DNA of 49,212 nt from Campylobacteraceae bacterium (GTDB taxonomy: Bacteria; Campylobacterota; Campylobacteria; Campylobacterales; Campylobacteraceae), in NCBI GenBank assembly GCA_031274495.1, contig JAISQB010000047.1:1-49212 (forward strand), read 5' to 3'. Under the pieces are notes generated by a model. That model was not told the origin of the DNA and searched no databases. It worked only from the letters and a program-made list of their open reading frames with translations. Positions 1 to 49,212 of the stretch are shown here, in pieces. Each line of letters opens with the position of its first letter. Position 1 is the stretch's first letter. A program made the translations under genes and the position numbers.

Positions 1-1617
1 ACCTTTAAAGCAATGTATACCCCTATCACATACAAAGTAACATTCTTAGAAGATGACGGCTCTTTAGCAGGAGAGTTGCAAGGTACCAAAGGACAATCTA
101 TATTTGTACCCGCAGCTAAGCCTAAGAAAGATTATGAGTTCACACATTGGCAAGAAGAGGGAGGTACACAAACAATACAAAAAGGTACAAACTACTACAC
201 CGTAACAAAGACAATTACCTTTAAAGCCACATACACACCTATCATTTATACAATTATATTTTTAGGTGACAACAACCAAGAGGTAAACCGCACCAATGCT
301 TCGGCGGGGACAGTTATAACAGTGCCACAAGCTCCCACACTGCCAAACTACACATTTACCAGTTGGATAGAGGTAGGAGGGACGGAGAGGATAGACAAAT
401 CTACCACAACCTATAAAATTACAAGGGCGGTGACATTCAAAGCCCAGTATACCGCTATCATATATACGGCTACATTTCTTAATGAGAGCGGAGGACCGGT
501 AGCAACTCGAACGGGGGCTTATGGAGCTGTTATTACGCCGCCTGATGCCCCGATAAAGACAGGAGGATATACATTTACTCAATGGAAAGAGGTGGGAGGC
601 ACTGTAACTATACCAAGCGGTACAAACACTTACACATTAATGAGAGATATAACATTTAAAGCCGAGTATGTTGATTCGTTTGATGGCACACATATATATA
701 CTCAAGATGACTTGAATAAGGTACGAAATAATCTAAAAGGTAATTATATACTTATGAATGATATAGCCTTAACCGATAACGATGGAGGATATGATGTGAA
801 TGGTTGGATACCTATAGGCAGTGACTACCCGAACCAATTTACAGGCACATTTGACGGCAATGGTCATAGGATAACGGGGCTTTGGATAGATAGACCTACT
901 GTAAATCTTGTCGGACTATTTGCTCATATAGATGGCAACGCTACTATCAAAAATCTAGGTGTTGAGATAAGCAGTAGGGGTGTTAGAGGATATGAAAATG
1001 TTGGCGGTATCGCGGGACATGTTAGTGGTGGCACAATAACCAATAGTTACTCTACCGGGAGCGTTAGCGGCAATGGTAGCGTTCGTAGAAATGTCGGCGG
1101 TATCGCCGGAACTGTTTTAGGCAACGGCACAATAACCAACAGTTATTCTACGGCAAATGTTAGCAATAGTAATCATGTCGGTGGTATCGTCGGAACCGTT
1201 ATACTTGGCGGCACAATAACCAACAGTTACTCTACGGGGAGCATTAACGGTGGCGGTGTTAATATTGGTGGTATCGCGGGAGAGTTTAATGGAGGCTTAA
1301 TAACCAATAGCGCTGCAATTAGCCCTTTGGTCGCGGGTTCAAGCAATGTCAATCGCATTGCGGGCATATTTGCTATAGGTACAGCATCAAACAATTTCGC
1401 ATTGAACACTATGGCTGTCTATGGAAATAGAAATGGCACTGCCGGCACAGACAAAACCATCGCACAACTAAAGACACAATCAACATACTCAAACCCCGTA
1501 AATGGTGACGGCAGAGACGGTCTTGGCTGGAAATTCGGCAATGACGACGCCAACCCTTGGAAAATCGACCCATACAAAAACAACGGCTTACCATATCTTT
1601 ATTGGGAGAATAGATGA
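1..1617 (+). CDS. 5'-truncated surface protein with InlB-type B-repeats and GLUG repeats
   Basis: The frame is open from base 1 and the first codons already belong to a repeat, so the gene begins outside the window; the ATG at 13 is internal. Residues 1 to about 220 hold three and a half copies of a ~70-residue unit (YxVTFLxxxG ... YTFTxWxEVGGT ... ITFKAxYT) like the Listeria-Bacteroides InlB B-repeat. A linker with IYTQDDLNKVRNNLKGNYIL follows, then four or five GLUG units (VGGIAG ... ITNSYSTG). The C-terminus is GLGWKFGN ... PWKID ... LPYLYW. Both the linker and the C-terminus recur in the lipoprotein at 26489-28300, so the two are paralogs. Families of this kind are exported and usually surface-located; adhesion is a guess. 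The gene ends directly before a repeat-rich, gene-free stretch. Confidence 0.8.
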   Translation, partial: TFKAMYTPITYKVTFLEDDGSLAGELQGTKGQSIFVPAAKPKKDYEFTHWQEEGGTQTIQKGTNYYTVTKTITFKATYTPIIYTIIFLGDNNQEVNRTNASAGTVITVPQAPTLPNYTFTSWIEVGGTERIDKSTTTYKITRAVTFKAQYTAIIYTATFLNESGGPVATRTGAYGAVITPPDAPIKTGGYTFTQWKEVGGTVTIPSGTNTYTLMRDITFKAEYVDSFDGTHIYTQDDLNKVRNNLKGNYILMNDIALTDNDGGYDVNGWIPIGSDYPNQFTGTFDGNGHRITGLWIDRPTVNLVGLFAHIDGNATIKNLGVEISSRGVRGYENVGGIAGHVSGGTITNSYSTGSVSGNGSVRRNVGGIAGTVLGNGTITNSYSTANVSNSNHVGGIVGTVILGGTITNSYSTGSINGGGVNIGGIAGEFNGGLITNSAAISPLVAGSSNVNRIAGIFAIGTASNNFALNTMAVYGNRNGTAGTDKTIAQLKTQSTYSNPVNGDGRDGLGWKFGNDDANPWKIDPYKNNGLPYLYWENR

Positions 1618-1667
1618 TGTTTTTATACCGTTCTCGTTGCTATTTTATCGGCTTCGCCCTCTCTCCC

Positions 1668-1856
1668 GTCATTCCCGCGCAGGCGGGAATCCAAACTAAG
1701 CAAAGCGCTTTTTCCTTGGCAAAATATTTCCTTGAAACTCGCGAAGTAACCATTTTTATTAAAGACAGTATCCGGTTTATGGATAATTCCAAATCCGATA
1801 TCTTCCCTGACCTATTGTGTTTTTTTAGTTTGGATTCCCGCCTGCGCGGGAATGAC
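1668..1856 (-). repeat. MITE-like ~189 bp element, copy 1 (inverted orientation)
   Basis: Terminal inverted repeats of about 30 bp (1668-1697 and 1827-1856) bracket an AT-rich core. Each terminus is itself palindromic (ATTCCCGCgcagGCGGGAAT). The reverse complement of the core, including AAAAAAACACAATAGGTCAG and the GATATCGGAT/ATCCATAAA segments, is alignable with the cores at 2217-2399 and 38585-38768. This copy is the most diverged and points the other way. No transposase frame is present. Confidence 0.6.
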
Positions 1857-2119
1857 GAAGAGAGAGGAGATCGTGTTTTAGTAGCTTTACCACCGTGAGA
1901 ATCCTTAGTTCCGACAGAGCAAAGCGACGAGGAACCTTTGTGGTCAAACTTATAAAACGGATAACCATTAAAGATTCCTCATCACTTTACTCCAACAGAA
2001 TGACAAAAAGGGGAAGGCAGGCATATCAGACAAGACAAAACCCCTCCCACGGAGGCGGGAATCCAAATACGCAAAAAACTTTCAACATAATTTTGCAGTT
2101 CATTTCCTTATTTCTTTTT

Positions 2120-2161
2120 CAGAGAAACATTTTGCTGAAGCAAAAGCGCTACGCTTGTTTT
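2120..2161 (+). repeat. 42 bp module, present here and absent at the matching site of copy B
   Basis: The module starts CAGAGAAACATTTTGCTG and ends GCGCTACGCTTGTTTT. Around it, copy A reads TTATTTCTTTTT-module-GGATTCCC, whereas copy B (38518-38537) reads TTATTTCTTTTTGGATTCCC without it. The T-run at the left boundary and the TTTT at the right end could be a short target duplication. Related units lie at 2635-2675, 39029-39069 and 39070-39110. Confidence 0.7.
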
Positions 2162-2216
2162 GGATTCCCACCTGCGCGGGCAGACCTCTCTTCTGTCGCA
2201 CCCATTCCATTCTCCC

Positions 2217-2399
2217 GTCATTCCCGTGAAAACGGGAATCCAAACTAAAAAAACAAACAAATCAAAGAAAATATCCGATTAGAAATCGTCCATAAAATAA
2301 ATACAGTTTTCAACAAAAAGAGACACTACACATATGGAGATTGCGGGTCAAGCCGCAATAACGAAGAAAGTTTGGATTCCCGCCTTCGCGGGAATGACG
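2217..2399 (+). repeat. MITE-like ~183 bp element, copy 2
   Basis: Palindromic termini (2217-2246 and 2370-2399) in inverted orientation flank a core with AAAATATCCGATTAGAAATC and CAGTTTTCAACAAAAAGAGA, followed by a short internal hairpin (GATTGCGGGTCAAGCCGCAAT). The core is almost identical to 38585-38768 and recognisably related to the reverse complement of 1668-1856. It is non-coding, with no transposase. Confidence 0.7.
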
Positions 2400-2490
2400 G
2401 GAGAGGAGGCGGATGTGACTAAAGAGGGAGATTATTGCCGTACAGCGACAGCGATAATCGCGTAATCGCGATTTTCTCTTCCCCCCATTT

Positions 2491-2611
2491 TGACACTGCC
2501 TCCTGTTTTGATTTATTCAAGGAAAAAGAGCGAGGACCTGTTTGAGCGAAGCGAGTCCGCAGCTCCCTTGAATAAATTAAAACAGGAGGATACCCCGTAA
2601 GGGCAGTGTCA
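2491..2611. repeat. Large stem-loop inside composite repeat
   Basis: Arms 2499-2522 and 2566-2589 are 24 bp long and complementary except for one position that can pair as G-U. The stem resumes outside with TGACACTGCC (2491-2500) against GGCAGTGTCA (2602-2611), separated by a bulge. The 43-base loop contains a smaller hairpin. Its counterpart at 38871-39004 keeps the stem but has a longer, changed loop, which argues that the stem is maintained or spreads as a unit. Confidence 0.7.
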
Positions 2612-2634
2612 ACTTTTATGGGGGTTGTTTCTTT

Positions 2635-2675
2635 CGAGGAAACATTTTGCTTCGCAAAAGCGCTACGCTTGTTTT
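2635..2675 (+). repeat. 41 bp module copy (CGAGGAAACATTTTGCTTCG type)
   Basis: A single copy here matches the first member of a tandem pair at 39029-39110. It contains two small palindromes, TTTGCTTCGCAAA and a GCGCTACGC segment, and ends CTTGTTTT. The flanking sequence (TTGTTTCTTT before, TTACTTTCTTTT after) is shared with the second block. Confidence 0.65.
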
Positions 2676-2830
2676 GCGTTACTTTCTTTTCAACAAAAGA
2701 AAGTGACAAGAAAACAAAACAATTTCGAATGAAAAAAGTCTGATAGAACCTATTGTATCTTCTTTGATTACTTATGCTTTGTGAGTTTGGATTCCCGCCT
2801 GCGCGGGAATGACGAAAATACGATAAATGA

Positions 2831-2910
2831 AAAATCGTTCACATCTATCTCATGAATATGAACGATTTTGGCTAAATCGTTCATATTTGGAAAAAGATGT
2901 GAACGATTTT
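2831..2910. repeat. Nested inverted repeats with TCGTTCA/TGAACGA cores
   Basis: An outer 16 bp perfect pair (2831-2846 and 2895-2910) encloses an inner 13 bp perfect pair (2856-2868 and 2874-2886). All four arms share the AAATCGTTCA core, so the sequence can fold as one long arm or two separate hairpins. It lies about 120 bp past the end of frdB on the minus strand. It could be a transcript end structure, a protein-binding array or a mobile palindrome; the sequence does not decide. Confidence 0.6.
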
Positions 2911-3001
2911 GATGTTTTTTTGGCTTGTGAGGAGGGGCGACCATTAAAGATTCCTCGTCACTTTGCTCTGTCTGGATGGGTATGTGGTGTTTTATAAGAG
3001 G

Positions 3002-3026
3002 GGGGAGGGAGTTTTAACTCCCTCGG
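3002..3026 (-). terminator. Candidate terminator after frdB
   Basis: An 8 bp inverted repeat (AGGGAGTT and AACTCCCT around two T) sits 6-30 bases past the frdB stop. On the minus strand it is followed by a C-rich rather than U-rich stretch, so it is a weak intrinsic terminator candidate; the T-rich side faces the plus strand. Confidence 0.4.
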
Positions 3027-3031
3027 GATTT

Positions 3032-3751
3032 TTATTTGACTGAAACTAACTTTCTTCTTAGGTAGGCGATTCTACTTTGTAGGGGTAGATTTTTGGGGCA
3101 ATTGTCTTCGCAGGCTAAGAGGCTCATACATCCGAATATGCCGTTGTCGTCGCCGATTAGTTCGTAATAGTCTTCTGTCGTTCGTTTGTCAAGAGAGTCT
3201 ATCTCGAAACGCGCTACGCGGTTGAAGCCTACTGCGCCTAAGAAATCGGGGCGCATTAGTTTGGTGCCGCAGGAGGCTACGCAGATACCGCACTCGATAC
3301 ATCTATCAAGTTCAAATACCTCTTGCGCGACTTCGGGCTCTACTCTGTCTTCAAGCTTTGAGATGTCCGTAACGTGGTCGGAGTGTATCCAGCTCTCGAC
3401 GCGTTTGCTCATACCGTTCATCCAAGTGCCTGTGTCTACGGACAAATCTTTTAAGAGTTTGAACGCGGGCAGAGGCATAAGCTGCAAGACGCCGTCGGGG
3501 TAATTTTTCGTCAAAGTGCGGCACGCAAGGCGTGGCTGACCGTTGACCATCATACCGCAGCTTCCGCAGATGCCGGCGCGGCAGACAAAGTCAAAGTTCA
3601 AATCCGCGTCGTACTTTTCGCGTATATTGGTCAACGCGATAAAGAGTGTCATACCGTCCGTCTCTTCGAGTTTATACTCCACAAATTGAGGAGTTGAATC
3701 CTTTGCGAGTGGGTTGTATTTAAATGCTTTTATAGTTATAGTGCGGCTCAT
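3032..3751 (-). CDS. frdB: Fumarate reductase iron-sulfur subunit FrdB
   Basis: FrdB (239 residues) carries electrons from the membrane cytochrome b subunit to the flavoprotein in menaquinol:fumarate reductase, facing the cytoplasm. The N-terminal plant-type [2Fe-2S] domain has Cys57, Cys62, Cys65 and Cys77 ([10 protein letters not shown], then LAC). The C-terminal domain carries [11 protein letters not shown] and later [10 protein letters not shown] for the [4Fe-4S] and [3Fe-4S] clusters. Length and cysteine positions match Wolinella FrdB. The start codon overlaps the frdA stop by 4 bp (ATGA), so it is the last gene of the frdCAB operon and probably translationally coupled. Confidence 0.95.
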
Positions 3752-5733
3752 TTTTTGTCTCCTACGCGCTCGTTTTTCGCTTTAAATTGCGGCTGGAGCG
3801 TAAAAGGCATAATCGCCTCTTGTATCTCTGCGCCGTCCTTGCCTTCGGCTTCCAATTTCTCTCTTATCTTGTCGATCTCTTCTTGGCGTTGCGCGCTTAG
3901 AGGGTTTTCGATAATGTTGCCTTTGACGCCGTAGCCTCTGAATGCAGGCGGCATCTCCATACGCATAATGTCAAGATCTTCGTACTTTAAAATTGGCAAT
4001 GTGTCGCCATCTTTCCAGAACGCTAAGGTTCTTTTGAGCCAGTTGACATCGTCGCGCTTTAGATAATCCTCTCTATAGTGCGCGCCTCTACTCTCCGTTC
4101 TTTGGAGTGCGCCGAGCGCTACACAAAGGGCGAGTTTGAGCATTTTGGGGACTCTGTATGCCTCTTCAAGTTCGGGGTTGGTGCCTAAGTTTTTGGTCTT
4201 GACGGAAGCTTTTAGAGATTTTTTGTAAAGCTCTTCCAACTCCGTGACCGCTTTTTGCAAGCCTTCGCCGTTTCTAAAGATAGCTACGTGTTCCCACATA
4301 ACATCTTTCATACGGTTTTTTATCTCAAAGATATTTGAGCCGTCTTTACGGGATAGTATCTCTTTGATGTAGTTTTGCTGTTTTTCTACGGCTGCTTCGA
4401 TGTTTTTGGTGTCTATCGTGACATCGTTTGCTTTACAAAACTCTGCGAAATAGTCACCTATAATCATACCAGCTACTACGGTCTCACTTACTGAGTTTCC
4501 GCCCAGCCTGTTAAAGCCGTGCATATCCCAGCACGCCGCTTCGCCCGCGCTAAATAGACCTTTTAGTGTTGGGGACTCGCCTGTCGGTTTTGTTCTGATG
4601 CCGCCCATAGAGTAGTGTTGCATAGGAAGTACGGGCGCCCAGCCTTTTGGACCCTCATCCGCGGGGTCGATACCGTTAAATATCTCGCAAATCTCTTGAA
4701 CATCGCGCAAGTTTTTCTCGATATGCTCGCGTCCCAAGATAGATATGTCAAGCCATACGTGCTCGCCGTAAGGGGATTTGACGCCTTTGCCGTTGCGGAT
4801 GTGTTCCATCATTCTGCGGCTTACGACATCGCGGCTTGCCAACTCTTTCTTTTCAGGCTCGTAGTCGGGCATAAAACGGTGTCCGTCTACATCGCGCAAA
4901 ATGCCTCCGTCGCCTCTGCAGCCTTCTGTCAAAAGAATGCCTGATGGGACTATCGGGGTTGGGTGGAACTGTACCGCTTCCATATTGCCAAGACTTGCTT
5001 TGCCTGTCTCTAAAGCGATAGCAGCGCCGATACCTTCGCAGTTTACGGCGTTTGTAGTGTGTTTATAGACTCTGCCGTATCCGCCTGTAGCGATAAGTGT
5101 GCCTCTTGCCACATAAGCGGTAAGTTCGCCCGTTACCAAGTCTCTCACGACCGCACCGTAGCATCTGTCGTTTTCTACGATAAGCGAAATCGCCTCTTTT
5201 CTATCTTCGATATTTACATTTAGCTTTAAAGCCTCATTTGCGACGGCAAAAAGCATCGTGTGTCCTGTGGCGTCTGCCGTGTAACAGGTACGCCATTTTT
5301 TCGTGCCGCCGAAATCGCGTGAATGGATAAGCCCGTGGACTTCATCTTTCTCTTCTATCGTTGTTTTTTCAGCGTTGATGACAGCCGTTCTTTTACCTTT
5401 TTGTATTCTTGTCCAAGGTACGCCCCAAGCGGCAAGTTGTCTGATAGCTTTGGGTGCTGTTGTAACGAACATTCTTGCTACATCTTGATCGCAGCCCCAG
5501 TCGCTTCCTTTGACCGTATCCGCAAAGTGTAGGTCTTCATTGTCGCCTTCGCTCATTTTGGAGTTGCCGAGACTTGCTTGCATACCGCCTTGAGCCGCCG
5601 CAGAGTGTGAACGCTTAACGGGAATAAGACTCAAAACAGTCGTACTAAGTCCTTTTTCAGCCGCCGCGACAGCTGCTCTAAGACCTGCCAATCCTCCGCC
5701 GATAACCAGCGCGTCATAATATTTTACATTCAT
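3748..5733 (-). CDS. frdA: Fumarate reductase flavoprotein subunit FrdA
   Basis: FrdA (661 residues) is the catalytic subunit reducing fumarate to succinate. The FAD-binding [10 protein letters not shown] motif lies at residues 12-21. His43 in [10 protein letters not shown] is the expected covalent 8-alpha-histidyl-FAD attachment site, at the same number as in Wolinella. Substrate-site motifs follow: [29 protein letters not shown] and [11 protein letters not shown]. The length is normal for epsilonproteobacterial FrdA. The gene starts 1 bp after the frdC stop and overlaps frdB by 4 bp. Succinate dehydrogenase activity in the reverse direction is possible, since such complexes can be bifunctional. 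Confidence 0.95.
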
Positions 5734-5734
5734 C

Positions 5735-6505
5735 TTATATATCCGCCTTTACATTGCTATTTACTTGATACTGCGCGTATACACCGCTCTCTTGGTTGGC
5801 GTATTTGTAACCTGTTTTGACATAAGCGCCCAGCGTCAATAGACCAAGAGCGAGGAAAAATGCCGTAAGTGCCCATTTGACTTTTGTAAGTCTGGCTCTT
5901 GTCACTTTCGCGTCTTTGCCCTCAAACCAGCCCCATTTAACACACAAACGATAAAGTCCGATGCCGCCGTGAAGCTCAACCGCGAAAAGAAGTATGAGAT
6001 AAAAAGGCCACATAAAGTTGCTGTACATTCGCCCACCGCTTACTTGCGCTGTTATCTCGGGGTTGGTCATCACTATGATTAGGTGAGCGGAGCCCAAAAA
6101 GAACATAATAAAGCCCGTTTTTGCCTGCCAAAACCACAAAGTCGTGTCGGAGTGTTTCATCGTAAACGCGTGAGTTTTGTAGATCTGGTACTGTCTGAAG
6201 TTAATGGGAAATTTTCTCATTCCAAGACAGGCGTGTACAACAAATATAACAAATACCACAAACACTATGAAAGAGACGATGAGCGGTTGTTTTTCGCTCA
6301 AGAAAATACCTCCCTCAAACGCACCGGCGACCCAATTAAGCGCATCTTCGCTTATCAGTATCGTTGCCACAAAAAACATATGTCCCCACATAAACAGTCC
6401 CAAAAAGAGTCCTGTCGCGCTCTGGACAAAATCCAATCTCGCCGGTAAACGGCTCTTTTTGCCGTCAACCCTTTTACCTATATATCCTTCAATGATATCG
6501 GTCAC
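5735..6505 (-). CDS. frdC: Fumarate reductase cytochrome b subunit FrdC
   Basis: This 256-residue membrane subunit has five hydrophobic helices, binds two haem b groups and oxidises menaquinol. Candidate haem-ligand histidines lie at about residues 42 (FMWGHMFF), 91 (FVVHACLG), 141 (GSAHLIIV) and 179 (AVELHGGIG). The Glu two residues before the last His corresponds to the transmembrane proton-pathway Glu of the Wolinella enzyme. The start codon is GTG, preceded by AAAGGAT at good spacing. It is the first gene of frdCAB, the order typical of Campylobacterota and different from E. coli frdABCD. Confidence 0.93.
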
Positions 6506-6610
6506 TTTCTATCCTTTTAAAATGAATTTTTTTGCATTACAAATTGCGCCGTTTTTGGGCTGCAACAACTATGTTTTTCCCCGAGTCCGTCTCCTTACAA
6601 ATAAAATCAG

Positions 6611-7474
6611 CTAATGCCTCTTTTTATTTTTCTTTAATTTAATGTTTTTATGTTCGATGGCTTTTTTGTTGCTTTTGATGATGTAGGCGTATAAGAAAAT
6701 GCCTATCGCTATAATCACCAAAGACAAAAGCTGCCCTGTTGTCAGCCAGCCGCCGTAGACAAACCCCACTTGCGCGTCGGGCTGTCTCCAAAACTCCGCT
6801 ATAAATCTTCCTATGGAGTAGGTTATGCCGTAGATGGCGATAAGCTCTCCGTCGTACTTCTTATATCTTCTGTAGATAAATACTACGATAAATACCAATA
6901 GCCCCTCAAAAAACGCCTCATAAAGCTGCGAAGGGTGTCTTAAAACACCGTCCACATATATACCCCAAGGCACATCCGTAGCGCGTCCGACCAACTCTTG
7001 ATTTAAGAAATTGCCGATGCGTCCCAGCACATACGCCAGTGGAACGCTCAAAGCTGCCAAATCCAAAAGCTGCCACACCGAATAGCGGTACTTTTTACAG
7101 TAGATAAAAGTTACTATCAAAAAGCCAAATACCGAGCCGTGGTAACTCATACCGCGGATTCCCACGAACTCTCCGTTTTGGAAAGGGTTGAAAATCTCCC
7201 ACGGGTGAGACAGATAGTAAGAGGTGTGTGGGTCATATATCAATATAAACCCAACTCTTGCTCCTATTATCACGGCAAGTTCAGCCCACAAAAAGTAACT
7301 ATCCACTACGCTAAGCGCCATAGGGATACGGTCTTTTTTGACAAACCATTTGGCGATGAATATCGCCCCTAAAAGTGCGCTGACATACATAATGCCGTAC
7401 CAGTGCACCGAAAGCGGACCTATATAGAACGCTATAGGGTCAAAATGCTCATAGATATTCTGCCAAAAACTCAA
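6611..7474 (-). CDS. lgt: Prolipoprotein diacylglyceryl transferase Lgt
   Basis: Lgt transfers diacylglycerol from phosphatidylglycerol to the lipobox cysteine of prelipoproteins in the inner membrane. The protein has seven or so membrane segments, the signature GRIGNFLNQELVGR, the YHGSVFGF region and HPSQLYEA. I place the start at the TTG at 7474 (287 residues), because AAGGAG lies 7 bases upstream and the product then begins LSFWQNIYEHFDPIAF, where family members begin. A longer TTG frame from 7498 would run through that ribosome binding site. Its substrates would include the lipoproteins at 10973 and 26489. Confidence 0.93.
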   Translation of the reverse strand: MSFWQNIYEHFDPIAFYIGPLSVHWYGIMYVSALLGAIFIAKWFVKKDRIPMALSVVDSYFLWAELAVIIGARVGFILIYDPHTSYYLSHPWEIFNPFQNGEFVGIRGMSYHGSVFGFLIVTFIYCKKYRYSVWQLLDLAALSVPLAYVLGRIGNFLNQELVGRATDVPWGIYVDGVLRHPSQLYEAFFEGLLVFIVVFIYRRYKKYDGELIAIYGITYSIGRFIAEFWRQPDAQVGFVYGGWLTTGQLLSLVIIAIGIFLYAYIIKSNKKAIEHKNIKLKKNKKRH

Positions 7475-7852
7475 CTGAAAACTCCTTAAAAGCCTCAATT
7501 ATATTTAAAAATTGATTATAAATTGATTATGGGATTTTAAAAGGATTTTTTCCCTCTCAAGAGATAAAAATTATCCCTATCCACAACTTTTGTAAGTGTA
7601 TCTAATTAAAATAAAAAAACGGATACTTGGTTAATATGTAGGTTTAATTGTGTTAAATTAGCCTCTTTTGTTTGTAGTCATAGTTTCTGTAAGTTACAAT
7701 TATATAAAAAATGAAAGGATTTTATATAAAACGCGACCAGACACAGCTTCTTTTAGAGGAGTATTTTTTTGTCACGATAATATCTCAATCATTAACCCAA
7801 GCATAATATAATGCTTACCTTGTTTATTTCAATCAAAAAAGGAGAAGCGGCT
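7475..7852. other. Intergenic region between divergent lgt and LUD gene
   Basis: This is AT-rich DNA that must hold the promoters of both divergent genes. The one clear structure is a 10 bp perfect inverted repeat, TTATATAAAA / TTTTATATAA (7700-7709 and 7720-7729), a possible operator. No strong paired -35/-10 set was identified. A 31-codon frame at 7711-7806 overlaps the right arm and is not called a gene. Confidence 0.4.
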
Positions 7853-8455
7853 ATGGAGACCAAAACGCTCAAATTAAATTGCGAAAAAAACGGCTTTGAA
7901 TTTGTAAGCGCCAAGACAAAACAAGAGGCTCTTGAAATCGCCAAAGGATACATCACGAAAGGCTCAAGTGTGGGGCTTGGAGGCTCGGTAAGCGTTGAAG
8001 AGATAGGGCTTTTGGAGTATCTCTCAAACAGTAAAGATATTACGCTTTTCAACCAATACGAAGAGGGCATCACAAAAGAGGAGAATGCAAAACGGCGCAA
8101 AGAGGGGCTAACAGCTGACATATATGTCACAAGCACAAACGCCCTGACGCGTAAAGGCGAGCTTGTAAACGCCGACGGCTCGGGCAATAGAGTCGCGGCG
8201 CAGATATTTGGCTCAAAAAAGCTTCTGTTGATAGTGGGTAAAAATAAAATCGTAAGAGATGTAGCCGCCGGCTTTGAGAGGATAAAAAATGTAGCGGCTG
8301 TGAAAAACGCCGACAGACTCAACCAAAAGGCTTTGACTTTCGGCAAAGAGCCAAATTATACGCCTAAAGATATCTCGCAAAAATACGGCATCATCGTCAG
8401 CGAGACACCCGGACGCATAGTCATCATCTTTGTCGACGAAGCGCTGGGATATTAA
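7853..8455 (+). CDS. LUD-domain (LutC/YkgG-like) protein
   Basis: The 200-residue product resembles the single-domain LUD (DUF162) family. It has GLGGSVSVEEIGLLEYL near the N-terminus, ADIYVTSTNALTRKGELVN in the middle and a LLIVGKNKIVRD segment. LutC-type proteins are linked to lactate utilisation with LutA and LutB, but neither partner is next to it, so its role here is uncertain. ATG 7853 is preferred over an in-frame ATG at 7811 because AAAAGGAG sits 8 bases upstream of it and residues before it are not family-like. It is convergent with the AEC permease, with one base between the stops. Confidence 0.75.
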   Translation: METKTLKLNCEKNGFEFVSAKTKQEALEIAKGYITKGSSVGLGGSVSVEEIGLLEYLSNSKDITLFNQYEEGITKEENAKRRKEGLTADIYVTSTNALTRKGELVNADGSGNRVAAQIFGSKKLLLIVGKNKIVRDVAAGFERIKNVAAVKNADRLNQKALTFGKEPNYTPKDISQKYGIIVSETPGRIVIIFVDEALGY

Positions 8456-8456
8456 A

Positions 8457-9398
8457 TTATAAAAATAGTGCCGCCATCAAGGGTATCGTGAAAAACGCCA
8501 CGGCGGTGCTCAAAAGTATGGCAAACGACGCCTCTTGCGGACGGACATTAAAGAGCGTTGCCATTATAACGGTATTTGCCGCCATCGGCACGATAGCATA
8601 GACCAACATCACGCGGTAAGCGCTCTCATCAAACGCGTGTATAAAGTTACTGTCTATAAACGCCACGAGCAGCGCCGCCGCAGGCCAGATGATAAATTTG
8701 GCGAAAAATGTCACCGCTATAAACTTTTTATCGACGCGCACATTTTTTAACCCCACAAGTCCCATACCTATCATCATCATCCCCAAAATCGCATACGCCC
8801 CGCGAAATTGCGTCAAAAACTCGATAAACTCTCCACTGAAATTTACCTGCATAAGATTGCACGCAAAGCCTGCAATCGCCGCGTAGATGACTGGGAGTTT
8901 GACGATTTTTATCATACTCTGGGTAAATGTATAACTGCCTCGCGAAATGATATAAAACCCTATCGTGTATTCGTATAAAAATGATATGACAAGAGCTAAG
9001 ATGTAGATATTTGCCTCGTGTTCGTTTAGTAGTATAATCGCCAACGGTATGCCAAAGTAGCCCGTATTGCCCGTGCCGCAGCTAAATGCCGCAAGATTTT
9101 TAGTCCTGTCGGTCCAAATCTTTTTACCGACATAAAACATCCCAAAACAGATAACAGCGGCGATACAAAAGAGCGTCAAAGGCACCAAAACCACGCTTGC
9201 ACTCAGTTCCACCTGCAAAGTCGCGCCAAAGACGACGATAGGGGCTAATATATAGACGATGAGCGGCGCCACCATCTCTCTTGCGATACCAAGCTTTTTA
9301 CAGGCGATGTAGCCAAGCGAGATATTGATATATAAGGGGAATATCTTTAACCCCAAAGCGGCGACTTTTAGCCAGAGCGAAACAAGCGTGGAGAGCAT
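8457..9398 (-). CDS. AEC-family (auxin efflux carrier type) permease
   Basis: This 313-residue membrane protein has about ten hydrophobic segments in two halves, as in the AEC/BASS-like superfamily. Typical features are KIFPLYINISLGYIACKKLG at the N-terminus, AFSCGTGNTGYFGIPLA in the first half and IVPMAANTVIMATLFN in the second, with paired crossover helices. Bacterial AEC proteins carry organic acids such as malate or malonate; the substrate here cannot be read. It stands alone, divergent from the DUF493 gene. Confidence 0.8.
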   Translation of the reverse strand: MLSTLVSLWLKVAALGLKIFPLYINISLGYIACKKLGIAREMVAPLIVYILAPIVVFGATLQVELSASVVLVPLTLFCIAAVICFGMFYVGKKIWTDRTKNLAAFSCGTGNTGYFGIPLAIILLNEHEANIYILALVISFLYEYTIGFYIISRGSYTFTQSMIKIVKLPVIYAAIAGFACNLMQVNFSGEFIEFLTQFRGAYAILGMMMIGMGLVGLKNVRVDKKFIAVTFFAKFIIWPAAALLVAFIDSNFIHAFDESAYRVMLVYAIVPMAANTVIMATLFNVRPQEASFAILLSTAVAFFTIPLMAALFL

Positions 9399-9474
9399 TA
9401 CTCTTGCCTTTCATTATCTTATTGAAGGCAAATTATATTATAATAAACGCAAAAAAAAGTAACGAGGCTTCACA

Positions 9475-9741
9475 ATGGCGGACGATATCAATTCAAAAGA
9501 GCTCGCTTTAGACTACCCCTGTACTTGGCGCTATAAAGTCATCATCGCAGCTTCAGGCGACATAAAAGCTGTAGTAAAAAGGGTGTTAAAGGAACGAGAG
9601 CACACTCTGAAATTCTCACACAAAAGCCAAAAGGGCGGTTATGAGAGTTACAATTTGGAAGTTTTAGTCTTTGACGCGGGAGATAGGGCAGCGTTGTATG
9701 AAGCGCTGCAAGCGGATGCGGATGTAAAATTTATTTTATAG
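9475..9741 (+). CDS. DUF493 (YbeD-like) protein
   Basis: This is an 88-residue soluble protein. YPCTWRYKVIIAASGDIKAV and SKQ-like SHKSQKGGYESYNLEV match the compact alpha/beta DUF493 fold, which has a regulatory ACT-like topology and no known enzymatic residues. A TATTATAATA-like -10 region lies about 35 bases upstream and AACGAGG precedes the ATG. The next gene follows after 14 bases with its own AAGGAG, so the two are probably cotranscribed. Confidence 0.8.
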   Translation: MADDINSKELALDYPCTWRYKVIIAASGDIKAVVKRVLKEREHTLKFSHKSQKGGYESYNLEVLVFDAGDRAALYEALQADADVKFIL

Positions 9742-9755
9742 GTAAGGAGAAGAGT

Positions 9756-10940
9756 ATGGAATCAACTAAGATTATTTTTAAAACAGCCCTCAAGGAGAAC
9801 AAGGACAATCCCCAAATCCTTGCCATCATAAGGGATTTGAGTTTTGATCTGGGGCGTAAGAAGCTAAAAAATTTAAGTGAAACGGAGATAACAGAGGCAG
9901 CAAAAGAGCTTTTCGAGCTTTTCGTTTTTGTGCTAAAAGAGGAGAAATTAAGAGACGCCAAGAGCATATCAAGTGTCATAGAGGGGCTTACCAGTGCGGC
10001 AAGTCACGACAAAAAAGAGTACCTTTTCAAGATAATTTACGAAAGAGAGCAGCTTGAAAAGCTCATCCACCGACAAAGCGCCGAGATAAAACAGCTCATC
10101 ATAGAGACTTACGACACGATAGAGACGGCTTTGGCGGATATCAAAGATGACGAAAAAGAGCAAATCTTAGAGGGGTTAAATGAGGCAAAACTCCTTAGCG
10201 CGGAGCTTTTGGGCATACTCAAAGACGCTGTTGAGGAGGCGTTTGTGACGACCATCGAAAACGGCAGCGATATAGAAGATACCGTGCGTGAGCTTGCCAA
10301 GACTTTCGCATATCAGGCGATAAATGAGGGCAAATTTGTAAAACAGAGGATTTTGGATATCGCATCTACGATTTTGGAAGCGGCGTGCGATATCGCGGAT
10401 AGCGACTACGCCAACGCCTCTTATGTGCTAAACGGCGCTGTGAAGGGTGTAAGAGAGGGTATCGCAAAGGCGGCGGAGAAATTTAAAAACGACCTCAAAT
10501 TCGCCCCTGACGAGATAAAAGAGTTCGCGAAAAATTCTGAAGAGAATAAAATCGGCATTATAGATATGGAGGAGAGTTTCATCGCGCTTTTAAGACAACG
10601 CCAGATGAACAGCATCGATATCTCAGCTAAGATTTTAAGTGAAATCATCGCCGAGCACGACACATATGTTGCCAAACTAAAAAGATTGAGCGTAGAAGCG
10701 GCGGATGCTTTTAGCGAAAAGATAGAAACTTTTAAAGATGAGACACTAAAAGATTTCAAAGAAAAATTTGATGAATTTAAAAAAGAGACCAATAAAAGGG
10801 TAGAAGCCTTCAAAGAGGGCGCCGCCCCCAAAACCAAACGCTTCGCCGACGACGCCAAAAAATTAGGACTCCACGCGTGGGAATCAGCCAAAAACAGAAT
10901 TGACGAAGTCATAAAAAACGCGAAGAAGAAAAAAGACTAA
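9756..10940 (+). CDS. Long helical protein of unknown function
   Basis: I do not recognise a named family with certainty. The 394 residues have no signal peptide or membrane helix and look almost entirely alpha-helical. The first ~120 residues hold DNPQILAIIRDLSFDLGRKK and are followed by acidic amphipathic repeats. Residues ~285-394 resemble apolipoprotein/phasin-like amphipathic helices (FSEKIETFKDETLKDFKEKF, then HAWESAKNRIDEVIKNAKKK), a pattern suited to binding membranes, polymer granules or long partners. It follows the DUF493 gene by 14 bases with a good AAGGAG and ends at a strong terminator, so the pair forms a two-gene unit. Confidence 0.6.
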   Translation: MESTKIIFKTALKENKDNPQILAIIRDLSFDLGRKKLKNLSETEITEAAKELFELFVFVLKEEKLRDAKSISSVIEGLTSAASHDKKEYLFKIIYEREQLEKLIHRQSAEIKQLIIETYDTIETALADIKDDEKEQILEGLNEAKLLSAELLGILKDAVEEAFVTTIENGSDIEDTVRELAKTFAYQAINEGKFVKQRILDIASTILEAACDIADSDYANASYVLNGAVKGVREGIAKAAEKFKNDLKFAPDEIKEFAKNSEENKIGIIDMEESFIALLRQRQMNSIDISAKILSEIIAEHDTYVAKLKRLSVEAADAFSEKIETFKDETLKDFKEKFDEFKKETNKRVEAFKEGAAPKTKRFADDAKKLGLHAWESAKNRIDEVIKNAKKKKD

Positions 10941-10974
10941 AGATAATTTGCCCGCGAGGGCAAATTATCTTTTT
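10941..10974. terminator. Bidirectional intrinsic terminator
   Basis: A perfect 13 bp stem (AGATAATTTGCCC / GGGCAAATTATCT) with a 4-base loop is followed by TTTT. It starts at the stop of the helical-protein gene and reaches the stop of the convergent lipoprotein gene. The A-rich sequence on the other side lets it serve both strands. Confidence 0.85.
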
Positions 10975-12589
10975 ATTCCGTATAGCACTCTATAACGCCG
11001 CACTGATTAAGACTTATGCTATCGCAAACAGGCGGAATTATCTCTTTGGCGCTTGCGTCTATAAGGGCGGTTTTGCCGTTAATTTGATGAGAAAATATCC
11101 CTTTTTCAAGTACATTTAAATTTTTATATGTTTTATCAAAAATCTTATTCCACCTCTTATCATAAAGAGTGTATTCACTATTCTTTAATGATGTGGCATA
11201 GTAGCTTTCGCTGGCGCTAATATCATTCGCCTTTAAGTCTTGTAAAATGTTTTTTGCATAGTCAAAGATAACCAATCTATCTTTTAAGTATACGATAAAA
11301 AAGTCGTCATTGAAATTGACATAAAAAACATCTTCTATGATAGGATTTAGTTGTGTATCAAGCAATACTTTTTTGTATAGTCCCGAACCTTTAGTGTCTA
11401 TGATGAATAATCCTCTGTATGCTCTCTCAAAATAGTACTTACTTTGCAAATCTATAATTATATTGCCGTCAAAATCTGCCATCCCTCTCTTTCCATCCTT
11501 CAAAAATACAAGCATATCGTATCTATCTTTTGCGCTAAAGCTATTGTCAGGCTTTATCCAATCTGCTCTCAGCAAAACCTTTTTATTGTCAAAATCATAC
11601 AGAAATGCTTCCGATTTGCCGGTAGAAGGTTTTATTAGCTGTGCTATAATGCGGTGGTCATTTATTCTTATAACTCCCGTCAAATCAACATCGCCGAACA
11701 CATCCTCGCCGTCTTTGTCAAAGAGACGATAGATGTTGATTTTTCTCTTGGATTTTCCGACAAGATTGACGCCGTATTCCATTATGTATCCAAACGGGGC
11801 AAAAATTTGCAGCTTAGAGAAGTTTTTATTATCTAAATAGAACTTTGTCTTAAGTAGTTTTTCCGCCTCTTTGTTTGCTGCTGCGGTATTGTCTTTACTG
11901 TTAAGGCTTTTTTCCGAGATAGACGTCAAAGACTCTTTTTTGCCATTGCTACCTCCCTTTATAGGCAATACCTCGTATTTAAGTCCGTCAACAGCCAATA
12001 CTTTATTGCAAGTTTTGGGGTAAAAATAGATACTTTGATGAGCCTTGTCCAATAATTTGTCACCGTTTTTATTGTAAAGCGTTGTCATTTTTGTTTTTTC
12101 AATAAGCTTTCTACTTACAACTTTTCCGTCTTGAAGCGTTAAGAATTCTGAATTTATAAAATCGCCGTTTTTGTCTCTTTTAAATCCCACAAGCGCAAAG
12201 CCGTTTCCATAATATATGTCGTGCATCAGCTCATTATCTCGAAAAATACAGTTTTCGTTTTTTTGCTGTTCTAATTTTAAAATAGCTTCCGCCTCATTTT
12301 CGCTTAACACACTGTCAAGAGTTTTGCATTTGGTGCCACCTGCTAAATGCACATAAGTAACTCTATCAACCTTGTTTTTGTAGTTTTGCTTGCATGTACT
12401 GTTTTCGCACCATGCGTCCAATAGGGCGTCAAGCATTTTTTTATCATACATGAAATAATTAGGATAATAAATTTTATAAACCCCTCTCGTCTGCTCGTCT
12501 TTTATCGGGGTTGCGGGTCCTCCTCCTCCGCCGCAGCCTGATAGCAAAACGACCATTGCGCTCAAAAGCGCGATTTTTACCTTTAACAT
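10973..12589 (-). CDS. Exported lipoprotein with WG-like repeats
   Basis: The 538-residue product begins with a lipoprotein signal (LLSAMVVLLSGC, Cys19 then a Gly run). The C-terminal half has recurring beta units such as LKDGKRGMADFDGNIIIDLQ, NGKTALIDASAKEIIPP and KNSEYTLYDKRWNKIFD. These resemble WG/KWG beta-repeats that restate a value and its label. No catalytic motif is visible and the family is usually of unknown function. The start is supported by AGGAGGAG before the ATG. It ends within the shared terminator at 10941-10974 and may be transcribed on its own. Confidence 0.75.
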   Translation of the reverse strand: MLKVKIALLSAMVVLLSGCGGGGGPATPIKDEQTRGVYKIYYPNYFMYDKKMLDALLDAWCENSTCKQNYKNKVDRVTYVHLAGGTKCKTLDSVLSENEAEAILKLEQQKNENCIFRDNELMHDIYYGNGFALVGFKRDKNGDFINSEFLTLQDGKVVSRKLIEKTKMTTLYNKNGDKLLDKAHQSIYFYPKTCNKVLAVDGLKYEVLPIKGGSNGKKESLTSISEKSLNSKDNTAAANKEAEKLLKTKFYLDNKNFSKLQIFAPFGYIMEYGVNLVGKSKRKINIYRLFDKDGEDVFGDVDLTGVIRINDHRIIAQLIKPSTGKSEAFLYDFDNKKVLLRADWIKPDNSFSAKDRYDMLVFLKDGKRGMADFDGNIIIDLQSKYYFERAYRGLFIIDTKGSGLYKKVLLDTQLNPIIEDVFYVNFNDDFFIVYLKDRLVIFDYAKNILQDLKANDISASESYYATSLKNSEYTLYDKRWNKIFDKTYKNLNVLEKGIFSHQINGKTALIDASAKEIIPPVCDSISLNQCGVIECYTE

Positions 12590-12615
12590 ACACTCCTCCT
12601 TTGTATATTATGCTA

Positions 12616-13923
12616 TTAGTCTACCTTTGTACTTAAGATTTTATTGATACGGTTGCCGTCTACCTCTAAGACTTTGAACTCAAACTGTCCGTTTTTGATG
12701 ACATCGCCTACCAGTGGGGGGCGACCTAGTTCGTTGAAGACCATACCGCCGAGCGTCAAAATCTCTGCGCTGTCTTCGAGTTGGCAGCCCAGTATCTCGC
12801 ATACGCTCTCTATGTCTATCATACCGTCAAATTCGTAAGTGTTGTCGTCTATCTTTTTAAAGTCTTCGCTTTTGGTGTCGTGTTCGTCGGAGATGTCGCC
12901 CATTATCTCTTCTAAGATATCCTCCATCGTCAAAAGTCCCGCCGTGCCGCCGAATTCGTCGATAACAAGCGCGGTGTGGATCTGCTCTTTGTTCATCCGT
13001 GAGAGGATGTCGGAGATGGGCGCGTTTTCGGGTACGAAGATGATTTTTCGCACTAATTTTGATAGGTCTTTCGTAGGATTTTGCGAAAATACATTGTCAA
13101 GTAAATCCCTCAAATGTATCATACCCAACGGGTTATCTTTGCTGTCTTGGCAGAGCGGATATCTTGTATGTTTTGTCTGCAAAACGGTCTCTATGCTCTC
13201 TTCGTAAGAGTCCTCCGCGTAAAGGCAGATGATATCTTTTCTTGGTGTCATCACCTCTTTTGCCACCGTGTCGGAAAAGTCAACGGCGTTTTTGATGATT
13301 TCGCCCTCTACGGAGTCTATGTAGCCGGCGTTCAAGCTCTCGTTTACGATGATTTTGAGCTCTTCGTCGGAGTGTCCCTGCTCGCGTTCACTGCTTGGAT
13401 TGATGCCGATGCGTTTAAGGAAAAATGAGGCTAATATATCAAAAAGTTTGATGCACGGATAGAAGATGACCCAAAATAGATGGAGTGGTTTGGCGATGAT
13501 GAGGGAGCTTTTTTCGCTCTTTGCGATGGCGATGGATTTGGGGACTAATTCGCCCATAACGACGTGAACGACGGTGATGAGTGTGAATGCGATGACAAAG
13601 CTTATCATATGTACAAGCGCGCTGTTTCCCGGGAATAGTTTAAGGATGGGTCCTTCTATCAGACTGGCAACGGCGGGTTCGCCTATCCAGCCAAGAGCCA
13701 ATGATGAGAGCGTGATACCAAGCTGCGTCGCGCTTAGATATGTATCAAGCGAATTAGACATCTTCAAAGCCAACTTCGCACTTTTATTGCCGCCTTTGAC
13801 CAACTCTTCAAGCCTTGTGCGGCGCACTTTCACGATAGCAAACTCCGACAAAACGAAAAAACCATTAAGGAGAACCAGACAAAACGCGATAACCAGCATC
13901 AAAACCGACCAAGGTTCGGGCAA
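12616..13923 (-). CDS. CNNM/CorC-type (hemolysin family) membrane protein
   Basis: Residues 1-190 form a DUF21 membrane domain with four hydrophobic segments (SAKLALKMSNSLDTYLSATQ, TVVHVVMGELVPKSIAIAKS). A pair of CBS domains follows (EVMTPRKDIICLY; DEFGGTAGLLTMEDILEEIM) and then a C-terminal CorC_HlyC domain (LTLGGMVFNELGRPPLVGDV). Members are linked to magnesium or cobalt efflux and cation homeostasis; the old hemolysin name is not informative. The start is TTG at 13923, with AAGGAT 5 bases upstream, and the product begins MPEPWSVLMLV. Confidence 0.88.
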   Translation of the reverse strand: MPEPWSVLMLVIAFCLVLLNGFFVLSEFAIVKVRRTRLEELVKGGNKSAKLALKMSNSLDTYLSATQLGITLSSLALGWIGEPAVASLIEGPILKLFPGNSALVHMISFVIAFTLITVVHVVMGELVPKSIAIAKSEKSSLIIAKPLHLFWVIFYPCIKLFDILASFFLKRIGINPSSEREQGHSDEELKIIVNESLNAGYIDSVEGEIIKNAVDFSDTVAKEVMTPRKDIICLYAEDSYEESIETVLQTKHTRYPLCQDSKDNPLGMIHLRDLLDNVFSQNPTKDLSKLVRKIIFVPENAPISDILSRMNKEQIHTALVIDEFGGTAGLLTMEDILEEIMGDISDEHDTKSEDFKKIDDNTYEFDGMIDIESVCEILGCQLEDSAEILTLGGMVFNELGRPPLVGDVIKNGQFEFKVLEVDGNRINKILSTKVD

Positions 13924-14032
13924 GACAGATCCTTTGTGAAAATATTAGAAAAGTTGTATATTAGCATATTTTTGTACAGATTTTATTATAAAATAGTAAA
14001 AATGTCTCTGCATATGGGAGATTTTTAAGAGT

Positions 14033-14062
14033 TTGTGCGGCTTCCAAGAAAAAGCCGCACAA
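14033..14062 (-). terminator. Terminator after the AGCS symporter gene
   Basis: An 11 bp perfect stem (TTGTGCGGCTT / AAGCCGCACAA) with an 8-base loop starts a few bases after the minus-strand stop codon. The run downstream on that strand (ACTCTTAAAAATCT) is only partly U-rich. Confidence 0.65.
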
Positions 14063-14065
14063 AAA

Positions 14066-15436
14066 TTACTCCGCGTCGGGATTATTGAAAAAATCTCTCG
14101 CCATTTTAAATACTATAGGGCTTAAAAGCAGCAACGCTATGAGGTTTGGTATCGCCATCAGAGCGTTGAAAAGGTCGGAGAGTGCCCATACTACGGTGAG
14201 TTTTGACAAGGCTCCTACGGGTATGGCTAAAGTAAATATCACTCTAAAGATGAAAGCCGCTTTGTGTCCGAAGAGATATATTGCGCATCTCTCACCATAA
14301 ACGCACCAGCCCAAAACCGTAGAAAAGGCGAACAGCGTCAAGCTTATCGTCACGAGCCAAGAGCCGAAACTGCCGTTTGTGACGGAGTTGAAAGCCAAAG
14401 TGGTCAAAGTCGCCGCGTTGTTATAATCTCCGTTTATCCACTCGCCGCTTACCAAGATGATGAGCGCGGAGATAGAACAGACTATGATGGTATCCAAAAA
14501 TGGGTCTATCATACCAAGGAGTCCCTGCTTGACGGGGTTTTTCACTATCGCGGCGGCGTGGGCTATGGGCGCGCTGCCAAGTCCTGCTTCGTTTGAAAAG
14601 AGTCCGCGCGCCACGCCGAATCGTATCGCCATAGCCAAAGTCGACCCCGCAAATCCGCCCACAGCCGCGTGTCCGTTGAACGCGCTTGTAAAGATGAGGC
14701 TGAAAGCGGCGGGGATTTTGTCGGCGTGGATGATGAGTATGACGCTGCCGCACAAGACATAAAAGACTGCCATTATCGGTACTAACATTCCCGCTACATA
14801 GCCTATGCGCTTAACTCCGCCCACCATCACCATACCGCCAAGGACGAGCAGTATCGCCGCTACCATAATAGGCGACAAAAATCCGCCCGAGAAACTTACC
14901 ACATTGCCGGTGATGGAGTTGGTTTGGACCATATTGCCGATGCCAAACGAGGCTACCATACCAAAGACGGCAAAGAGTGTCGCAAGCCATTTCCAGTTCG
15001 CGCCAAGACCGTTTTTGATATAGTACATAGGACCGCCCACAAATTTGCCGTCAGGCGTCACTTCGCGGTATTTGACGGCTAAAGTGGCTTCGCAAAATTT
15101 CGTAGCCATACCAAAAAGCGCGGTTATCCACATCCAAAATATCGCCCCCGGACCTCCCAAAACGATAGCGGTTGCCACGCCTACGATATTGCCCGTTCCC
15201 ACAGTTGCCGCTAAAGAAGTCATAAGAGCTCTAAACGGCGTTATCTCGCCCTCGTGTTTGGGGTCGTGTCTGCGCCCGCGCCACATAGCTGCCAACGCGT
15301 GCGGCAACTTTCTGAAAGGTATAAACCGCAAGCCTATCGTCAAAAATACACCCACGCCTAAAAGCAGGGGTATCAACAGAAACGGTCCGGTGACAAAACC
15401 GTTTATCTTATCTATAAAGCCGCTGATGGTATCCAT
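14066..15436 (-). CDS. Sodium:alanine/glycine symporter (AGCS family)
   Basis: The 456-residue product has about eleven membrane segments and strong AGCS landmarks. These are TSLAATVGTGNIVGVATAIV with GGPGAIFWMWITALFGMATK, the KYREVTPDGKFVGGPMYYI loop, RGLFSNEAGLGSAPIAHAAA, and FSTVLGWCVYGERCAIYLFG near the end. Family members import alanine or glycine with Na+. The gene has a short AAAGG upstream of the ATG and its own hairpin after the stop. It looks monocistronic. Confidence 0.9.
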   Translation of the reverse strand: MDTISGFIDKINGFVTGPFLLIPLLLGVGVFLTIGLRFIPFRKLPHALAAMWRGRRHDPKHEGEITPFRALMTSLAATVGTGNIVGVATAIVLGGPGAIFWMWITALFGMATKFCEATLAVKYREVTPDGKFVGGPMYYIKNGLGANWKWLATLFAVFGMVASFGIGNMVQTNSITGNVVSFSGGFLSPIMVAAILLVLGGMVMVGGVKRIGYVAGMLVPIMAVFYVLCGSVILIIHADKIPAAFSLIFTSAFNGHAAVGGFAGSTLAMAIRFGVARGLFSNEAGLGSAPIAHAAAIVKNPVKQGLLGMIDPFLDTIIVCSISALIILVSGEWINGDYNNAATLTTLAFNSVTNGSFGSWLVTISLTLFAFSTVLGWCVYGERCAIYLFGHKAAFIFRVIFTLAIPVGALSKLTVVWALSDLFNALMAIPNLIALLLLSPIVFKMARDFFNNPDAE

Positions 15437-15582
15437 TTTTTGAGCCTTTGAAGAAAAATTAGCGTATTGTAGCGTAAAAAATATAGATTTAAAATATAGA
15501 CAAAACCGATGGCTAATAGCTCTTGTAGCCCTTTGGCAATAACTTTATCGCAAAATTTCAAAAATCTAAAAAGGAACCAAGT

Positions 15583-16926
15583 ATGTTAAGTAAAAAAGCC
15601 ATTTTTTTAAGCCTTGTCTGTTGCGTCGGTCTGCTTTTTGGCGCGGAAGAGTACTCATCCGTTCTATCGGGACACGCGCTTCTCCCCGCCAAATCTTTCG
15701 TCCAAGCCCCCCAAGATGCACCGCAAAATATGCAAACAAGCGGCAAATACAGCGATACTACCACCAAAAGAGTCGATAAACTCTACTCTATCGAAGGATT
15801 GTCAAGCGGTCGTCCTACGGGGGTCTTTTTGCCATTTAACGGGCAGCCGCTTCAGGGGCATTCGGGTATCAAATATATGCAAGATAAGAGCGTATGGCTT
15901 TTGAGCGATAACGGTGCGGGTTCAAAGGCAAATTCGCCCGACTTTATGCTATTTTTGAACCGCTATAGTGTGGATTTTACAAGCGGCAAACTTAACCGCT
16001 TAGAGAATGTCTTTTTGCACGACGAAGATAAAAAGGTCCCTTTTCATATCGTAAACGAGGGGAGTGATAAGCGCTATCTGACGGGGGCGGATTTTGACCC
16101 TGAGAGTTTTCAGATAGCGGGCGGTAACTTTTGGATAGGCGAGGAGTTCGGACCCTATCTTATAAAGGCGGATAGACGCGGAAAGGTGCTGGCTGTTTTT
16201 GAGACTTTAGTAGATGGCAAAGTTGTCCGCTCACCAGACCACTACGCCCTAAAAACGCCAAACTCTCCCAATGAAAATGTCAAATTTGAAGTAAGACGCT
16301 CAAAAGGTTTTGAGGGTATGGCGATATCAAAAGATGGCTCCAAACTATACCCTATGCTCGAAGGGGCGCTGTATGATGAGAGACGAAAAGTTTATGAGAA
16401 CGACGGCGGAAAGGAGTTTTTGCGCATATTGGAGTTTGATGTAAAGGCGCAAAAGTGGACGGGGCGTTTTTGGAGATACGCGCTTGAACAAAACGGCAAC
16501 GCTATAGGCGATTTTAATATGATAAGCGACAACAGAGCCCTCATCATCGAGCGCGATAACGGCGAGGGGGTGAGCGAAAAGGCTTGCTATCCCAGCCAGA
16601 ACAGCAGAAATTGCTTTGATAATATCGCAGCATTTAAGCGTGTCTATCTGGTCGAACTAAATCCCGCAAACGCTAACGCCAAAAAGATAGCCTATATAGA
16701 CCTGCTGAATATCAAAGACCCCGATAATGTGTCGCGCAAACCTTTGAGCGGGGGCGTTTTTAAATTTCCCTTTTTTACTATCGAAAATGTTGATATGGTG
16801 GATAGTAGACACATCATCGTTGGCAACGACAACAATCTCCCATTTTCCAGCAGCAGAGAGCCAAATACCGCTGATGATAATGAGTTGATTTTGCTGGATG
16901 TGGGTGATTTTTTAAATGCGAAATAA
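15583..16926 (+). CDS. Exported phytase-like esterase family protein
   Basis: The 447-residue product starts with a signal peptide ending near FGAEE. It matches the esterase-like activity of phytase family, a predicted beta-propeller, with LQGHSGIKYMQDKSVWLLSD, GADFDPESFQIAGGNFWIGE, SKGFEGMAISKDGSKLYPML and ENVDMVDSRHIIVGNDNNLP. The acidic and glycine loop pattern suits Ca-dependent propellers, but activity on phytate is not shown by sequence. AAAAAGGAACC precedes the ATG. The alkaline phosphatase gene begins 19 bases after the stop, so both periplasmic phosphoester-type enzymes are probably one operon. Confidence 0.78.
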   Translation: MLSKKAIFLSLVCCVGLLFGAEEYSSVLSGHALLPAKSFVQAPQDAPQNMQTSGKYSDTTTKRVDKLYSIEGLSSGRPTGVFLPFNGQPLQGHSGIKYMQDKSVWLLSDNGAGSKANSPDFMLFLNRYSVDFTSGKLNRLENVFLHDEDKKVPFHIVNEGSDKRYLTGADFDPESFQIAGGNFWIGEEFGPYLIKADRRGKVLAVFETLVDGKVVRSPDHYALKTPNSPNENVKFEVRRSKGFEGMAISKDGSKLYPMLEGALYDERRKVYENDGGKEFLRILEFDVKAQKWTGRFWRYALEQNGNAIGDFNMISDNRALIIERDNGEGVSEKACYPSQNSRNCFDNIAAFKRVYLVELNPANANAKKIAYIDLLNIKDPDNVSRKPLSGGVFKFPFFTIENVDMVDSRHIIVGNDNNLPFSSSREPNTADDNELILLDVGDFLNAK

Positions 16927-16945
16927 AATTTTAAGGAGTATCAAA

Positions 16946-18676
16946 ATGAAAAAGTATCTATTTGCGGCGGCGCTGTTGTGCACGGCTGTTTGGGCGGACA
17001 CCATATATCCTATCGATAGGGCTGTTATGCTTGAAGGTGGTAAGTTTGACTTCAAAGTAGAATTTGACAAACAGTTAAAAAGCGGCGATTTTAAGGTGCT
17101 CATCAACGGTAAAGACTATAGAGAGGTCTTTAAAAAGCAGGGCGTTTTTATAGCAAACGAGGACAATCTAAGCGCTTCGGCTTTAGTAATAAAAGATGTC
17201 TCTTTGCCAAAAGAGGGGAGTTACAAAGTGCAAGTTAGCGCGAATGGAAAAAGAAGCGAAGTTAGTTGGCAAGTGTTCGCAACGCCCCAAAAAGCCAAAG
17301 CCAAAAATGTGATACTATTTATAGGCGATGGGCTCTCAGTCGCGCACCGCACGGGGGCGAGGATACTCTCTAAAGGCATAACGGAGGGCAAGGCGAACGG
17401 ATATCTAAATACGGACGATTTCCCGTATATGGCGTTTATAGGCACTTCGGGTACCGACTCTATCGCCACGGATAGCGCCAATTCGATGAGTGCCTATATG
17501 ACGGGGCATAAATCGGGCGTGAATGCTATGGGGGTTTATGTAAGCCGCGCTAAAGATTCGCTAAATCATCCAAAACAGGAGACTTTAGGCGAACTTATCC
17601 GAAGAACCTCCGACAAATCTTTAGGCATAGTAAGCGACGCGGAGCTTGAGGACGCCACGCCTGCCGCTGTTGTCTCGCATACAAGAAGAAGAGCCGATAA
17701 AAGCGAGATAGTGGGGATGTTTTATGATGTGAAGCCTGATGTTATATTGGGTGGTGGTTCGGCGTACTTTTTGCCAAAATCGGTACCGGGGTCTAAGCGT
17801 AAAGATGAGGTAAATTATATCGAGAAGTTTAAGCAAGACGGATACGCTTTGGCTACGGACGCGGCAACTTTAAAAGAGGTAAAAACAAAAGCGGATAAGC
17901 TACTGGGGCTTTTTCACCTTGGTAATATGGACGGGGTGCTTGATAGGAAATTTTTGAAAAACGATGTCACCAAGAAATTTCCAAATCAGCCCGACCTCAC
18001 CGAAATGACCGCTGCCGCTTTAGAGGTGCTCTCCAAAAACAAAAACGGATTTTTCTTAGTGGTGGAAGGCGCACTCATAGATAAAGCTTCGCACCCTTTG
18101 GATTGGGATAGGGCGCTATATGATACTATTATGCTTGATAAGAGCGTGGGCATCGCCAAAGAGTTCGCCAAAAACAACCCCGACACGCTGATAATAGCCA
18201 CAGGCGACCACACGCACGGCGTCTCCATCATAGGAACGATAGATGATAATAAAGCGGGCGATAAAATGCGTGAAAAGGTGGGAGTCTACGCGGACGCGGG
18301 CTTTCCAAACTACGAAGATAAAGACAAAGACGGATATCCCGATACCCCCGCCGTATCGAAAAGGTTGGCGGTATTTGCAAATAATTTTCCCGACTATTAC
18401 GAGACCTATAGACCAAAACTTGACGCTCAGTTCGTACCCGCAGTCCAAAATGAAAAGGGCGAATATGTAGCAAATGCGGCGTACAAAGATATCGCAGGAG
18501 CGGTTTTTAGGGAGGGAAATATTCCAAGCAATACCGACACGGGCGTACACTCCGTAGATGATATGGTAGTGCAAGCTTACGGTCCGGGCGGTGAAGCGGT
18601 GAGAGGATATATGGACAATACGCAGCTTTTTAGAGTCATCGCGGATGCGCTGGCATTAGGAAAGGATAAAAGATAG
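16946..18676 (+). CDS. Alkaline phosphatase, PhoA superfamily
   Basis: This is an exported 576-residue metallophosphatase. The start at 16946 is chosen because TTAAGGAG lies 7 bases upstream and it gives a clean signal peptide (MKKYLFAAALLCTAVWA). An N-terminal ~110-residue beta domain precedes the catalytic domain. Metal-site motifs are FIGDGLS, the nucleophile Ser in ATDSANSMSAYMTG, VVEGALIDKASH, ATGDHTHG and TGVHSVDD, so the usual zinc and magnesium ligands are all present. Calcium-binding-like DKDKDGYPDTP lies near residue 470. It follows the phytase-like gene and precedes, by 35 bases, a gene set that may supply zinc. Confidence 0.88.
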   Translation: MKKYLFAAALLCTAVWADTIYPIDRAVMLEGGKFDFKVEFDKQLKSGDFKVLINGKDYREVFKKQGVFIANEDNLSASALVIKDVSLPKEGSYKVQVSANGKRSEVSWQVFATPQKAKAKNVILFIGDGLSVAHRTGARILSKGITEGKANGYLNTDDFPYMAFIGTSGTDSIATDSANSMSAYMTGHKSGVNAMGVYVSRAKDSLNHPKQETLGELIRRTSDKSLGIVSDAELEDATPAAVVSHTRRRADKSEIVGMFYDVKPDVILGGGSAYFLPKSVPGSKRKDEVNYIEKFKQDGYALATDAATLKEVKTKADKLLGLFHLGNMDGVLDRKFLKNDVTKKFPNQPDLTEMTAAALEVLSKNKNGFFLVVEGALIDKASHPLDWDRALYDTIMLDKSVGIAKEFAKNNPDTLIIATGDHTHGVSIIGTIDDNKAGDKMREKVGVYADAGFPNYEDKDKDGYPDTPAVSKRLAVFANNFPDYYETYRPKLDAQFVPAVQNEKGEYVANAAYKDIAGAVFREGNIPSNTDTGVHSVDDMVVQAYGPGGEAVRGYMDNTQLFRVIADALALGKDKR

Positions 18677-18711
18677 CCGCACCGATAAACAGCGGCTTCC
18701 AAAATGCCGCC

Positions 18712-19128
18712 TTGAAGCCAATCTTAGCTGTGATATTTGCCGCCTTGTCGTGCTATGCGCAGGAAAAACTCACATTTGATGAACTGTATGAAGATACGGG
18801 TGTGCTGGGTCTTGCGTTTTCGCAAAAGGTCAACTCTTTGTCGGGAAGGGAGGTCGTTATCGACGGATTTATGGCGCCTCCTCTTAAGCCTATGTCAAAT
18901 TTTTTCGTACTTACAAAAGCGCCTATGGCTATGTGTCCTTTTTGTTCGTCCGACACCGATTGGTCGGCGGATATCTTGGTCGTTTATCTTAAAAGCCGCC
19001 AAATTTTTGTCCAGCACAACGCCATCATACGCGTTAAAGGGGTGCTGGAATACGGCTCTTGGACGGATGAAAAGAGCGGTTTTGTAAGTCTACTGCGTCT
19101 AAGGGACGCTACATTTGAGACAAAATGA
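18712..19128 (+). CDS. Exported DUF3299-like protein of the ABC cluster
   Basis: The 138-residue product has a short signal peptide (MKPILAVIFAALSCYA) and a small beta domain with GREVVIDGFMAPPLKP and AMCPFCSSDTDWSADILVVYL. The layout resembles DUF3299 proteins, and the CPFC pair may bind metal or form a disulfide. The start is TTG at 18712 without an obvious ribosome binding site; an ATG at 18704 is out of frame and closes after three codons. The stop overlaps the ABC ATPase start by 4 bp. Similar proteins accompany FtsX-type zinc ABC systems in Vibrio (Zrg), so an accessory role in metal uptake is inferred. Confidence 0.65.
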   Translation: MKPILAVIFAALSCYAQEKLTFDELYEDTGVLGLAFSQKVNSLSGREVVIDGFMAPPLKPMSNFFVLTKAPMAMCPFCSSDTDWSADILVVYLKSRQIFVQHNAIIRVKGVLEYGSWTDEKSGFVSLLRLRDATFETK

Positions 19129-19790
19129 TTACTTTAAAGGATGTGACGGTCTGCTTTGATGAGATGAGGGTGCTTGATGTGCGCTCGTTGCAGATAGGGG
19201 ATGGTGTGAAATTAGCCGTTACGGGCAGTTCGGGCAGCGGCAAGACGACACTTATCAGCGTTTTGTGCGGCTTGGAGAGGATAAGCAGCGGCAGTGTGAT
19301 GTGGGACGGTATAGGGCTGCAAGATTTGAGCGAGATACAAAAAGATAGATTTAGAGGTGAAAATGTGGGGTTTGTTATGCAGGATTTTCACCTCTACGCG
19401 GGGTTGTCGGCGCTGCAAAATGTCCTGTTGCCGATAAAATTTCGCTATTTAAAAGTGCCTGAGAAGTTAACCAATAGGGCGTTATATCTACTGGACAGGC
19501 TTGGCATAAAGCGCTGGTCGCAAAGTGTGGATACGCTATCACGCGGCGAAAAACAGCGCGTTGCCATCGCCAGAGCTTTGATAAATTCCCCAAAAGTGAT
19601 AATAGCCGACGAGCCCACCGCAAGCCTTGATATGCAAAACGGTATGCGAGCCGCGAGTCTGCTGATATCTTTAGCCGATGAGTTCAAAGCATCACTCATC
19701 TGCGCCACCCACGAGCCGTTTTTAATCGAAAAGTTGACCTATCGGTTAGACCTTGAAAAGGGCAAAAGTGTGGAAGGCTCCTTCGTATGA
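19125..19790 (+). CDS. ABC transporter ATPase, LolD/MacB type
   Basis: The 221-residue cytoplasmic ATPase has Walker A GSSGSGKTTL, Q-loop VMQDFHLYAGLSALQN, signature LSRGEKQRVAIARAL, Walker B VIIADEPTASLD and switch His in CATHEP. The sequence is closest to the LolD/MacB/FtsE class that partners FtsX-type permeases, not to classic importers. It overlaps the genes on both sides by 4 bp (ATGA), which strongly suggests that the three proteins are made in fixed proportion. Confidence 0.9.
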   Translation: MITLKDVTVCFDEMRVLDVRSLQIGDGVKLAVTGSSGSGKTTLISVLCGLERISSGSVMWDGIGLQDLSEIQKDRFRGENVGFVMQDFHLYAGLSALQNVLLPIKFRYLKVPEKLTNRALYLLDRLGIKRWSQSVDTLSRGEKQRVAIARALINSPKVIIADEPTASLDMQNGMRAASLLISLADEFKASLICATHEPFLIEKLTYRLDLEKGKSVEGSFV

Positions 19791-21202
19791 TGGGGGTCAT
19801 TTGGAGTGATTTTAAGCGGATGTGGGCGGGTAGCTTGATGATGGTTTTGCTAATCGCCTCTATCATAAGTTTTGGGCTGTTTATCACTCTGGAAGAGCGC
19901 GCTTTGCGTGAGGGGAGTGCGCGGGCGGCGGATAGATTTGACCTGCTTATCGGCGCGGCGGGCAGCGAAACGCAGCTTGTGCTATCTTTGGTCTACCTGC
20001 AAAAATCGCCGCTTCCTCTTTTAGATGGCAAATATTACGACGAGATACAAAACAGCGAGCTGGTCTCTTGGGCGGCGCCTGTGGCTTTTGGGGACTACTA
20101 CCGCGATATGAGCGTTATCGGTACTACGGAGATTTTGATAACTGATAACGACCGCTTGAAACTTACAAAGGGGAGATTGTTCAAAGAGCCTTACGAAGCC
20201 GTCGCGGGGGCGAATAGCGGGCTGAATGTGGGGGATAAATTCACACCTCTGCACGGCGACACCCACTCGCACGATGAGGTACGCTACGAAGTCGTAGGTA
20301 TCGCGCCGCTTTATGATGACGCGTGGGATAGGGCGATTTTTGTCCCGATAGAGAGCGTTTGGCGGATACACGGCTTGACGCACGACGAACACGGTGCGCA
20401 CGGTGATGATGAACACGAAGAACACGCGGACGAAGATAATGGGCACAGCGTGCACGACGAACACGAACACGCCGCTCACGCCGCGGACAAATATTACAAA
20501 CATACAGACGACGAACACGAAGCGCACGAAGATGATGAGCGCAGTGCACATAATGAACACGAAGAGCGCAAGGTACACGCAGACGATGAACACGACGAAC
20601 ACGCTACGCACGATAATCACGAACACACAGACGACGAACACGCGGCACACGAAGATGAAGCCACGCCGCCCATCTCCGCTATCATCGTCAAGCCAAAAAG
20701 TATCTCCGCCGCTTATAAATTGCGCGAAATGTACAGAAAAGATTTGACGCAAGCGCTATTTCCCGCTGAGGTTTTAAGCAGGCTCTACGCGATATTAGGC
20801 GATGTGGAGAAGATACTATCCGACATAGCTTTTGGCGCGAAGATATTGGGCTCTATCGTCATTGTCATCATTTCTACTATATATTCAAAGCTGCGCCAAC
20901 GGCAAATCGCGGTTTTGAGGGCTTTTGGCGCGAGCGTCCACCGTATATTTTTTGCGATGTGGTTTGGATTTATGATACTGGTATCTTTTGGTTTTGCGTT
21001 TGGTATCGGCTTTGGCTTTTACGCGGCGAAGCTGGCGGCGGAAAAGATATCTTTGGAGCAGGGATTTGGGCTTTTGGTGCGGCTGGAGTGGGGCGATTTT
21101 GGCGCGATGGGGCTGTTTTTACTATTTTTGTCTGTGGTTTTGCTGATACCGTGCGCTTTTAGCTATAAAAGTCCGGCTCTCAAGTGCCTTAGAGAGTCCT
21201 GA
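19787..21202 (+). CDS. FtsX/MacB-type ABC permease with histidine-rich insert
   Basis: This 471-residue membrane protein has one N-terminal helix (SLMMVLLIASIISFGLFITL), a periplasmic core domain and three C-terminal helices, the FtsX layout. Residues about 199-292 (bases 20381-20664) are an insertion rich in His, Asp, Glu and Ala with about 23 histidines in short DDEHxAH-like units. This is unlike ordinary FtsX permeases and like the metal-capturing loops of zinc transporters. With the ATPase and DUF3299-like protein it probably forms a zinc (or nickel/copper) handling system. Direction of transport is not shown; Zrg-type systems import zinc. Confidence 0.85.
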   Translation: MMGVIWSDFKRMWAGSLMMVLLIASIISFGLFITLEERALREGSARAADRFDLLIGAAGSETQLVLSLVYLQKSPLPLLDGKYYDEIQNSELVSWAAPVAFGDYYRDMSVIGTTEILITDNDRLKLTKGRLFKEPYEAVAGANSGLNVGDKFTPLHGDTHSHDEVRYEVVGIAPLYDDAWDRAIFVPIESVWRIHGLTHDEHGAHGDDEHEEHADEDNGHSVHDEHEHAAHAADKYYKHTDDEHEAHEDDERSAHNEHEERKVHADDEHDEHATHDNHEHTDDEHAAHEDEATPPISAIIVKPKSISAAYKLREMYRKDLTQALFPAEVLSRLYAILGDVEKILSDIAFGAKILGSIVIVIISTIYSKLRQRQIAVLRAFGASVHRIFFAMWFGFMILVSFGFAFGIGFGFYAAKLAAEKISLEQGFGLLVRLEWGDFGAMGLFLLFLSVVLLIPCAFSYKSPALKCLRES

Positions 21203-21272
21203 TTTACAACTTGTTGGCGTTTTTAACACTTTTTCGCTATATTTCCATTTAACTTTTTTTACGGAGATTTTT

Positions 21273-22154
21273 ATGGCAATAATTAGAGAGAAACTGGCGG
21301 GGTTCTTTGGCGTTATCAAAAACACTCTTGGATTTATCCAAAACCACTTCAAGGCTATGATTTTTCTTTTGATAGTCTGTCTTCTACTTAGCGCCGGCGG
21401 CAACGGTGAAGATAACTCAAATCTTGTAAGGATAGATTTGAAAGGCTCGATACTTGAGTCGGATGCGATGCTAAGCGCTATCAACAAAGCCTCCGACAAC
21501 CCCAAAATCAAAGGCGTTTTGTTTGTCGTGGACTCCTCAGGCGGCGAGGTGACCTCCTCTTTGGAGATATCTATGGCGATAAAGCGTTTGAGCGAGAAAA
21601 AGCCCGTTGTGGCTTACGCGGCGGGTATGATGGTGAGCGGGAGTTACTACGCGTCGATTGGCGCGAACTATATCATCGCAAATCCTGGCTCGATGGTGGG
21701 CTCTATCGGCGTTATTATGCAGACGCCGAATATCGAAGAGTTGTCTAAAAAGGTAGGCATAAGCCAGCAAGTCGTAAAGGCGGGAAAATATAAAGAGGCT
21801 GGAACTTTCTCAAGAACTTGGACGCAAGAGGAGAGAGATACTATGCAAGAGATGGTGGACGAGATGTACGAGATATTTGTGGACGACATCGTGAAGGCAA
21901 GAGGGCTTGATAAGGCTAAGGCCGGTGAATTTGCGGATGCGAGAGTTTTTATCGCGGCTAAAGCTCAAAGATTGGGACTTATCGACGCTGTGGGAAGCAT
22001 AGAAGACGCTAAAACGGAGCTACTCAAACTCTCAAATGTGCAAAATCCTGTCTGGAAAGAGCCCGATTTTATCGATAAGATAGGTAAAAAATTGGCTGTG
22101 CAGATGAGCGGCGAAATCGCTTCAATGCTTTTTGGCACGAAGGTCTATTGGTAA
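21273..22154 (+). CDS. sppA: Signal peptide peptidase SppA
   Basis: This 293-residue serine protease (S49 family, short single-domain form) is anchored in the inner membrane by an N-terminal segment (FKAMIFLLIVCLLLSAGG). It degrades cleaved signal peptides in the periplasm. Visible motifs are VDSSGGEVTSSLEIS, GMMVSGSYYASIGANYIIAN with the catalytic Ser, SMVGSIGVIMQTPNI, and a downstream Lys in VVKAGKYKEAG as general base. ACGGAG precedes the ATG. The short length is usual outside enteric bacteria. Confidence 0.92.
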   Translation: MAIIREKLAGFFGVIKNTLGFIQNHFKAMIFLLIVCLLLSAGGNGEDNSNLVRIDLKGSILESDAMLSAINKASDNPKIKGVLFVVDSSGGEVTSSLEISMAIKRLSEKKPVVAYAAGMMVSGSYYASIGANYIIANPGSMVGSIGVIMQTPNIEELSKKVGISQQVVKAGKYKEAGTFSRTWTQEERDTMQEMVDEMYEIFVDDIVKARGLDKAKAGEFADARVFIAAKAQRLGLIDAVGSIEDAKTELLKLSNVQNPVWKEPDFIDKIGKKLAVQMSGEIASMLFGTKVYW

Positions 22155-22173
22155 ATTTTAAAGCCGCGCCCAT

Positions 22174-22611
22174 TTAAAGCGGTGCGGCTGTAAACTCCAA
22201 ATGCAAAATGGCATAGGGCTTTTTCTCTATATCTAAACTATCGCGCGAGATGACTTTAAATCCGAACTTCTCATAAAACCCAAGAGCTAAAAGATTATCC
22301 TCATTCACATCAACTTTTTTTATGCCAAGCTCGTTTATGGCGTATAATAATAGCTTCCCGCCAACGCCAAAATTTCTATATCTATTATCCACAAAAAGCA
22401 TCTCTATCTGCTCTTGTGATACACCAAGAAAGCCCTTCAAAACGCCGTTCTTTTTAAATCCGTAAAGTTTGGTTTGTTCAAGATAGGAGGGTAGTTTTGT
22501 CTTGTAAAATTCAAAATCCTCTTTAGATAAAAAGTGGTGAGTTGCCCTAACAGCACTCTCCCAGATGGCGCAAAGTGTGGGGTGCTCCTCTTTGCCTATC
22601 TCATAAATCAT
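22174..22611 (-). CDS. GNAT-family N-acetyltransferase
   Basis: The 145-residue protein has the acetyl-CoA binding core [20 protein letters not shown] and the C-terminal [15 protein letters not shown] of GNAT enzymes, closest in layout to YjaB-type proteins. Its substrate is unknown. The ATG at 22611 overlaps the argH stop as ATGA, so I use it rather than an upstream frame reaching 22629. The coupling to argH hints at an amino-acid-related or housekeeping acetylation role but proves nothing. Confidence 0.85.
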
Positions 22612-23996
22612 TGCGCGGTTTTCAGCCACTCTTCAAATGAGGCTATCTGTTTCAGCGTTGAGGGCACGGATGTCCCACCGAACGAATTTCTCGCATTCAT
22701 AGAGGCTTCCAAAGTCAAAAATTTCACGACATCATCACCTATCCTACCATCTATCTTTTGAAGCTCTTGGGCACTTATCTGCGAAATGTCAAGTTTCAAC
22801 TCTTCCGCCCTCGCGACCGCTTTGCCCGTGATAAAGTGCGCCTCTCTAAATGGTACATTGCAGTGCGTTACAAGATAGTCCGCCAAATCGGTAGCGCTCA
22901 AATGCCCCTTTTCGCACGCCTCTCTCATCTTATCTTGATTGATACGCGCCGTTTTTACGCTCTCGTTTAGGATTTTGAGGGATATAAGAGCCGTCTCCAC
23001 GCTATCAAAAACACCCTCTTTGTCCTCTTGCATATCTTTATTGTACGCTAACGGCAAGCCCTTTAAAACCGTAAAAAGCCCTATCAAATTGCCGTAAACT
23101 CTACCCGTTTTTCCGCGCAAAAGTTCGGGCACATCGGGGTTTTTCTTTTGCGGCATTATAGAACTTCCCGTGGAGTATTCGTCACTTAGCGTGATAAATC
23201 TAAACTCCGAACTTGACCAAATTATCAACTCTTCAGCAAGCCTTGAAATGTGCGTCATCAAAACGGAGATGTTAAACAAAATCTCCAGCGCAAAATCCCT
23301 ATCGCTCACGCCGTCCATCGCGTTGCTCGTAACGCCTGAAAAGCCCAGAAGCTCGGCACTTTTGTGTCTATCGATAGGGTAAGGCGTACCGGCAAGCGCG
23401 GCGCTTCCAAGAGGTGAAAAGTCGTTTCTTTTGTAAGAGCTCTCAAACCTCTCAAAATCTCTTTTAAACATCGAAGCGTACGCCAAGAGATGAAAAGCGA
23501 AGTTGATAGGCTGCGCGTGTTGGAGGTGCGTCATACCGGGCAGGAGCGTATTGGTGTGATTTTTGGCGATACCGATAAGTGTGTTTATAAAATCCCTCAC
23601 GAGGCTTTTAAGCGTTAGGGTGTTTTTTTGGACATACAGCCTAAAATCAAGCGCCACTTGGTCGTTGCGGCTTCTTGCCGTGTGCAGTCTGCCGCCGATT
23701 TCAGCGCCTATGAGTTCGCTAAGTCGCTTTTCCACCGCCATATGGATATCTTCGTCGCTGATATCAAATACAAATTTCCCGTCCTCTATCTCTTTTAAGA
23801 CCTCTTGCAAACCGCCGACGATCGCGTCCGCCTCGTCTTTTGTCAAAATGCCCGACGCTTGCAACATTTTCGCGTGGGCGGATGAGCCTTCTATATCTTC
23901 AAGGTAGAGCTTTTTGTCGAACGGAAGCGAGGCGTTAAAGCTGTTTAAAAGCTCGCTCGCCTCTTTCTCAAATCGTCCTGAACGGGATTTTGCCAT
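22608..23996 (-). CDS. argH: Argininosuccinate lyase ArgH
   Basis: ArgH (462 residues) catalyses the last step of arginine synthesis, argininosuccinate to arginine and fumarate. Signatures include [34 protein letters not shown] and the flexible catalytic loop [12 protein letters not shown] with its catalytic Ser. The length is normal. Nine bases separate it from pckA upstream and it overlaps the GNAT gene downstream, so pckA-argH-GNAT is likely one transcript. The fumarate made here can feed the fumarate reductase encoded at 3032-6505. Confidence 0.95.
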
Positions 23997-24005
23997 CGTT
24001 TTGCC

Positions 24006-25589
24006 TTATATGAGTTTGGGACCGGCTTTTGAGTAGTCGTATCCGCTATCAGAGTAACGCTTGAAATTTTCGATAAACATTTGGGCAAGTTTCACCCTTA
24101 AGGCGTCGTACTCAGCTTTGTCGCCCCAAGTGTTGCGCGGGTCTAAAATCGCGCTGTCCACGCCGTTTAACGCCTTTGGAAAACTTAAGTTAAAGATATC
24201 AAGATTGTCATATTCGCACTCGTTGATACTGCCGTCAAGGATAGCGTTTATGCAAGTTCTTGTCGCTTTGATACTCATCCTTTTGCCAACGCCGTAGACG
24301 CCGCCGCTCCAGCCTGTGTTTACCAAAAATACATTCACCTTATGCTCGTCTATCTTTTGACCCAAAAGTTTGGCGTATTTGGTCGGATGAAGCGGTAAAA
24401 ACGCTTCGCCAAAACACGCGCTAAAGGTTGCTACAGGCTCTGTGATGCCTCTTTCGGTGCCCGCTACTTTTGCCGTGTAGCCGCTCAAAAAGTAGTACAT
24501 CGCCTGCTCTTTATTTAGCTTGGACACGGGTGGGAGTATGCCAAACGCGTCGGCGGTTAAGAAGATGATATTTTTGGGGTGTCCTGCCGTGAGGCTTGGC
24601 TCGTGGTTTTTGATATGTTCTATCGGGTATGAGACTCTCGTGTTTTCAGTCTTTGAAGCGTCGGCAAAGTCAACAACGCCGTCGCTGTGTACCACTACAT
24701 TTTCAAGCAACGCGTCTTTTTTTATCGCTTCGTAAATCTCAGGCTCGCTTTTTGGGTCGAGATTGATACACTTTGCGTAGCAGCCGCCCTCAAAGTTAAA
24801 CACGCCGCTATCGTCCCAGCCGTGTTCGTCATCGCCTATAAGTTTTCTTTTGGGGTCTGTAGATAGTGTCGTTTTGCCTGTGCCTGAGAGTCCGAAGAAG
24901 AGCGCCGTATCGCCGTTTTCGCCGACATTTGCGGAGCAGTGCATAGGGAGTTTGCCCTCCAGAGGAAGCCAGTAGTTCATCATAGAAAAGATACCCTTTT
25001 TCATCTCGCCGCCGTACCAAGTGCCGCCTATGACCGCGACATTCTCTTCGATGTTGAAGATAACGAAAACATCGGAGTTTAGTCCATCTTTTTCATACTC
25101 GTCATTGACGCATTTGCAAGCGTTATATACTACGAAGTCGGGTTCAAAATCTTTCAGCTCATCCACGCTTGGGCGGATAAACATATTTTTCACAAAATGC
25201 GCCTGCCACGCCACTTCCGTTACAAATCTCACCTTTTTGCGGCTATTGATACTTGCACCGCAGTAGACATCTTCTATATATATATCTTTGTTTGAGAGCT
25301 GTTTTTTGGCTTTAGCTAAAAGTTTGTTGAAAAGCTCTTTTGTGATGGGCTTATTGACCGCGCCCCACGCGATGTGCTCTTGTGATGGGGTCTGCTTGAC
25401 GAAATATTTATCCTTAGGGCTTCTACCGGTAAAAATACCCGTATCTACCGTAAATGCGCCAAGAGCGGTAACCGTACCCTCTTTGTTTTCGCGCTCGTGA
25501 TCATATAATTCGTCGTAGCTTAAATGATAGAAGATTTTTCCTATATTATCCAATCCTAATTCGTCTATTTTGTTTATACTTAAACTCAT
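24006..25589 (-). CDS. pckA: Phosphoenolpyruvate carboxykinase (ATP)
   Basis: This 527-residue cytosolic enzyme converts oxaloacetate and ATP to phosphoenolpyruvate and CO2. Motifs are [10 protein letters not shown] for substrate contact, [17 protein letters not shown], the P-loop [11 protein letters not shown] followed by [12 protein letters not shown], and the C-terminal [17 protein letters not shown]. Typical length for the ATP-type family. Together with pycB in this window it makes a pyruvate-oxaloacetate-PEP route for gluconeogenesis. Confidence 0.95.
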
Positions 25590-25626
25590 TTGTGCCTTCT
25601 TTGATGGTATTGTTTAAAATGTGGGA

Positions 25627-25632
25627 ATTATA
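25627..25632 (-). promoter_or_regulatory. Candidate -10 element for pckA
   Basis: A perfect TATAAT on the minus strand lies about 40 bases upstream of the pckA start codon. No convincing TTGACA partner is seen, as is common for sigma-70 promoters in Campylobacterota. Confidence 0.4.
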
Positions 25633-25776
25633 AGCTAAATTATGTAGCATCTTGCTTAATTTGGCGAAAATTATCACTAAAAGCTATCAGTTTTGACCAT
25701 TTTTCATCCGCTTTTATCATCGCTAAATCTTTAGCAATAAGCCGTTTAATAATGATAACGCATATCGGTAATGGCG

Positions 25777-26199
25777 TTAAGGCAGGGTGATTTTTATATA
25801 TTTTACATACAAAATGGCGACAATAATGGAGTAGAGTACGGTCAGCCAGCCAAGAAGTATAAGACTAAAGGGGGTAAGTACAAGCCCGATGATAAATGTT
25901 TTCAATATCTCCTCAAAATTGCTTGCCGAGGACAATCCCATAAAAACCCAACATATATAATGACTCAAAGTGCCGCAAAGCATACCTACGATAAGAGCCG
26001 AAAAGTATTTTAGATTTTTCTTTGTTGAGAGAAGCGGATAAAATATAAAGCCCGCGATAAATATAGCGATAGGCGCATACACAAGAAAACTCACCCAATC
26101 CTCCGCCATCCCCAAATCCATAAACGACACAAGAACCGCCGCTATCACCCCCACAGGAGCCAAAAGTGTTCCAAAAATCAGATTGTTTCTATAGTTCAT
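25777..26199 (-). CDS. Small four-helix membrane protein of unknown function
   Basis: The 140-residue protein has about four membrane segments (LIFGTLLAPVGVIAAVLVSF, VYAPIAIFIAGFIFYPLL, ALIVGMLCGTLSHYICWVFM, LTPFSLILLGWLTVLYSIIV) and basic loops. I recognise no family. An AGAGGA sequence precedes the ATG. It lies alone between pckA and the divergent GLUG lipoprotein gene. Confidence 0.65.
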   Translation of the reverse strand: MNYRNNLIFGTLLAPVGVIAAVLVSFMDLGMAEDWVSFLVYAPIAIFIAGFIFYPLLSTKKNLKYFSALIVGMLCGTLSHYICWVFMGLSSASNFEEILKTFIIGLVLTPFSLILLGWLTVLYSIIVAILYVKYIKITLP

Positions 26200-26488
26200 A
26201 AATCCTCTCCGTTTTTTTCGATATTACCAATATTTTGCCCCCTTGTCAAGCTTTTTTGTTTTGAACGAAGCAATGAGAAACCTTAAAGCTATAATAGCAG
26301 TTATAAAAATTCAAAAATATACCAACTATCTTAATTGAAAAACAACGATAAAACGCTATTAATAAATCATATAATTACAATAATTAATAAAAAAATTTAC
26401 CGCAGAGCATATATTTTTATTTGATTTGTGATAAAATAGCTAAATTTATTTTTCAATAAATATTTCAATAATATTATGGAGGTTGAGT

Positions 26489-28300
26489 ATGTTTGGTTTT
26501 TTAACAAATGGTTCGATAGTAAATCTATTCGGAAAGTCATTTGGTAAGTTCGTTTCGATTCTTTTTGCTTCACTGCTAATCGCAGGCTGCGGAGGCAGTG
26601 GTGACGACGACTACGACGATGATGATAATGTGCGCACCACTCCCATCTATACGGTTTCGTTTTATGATGAGAATCTTACATTGTTGGGAACGAAGAGTGC
26701 TAATTCCAGTACTAATGTAGTGAGTCTATCCGAATACGGCAGGAGTGTTTGGTATGCAAGCGGAGGGGCAGCAAACAAGAGTGGAAATTTTGCGCTAAAC
26801 GGCAACACTAATCTTTATGCAGTTCCTGACGTCACGGAGATAATTGACCAAGAGGGATTAAACAATGTCCGAAATAATCTTGCCGGTAAATATATACTGT
26901 TCAACGATATAGCATTGGAGAGTAACGGCACAGGATGGAATCCTATAGGCGAATACGAATCCCCTTTTAGCGGCGTATTTAACGGTAACGGTTATAGAAT
27001 AAGCGGTCTTTGGATAAATAGACCATCAACGGATTATGTTGGACTGTTTGGCTATGTAGATAGAGGCACGCTCAAAAATCTTAGCGTTTTTATAGATGAG
27101 AACAGAGGAGTTAAAGGCGAAAGCCAAGTCGGCGGTATCGCGGGATATATTACCGGCAACTCAATAATAACCGACAGTTACTCCGCAGGAAATGTAAACG
27201 GATACAGCAATGTCGGCGGTATAGTGGGAAGTGCTTATGAGAGCTTAATAGCCAATAGTTACTCCACAGGAAATGTTAACGGAAACGGCGGCAGTCAAAT
27301 CGGCGGTATCGCAGGACAGATTTATTACTACTCGAAGATAGCTGACAGTTATACTACAGGAAATGTCAACGGAAACAATGATGTCGGCGGTATCGCGGGA
27401 TTAGTTGAATCCACGTCGACAGTAACCGACAGTTACTCCACAGGAAATGTCAGTGGAAACGATTATGTTGGCGGCATTGTTGGGCGTTTAGAATATGGTA
27501 TTCGTCCTATCCCCATCGGAGGTAGTCAGGTTGGCAATGTCGTCGTCATAGCTCAAGGTTTAATCATCAATAGTTACTCTACCGGAAATGTCGACGGACA
27601 CGGCTATGTCGGCGGTATAGCGGGATATGTTAGTGGTGGCTCAATAACCAACAGCTACTTTACAGGAAATATTAATGGAAGCAGTGAGCAAATTGGTGGT
27701 ATAGTCGGATATGTTGAGTACAACTCAATAATAACCGGCAGTTATTCTACCGGAAATGTCAATGGACACGGCAATGTCGGCGGTATCGCGGGATATGTTA
27801 GTGACAGCTCAATAAACAGCAGCTACTTCACAGGAAATATTAATGTAAGCGGTGACCGAATCGGTGGTATAGCCGGATATGTTGACAACTCAATAATAAC
27901 CGGCAGTTACTCTGCGGGCGTTATCAGTGGAGGGGTGTCGCGTGTCGGTGGTATCGCGGGACTTGTTGAGTCCGGCAGCTCAATAACCAATAATGCTGCT
28001 ATCAATCAAGAGATTAACGCATCCCTCACGCCCAATCGTGTTGTTGGTAGTAGTTTTGGTAGAATATCGAATAACTTTGCTTTAAGTACCACGAAGGTTA
28101 GAGGTGATACTAGAAGCAGCACCAATGCCAATGGATTAGACGGAGTGGATAAAACGGATGATGATTTTAAAACGCAAACGACCTATTCCAACGCTACCAA
28201 TAGAGGTGGTCTTGGCTGGTCTTTTGGTAGCAACGCCTCGGCTCCATGGAAGATAGACGAGGGTGTGGGCTATCCTTATCTTTATTGGCAAGATAATTAA
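26489..28300 (+). CDS. GLUG-repeat surface lipoprotein
   Basis: The 603-residue product starts at ATG 26489, with GGAGG 6 bases upstream (26478-26482). A lipoprotein signal ends at LIAGC (about residue 33) and is followed by an Asp-rich linker. Residues ~60-110 hold a degenerate InlB-type unit, and GLNNVRNNLAGKYILFNDIA begins the GLUG part. About ten GLUG units follow, each VGGIAG/VGGIVG ... NSYSTGNVNG. One unit carries an extra ~20-residue insert (GIRPIPIGGSQVG). The C-terminus GLGWSFGS ... PWKID ... YPYLYW is shared with the gene at 1-1617. A GATAAAAT -10-like sequence lies about 50 bases upstream. The function is unknown; GLUG repeats form exported beta-solenoid-like structures. Confidence 0.85.
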   Translation: MFGFLTNGSIVNLFGKSFGKFVSILFASLLIAGCGGSGDDDYDDDDNVRTTPIYTVSFYDENLTLLGTKSANSSTNVVSLSEYGRSVWYASGGAANKSGNFALNGNTNLYAVPDVTEIIDQEGLNNVRNNLAGKYILFNDIALESNGTGWNPIGEYESPFSGVFNGNGYRISGLWINRPSTDYVGLFGYVDRGTLKNLSVFIDENRGVKGESQVGGIAGYITGNSIITDSYSAGNVNGYSNVGGIVGSAYESLIANSYSTGNVNGNGGSQIGGIAGQIYYYSKIADSYTTGNVNGNNDVGGIAGLVESTSTVTDSYSTGNVSGNDYVGGIVGRLEYGIRPIPIGGSQVGNVVVIAQGLIINSYSTGNVDGHGYVGGIAGYVSGGSITNSYFTGNINGSSEQIGGIVGYVEYNSIITGSYSTGNVNGHGNVGGIAGYVSDSSINSSYFTGNINVSGDRIGGIAGYVDNSIITGSYSAGVISGGVSRVGGIAGLVESGSSITNNAAINQEINASLTPNRVVGSSFGRISNNFALSTTKVRGDTRSSTNANGLDGVDKTDDDFKTQTTYSNATNRGGLGWSFGSNASAPWKIDEGVGYPYLYWQDN

Positions 28301-28313
28301 ATCTATATAAGTT

Positions 28314-28355
28314 AAGCAAACGGCGATAAACCGCCGTTTGCTTCTATCGTTTTTG
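28314..28355 (+). terminator. Intrinsic terminator after the GLUG lipoprotein gene
   Basis: A perfect 12 bp stem (AAGCAAACGGCG / CGCCGTTTGCTT, loop ATAAAC) is followed by CTATCGTTTTTG. It starts 13 bases after the stop. Confidence 0.75.
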
Positions 28356-28397
28356 ATGGCGTATAAATCCCCGGTCACTTCCGCAAATAATGGCTAT

Positions 28398-29075
28398 TTA
28401 TTCAAGTATCAGAGCTGCTTTGAGTTCGCCGAAAGTTGTTTGAAGTTTGTTGTCATCCATATCGGTTAGGCACATATATCCATAATCATACCAGCTCGAA
28501 AATGATAGCTTCATATTGCCATCCAAATATATATCCATTTTCTTGATATATGCCTCTTGATTATAGTCTATCGCCATTCCGTATGAACCGGTAAAATCAT
28601 AAGGATAGTACTCGCTTGGCGTAACTTTAATGCCGATAATCGTTTGACCGATACAAGGGCTAAAGAGTTTTGAGGCGTCAAAATTGCGAAAATTTATTCC
28701 GGCTTTGATATCGATAGGGAGCGTATTTTTAGCCATCATAACACTACTCGCTTCGGAATAGTCTATCTCAAAGCGCTCACCGTCTTCAAATACAATAATC
28801 ATCGGTTCGTCAATTTCGACCGCCATAGGGCACGGCGTGTTTTCATCCTCATCCAACGGTTCTTCATCGTAGCAACCCGACAAATCACCGTACGAATAGT
28901 CTCCTATCGAGTAGCCGTGTCCTACCGACTTTATCGACGCTATCTTTTTGCCCAATAGCCCAAGCTTGCTGAAAGCCTCATAAACCTCTTGCGGCGCTTG
29001 CAAGATATCTACCGCCCAACGATAACAACGAAATTCGTTATTTTCGAATATATTGTCTCCGCCAAGATTTACCAT
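28398..29075 (-). CDS. Hypothetical protein
   Basis: I do not recognise this 225-residue acidic protein. It has no signal peptide or membrane segment. It looks beta-rich with paired phrases (IIVFEDGERFEIDYSEASSV; GTY-like TGSYGMAIDYNQEAYIKKMD; DGNMKLSFSSWYDYGYMCL), the style of small cytoplasmic proteins sometimes found as immunity or SUKH-like proteins, but that is only a resemblance. It begins 18 bases after the stop of the exported protein gene upstream, so the two are probably cotranscribed. Confidence 0.6.
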   Translation of the reverse strand: MVNLGGDNIFENNEFRCYRWAVDILQAPQEVYEAFSKLGLLGKKIASIKSVGHGYSIGDYSYGDLSGCYDEEPLDEDENTPCPMAVEIDEPMIIVFEDGERFEIDYSEASSVMMAKNTLPIDIKAGINFRNFDASKLFSPCIGQTIIGIKVTPSEYYPYDFTGSYGMAIDYNQEAYIKKMDIYLDGNMKLSFSSWYDYGYMCLTDMDDNKLQTTFGELKAALILE

Positions 29076-29093
29076 AAAGAGCGCCTTTGTCTT

Positions 29094-29792
29094 TTATCGC
29101 TCTTGATTTAAAACATACCTAAACCACTGCTCTATCCCGTCTTTAAATATAGCCCACATAAAGATGGAGTTGCCTTTTGTGCAGCTGAATTTGTAGTTGA
29201 TACCGTTGGCACTTTTGGATAAAAACATAGACCCTAACACCGCGTCGGGGGTGAAATTGTGTTTGGATGTCAGAGTGTTCTTATAAGCTTCGCAATCGGC
29301 GGAATTTAACTCTTTTGAGACTGTCAATATAGCCGCAGAAGCGTTCACATTGGGTAGATACTTGCCCAAATCTTTCTCGTCAAAATCTTTATCTGCGCTT
29401 ATCGCCCCTTTGATGAACAGTTCGCTGTTTTTGCCGCTTCCCTTAAAGCCTTTGATGCTCATCAACTCGACATCTTTATATCTGTCTGTTATCTCTTTGG
29501 GCGTGGGCTTAAACGGCGATTTGGCAAAGTAGCCAAATTCAAAAAATGTAGGATTTCTTTTGCCCAAGCTCATAAAAACATCATCTTGTTTTGCAACGGT
29601 ATCCGCATAAGCGTCAAAGTCTTGTTGTGCGACTGGATACAGATGCGCGTAAGCTATCATAGAACGAACCTTAGCATCTATAGGGGGAAAAGAGTCTTTC
29701 ACGGAAAAAGGAAGCGAACTAAAACCGCCATCCGCCGCACTCAGACACACACTAAATGCCAAAACTACCGCACTCAATCTAATGCAACCCAT
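29094..29792 (-). CDS. Exported hypothetical protein
   Basis: The 232-residue product begins at ATG 29792, with AAGGAG 7 bases upstream; an upstream in-frame ATG at 29825 would contain that site. The N-terminus MGCIRLSAVVLAFSVCLSA is a signal peptide. The mature part has KEITDRYKDVELMSIKGFKG and a C-terminal WAIFKDGIEQWFRYVLNQ, with two cysteines that could pair (NSADCEAY; FSCTKG). No family is recognised. It likely forms a two-gene unit with the downstream hypothetical gene. Confidence 0.65.
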   Translation of the reverse strand: MGCIRLSAVVLAFSVCLSAADGGFSSLPFSVKDSFPPIDAKVRSMIAYAHLYPVAQQDFDAYADTVAKQDDVFMSLGKRNPTFFEFGYFAKSPFKPTPKEITDRYKDVELMSIKGFKGSGKNSELFIKGAISADKDFDEKDLGKYLPNVNASAAILTVSKELNSADCEAYKNTLTSKHNFTPDAVLGSMFLSKSANGINYKFSCTKGNSIFMWAIFKDGIEQWFRYVLNQER

Positions 29793-29996
29793 CCAAATAC
29801 TCCTTGTATAAAAAAACTTCATCACGCTGCGTAAAAACAGCTCGGTTCTACTTAGAATCTAATCGTATTATAATCAATATTTACAAAATAGACAATATAA
29901 TCGCAGTTTTTACTTTGCCCGACCAACTGTTTTGAATTTGGTTTTTAAAATTCTCGCGATAGCGCTCTGTTTTTTAGCTGTTTTTGGATGGATGCG

Positions 29997-30049
29997 ATAA
30001 TCAAAGCCGCGTCGGGGCAGCTTTGATTATCAGTTACAGTATCTGTAAT
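29997..30049 (-). terminator. Hairpins after pycB
   Basis: An 11 bp perfect stem (ATAATCAAAGC / GCTTTGATTAT, 29997-30007 and 30020-30030) and a smaller palindrome TTACAGTATCTGTAA (30034-30048) lie within 62 bases of the pycB stop. There is no clear U-run, so factor-independent termination is uncertain. Confidence 0.45.
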
Positions 30050-30058
30050 TTTATCAAT

Positions 30059-31909
30059 CTACTGTATGGCACACAAGACTCCGCCGCCTTCTACGGCTTG
30101 ACCTTGTGATACCAATATCTTTGCTATCGTGCCACTTTTTGGGGCGGCGATCTCTGTCTCCATCTTCATAGCTTCAAGTAAAAATAGTATCTGTCCCTCT
30201 TTGACGCTTTCGCCCTCTTTGACGAAGATTTTTGAGACGGAGCCGGGGAGTTCGGCTTTTATCTGGAGTGCGTTGGGGTCTATCGAAGATGGGGCTTTCT
30301 CTTCTGTTGCCGTAGCTATGCTTGGTGCTTCGGCGGCGCTTGCGGCCGGGGCTTTTACGATACTGGTCACATCTACATTTGCACCTTCACCTTCGGCTAC
30401 TTGCACATCGTACTTTTGTCCGTTTACGACGACTGTGTATGAGCCGACCGAAGTTGTAACCGGTTTTGCGACTACTGCCGGAGCGGTTTGCTCTTTGTGG
30501 GTGGAGTGTTTTCTCACATTTATCTTCGCTTCGCCCTTCAAAAACGCCAACCCTTTCTCTCTGCAAGCCGCGACTATAAATATATTCTCATCCGTAGCTT
30601 CGATACCCGCCTCTTCAAGCTGATGCCTTACATAAAGGACTGTTTTGGTCACATCTTTGTCGGCTATATCAACGGGGTCTTCGGTCGTGGGCTCTAAGTT
30701 TAACTGCTCTGAAGCTATCTTGATGATATCCGCGTTTGGTTTCACGGGAGTCCTGCCAAAATATCCCAAAACCATTCGTCCGTAGCCGTCGGCTATCTTT
30801 TTCCAGTTGCCGAACATCACATTGTTGAACGCCTGCTGAAAATAAAACTGCGAAACGGGCGTAACGCTCGTGCCGTATCCGCCAAGCTCTACGACTTCAC
30901 GCATAGCTTTGATGACTTCGGGGAAGCGGTTGAGGATATTATTGTCGCGCATCATCTGTGTATTTGCCGTAAGGGCACCACCCGGCATCGGTGAAAACGG
31001 GATAAGAGGCAGCACTTGAGTAGCCTCGGGCGGGAAAAAGTAGTCTTTCAAGCAATCCCTCAAGACCTCCTCATACTGCAATATCTTCTCAATTTCAAGC
31101 CCGCCCAAATCATAATCCTTACCCTTCACAGCGTGAAGCATCGTCAAGATATCGGGCTGGCTTGTTCCGCCGCTCACAGGAGCCGCCGCCAAGTCGATAC
31201 CGTCCACGCCCGCCTCCAGCGCCGCCAAGTAACAAGCCACGCTCACACCGGCAGTTTCGTGCGTATGAAGCCTCACGTGGGTGCCTTCAGGGAGCAGTCT
31301 TTTTGCCATTTTGATGGTTTCGTACACTTTTTGTGGGCTTGATGTACCGCTCGCGTCTTTAAAGCAGACACTATCGTAAGGTATACCCGTATCCAGTATC
31401 TCGCGTAGAGTTTTCTCGTAAAAAGCGACATCGTGAGCGCCAGTACAGCCCGGCGGGAGGTCCATCATCGTCACAACTACTTCGTGTTTTAAGTCGTGTT
31501 TTTTGATGCGTTTTGCGCTGTATCTTAAGTTGTTTACATCATTTAAGGCGTCGAAATTTCTGATAGTGGTGGTGGAGTGTTTTTTGAACATTTTAGCGTG
31601 CAGGTCTATGATCTCCCTGCTGCCCGTATCGAGCGTAACGGTGTTGATGCCGCGCGCTAAAGTCTGGAGATTGGCACCGTTACCGGCAGCGTCTCTGAAC
31701 TTATCCATCATAGTAAACGCGTCTTCGTTGAGATAGAAGTAGAGACTTTGAAATCTGGCACCTCCGCCAAACTCAAAGTGGTTGATACCGGCCATCCTCG
31801 CCGCGCTCACAGCAGGCAAAAAGTCGTCCATAAGCACCCGCGCGCCAAATACCGATTGAAAACCGTCTCTAAAAGTCGTATCCATAACATCAATAAACTT
31901 TTTTGCCAT
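30059..31909 (-). CDS. pycB: Pyruvate carboxylase subunit B (biotin protein, carboxyltransferase)
   Basis: The 616-residue protein has an N-terminal carboxyltransferase TIM barrel (DVMDTTFRDGFQSVFGARV; CFKDASGTSSPQKVYETI; VRLHTHETAGVSVACYLAAL with the metal-site His pair), a PYC/OADA middle domain, an Ala/Glu-rich linker and a C-terminal biotinyl domain with the biotin Lys in LLEAMKMETEI. In Campylobacterota this architecture is the B subunit of two-subunit pyruvate carboxylase (pyruvate to oxaloacetate); a related architecture is the alpha subunit of Na+-pumping oxaloacetate decarboxylase. No biotin carboxylase (PycA) or OadB gene is in the window. The OadG-like gene directly upstream keeps the decarboxylase alternative open. 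Confidence 0.9.
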   Translation of the reverse strand: MAKKFIDVMDTTFRDGFQSVFGARVLMDDFLPAVSAARMAGINHFEFGGGARFQSLYFYLNEDAFTMMDKFRDAAGNGANLQTLARGINTVTLDTGSREIIDLHAKMFKKHSTTTIRNFDALNDVNNLRYSAKRIKKHDLKHEVVVTMMDLPPGCTGAHDVAFYEKTLREILDTGIPYDSVCFKDASGTSSPQKVYETIKMAKRLLPEGTHVRLHTHETAGVSVACYLAALEAGVDGIDLAAAPVSGGTSQPDILTMLHAVKGKDYDLGGLEIEKILQYEEVLRDCLKDYFFPPEATQVLPLIPFSPMPGGALTANTQMMRDNNILNRFPEVIKAMREVVELGGYGTSVTPVSQFYFQQAFNNVMFGNWKKIADGYGRMVLGYFGRTPVKPNADIIKIASEQLNLEPTTEDPVDIADKDVTKTVLYVRHQLEEAGIEATDENIFIVAACREKGLAFLKGEAKINVRKHSTHKEQTAPAVVAKPVTTSVGSYTVVVNGQKYDVQVAEGEGANVDVTSIVKAPAASAAEAPSIATATEEKAPSSIDPNALQIKAELPGSVSKIFVKEGESVKEGQILFLLEAMKMETEIAAPKSGTIAKILVSQGQAVEGGGVLCAIQ

Positions 31910-31910
31910 T

Positions 31911-32117
31911 CTATCGCCTTTGTTTTGATTTGTGCAGATTGATGGCCGCGATAATTGCGGCGCAAACAGCGGGGTCGGGGGAGTCTAAACTCTCACCTTG
32001 CGGGTTTTGGGACATTTCAAGAGCGGATATCCTCTTGATAAGTCTTATCTGATAGTACAAAATCGCGCCCAAAAGCACGATGAAGAGGGACATTAACACA
32101 GTTGAGGTGACACTCAA
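31911..32117 (-). CDS. Miniature OadG-like membrane protein
   Basis: The 68-residue product has one N-terminal membrane helix (TVLMSLFIVLLGAILYYQIR), a short acidic Pro-containing linker (ESLDSPDP) and a C-terminal AVCAAIIAAINLHKSKQRR. This is the layout of the gamma subunit of sodium-pumping decarboxylases, where the C-terminal AIxAAIxxHR-type tail docks onto the biotin/carboxyltransferase subunit. The start is TTG with TAGGAG 9 bases or less upstream. Its stop is one base before the pycB start. I infer that it tethers PycB to the membrane or stabilises it. Confidence 0.65.
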   Translation of the reverse strand: MSVTSTVLMSLFIVLLGAILYYQIRLIKRISALEMSQNPQGESLDSPDPAVCAAIIAAINLHKSKQRR

Positions 32118-32243
32118 GCTTAATCTCCTAGAAAATAAAAGTCATTAATTATAAAACAAAGCTTTTGAGAATCTGCTTTGTTTTGCAACTAAAATTTTGC
32201 TATATCGGAAATTTTGCTATTTTCGTTACTAAAATTAACACTC

Positions 32244-32522
32244 TTAGTCAACTTTGCATTTTTGGTGCAAAAAGAGTATTGACGGGTCTTGGACGATAGC
32301 TCCGTGCTCCGCGATAGCCTCATCCGCAGTCACGTATCGCTCGCTGTAGACGGGCTTTGAGTAAGATATCTCGTTATGCTTTATCTCAAAAACCATCGTC
32401 TCATAAACCAGAAGATTGTCGTCCTTCTCGAAAAATTTATGCCTGATTTTCATACTGATAGTTGACACTAAGTAAGATTTACCGTTAACAACAACGATGT
32501 TCTTAAGCTCCAGATTTTTCAT
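32244..32522 (-). CDS. Small hypothetical protein
   Basis: This is a 92-residue soluble protein of unknown family. The start at ATG 32522 is preferred because AAGGAGG lies 5 bases upstream. The sequence has beta-strand pairs (NIVVVNGKSYLVSTISMKIR; ETMVFEIKHNEISYSKPVY) and a C-terminal HQKCKVD. It stands alone between the thrC-like gene and the OadG-like gene on the same strand, with about 270 bases of AT-rich DNA on the thrC side. Confidence 0.6.
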   Translation of the reverse strand: MKNLELKNIVVVNGKSYLVSTISMKIRHKFFEKDDNLLVYETMVFEIKHNEISYSKPVYSERYVTADEAIAEHGAIVQDPSILFLHQKCKVD

Positions 32523-32795
32523 AAGCTCCTCCTTTTTACATAGGAGATCAAATTTTACCATAAAGGATAAAATATAGACTTAAAGTTTTAGACTTGTATC
32601 TCGCTATCTCGGGCACAGAAGCCATTTTGCCGATAAAATCACTGTGGTTACAAAGGATAACTTACAAAACCGGCATTCCGTTTGCGTGAAAAACGGATGA
32701 TTTTGGAAACTTACCGTGAAAATATGGATATTTATGGTGATTTTCACGGTGTTATCAAATGAAAAATATACAAAATCGCATTTCCGACATTAGAC

Positions 32796-34004
32796 TCAAA
32801 ACTTAATTTCTATTTCGCCATTCGGTTCTAAAGTTATTGGGTTTATCTGCACTGTGTCGGGGTATTTTAGGCCGGTGCCGGTGTTTAATAGGACTACTTT
32901 TTCTTTTGGGTTTATCCAGCCTTGTTTTAGGAGTTTGTGGGCGGCTGTTAGGGTGGCGGCGCCTTCGGGGCAGATGAAGAGTCCCTCGTTTTGGGCTAAG
33001 AGGGATTGGTAGTGTAGGATATCTTCGTCGGCTACGGCTACGGCGGTGCCGTTTGTTTTGTAGATCGCGTCTAATACCAAGAAGTCGCCTATCGCTTTTG
33101 GGACGGTGATACCGAAGGCTATGGTGTGGGCGTTTTCCCAGAAGATGGACTCTTTGCTTTTAGACTCGTACGCTTTTACTATCGGGGCGCAGTTTTGGGC
33201 TTGGACGGCTACGAGGCGGGGGAGATTTTCTATGATGCCGATTGCTCGCAGTTCCAAAAGCGCTTTGTATATGCCGATAAGTCCCACGCCCCCACCAGTG
33301 GGGTATAAAATCACATCGGGGCTCTTCCATCCGAACTGCTCTATTATCTCAAGTCCCATCGTCTTTTTGCCCTCTATCCTGTATGGCTCTTTGAGCGTTG
33401 AAGCGTCCATTATGGCGTACTTTTGCACGGCTTTGGCGACTATTTTGCCAGCGTCGCTGATGAGTCCGTTTACGAGATAAAGTTTGGCTCCCGATACGGC
33501 GCATTCGTTTCGCGTGATAAGGGGTGCGCTTTTTGGCATCACTATATTTGCTTCGATGCCCGCTTTTGCGCCGTAGATCGCCCACGCCGCGCCTGCGTTG
33601 CCGTTGGTGGGCATAGCAAAGCTTTTAACGCCAAGCTCTTTAGCCCTTGAGATACCCACAGCCGCGCCACGCGATTTGAAACTACCGCCCGGATTTAACC
33701 CCTCATCTTTTAGGTATAGGTGTTTGAATCCCGCTAAGCTGCCAAACTTTTCAAGCTTTAAAAGCGGCGTTATCACTTCACCCAAAGAGATGATATTTTT
33801 CTCGTTTTCTATGGGTAGAAACTCTTTGTATCTCCATAGATTGTAGCTTCTGTGTTTTAGCCTCTTTTTGGAAAATTTCTCTTTTATCTTCTTCAAATCA
33901 TACCGCACTAAAAGCGGCGAAGAGCATTTTGTACAGAGTCCAGCGAGTTTGCGGTGGTCAAAAACAGCCCCGCATTTGGGGCACTCCAGATGGGTCACAT
34001 ACAT
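32796..34004 (-). CDS. thrC: Threonine-synthase-like PLP enzyme with zinc ribbon
   Basis: The 402-residue fold-type II PLP enzyme starts at ATG 34004, supported by AAAGGGG 5 bases upstream; a longer frame to 34073 would lie inside the radical SAM gene. An N-terminal zinc ribbon (Cys8, Cys11, Cys24, Cys27) precedes the PLP domain, with schiff-base Lys110 in NPGGSFKSRG, MPTNGNAGAAWAIYG, and the phosphate cup YPTGGGVGLIGI. Threonine synthase (O-phosphohomoserine to threonine) is the default call. Close relatives include cysteate synthase and other beta-replacement enzymes. It is the last gene of a six-gene operon without other threonine genes, so a specialised role is possible. Confidence 0.75.
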   Translation of the reverse strand: MYVTHLECPKCGAVFDHRKLAGLCTKCSSPLLVRYDLKKIKEKFSKKRLKHRSYNLWRYKEFLPIENEKNIISLGEVITPLLKLEKFGSLAGFKHLYLKDEGLNPGGSFKSRGAAVGISRAKELGVKSFAMPTNGNAGAAWAIYGAKAGIEANIVMPKSAPLITRNECAVSGAKLYLVNGLISDAGKIVAKAVQKYAIMDASTLKEPYRIEGKKTMGLEIIEQFGWKSPDVILYPTGGGVGLIGIYKALLELRAIGIIENLPRLVAVQAQNCAPIVKAYESKSKESIFWENAHTIAFGITVPKAIGDFLVLDAIYKTNGTAVAVADEDILHYQSLLAQNEGLFICPEGAATLTAAHKLLKQGWINPKEKVVLLNTGTGLKYPDTVQINPITLEPNGEIEIKF

Positions 34005-34014
34005 ATTTTCCCCT

Positions 34015-35253
34015 TTAAAAAGCACGCGCAAGGTCGGAGTCGGGGTGGTTGCCGCAGCGTCTGTAGTCGTCAAAATCTATCGTAAGGTTGTGTTTTCTTC
34101 GTATCTCTTGAAGGGCGTAAGATAGCCTTATGTAGTACTCCAACGAGGCGTTTTTTTGGTTGGCAAGGTAAGTGTTGGGGCGCGGGACCCAGACCATATT
34201 TACGGTGCTGACTCCGTAAGACGCCAGTTCATCCGCCTCTTTTATCACCGCCTCCAACGCCTCATCTTCGCTTTTAAATCCAAACGGCTCCGCAAGTTCC
34301 ACACCCGAGACTATGCCTGTATTGACTCTCCCCTCTCCAAAGATTTCAACGGCGTCGATGAGCCTCTTTTTCCACTCTTTATAGCCAACCCATTTGGCTT
34401 TTCCCGGGCAGACGGTGTTGAAAATCTCTTCGTTTAAGACCTCTATATCCATAGTAAGGCTCAATATCCCCGTCTCTTCGTAGATCCTCTTTAACTGCTC
34501 TTTTGTAACCGCCGAACAGATGAGCTGCGAGGGGAATTTTTTGGCTGAGAAGTTCTCACCTATCGCCTTTAATATCTCTATATAGTAGTCTATCTCCCTA
34601 TCAAAAGGCGTCGCGCCGTGAAAATCAGAACCCGAAGTGAGACATATCGCGCTAAATCTCCCACCCTCTTTCAGCGCCTCTTTTATCGTTTCGGATACAT
34701 CTTTGGGCTTGATCCTCGTCTGCATCTCTATCTCGTTTTTTTGCTGTTTGAGGTTGTTGACTATATCGCAAAATTTACAGCCCATATCCTCGCTCCAAAA
34801 GTGGCAATATCTATTCGGTATGAGATAGAGCCTTTGAGGGCGCGCGCCGACCACATTTTGCATTAACGCGCCGCTTGAAGTTCTCTTGTCGTAGTAGTCG
34901 GGCTTATCCCAGTAAAACACCTCTTCAAGCTCTCTTCCCTCATCCGTCAAGATGAGCCTGCCATCTATCAAGTCAACCACATAAGGGCTGTTTTCCAAAG
35001 GGGTGGGCGTGCTAAGAACGGATGTGCCGTCCCGCAAAACAAAAGCTTCGGGGCGTTTGGTAAGTTTGCCGTCTCTTGTGCCAAAGAGGTGCGTCCCGCC
35101 CAGCTGATGGCGCTTTTCATCTACGGCACTAAGAGCTTCGGGAGTATAATACACACCGCGTCTGTGGATGTCGGTTTTTAACATAACAAGCCGCGGAAAT
35201 TCCGGGTATTTTGCCGCCACCTCTTCAAAGGTCAGATTGCTTCGCGCGCCCAT
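34015..35253 (-). CDS. Radical SAM protein with CX8CX2C motif
   Basis: The 412-residue cytoplasmic protein has Cys150, Cys159 and Cys162 in RYCHFWSEDMGCKFCDIV, a candidate [4Fe-4S] site with eight residues between the first two Cys instead of three. The region after it reads as a radical SAM barrel: ICLTSGSDFHGATPFDREID (GGE-like strand), PSQLICSAVTKEQL, LSLTMDIEVLNEEIFNTVCP and NTGIVSGVELAEPFGF. The N-terminal ~140 residues are an extra domain ending in QNVVGARPQRLYLIPNRY. Its reaction is unknown. The start overlaps the stop of the PNPOx-like gene by one base (TAATG), and thrC follows after 10 bases. Confidence 0.8.
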   Translation of the reverse strand: MGARSNLTFEEVAAKYPEFPRLVMLKTDIHRRGVYYTPEALSAVDEKRHQLGGTHLFGTRDGKLTKRPEAFVLRDGTSVLSTPTPLENSPYVVDLIDGRLILTDEGRELEEVFYWDKPDYYDKRTSSGALMQNVVGARPQRLYLIPNRYCHFWSEDMGCKFCDIVNNLKQQKNEIEMQTRIKPKDVSETIKEALKEGGRFSAICLTSGSDFHGATPFDREIDYYIEILKAIGENFSAKKFPSQLICSAVTKEQLKRIYEETGILSLTMDIEVLNEEIFNTVCPGKAKWVGYKEWKKRLIDAVEIFGEGRVNTGIVSGVELAEPFGFKSEDEALEAVIKEADELASYGVSTVNMVWVPRPNTYLANQKNASLEYYIRLSYALQEIRRKHNLTIDFDDYRRCGNHPDSDLARAF

Positions 35254-35714
35254 TAAACTCTCTCCTTTTTTGCCAAACGGTCTAAATGCAGAAAATATGG
35301 TCTACCTTTCGCCTCTTCCTCAACCCTTTTTTGCAAAGTCTGCTCCCTTATCACAAGCGGCTTTAGTATCCAGACTGTAGATAGGTCAAAATCCCCGTAC
35401 TTTTTTTGCACCTCTTCATAGTAGCGCTGAAATACTTTACCGTTCACGATGGCGCGCACGGGCTTTACCGTTATCTTAAAGGTGCGCCCATCGTGCGATA
35501 TAAGAAAGACAGTCACCTTTTTATCGAACCAGAGGCTTTTTGTCAGATATCGATTGGTATCCGAAGACTCCAAAAATTCGGTATATATGATCTCTCCGCC
35601 CTCGCTTTTGAGGGAACTCTTGATCGCCGGATGCGGCGCCCCTTCGCTGTCTGTGCTGATAAGGATCTTCACGCTTTTGCTGTCGTTTAAAAGCTCTAAA
35701 ATTTCATTCCCCAT
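35253..35714 (-). CDS. PNPOx-like split-barrel flavoprotein
   Basis: The 153-residue protein resembles pyridoxamine-5'-phosphate-oxidase-like FMN-binding split barrels. It has an N-terminal helix, then ILISTDSEGAPHPAIKSSLK, EIIYTEFLESSDTNRYLTKS, FDKKVTVFLISHDGRTFKI and a C-terminal helix-rich tail. Members reduce or bind diverse small molecules with FMN, F420 or haem, so a PNPOx activity should not be assumed. It overlaps the permease stop by 19 bp; AAGGACGG before the ATG supports 35714. Confidence 0.7.
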   Translation of the reverse strand: MGNEILELLNDSKSVKILISTDSEGAPHPAIKSSLKSEGGEIIYTEFLESSDTNRYLTKSLWFDKKVTVFLISHDGRTFKITVKPVRAIVNGKVFQRYYEEVQKKYGDFDLSTVWILKPLVIREQTLQKRVEEEAKGRPYFLHLDRLAKKERV

Positions 35715-36571
35715 TTGATGACCGTCCTTCTTTCGATGACTTTAAATATAATGTTTTCTATCAATATGCCTATGATGATGACTGTTAAAAGTCCGCTGAA
35801 TACCAAGTCGATGTCAAGTTGATTTTTCTTTTCGTAGATAAACCAGCCAAGACCGCCGCCACCCGAGCTGACGCCAAAGACCAATTCCGCGGCGATGAGC
35901 GTCCTCCACGAAAAAGCCCAGCCTACTTTAAGACCTGTTAGTATATTTGCCAATGCCGCGGGGATGAGTATCTTGAAGACAAATTTAAGCCCCGTCAACT
36001 CATAATTTTTACCCACCATACGCAGCGTATTACTCACGCCCATAAAACCGTTGTAGATATTAAGCGCGATAGGCCAAGTGACCGCGTGCACGATGACAAA
36101 CATAATGCTGGGATACCCAAGCCCGAACCACAAAAGCGCCAAAGGCAAAAGCGCGATGGCGGGGAGAGGGTTGAACATAGATGTCAAAACTTCCAAAAAG
36201 TCCGTGCCCACACGCGTTGTTATCGCCAAAATGGTAAGCGTCGAAGCCAGCACGATGCCCAACGCGTAAGAGATAAAGAGCACCTTTAGCGATGTGGCTA
36301 TCTTTTGAAGCAGTTCGCCGCTTGCTATGGCAGTCACAAAAGCTTTCACGGTAGCGATAAATGTCGGAAACATAAGCTCATTGTCCAAATAGACGGCGTA
36401 AAATTGCCAAAGTAACGCGAGGGCGATGATGATGAGCGATTTGCGTACGAAGTTGTTATCTAAAAGCCGCTCCCAAAACGACAACTCTATCTTCACTTCG
36501 GCGACCTTAAGGGCTTCGCGCTCGTAGGTCTCTTTGACCGTGTCTATGGATGTTATCTTTTTTGCACTCAT
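35696..36571 (-). CDS. ABC permease, SsuC/TauC-type
   Basis: The 291-residue integral membrane protein has six hydrophobic segments and the binding-protein-dependent permease motif GVSNTLRMVGKNYELTGLKF (EAA-like), followed by LIPAALANILTGLKVGWAFS and WRTLIAAELVFG. This is the nitrate/sulfonate/taurine/pyrimidine importer class. The first ~40 residues form a cytoplasmic extension. The start overlaps the ATPase stop by 4 bp. Substrate cannot be read from the permease. Confidence 0.85.
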   Translation of the reverse strand: MSAKKITSIDTVKETYEREALKVAEVKIELSFWERLLDNNFVRKSLIIIALALLWQFYAVYLDNELMFPTFIATVKAFVTAIASGELLQKIATSLKVLFISYALGIVLASTLTILAITTRVGTDFLEVLTSMFNPLPAIALLPLALLWFGLGYPSIMFVIVHAVTWPIALNIYNGFMGVSNTLRMVGKNYELTGLKFVFKILIPAALANILTGLKVGWAFSWRTLIAAELVFGVSSGGGGLGWFIYEKKNQLDIDLVFSGLLTVIIIGILIENIIFKVIERRTVIKWGMKF

Positions 36572-37353
36572 ATGACATAGTCCAGTCGGTTTCTAAAAAG
36601 AGTATCCGAAATCCTCTCTTTAAGCGCGGCAAATTCAGGGTGCGACGAGGCAAGCGCGGATAGGTCTACCTCTAATTCCTCTATCACTTCACCCGGATGC
36701 GGCGAGAGCATAACTATACGCGTACCCAAAGTGATAGCCTCATCTATAGAGTGCGTCACAAAAACTAATGTAAATTGCGTCTCGTTCCAAAGCTCCAAAA
36801 GCTCCTCTTGCATCTTCTGGCGCGTCAGGGCATCAAGCGACGCGAAAGGCTCGTCCATAAGTATAACTTTTGATTTCAGCGCCAAGCACCTTGCGATGGC
36901 TACTCTTTGCTTCATACCGCCTGAGAGTTCGTGAGGGTAGGAGTCGGCAAATTTTTGCAGATTGACCTTTTTCAAGAGCGCCCTTGCTTCGCTTCGCGCA
37001 TCTTCTTTCGAGATTTTCCTCGTGGAGCGGATAGCAAAGACGATATTTTCAAGCGCGCTTTTCCACGGCAAAAGTTGGTCGAACTCCTGAAAAACAAAGC
37101 TCCTATCAAACCCGGGCTTTTTCACCTCTGAGCCGTTTAAAAGTATCGACCCACGAGAGGGCTTGATAAATCCGCCTATAGCTTTCAAGATAGTGGATTT
37201 GCCGCAGCCTGAGGGCCCCAACAGTATCAGCCGCTCACCTTTTTCCACGCTAAAACTCACATCGTGCGTCGCGGTCACTAAAAATCCGCTCGTTTTATAC
37301 TGCAAGGTAAGATTTCTTACCTCCAAAAATCCGCTCTGATTTGTGTCTGACAT
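36568..37353 (-). CDS. ABC ATPase, SsuB/TauB-type
   Basis: The 261-residue ATPase has Walker A LLGPSGCGKSTILKAIGG, Q-loop FVFQEFDQLLPWKSALENI, signature HELSGGMKQRVAIARCLAL, Walker B VILMDEPFASLDALTRQKMQ and switch His in VTHSIDEA. These features are typical of nitrate/sulfonate/taurine importers. The ATG at 37353 is used because the product then begins in the family manner (MSDTNQSGFLEVRNLTLQY); a longer frame to 37398 would overlap the binding-protein gene, and no strong ribosome binding site favours either. Confidence 0.88.
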   Translation of the reverse strand: MSDTNQSGFLEVRNLTLQYKTSGFLVTATHDVSFSVEKGERLILLGPSGCGKSTILKAIGGFIKPSRGSILLNGSEVKKPGFDRSFVFQEFDQLLPWKSALENIVFAIRSTRKISKEDARSEARALLKKVNLQKFADSYPHELSGGMKQRVAIARCLALKSKVILMDEPFASLDALTRQKMQEELLELWNETQFTLVFVTHSIDEAITLGTRIVMLSPHPGEVIEELEVDLSALASSHPEFAALKERISDTLFRNRLDYVI

Positions 37354-37364
37354 CTTTTTACTTT

Positions 37365-38348
37365 TTAGTAAATTTTGTCGAAAAACAGCTCTTTCCAACT
37401 CTTAGGCTTCGTCTTAATCGCCCCCGTGTCGAAAAGAAAATCGCTAAAAACGGTGATATTGGGAAGCGGTTTTGTCTGGTAATGAACCTCGGGCTTGTTT
37501 AATATCTGCTCTATAAGCTCCAACGGCTCTTTTGATTTTGCGGCTTTAAGATATAACTCGGCTGCCGCTTTTTTGTTGCCCGCTATCCACGCGTCCGCCT
37601 CGTTTAGCGCGTCTATGATGGCTTGCGAGAGTTTGGGGTTGTTCTTGTAAAACTCCTCCGTGGTGGAGATGACATTTGTCGTATGTTTGCCGCCGAATAC
37701 ATCGTAGGAGTTGAAAACTTCGTGGATATTGGGATTTTGTTGCTCTATCGTTAAAAACGGCTCGGGCGCCAAGTGTCCTGTTATCTCGGATTTACCGCCT
37801 GATGTTAGGGCGATAAGCGCGTCAGGGTGCTTTAGCGTGACCGTCAGGTGGTCAAATTTGTCGTAATTTTTCGCGCCAAACTCTTTTGCCGCGGCTATTT
37901 GAAGCACTAAAGATTGTATGGATACTTTCACCGCAGGTAATGCGATCTTATCTTTATCCGTCAAATCGCGCAAAGTTTTTACTTTAGGATTTGCGCTGTT
38001 CAACACCAAAGGCGCTTGGTCCAATGCCGCCAAAGCCTTTACCTTGCCTTTCGTCTTATCCCAGAGTCTTATAAAAGGAGCATTCCCGCCTGAAATAATA
38101 TCCACGCTACCCGACAAAAGCCCATCATTCGCCGTAGCGCCACCACCGAATGTCACCCACTCCACCTTCACATCACCAAGCCCCGCCGCCTTCGCGTGCT
38201 TAGCGATCAACTCCTTCTCCTCAAGAACGATCAAAGGCAGATAGGCCAACCCATACTGCTTAGAGATACGAAGCTCACTCTTCTCCGCTGATAGCGTAGT
38301 GCCGATAAACAGTGTCATCAATAGCGCAAATAGGGATACTTTTTTCAT
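37365..38348 (-). CDS. Periplasmic substrate-binding protein, SsuA/NMT1-type
   Basis: The 327-residue exported protein starts at ATG 38348, with AAAGGAGG 7 bases upstream, and has a signal peptide ending LSA (residues 1-21). The mature start LRISKQYGLAYLPLIVLEEK, the glycine phrase TFGGGATANDGLLSGSVDII and ISGGNAPFIRLWD are typical of the NMT1/TauA/SsuA family, which binds sulfonates, nitrate, pyrimidine precursors and aromatic acids. It is the first gene of the operon and the likely substrate selector. The divergent DNA upstream is repeat block B. Confidence 0.85.
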   Translation of the reverse strand: MKKVSLFALLMTLFIGTTLSAEKSELRISKQYGLAYLPLIVLEEKELIAKHAKAAGLGDVKVEWVTFGGGATANDGLLSGSVDIISGGNAPFIRLWDKTKGKVKALAALDQAPLVLNSANPKVKTLRDLTDKDKIALPAVKVSIQSLVLQIAAAKEFGAKNYDKFDHLTVTLKHPDALIALTSGGKSEITGHLAPEPFLTIEQQNPNIHEVFNSYDVFGGKHTTNVISTTEEFYKNNPKLSQAIIDALNEADAWIAGNKKAAAELYLKAAKSKEPLELIEQILNKPEVHYQTKPLPNITVFSDFLFDTGAIKTKPKSWKELFFDKIY

Positions 38349-38448
38349 AAGTAAACCTCCTTTTATAATTTGTAAGCGAAAATATACCATTTTTTTAAAT
38401 TTATGTCAAGTTTATATATCAATTTAATCAGGATTACCTCCCCCCCCC

Positions 38449-38551
38449 GTCATTCCCGCGAAGGCGGGAATCCAAATATGCAAAAAACTTTCAACATAAT
38501 TTTGCAGTTCATTTCCTTATTTCTTTTTGGATTCCCACCTGCGTGGGAGTT
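38449..38551 (+). repeat. ~100 bp MITE-like element without inserted module
   Basis: Palindromic GGATTCCC-type termini in inverted orientation (38449-38478 and about 38528-38551) flank a ~50 bp core (CAAAAAACTTTCAACATAAT ... TTATTTCTTTTT). The counterpart in block A (about 2044-2183) has the same core but carries the extra 42 bp module at 2120-2161. Confidence 0.6.
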
Positions 38552-38584
38552 GCCTCTCTTTCGTCACGCCCGTTCCATTCTCTC

Positions 38585-38768
38585 GTCATTCCCGCGCAGG
38601 CGGGAATCCAAACTAAAAAAACCAACAAGTCAAAGAAAATATCCGATTAGAAATCATCCATAAAATAAATACAGTTTTCAACAAAAAGAGACACTACGCA
38701 TATAGAGATTGCGGGTCAAGCCCGCAATGACGAAGAGAGTTTGGATTCCCGCCTTCGCGGGAATGACG
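38585..38768 (+). repeat. MITE-like ~184 bp element, copy 3
   Basis: Palindromic inverted termini (38585-38614 and 38738-38768) enclose a core almost identical to 2217-2399, including AAAATATCCGATTAGAAATC and the internal GATTGCGGGTCAAGCCCGCAA hairpin. Non-coding. Confidence 0.7.
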
Positions 38769-38870
38769 AGAAAAGAAGACAACCATTAAAGATTCCTCGT
38801 CGCCTTGCTCCAATGGAATGACGACAGCGACAGCGATAATCGCGTAATCGCGATTTTCTCTTTCCCCCAT

Positions 38871-39004
38871 TTTGACGCTGCCTCCTGTTTTAATTTATTC
38901 AAGGAAAAAGAGCGAGGACCTGTTTGAGTTGTTGCTTGCAACAACGAGTCCCGCAGCTCTCTTGAATCAATTAAAACAGGAGGGTACCACGTAGGGGCAG
39001 TGTC
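38871..39004. repeat. Large stem-loop, second copy
   Basis: Arms 38881-38904 and 38960-38983 correspond to the stem at 2499-2589 with a few mismatches. The loop is 55 bases long rather than 43 and contains a new small hairpin, GTTGTTGCTTGCAACAAC. Outer GGCAGTGTCA is retained. Confidence 0.65.
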
Positions 39005-39028
39005 AACTTTTATGGGGGTTGTTTCTTT

Positions 39029-39110
39029 CGAGGAAACATTTTGCTTCGCAAAAGCGCTTTGCTTGTTTTCAGAGAAACATTTTACTTCGCAAAAGCGCTT
39101 CGCTTGTTTT
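39029..39110 (+). repeat. Tandem pair of the 41 bp module
   Basis: Unit 1 (39029-39069) equals the single unit at 2635-2675. Unit 2 (39070-39110) begins CAGAGAAACATTTTACTTCG and ends CTTCGCTTGTTTT. The flanks are shared with block A, where only one unit is present, so unit 2 was gained here or lost there. It has the same CAGAGAAAC start as the module at 2120-2161. Confidence 0.75.
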
Positions 39111-39899
39111 GGTTACTTTCTTTTTGAGAAAAGAAGGTAACAGGAAAACAATAAAATTTTGAATGAAAAAAGTTTGATAAAACCTATTATATTCTCTTTG
39201 ATTGCTTACGTTTTGAGAGTTTGGACTCCCGCCTTCGCGGGAATGACGGAGAAGAAGAGGCGTCAATGATGAGAGAGGGCGGGTTATGATGAAAAAAGGA
39301 CGAGAATGACGGAAGAGGGTGAATTCTCGCATTATTGTGTGATATGCACGCGCTTTATGTGGGAATGATGGAAAGGGAGGGTTGTTTCTTTAAAATAAGC
39401 ATTGCACGAGAAAATCTTTGTGGTTTAGTTTAATAAAAAGGCAACAGTTAGGGTTCCTCGTCGCCGATAGGTCGGCTCTGTCGGAATTGGGGTGCTTGTT
39501 TGGGATGAGGGGGAGGGGTAAATAGACTTTTATGATTATATTAATTAATTTTTTTTATGGATGAAAATCCTCTTTTTATGCTTAAAATTTGTAGTAATAA
39601 AATAAAAAAGTAATTTTAAGATGTGACGAAAAAAGTCACAAAAGTTGGGATGGTGGGGTCTGTTGTCGTGGGGGCTTTTGAAAGGCTTAATAATGCCGTG
39701 TAATAGGCTAAGGATTATGTGTGGAGTGGCTGAAAAATAATAGTAAAGAAAGGCGAAATAATTAGAGTTAGTTTTTAAAATTATATACCTAATCTTAAAA
39801 AAAATGAATGCTTTATGTCAAAAAGTCATAATGCGTGTTTTTTCATGATGAATTATTAATGTATTTGTTATACATTTGTAAAAAAGATGGTAATATCCC

Positions 39900-40000
39900 A
39901 GAATGAGTTTGTTCGTGCTGCTGATCTAAATCTTCAACTGTTTTTAAAAGTAATGATATAGACTTATATCTAAAGCACGAACTCAAAGCGTTGTCATTCT
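39900..40000 (+). promoter_or_regulatory. Structured leader upstream of the giant gene
   Basis: A long imperfect stem can form: AGAATGA (39900-39906) with TCATTCT (39994-40000), and GTTCGTGCT (39911-39919) with AGCACGAAC (39974-39982), with an internal asymmetric bulge. A small CTGCG ... CGCAG hairpin and an AATCATTAATGATT palindrome follow before the start codon at 40053. It could be a transcript leader that controls expression; no known riboswitch class is recognised. Confidence 0.4.
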
Positions 40001-40052
40001 AACTGCGCATAGTCGCAGCATATGAATCATTAATGATTAGGGGTATAAGTTA

Positions 40053-43000
40053 ATGTTTCCTTCAAAGCTATTTTGCCTATTGACGGCAAACCGTTTCGTC
40101 AAAAAGTTTCTCTTTTTAGTTTCAGCCATTGCTCTCTTAAGCGCAAATATTTATGCATACACCTTTGATTGCAATAATTTGTATATAGCTAAAGATTATT
40201 ATACTTATACTGTCAATCCAAGTACAAGTACAACCGCCACTGCGGTGACTTCAGATAACGGTGTCTTGCCTACTTTAGCTTTAGGGTATCGTCCCAATAG
40301 CAATACGCTTAGAATGTATAGATGGAATATCGGTTATAACGATGGCGGTTCGGGCATAAGCTATTTGGATAGTGGCGGCAGTAATAACTGGGCGACTTAT
40401 ACTCACACTCCAGGCAGTTTTAACCCTATGGGCGAAAATCCTACGGGTGGCGAAGTTAATCAATTAACAGGCGAAATATATATGACCGGCAGCTGGCTTA
40501 ACGCCTATACAGGTTCGAGTGCGAGTTCACTGGGTACTTTTGGAATCGGCGTACACAATCCTGCGACACAAAGCTTGAGGCAGAGTAGAGTTTTAACGCC
40601 CGGACACAACTATTATGTTGCTTCCGATATGGCTATAGATGCTGAAGGTAACGCTTATGTGTTGGTGACGGACGGCTCTGATGATAATAACGACTGGAGT
40701 TTGATGCGCATTAACATCAAAAATCCTGACGGCAGTTTTAAAAGCACTCCATGGACGGGCGATATCGTAAGAAGCATTAGCAATATAGATAGTGATTGGG
40801 AACCCAGTGATATATGGGGAATTGCTTTTTTGGAGGGCAAGCTATACTTCGGCGGGCGCTTACACTCGGGCTATATATATAACTTGGATCCGCTGACGGG
40901 AGTAGTGAATACTAATAACCCTATTAGAACATCTACCTATGAAACATACGATATACTCGACCTTGCCTCTTGCCAAGTTGCCCCTGTCATCAGAGGTACT
41001 ATCTATAACGACGAGGACGCGGACGGTGTTATAACAGGGCAAGAAGCGGGTATAAGCGGCGTAACGGTGCAACTATACAGCAACGGCGGCACTCTGCTTG
41101 GCGAAACAAAAACCGTAAATGACGGCTCATATAGCTTTATATTGAACTCTCTTGACTCAAACTTTTATGTCCGCGTAAAACAGCCTATGATAGGCGGTGT
41201 CCATGCGGCTCAGACATGGGCTTCGGGCGGGGCGGTCAGTACTAATTTGTGGGGTGGGGGTACCAATACCGTATATAACTACTGTTTTAACGGGACGAAT
41301 GACGCTGTGGAGAGCAACTCGAGCCGTACCTGTTACGGCGCCAGAAGAAGCGGGATAGAGCCCTCCGCTAACGGTATAAGTGCGGCGAACTACTACTCAA
41401 AAGTCCACGCGCAGGTAAGTACGATAGTCTCTCACGCCGATTTTGCTTTTTCTGTGGCATCTGACAGGAGTGATTCAAATCAGCCAGAAGTTTTGCACAA
41501 TCTCGCCGTCAGAGATGCTCTTGGTAACTATAGGGCGTATCTTGGCTCTAATGTGACGAGGGACCCATCGACTATACGAGGCGCTTTGGCTAATACCGAT
41601 GTGGGAGATGACGGGCTTTCCGTGCTTGTGAACGGCAGGTATATTCCTGTGCAGCAGAGGGGCTTTGTGCGGGGGGCGCCGTATAGTTTCAAGGCGGATA
41701 TCAACGGCACGCTGAAAAATAACGCGACGCTCAGCACTTGGCTCTCCGCTGCGAATGACGCGGCGTTTATGGTGAATACGGCTATGTTCGCGGGACCGAT
41801 TTCAAATACTACGAGCGGGGCGGATAGTATATTTTTTACGGGCACCACGCCAAATGACGGCAGCGGTGTCGGTAGTATCAATAGGACTTTGAGGGCGAGA
41901 TTTACCACATCGATGGGCGTTACCGCTATAAACAGTGCGGGTGCGAGCAACGACCCGTGGGTGATGGACGGCGAAGTTGAGGATTATCGGGTGTTTTTGT
42001 TGCAAAGGCAGGTGAGGCTTGCCTTGAAGACAAAGGGGACTTCGGGCAACAGCGGTAATTTTAACTTTCAATTGACCAATGTGGCAAATACAAGCCCATC
42101 ATCTGCCAATGTCACATTTTCAACTCCCGCTCCCGATGTCATAACTGACGAGCCTATCGGTGTCACTCACGAGATAATAACCCAAGGCGCGGATGTGGTC
42201 GTCAGGATAGACAGACCCCAGACGTTGGGCATTATGCAATCCGAAACTACCTGCACGGATATCAACAATGCCAACGCCAATGTGCCTTTGAGCTTTTTAA
42301 GATATGAGAGCGGCGGGCGCTGGTATGATAATGTGACGCTTTTGGGTGCGGGTATCAAAGGGCAATCCGACATCGCCTGCCTCTTCACCTACGGCACCGC
42401 TCCTGTTATCACTATCAACGCCAATGTGACCAACAGAGCATTTGCCGATGATAACTTCAACTTAACACTATCGGATATAAACGCAAGTTCCGTTATCGCT
42501 TCCAACAGCACAACAAGCGGCACTAACGCAACATCCATATCAGCCATCTTAGCAGCCGACCATACCAATAATATCTCCATCTCAATGGTTGCGGGAAGTA
42601 CGGGGGCATTGGAGAGATACAAGATCGAAGCAATCTGTTCGGGGGCAAATCCGTCGACGGTCACCAATGGCTGGTTCACGCTAAACGCCACATTTGCGGA
42701 TAATATAACTTGCTCTGTTACGCTCACAGCTTCGACCATCAGCAGCACTAACTCGGGGATAGAGGTCATCCCGCAAGACAATGACGCGGGCAATACATCT
42801 TTAGTCTTAATCACGCTAAAAGATACAAACAATATAACCTTGCCTTCAGGCGGGGATACTGTGGAGGTATTTATAACTTCACCTGTAGTTATGCAGCTAT
42901 CAAACACAACCCACTCTATATACTCTCCGACTACAAGCAACATAACAGCTATAGATAACAATAATGGCACATACAGAGCCTATATAACTTCAAATCTAAC

Positions 43001-46000
43001 AGGCGAGGCTAACTTAACATTCAGTACAAACGGCATTATGGCTAATAGCTATGCGGTAGCTAAATTTCACCATTTAACTCCCGACTTGGATAGTTCAAGC
43101 ACGAATATCACGATCATACCTCCAAGCACGGTAAATGTCGGCAATAACGCCACAGCCTTGATAAGCGTAGCAGACAAATTCGGCAACGCCGTAACGAACG
43201 CCACGATAGCCCTAAGGGTCATAGCCGATACCACAGGCGGAACGCCGACTCTGTATAATTCAAACGCACTGAACAATAACGACGGCACATATGAGATAAA
43301 CCTCACATCAGCCAAACAGGGCAATGTGACGGTGAGCTTTAGCGTAAATAGTATAAATGTCAATCACAGTAAAAATGCTACAGCCACATTTATCGCAAGC
43401 GACGGCAACGCAAGCAGTCCATACTCCAATATAACTATCACGCCGAACGATACAATCGTAGGCAACGCCGCACTAATAACCGTCTACCTAAGCGACAACG
43501 CGGGACACAACGGTATCTCAGGTCAGGATGTGAGAGTGGTATTTATCGACGGTAAGCAAAACAACGCCACCATCTACCCTGATAATACAAATTATCAAAT
43601 GAACGACAATGCCACTCTTGGCAGCGGCTACTATACCGCGTGGATAAATTCGACGATAGCGGACAGTTATACTTTGAGTTTTAAAGTGGGACAATCGGGC
43701 AATGTGAGCATCCATAACGCCTCTATCTTGTATCGCCCTGCGGATATTGACTTAAACTCCACCTACTCATACATCACAGCTTCGCCCACAACTCCGATAG
43801 ACAATAACTCCACCATCAGAGTATATCTCTCAGACAAACACAACAATACAGTCAAAAACGCGACTGTCGGCGTGAGAGTGATAGCGGGAGATACGGGCAA
43901 CTTTAGTCCGATCGGCTCCAATGACTCTATCAGTTTTACCGCCGACGCGTTGTCTCCTAAGGGGGGATATTATCAGGTATTTTACACGACTCCGATAGCG
44001 GGAAGCGTGACATTTGGCTTTAGCGCGAACGGTATCAAAGCGGAGGATTCCAATAACGCTACTACAAATTTTACCTCTTCGGGACCAAGTATCCAGAGTA
44101 ACTACACCGTCTTTACCGCGACTCCCAAAGATAACGGCGTGGGTGACAGCGTTACGCTTAACTTATACTTAGCGGACAACAACAGCAACCCTCAGGCGGG
44201 ATATACGGTAGCGTTTTATGTAGAGAGCAGGAGATTTGATAACGGCACCACAGTAAATAACGGTGATGGCGTTTATATCTCGAATGTGATAGATAACGGC
44301 AATGGCACATATACGGCAACTGCTTCCACAAACAGATCCGCCAATGTCACATTCTACTTTGATGTGGATAGCATCGGAGATAGTTATGACGACTCTCCTT
44401 ATAAAACGGACTGGGCGAACTTTAAACACGGCAGCGTTGATCTTGGCAACCCCAACACCACTATCACCGCCACATCTTTTGTGCTGGTCGATACCAATTC
44501 GACAGTGGTGGTGACTCTTCGGGACAAAGATAACAACCCCGTAAATAACGAGAGCGTAACGGTAAAAGTGCTATCGGGTGCGAGTGGTACATTCTCGCCA
44601 CCGACCGCCACGGTGACACAAGATGGCAGCGGTAACGGAGAGTATGTGGTATATTTTGCCACTCCCGTATCGGGTAATGTGACATTTGGATTTGAGGTAG
44701 GGGGTCAGGAGAACGCGAGTAAGAATGCCACTACGATATTTATGAGCGGTGCGGCGGACAGCGCTACATCCGAACTCACATTCAACCCTCCGGGCAGTAG
44801 TCCCGTTTCCGTTGAGAGTTTCGCCACAGCTACCGCCACGATAAAAGACGGCAACGGCAACGCCCGCCCAAATACGCTTGTAGATTTCAGCGTCAATGGC
44901 GGCACTATCGACAATAGCACGCACAACGGCTCCGCTCTCACATGCCTTACGGACTATAGCGGCAAATGCTCCGTAGTGTGGACAAGTACGGTGACGGGGG
45001 TGTTTGCGATGAACGCCACCATCAACGGCGGCTCTCACATCACAAATAGCCCCGCCAATAAAACGTTCACGGCAGGCGTGGCAAATGAGACCACCTCTAT
45101 CTTTGTCTTGGAGAACGGTCCAAAAGTCGTGGGCGGATCATTTAGCATGAATACCACTTTAAAGGATAGATACGGCAACGCGATCCCAAATCAATTTGTC
45201 TACTACGCCGTAACGCCCGCCATACCAAAAGCCGGATTTGGCTCATACGGCTCCGAGCCCGATAATCTAACCGATACTACAGGCACAGCGGCTTTGAGCG
45301 CTACCACTTTTTGGAGCGATATAGCGGGGGATTATATCGTCACGGTTCGTTTCGGCGGCGAGAGTGGTCCTGAAGTGAGCGGCTCTAACCAGACGATGCG
45401 ATTTGTCCCAGCATCTGCTAACGCCTCATACTCCAACCTCACTATATCATCACCCGGACCGCAAGACTCTCAAGGTGGCTTTTATACGCTAAGGGTCTAT
45501 GCCAAGGATGCTGTGGGTAACAATCCTGTGCCAAATACCGATGTTGTTATCACCGTAAGCAACGGCACACTTCAAGCGAGAGCTGATGTAAAGAGCAGAG
45601 TTTGCACGACAAATGCTCTTGGATGGTGCGAATATGACTGGACGAGCCCTGATGAAAAAGGCAACTTTACCGTGACGGCTACGATATATGGCGAGAATGT
45701 CATAGGCTCTCCCGCTGCAAGAGAGTTTAGATCTTTGAGCGCGGACGCTTTAGAATCTACATTAGAGATATTGGAGGCTGGTCCTAAGACGGCGGACGGT
45801 ACGGATGCTTATACGATAAGAGTAACGCTCAGAGATAACGGCACGCTTCCTACGGGCGGCTCCGTCAATATAGCGGTAAGCGGCGGATTGCTGAATAGTG
45901 CTGTCACGGGCGGCTCTTACACCGTTGATGAGACCACGGGGCAATTGATACTCTACTGGACAAGCACGGATGCCAATAACTTCACGATAAATGCGACCAT

Positions 46001-49000
46001 CGGGGCAAATGAGATGATCACAGGCTCCCCGCAAACAAGAGAGTTCACGGCGGGCAGCGCAAACGCCTCCAACTCTGTTTTCACTATCACTCCAAATGCG
46101 GATGTGATCGCGGATAACTCTTCATCTTACAACTTAAGCGTAAATATAAAAGATAGTTATAACAACAAAAAGCAAGGAGCGGTAGTTACATTCAGAGTAG
46201 AAGAGGGCTACTTAAATAACGGTACAGTGTCCCCATCAACCATCACTTGTACTACTTTGGCAGACGGCAACTGCTCGGTTACTTGGTTTAGCGACAAGAT
46301 AGGCAACTTTTCAGTAAACGCCACCGTAAGCGGTGACATCATAGGCTCCAATCAATACAGAAATTTCATACAAGGCGCGGCGTCTAATGTAACATCCACC
46401 CTCGTAGTAACGCCAAATGACACAAGAACGGCGGATAATATCTCATACTTTACCGCCACCGCAAATATCAAAGACGCCCTAAGCCATAGCGTGACGGGTG
46501 AGCTTGTGACATTTAAAGTGAGCGGCGGATGGATAGCCAACACCACCCACGACGGTACAACTCTCACTTGTGTGACGGATAGCAGCGGCAGTTGTTTTAT
46601 TCTTTGGCGAAGCGAAACGCCGGGCATCTTTACCATCAGCGCCGATATATCAGCGGGAGTTATAGGCAGTGAAAGCAGAGAGTTCACCGCCACAACCGCA
46701 AAAGCGGCTAACTCTACCCTTGAGGTCACACCTGACGGACCCGTCGGCGTAGGTAGCGGCTACTACAGCGTTAAAGTGACAGCTTTGGATGATGGCGCTA
46801 TACCCGCACCGGGCGCTACCGTTACGATTGCGGTAAGCGGCGGCGAACTTAACGCCACCACATGCAACACAGACAGTAGCGGCGAGTGTCACCTCAAATG
46901 GACAAGCAATATATCGGGCAATTTCTCCATCAACGCGACCATCGGAGGGGCGGCATTAGGCGGTAGCGGCGATCCGTTAAAAGGCTCTCCTCAATATAGA
47001 CTCTTTAACGCAGGGCTCCCCACAAGCGCCAACTCATCTCTTGTCATAACTCCTGGCAATCGAATGGTCGTAGCCAATAGCGGCAACTACTACACACTCA
47101 ATATAACCGCCCGCGACATTTACGGCAACGGCGTGCCAAACCAGAGCATGAGCGCATGGATAGAGTACGGAGAGTTGGACAACGGCACGGGATTTGTCGC
47201 AGGCAACACCACATGCCTCACGGATAGCGGCGGTAACTGCTTTGTGTTTTGGAGAAGCGACAAAGTAGGCGAGTTTAATGTCAATGTGACGATATCGGGA
47301 GAATCGACCCCCATCTACTCAACGCCCGCCGATAAAAAGAGGATATTCGCATACGCAAATGTAAACGAGATCACCTCATACATCTTGGTGACAAGTTACA
47401 ACGCCACACAGCCCGACTACATACCTGTGTGCGTGGAAGATGAGGCGTCTATAGCTTCGTGCGGCAGTTACTATAGCGTGACGGCATTTGTCAAAGATGT
47501 CGCCGACAACCATATGGCGGGACACAACGCCACATTTTATCTGGTGCGCGGCGGTAAAGAGGTGAGGGACGCCTACTGGAACGATATCATCACGGCGGGG
47601 ACAAACGGAGAAGCCAGCTGTACCATAAGCGCAGACGGCTTTTGTACCGCCAATCTCACGCTCAAAGCCAACATCATGGGCGAGTATGAGATCAGAGCCT
47701 CAGTGGACGGCGTCTATATACATAACGGCTTGCCTGAGATAAGGCGTTTTGTCGCGGGAGATCCTGATCCAAGTAAATCATATATAGTATTTAACCCGAC
47801 CGCCGATAATATCGTAGCGGCTGATAACAGCTCCTACTATAATGCAACGGTAGTTTTATCGGACGGCGCAAATAACCCTGTGGGGAATAATACCGTTACG
47901 ATCAGCGTCCCGCTTGGCAACGACCTTGACAACGGCACGAGAAGCACGACCGTCACATGCCTCACAAATGAGGGCGGCAACTGCTCCGTTCTTTGGAGAA
48001 GCGCTGTTGCACATCTCCCGCAGAGCATAAATGCGCAAGCTCAAAATTTAGCCTCCAATCTCACGGGAAATAGGACATTTACGACAGGTGCATTTAACCC
48101 CAATATGTCCAACATCACGGTAAGCTCTCGCACCGCCACGACAGATGAGAGCGTCAATGTGACGGTGACGGTAAATGATAGTTTCGGCAGCCCCATCATA
48201 GCGACCCACCACGATGTCGTTATTTATACATCCTTGGCAAACTCATCATTTGCGAACGGCACGGGCAACCATACGGGAACTCTGACAAATGTGAACGGCA
48301 CCTACACCGCTGTACTAAACTCCACCAATATCGGCAACACTACTCTGACATTCAGCGTCGACGGGGTTATGAGCGCCAACACCGAGTGGGTATATTTTAC
48401 ATCAGGAAGTCTTGATATGGATCCGTCCAACAATAACTCCTACATCACAGCCCAAAGCCCCGTTGAGGTGGGAGATAACTCTTTGGCGACGGTATATCTT
48501 GGCGACAGATACGGCAACCCCATAAGCAACAAAAGCGTCACCGTCTATGTCCTCTACGACAATGTAAACGGCACGGCAGGGTTTCACGGCGGGTCAAATA
48601 GCATTATGATACCATCATCACAGAATGGAGACGGAAGCTACACCGCCAACTTAACGGCGTTTGATAAAGGTAATGTTACCGTATCGTTCATAGTTGACGG
48701 CAAAGACGGCAAAGACTATAACAAAACGGCTCCGGTGCTATTTAGGACAGGCACTCCCAACGCTACATCTTCGACTATATATGTCACCCACGAGGTAGAT
48801 AACAGTACGGACGCTTTGGCTGACGGTGTGGATTATTACACGGTAAATGTCACGGTGAGGGATACCTTTAACGCCACTGTGGAGAATGCGAATGTCATAC
48901 TCGTCGTGGATAAAGGCAACATCTCCGCCACAAACAGCTCCATGGGCAGCGCGAACACGATAAGCTGCGTTACGGACGCTAATGGAGTATGCACGACATA

Positions 49001-49212
49001 CTGGATGAGCCTTGATTGGGGCGATGGAAATATCAGCGCTTACATAGGTAGTATCGCAAATGATAATATAGTAGGCGCCTCCCCCATCACCCGCACCTTC
49101 CAACGCACCAGACTCGACGACAACCTAACCATCACCGACTTCACCCCCTCCTCAAAAAGAGCTAAGATAGGTGACTTAGTAAGATACAGCGTTAAAGTGA
49201 AAAACAATGTAG
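40053..49212 (+). CDS. Giant exported Ig-like repeat protein, 3'-truncated by the window
   Basis: One frame stays open from ATG 40053 to the window end (more than 3,053 codons, no stop). TTAGGGG lies upstream at loose spacing. Residues 1-35 form a signal peptide ending ANIYA. Residues ~40-310 look like a beta-propeller-type region, and ~312-380 an SdrD_B-like domain (IRGTIYNDEDADGVITGQE). Residues ~445-645 form a GEVED-type domain ending DGEVEDYRVFL. From ~1010 onward there are about 18 Ig-like (Big_1/invasin-like) repeats of ~110 residues (N-T-S-T-L-x-V-T-P ... KDxYGNxVxN ... GNFSINATI). The last 30 residues (LTITDFTPSSKRAKIGDLVR) start a DUF11-like domain. N-X-S/T sequons are extremely frequent and nine repeats contain a CX7C pair. 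A long adhesin or surface-layer-type fibre is the likely role; no anchor is visible because the C-terminus is missing. Confidence 0.88.
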   Translation, partial: MFPSKLFCLLTANRFVKKFLFLVSAIALLSANIYAYTFDCNNLYIAKDYYTYTVNPSTSTTATAVTSDNGVLPTLALGYRPNSNTLRMYRWNIGYNDGGSGISYLDSGGSNNWATYTHTPGSFNPMGENPTGGEVNQLTGEIYMTGSWLNAYTGSSASSLGTFGIGVHNPATQSLRQSRVLTPGHNYYVASDMAIDAEGNAYVLVTDGSDDNNDWSLMRINIKNPDGSFKSTPWTGDIVRSISNIDSDWEPSDIWGIAFLEGKLYFGGRLHSGYIYNLDPLTGVVNTNNPIRTSTYETYDILDLASCQVAPVIRGTIYNDEDADGVITGQEAGISGVTVQLYSNGGTLLGETKTVNDGSYSFILNSLDSNFYVRVKQPMIGGVHAAQTWASGGAVSTNLWGGGTNTVYNYCFNGTNDAVESNSSRTCYGARRSGIEPSANGISAANYYSKVHAQVSTIVSHADFAFSVASDRSDSNQPEVLHNLAVRDALGNYRAYLGSNVTRDPSTIRGALANTDVGDDGLSVLVNGRYIPVQQRGFVRGAPYSFKADINGTLKNNATLSTWLSAANDAAFMVNTAMFAGPISNTTSGADSIFFTGTTPNDGSGVGSINRTLRARFTTSMGVTAINSAGASNDPWVMDGEVEDYRVFLLQRQVRLALKTKGTSGNSGNFNFQLTNVANTSPSSANVTFSTPAPDVITDEPIGVTHEIITQGADVVVRIDRPQTLGIMQSETTCTDINNANANVPLSFLRYESGGRWYDNVTLLGAGIKGQSDIACLFTYGTAPVITINANVTNRAFADDNFNLTLSDINASSVIASNSTTSGTNATSISAILAADHTNNISISMVAGSTGALERYKIEAICSGANPSTVTNGWFTLNATFADNITCSVTLTASTISSTNSGIEVIPQDNDAGNTSLVLITLKDTNNITLPSGGDTVEVFITSPVVMQLSNTTHSIYSPTTSNITAIDNNNGTYRAYITSNLTGEANLTFSTNGIMANSYAVAKFHHLTPDLDSSSTNITIIPPSTVNVGNNATALISVADKFGNAVTNATIALRVIADTTGGTPTLYNSNALNNNDGTYEINLTSAKQGNVTVSFSVNSINVNHSKNATATFIASDGNASSPYSNITITPNDTIVGNAALITVYLSDNAGHNGISGQDVRVVFIDGKQNNATIYPDNTNYQMNDNATLGSGYYTAWINSTIADSYTLSFKVGQSGNVSIHNASILYRPADIDLNSTYSYITASPTTPIDNNSTIRVYLSDKHNNTVKNATVGVRVIAGDTGNFSPIGSNDSISFTADALSPKGGYYQVFYTTPIAGSVTFGFSANGIKAEDSNNATTNFTSSGPSIQSNYTVFTATPKDNGVGDSVTLNLYLADNNSNPQAGYTVAFYVESRRFDNGTTVNNGDGVYISNVIDNGNGTYTATASTNRSANVTFYFDVDSIGDSYDDSPYKTDWANFKHGSVDLGNPNTTITATSFVLVDTNSTVVVTLRDKDNNPVNNESVTVKVLSGASGTFSPPTATVTQDGSGNGEYVVYFATPVSGNVTFGFEVGGQENASKNATTIFMSGAADSATSELTFNPPGSSPVSVESFATATATIKDGNGNARPNTLVDFSVNGGTIDNSTHNGSALTCLTDYSGKCSVVWTSTVTGVFAMNATINGGSHITNSPANKTFTAGVANETTSIFVLENGPKVVGGSFSMNTTLKDRYGNAIPNQFVYYAVTPAIPKAGFGSYGSEPDNLTDTTGTAALSATTFWSDIAGDYIVTVRFGGESGPEVSGSNQTMRFVPASANASYSNLTISSPGPQDSQGGFYTLRVYAKDAVGNNPVPNTDVVITVSNGTLQARADVKSRVCTTNALGWCEYDWTSPDEKGNFTVTATIYGENVIGSPAAREFRSLSADALESTLEILEAGPKTADGTDAYTIRVTLRDNGTLPTGGSVNIAVSGGLLNSAVTGGSYTVDETTGQLILYWTSTDANNFTINATIGANEMITGSPQTREFTAGSANASNSVFTITPNADVIADNSSSYNLSVNIKDSYNNKKQGAVVTFRVEEGYLNNGTVSPSTITCTTLADGNCSVTWFSDKIGNFSVNATVSGDIIGSNQYRNFIQGAASNVTSTLVVTPNDTRTADNISYFTATANIKDALSHSVTGELVTFKVSGGWIANTTHDGTTLTCVTDSSGSCFILWRSETPGIFTISADISAGVIGSESREFTATTAKAANSTLEVTPDGPVGVGSGYYSVKVTALDDGAIPAPGATVTIAVSGGELNATTCNTDSSGECHLKWTSNISGNFSINATIGGAALGGSGDPLKGSPQYRLFNAGLPTSANSSLVITPGNRMVVANSGNYYTLNITARDIYGNGVPNQSMSAWIEYGELDNGTGFVAGNTTCLTDSGGNCFVFWRSDKVGEFNVNVTISGESTPIYSTPADKKRIFAYANVNEITSYILVTSYNATQPDYIPVCVEDEASIASCGSYYSVTAFVKDVADNHMAGHNATFYLVRGGKEVRDAYWNDIITAGTNGEASCTISADGFCTANLTLKANIMGEYEIRASVDGVYIHNGLPEIRRFVAGDPDPSKSYIVFNPTADNIVAADNSSYYNATVVLSDGANNPVGNNTVTISVPLGNDLDNGTRSTTVTCLTNEGGNCSVLWRSAVAHLPQSINAQAQNLASNLTGNRTFTTGAFNPNMSNITVSSRTATTDESVNVTVTVNDSFGSPIIATHHDVVIYTSLANSSFANGTGNHTGTLTNVNGTYTAVLNSTNIGNTTLTFSVDGVMSANTEWVYFTSGSLDMDPSNNNSYITAQSPVEVGDNSLATVYLGDRYGNPISNKSVTVYVLYDNVNGTAGFHGGSNSIMIPSSQNGDGSYTANLTAFDKGNVTVSFIVDGKDGKDYNKTAPVLFRTGTPNATSSTIYVTHEVDNSTDALADGVDYYTVNVTVRDTFNATVENANVILVVDKGNISATNSSMGSANTISCVTDANGVCTTYWMSLDWGDGNISAYIGSIANDNIVGASPITRTFQRTRLDDNLTITDFTPSSKRAKIGDLVRYSVKVKNNV

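Follow-up and report, generated by a model that had tools for sequence, protein, structure and literature searches.

What does an SsuABC-like importer supply when its operon encodes a radical SAM enzyme and a split-barrel protein rather than a monooxygenase? A large pool of organic sulfur consists of sulfonates. The sulfonate-cleaving enzyme SsuD requires O2 and FMNH2. To our knowledge, the assimilation of sulfonate sulfur by anaerobes other than those with recognized oxygen-independent pathways is a long-standing question. The known O2-free routes for sulfur release from taurine and isethionate are few, and consist of IsrBHDK, known since 2024, together with Xsc and IslAB, which are listed as the other O2-independent routes (PMC11423573).

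The locus resides in a stretch of 49,212 nucleotides (hereafter the window), which is contig 62 of a 97-contig genome (1.81 Mb, 99% complete). The nearest named relatives of this genome are Campylobacteraceae MAGs, which we take to be termite-gut survey genomes, and the window organism is presumably a gut bacterium. The open reading frame listing and the sequence confirm six genes, all on the minus strand, that form one operon (Table 1), in agreement with the positions and the tight packing described in an initial sequence-only reading of this DNA. Overlaps of 4 bp (ATPase/permease), 19 bp (permease/PNPOx-like), and 1 bp (PNPOx-like/rSAM) are found, and the remaining genes are separated by 11 bp (SBP-ATPase) and 7 bp (rSAM to TS-like). 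The strongest promoter-like match of the region lies ahead of the first gene.

Table 1. Genes of the operon and its promoter-like site, in window coordinates
Feature	Position	Strand	Description
Substrate-binding protein (SBP)	37365..38348	-	Divergent SsuA relative, periplasmic; NMT1_2/SsuA-like
ABC ATPase	36568..37353	-	Tau/Ssu/nitrate type; ABC_tran; order conserved
ABC permease	35696..36571	-	SsuC/TauC type; BPD_transp_1; order conserved
PNPOx-like split-barrel protein	35253..35714	-	Predicted carrier of FMN or other flavin; constant radical SAM partner
Variant radical SAM enzyme (rSAM)	34015..35253	-	NCBIfam variant_rSAM; C150-x8-C159-x2-C162, C282PGK, tail DDYRRCGNHPDSDL (C400)
Threonine-synthase-like PLP enzyme (TS-like)	32796..34007	-	ATG at 34007; PALP/PRK08197; second copy, accessory
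Promoter-like site TTGACA-17-TATATT, extended -10	38381..38409	-	Just upstream of SBP; consensus match only, 11/12

The rSAM protein is a member of the NCBIfam family variant_rSAM (NF045502; 203.7 bits, cutoff 125). It has neither the CX3CX2C motif of classical radical SAM enzymes nor a match to the Pfam Radical_SAM model. In an alignment of relatives, the three cysteines of its CX8CX2C cluster motif are invariant, as is C282 within CPGK, and the first loop of the cluster motif is two or three residues longer in some proteins. C400 lies within a C-terminal tail, DDYRRCGNHPDSDL, whose private RRCG(N)HxDS pattern is kept by importer-linked relatives, including one that is 35% identical. The CX8CX2C-type motif and CPGK are common to rSAM, the MSMEG_0568 family, and other variant_rSAM proteins. 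However, the distant examples that were read (from two Streptomyces, an Agrobacterium, and a betaproteobacterial-type genome) have the three cysteines and CPGK without the full RRCG...HxDS tail, and without an adjacent importer and PNPOx-like partner. A cyanide/nitrilase context (Nit1C, MSMEG_0568) was rejected, as rSAM has a weak score of 70.5 versus 303.7 on the MSMEG_0568 model, and no nitrilase gene occurs in the annotated neighbourhoods. The AF2 model of rSAM (pLDDT 84.6) has a radical SAM barrel according to Foldseek, and its nearest matches are RlmN, ThiH, BioB, and LipA, and also NosL and NifB, all with modest TM-scores. A sequence search of the PDB with rSAM recovered no relative.

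The PNPOx-like protein has no significant match in Pfam or NCBIfam. Its AF2 model (pLDDT 89.5) is predicted by Foldseek to be an FMN split barrel, with matches to the FMN-binding protein 3in6 (E 8e-7) and to HupZ. Because of these matches, the protein is likely to bind flavin, although heme or F420 could conceivably be the ligand instead. No description of the PNPOx-like and rSAM pair was found in the open-licence papers searched.

A scan of a genome collection with rSAM as query produced 31 loci, which are distributed among Campylobacterota, Spirochaetaceae, Bacillota, and 'Accumulibacter' MAGs. When their neighbourhoods were read, the order SBP-ATPase-permease-(PNPOx-like)-rSAM was found repeatedly in Campylobacterota, Spirochaetota, Bacillota, and the 'Accumulibacter' MAGs. 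The recurrence of this order in four phyla shows that these genes were not brought together by chance. The proposal of a system with linked transporter, PNPOx-like, and rSAM genes therefore holds, and the neighbourhood is not unique to this genome. Two arrangements are seen in Campylobacterota. Type I has the architecture of the window, mostly with the TS-like gene next, and type II has the order ssuD-PNPOx-rSAM-SBP-(SBP)-permease-ATPase. Several genomes of the window genus have a type I copy without its own PNPOx-like gene, which is supplied by a type II copy. A Spirochaetota relative (L132) has an rSAM that is only 35% identical, yet the arrangement ATPase-permease-SBP-rSAM-PNPOx is kept. 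Some loci encode several divergent SBPs, and as many as three rSAM paralogues occur at one locus. A complete SsuABC-like set adjoining rSAM on the same strand is absent at L049, L054-L056, and L103, and none of the references searched identified a sulfur-assimilation gene at L103. The only catalytic genes that are constant across the loci read are those for rSAM and the PNPOx-like protein; no single additional enzyme is found in all.

The context of these loci points to sulfonate sulfur. A luciferase-like gene beside the PNPOx-rSAM pair encodes SsuD, as judged by a score of 544 bits (TIGR03565, cutoff 518) at L039; the SsuD proteins of L058 and L059 score 503-515 bits, which is near this cutoff. 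In L038-L041, the ssuD gene is directly upstream of the pair; in L058, L059, L124, and L125, the two are at most about 10 kb apart. SBPs that neighbour the pair in L039, L050, L099, and L101 pass the cutoff of SsuA_fam (TIGR01728; 178-244 bits versus 163.5). The window genome has four ssuD genes, each of which is adjoined by at least one paralogue of the window SBP (53-61% identical), and a contig with two of the four also encodes a sulfite reductase that ends in a C-terminal TusA domain, along with a siroheme-type enzyme and a Cys/Met PLP enzyme. Thus, the importer is linked to a sulfonate-cleaving enzyme both in this genome and in sister operons, and the suggestion of a sulfonate substrate class, made earlier from the operon alone, is strongly supported by context. 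Because the window SBP itself scores 98.8 bits on the SsuA_fam model, under the cutoff, it may bind a different organosulfur compound. Thiamine or pyrimidine uptake, which corresponds to an NMT1/THI5 label, was dropped as the first choice: genes for SsuD and sulfur metabolism make up the neighbourhood, and a search of the window and of L049-L051 detected no TPP riboswitch.

In Bacillota, the pair resides among S-box riboswitches and genes for CysE, CysK, cystathionine enzymes or MetY, YezD, and MetK. Two S-box riboswitches lie in L050 (650-746 and 20679-20774), together with genes for two cystathionine-type PLP enzymes, CysK, a CysE-like protein, SAM synthetase, and three rSAM paralogues. In L101, rSAM-PNPOx-SBP is directly preceded by genes for MetY, YezD (DUF2292), CysK, and SAM synthetase, and the permease and ATPase genes follow a double-cubane reductase/activase gene. 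Genes for a B12-binding radical SAM protein and SAM synthetase are downstream in L099. An Rfam search of L099-L105 detected nothing but a tRNA. SAM synthetase is encoded within 10 kb of rSAM in three of five Bacillota genomes, for which a rough chance estimate is 3e-6, although two of the genomes that carry the gene appear to be closely related. This proximity fits a high demand for SAM.

The TS-like protein matches PRK08197-type threonine synthase over its full length (620.9, cutoff 303), is below the cutoff of TIGR00260 (161.1 versus 167.1), and can for the most part be aligned to solved threonine synthases. It carries GSFKSRG and TNGNAG where the aligned solved enzymes have GSFKDRG and STGNT, and its genome also has a canonical thrC (G000:C42; 263 bits, 493 aa). 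A check for such a second gene had been proposed from the sequence alone, and the result rules out the TS-like gene as the sole thrC. The TS-like gene does not occur in the operons read from Bacillota, Spirochaetota, and 'Accumulibacter', or in L032 and L033. Because of this distribution and the presence of canonical ThrC, the TS-like gene is, in the loci read, an accessory in Campylobacterota, and the earlier inclusion of a PLP enzyme is not supported for the conserved core. Its score on the cysteate synthase model (TIGR03844) is 84.8, far under the cutoff of 324.9. From the original idea of sulfonate or cysteate-related chemistry, the sulfonate part is retained and the cysteate part is conjectural. 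The context includes SsuD, CysK, MetK, and sulfite reductase, and favours release of sulfur over the making of a sulfonated product. The earlier scheme, in which an imported precursor is remodelled by radical chemistry and then by PLP-dependent beta-replacement, is hypothetical.

On the basis of families and gene context, the operon is probably a sulfonate sulfur-scavenging system in which rSAM and the PNPOx-like protein break the C-S bond without O2. SBP, permease, and ATPase would import one or more organosulfonates. The rSAM enzyme, with its flavin-fold partner, would then cleave the C-S bond independently of oxygen, with release of sulfite or an equivalent. In a plausible route, the 5'-deoxyadenosyl radical would abstract a hydrogen from a position adjacent to the C-SO3 carbon, the C-S bond would break to give a sulfite radical, and the split-barrel flavin would supply or remove the balancing electron. 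A resident sulfite reductase could reduce the sulfite to sulfide, which would enter cysteine. In Campylobacterota, the TS-like enzyme might contribute a PLP-dependent step that is optional and that could involve an amino-acid sulfonate or the incorporation of released sulfur, and the several rSAM and SBP paralogues of some loci may reflect different substrate specificities. The system would be the equivalent of SsuD for anaerobic or microaerobic conditions; the same genome encodes SsuD four times. A more specific proposal is offered tentatively, with slightly less than even confidence: that a stand-alone variant rSAM and its dedicated flavin split-barrel partner directly desulfonate the substrate in an O2-independent manner distinct from that of Xsc, IslAB, and IsrBHDK, that they have spread horizontally among anaerobes and microaerophiles, and that Campylobacterota pair them with SsuD for use with or without oxygen.

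Since ssuD adjoins the PNPOx-like gene in L038-L041, the PNPOx-like protein might be merely the FMN reductase of SsuD, with rSAM as a bystander. Gene counts make this highly improbable. Among 120 Campylobacterota relatives, 15 have rSAM, and SsuD is present in 13 of these and in 4 of the 105 others; the Fisher p of 3e-12 overstates the case because most positives belong to one genus and the counts are phylogenetically non-independent. The PNPOx-like gene is found in 11 of the 15 genomes with rSAM (the four exceptions are only 55-74% complete), gives one weak match among the 105 without it, and occurs in none of the four genomes that have SsuD and not rSAM. Therefore, it tracks rSAM rather than SsuD, and PNPOx-rSAM pairs are also found in Bacillota loci that lack SsuD.

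Less easily dismissed, though unlikely, is that cleavage falls to SsuD, the double-cubane reductase, or the PLP enzyme, and that rSAM and the PNPOx-like protein do not desulfonate but assist, by maturing a cofactor, modifying a partner protein, or rearranging the substrate. The pair can occur together with other redox enzymes, as seen with the double-cubane reductase/activase genes of L101 and L102 and the B12-binding radical SAM genes of L054 and L099, and the Isr system of R. capsulatus needs both a radical SAM protein, whose role is unclear, and a nitrogenase-like enzyme (PMC11423573). However, none of these potential clients has the constancy of the pair itself. It is quite unlikely that the same system acts instead on another organosulfur compound, such as a sulfone, sulfonamide, thioether, or sulfate ester. 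The low SsuA score of the window SBP would agree with such a substrate, the multiplicity of SBPs and rSAM paralogues suggests that several substrates exist, and the Bacillota loci point to sulfur in general; even so, the pair is found in operons with SsuD equivalogs and with SBPs of the SsuA family, and window-type SBP paralogues adjoin every ssuD gene of the same genome.

The preferred reading, desulfonation by rSAM and its partner, can be compared with characterized systems. SsuEADCB/SsuD has a similar SsuABC-like sulfur-scavenging importer, and its genes occur alongside the pair in operons of related genomes, but it depends on an O2-dependent monooxygenase, whereas the window operon has the radical SAM and split-barrel proteins and no monooxygenase. 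In Rhodobacter capsulatus, IsrBHDK assimilates isethionate without O2 by using a nitrogenase-like enzyme and a radical SAM protein, together with SsuCAB (PMC11423573). Both systems combine an importer of the SsuCAB type with a radical SAM gene, but no nitrogenase-like HDK subunit is encoded among the six genes of the operon. IsrB, which was considered by its description, reportedly resembles BciD most closely (PMC11423573). IslAB, an isethionate sulfite-lyase, consists of a glycyl radical enzyme and its activase and performs radical C-S cleavage without O2 (PMC6453916, PMC6386719). This chemistry is shared with the proposed system, but the six genes include no glycyl radical enzyme. Xsc, IslAB, and IsrBHDK are similar in function and differently built, and the likely new element is a further oxygen-independent desulfonation route. 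If so, a small, transferable pair of rSAM and PNPOx-like genes would explain anaerobic use of sulfonate sulfur by part of the gut microbiota, and a poorly known variant radical SAM family would gain a new reaction.

In further genome samples, strong matches to rSAM number 4 among the 399 genomes of a Bacillota sample and 1 among 74 genomes of one order. In a plasmid collection, even the best matches reach no more than about 23-30% identity, and those examined, L133-L135, reside in other gene contexts. In a tree, Spirochaetaceae proteins and one from an 'Accumulibacter' contig are nested inside a Campylobacterota-rich clade; the 'Accumulibacter' placement could alternatively reflect misbinned contigs. 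This nesting, coupled with the patchy distribution, suggests that the rSAM system has spread by horizontal transfer.

The sulfite reductase encoded on a contig of the window's own genome (L138 among the comparison loci) carries its NIR_SIR modules and its TusA domain within a single 762-aa frame. The same contig encodes NlpA-type lipoprotein paralogues besides its array of substrate-binding proteins (SBPs). In locus L143, the corresponding array consists of six consecutive SBPs, the first of which is truncated by the contig end.

Coordinates of features in the comparison loci
Feature	Coordinates	Position	Remark
Sulfite reductase, two NIR_SIR modules and C-terminal TusA sulfur-carrier domain	L138:16518-18806 (-)		own genome, contig C36
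SBP paralogues in tandem arrays	L138:187-8510; L143:3-7425	around ssuD	
Double-cubane/2-hydroxyacyl-CoA dehydratase-like reductase genes	L101:4760-7985; L102:16890-18876	inside sulfur locus	
Second ABC importer with SBP_bac_3 amino-acid-type binding protein	L047:13744-16660; L058:7409-10304	after radical SAM gene	

The double-cubane-type proteins, of which that in the Bacillota locus L101 is fused with an activase, may provide an additional low-potential reductase. In L047, a threonine-synthase-like gene directly follows the second importer.

A Campylobacterota-like operon also occurs on an "Accumulibacter" contig (L057/L128; 72% identity in the radical SAM enzyme), which reflects either misbinning of the contig or horizontal transfer.

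The palindrome ATTCCCGC-NNNN-GCGGGAAT, which resembles REP/dRS3-like elements, is present in eight copies in the window (1671-2810 and 38452-39244; 0 expected from shuffles), half of them directly upstream of the operon.

An ORF spanning 3053 aa or more (40053-49211, +) is open-ended, continuing past the window edge, and contains numerous repeated Ig-like/invasin-type domains; its product appears to be a giant surface protein. Two GLUG-type repeat proteins (13-1617 and 26483-28300) have sequence blocks in common and are probably also surface proteins. An FtsX-like permease (19787-21202, +) with a long His/Asp/Glu-rich loop, preceded by an ABC ATPase gene, is possibly a metal-linked exporter.
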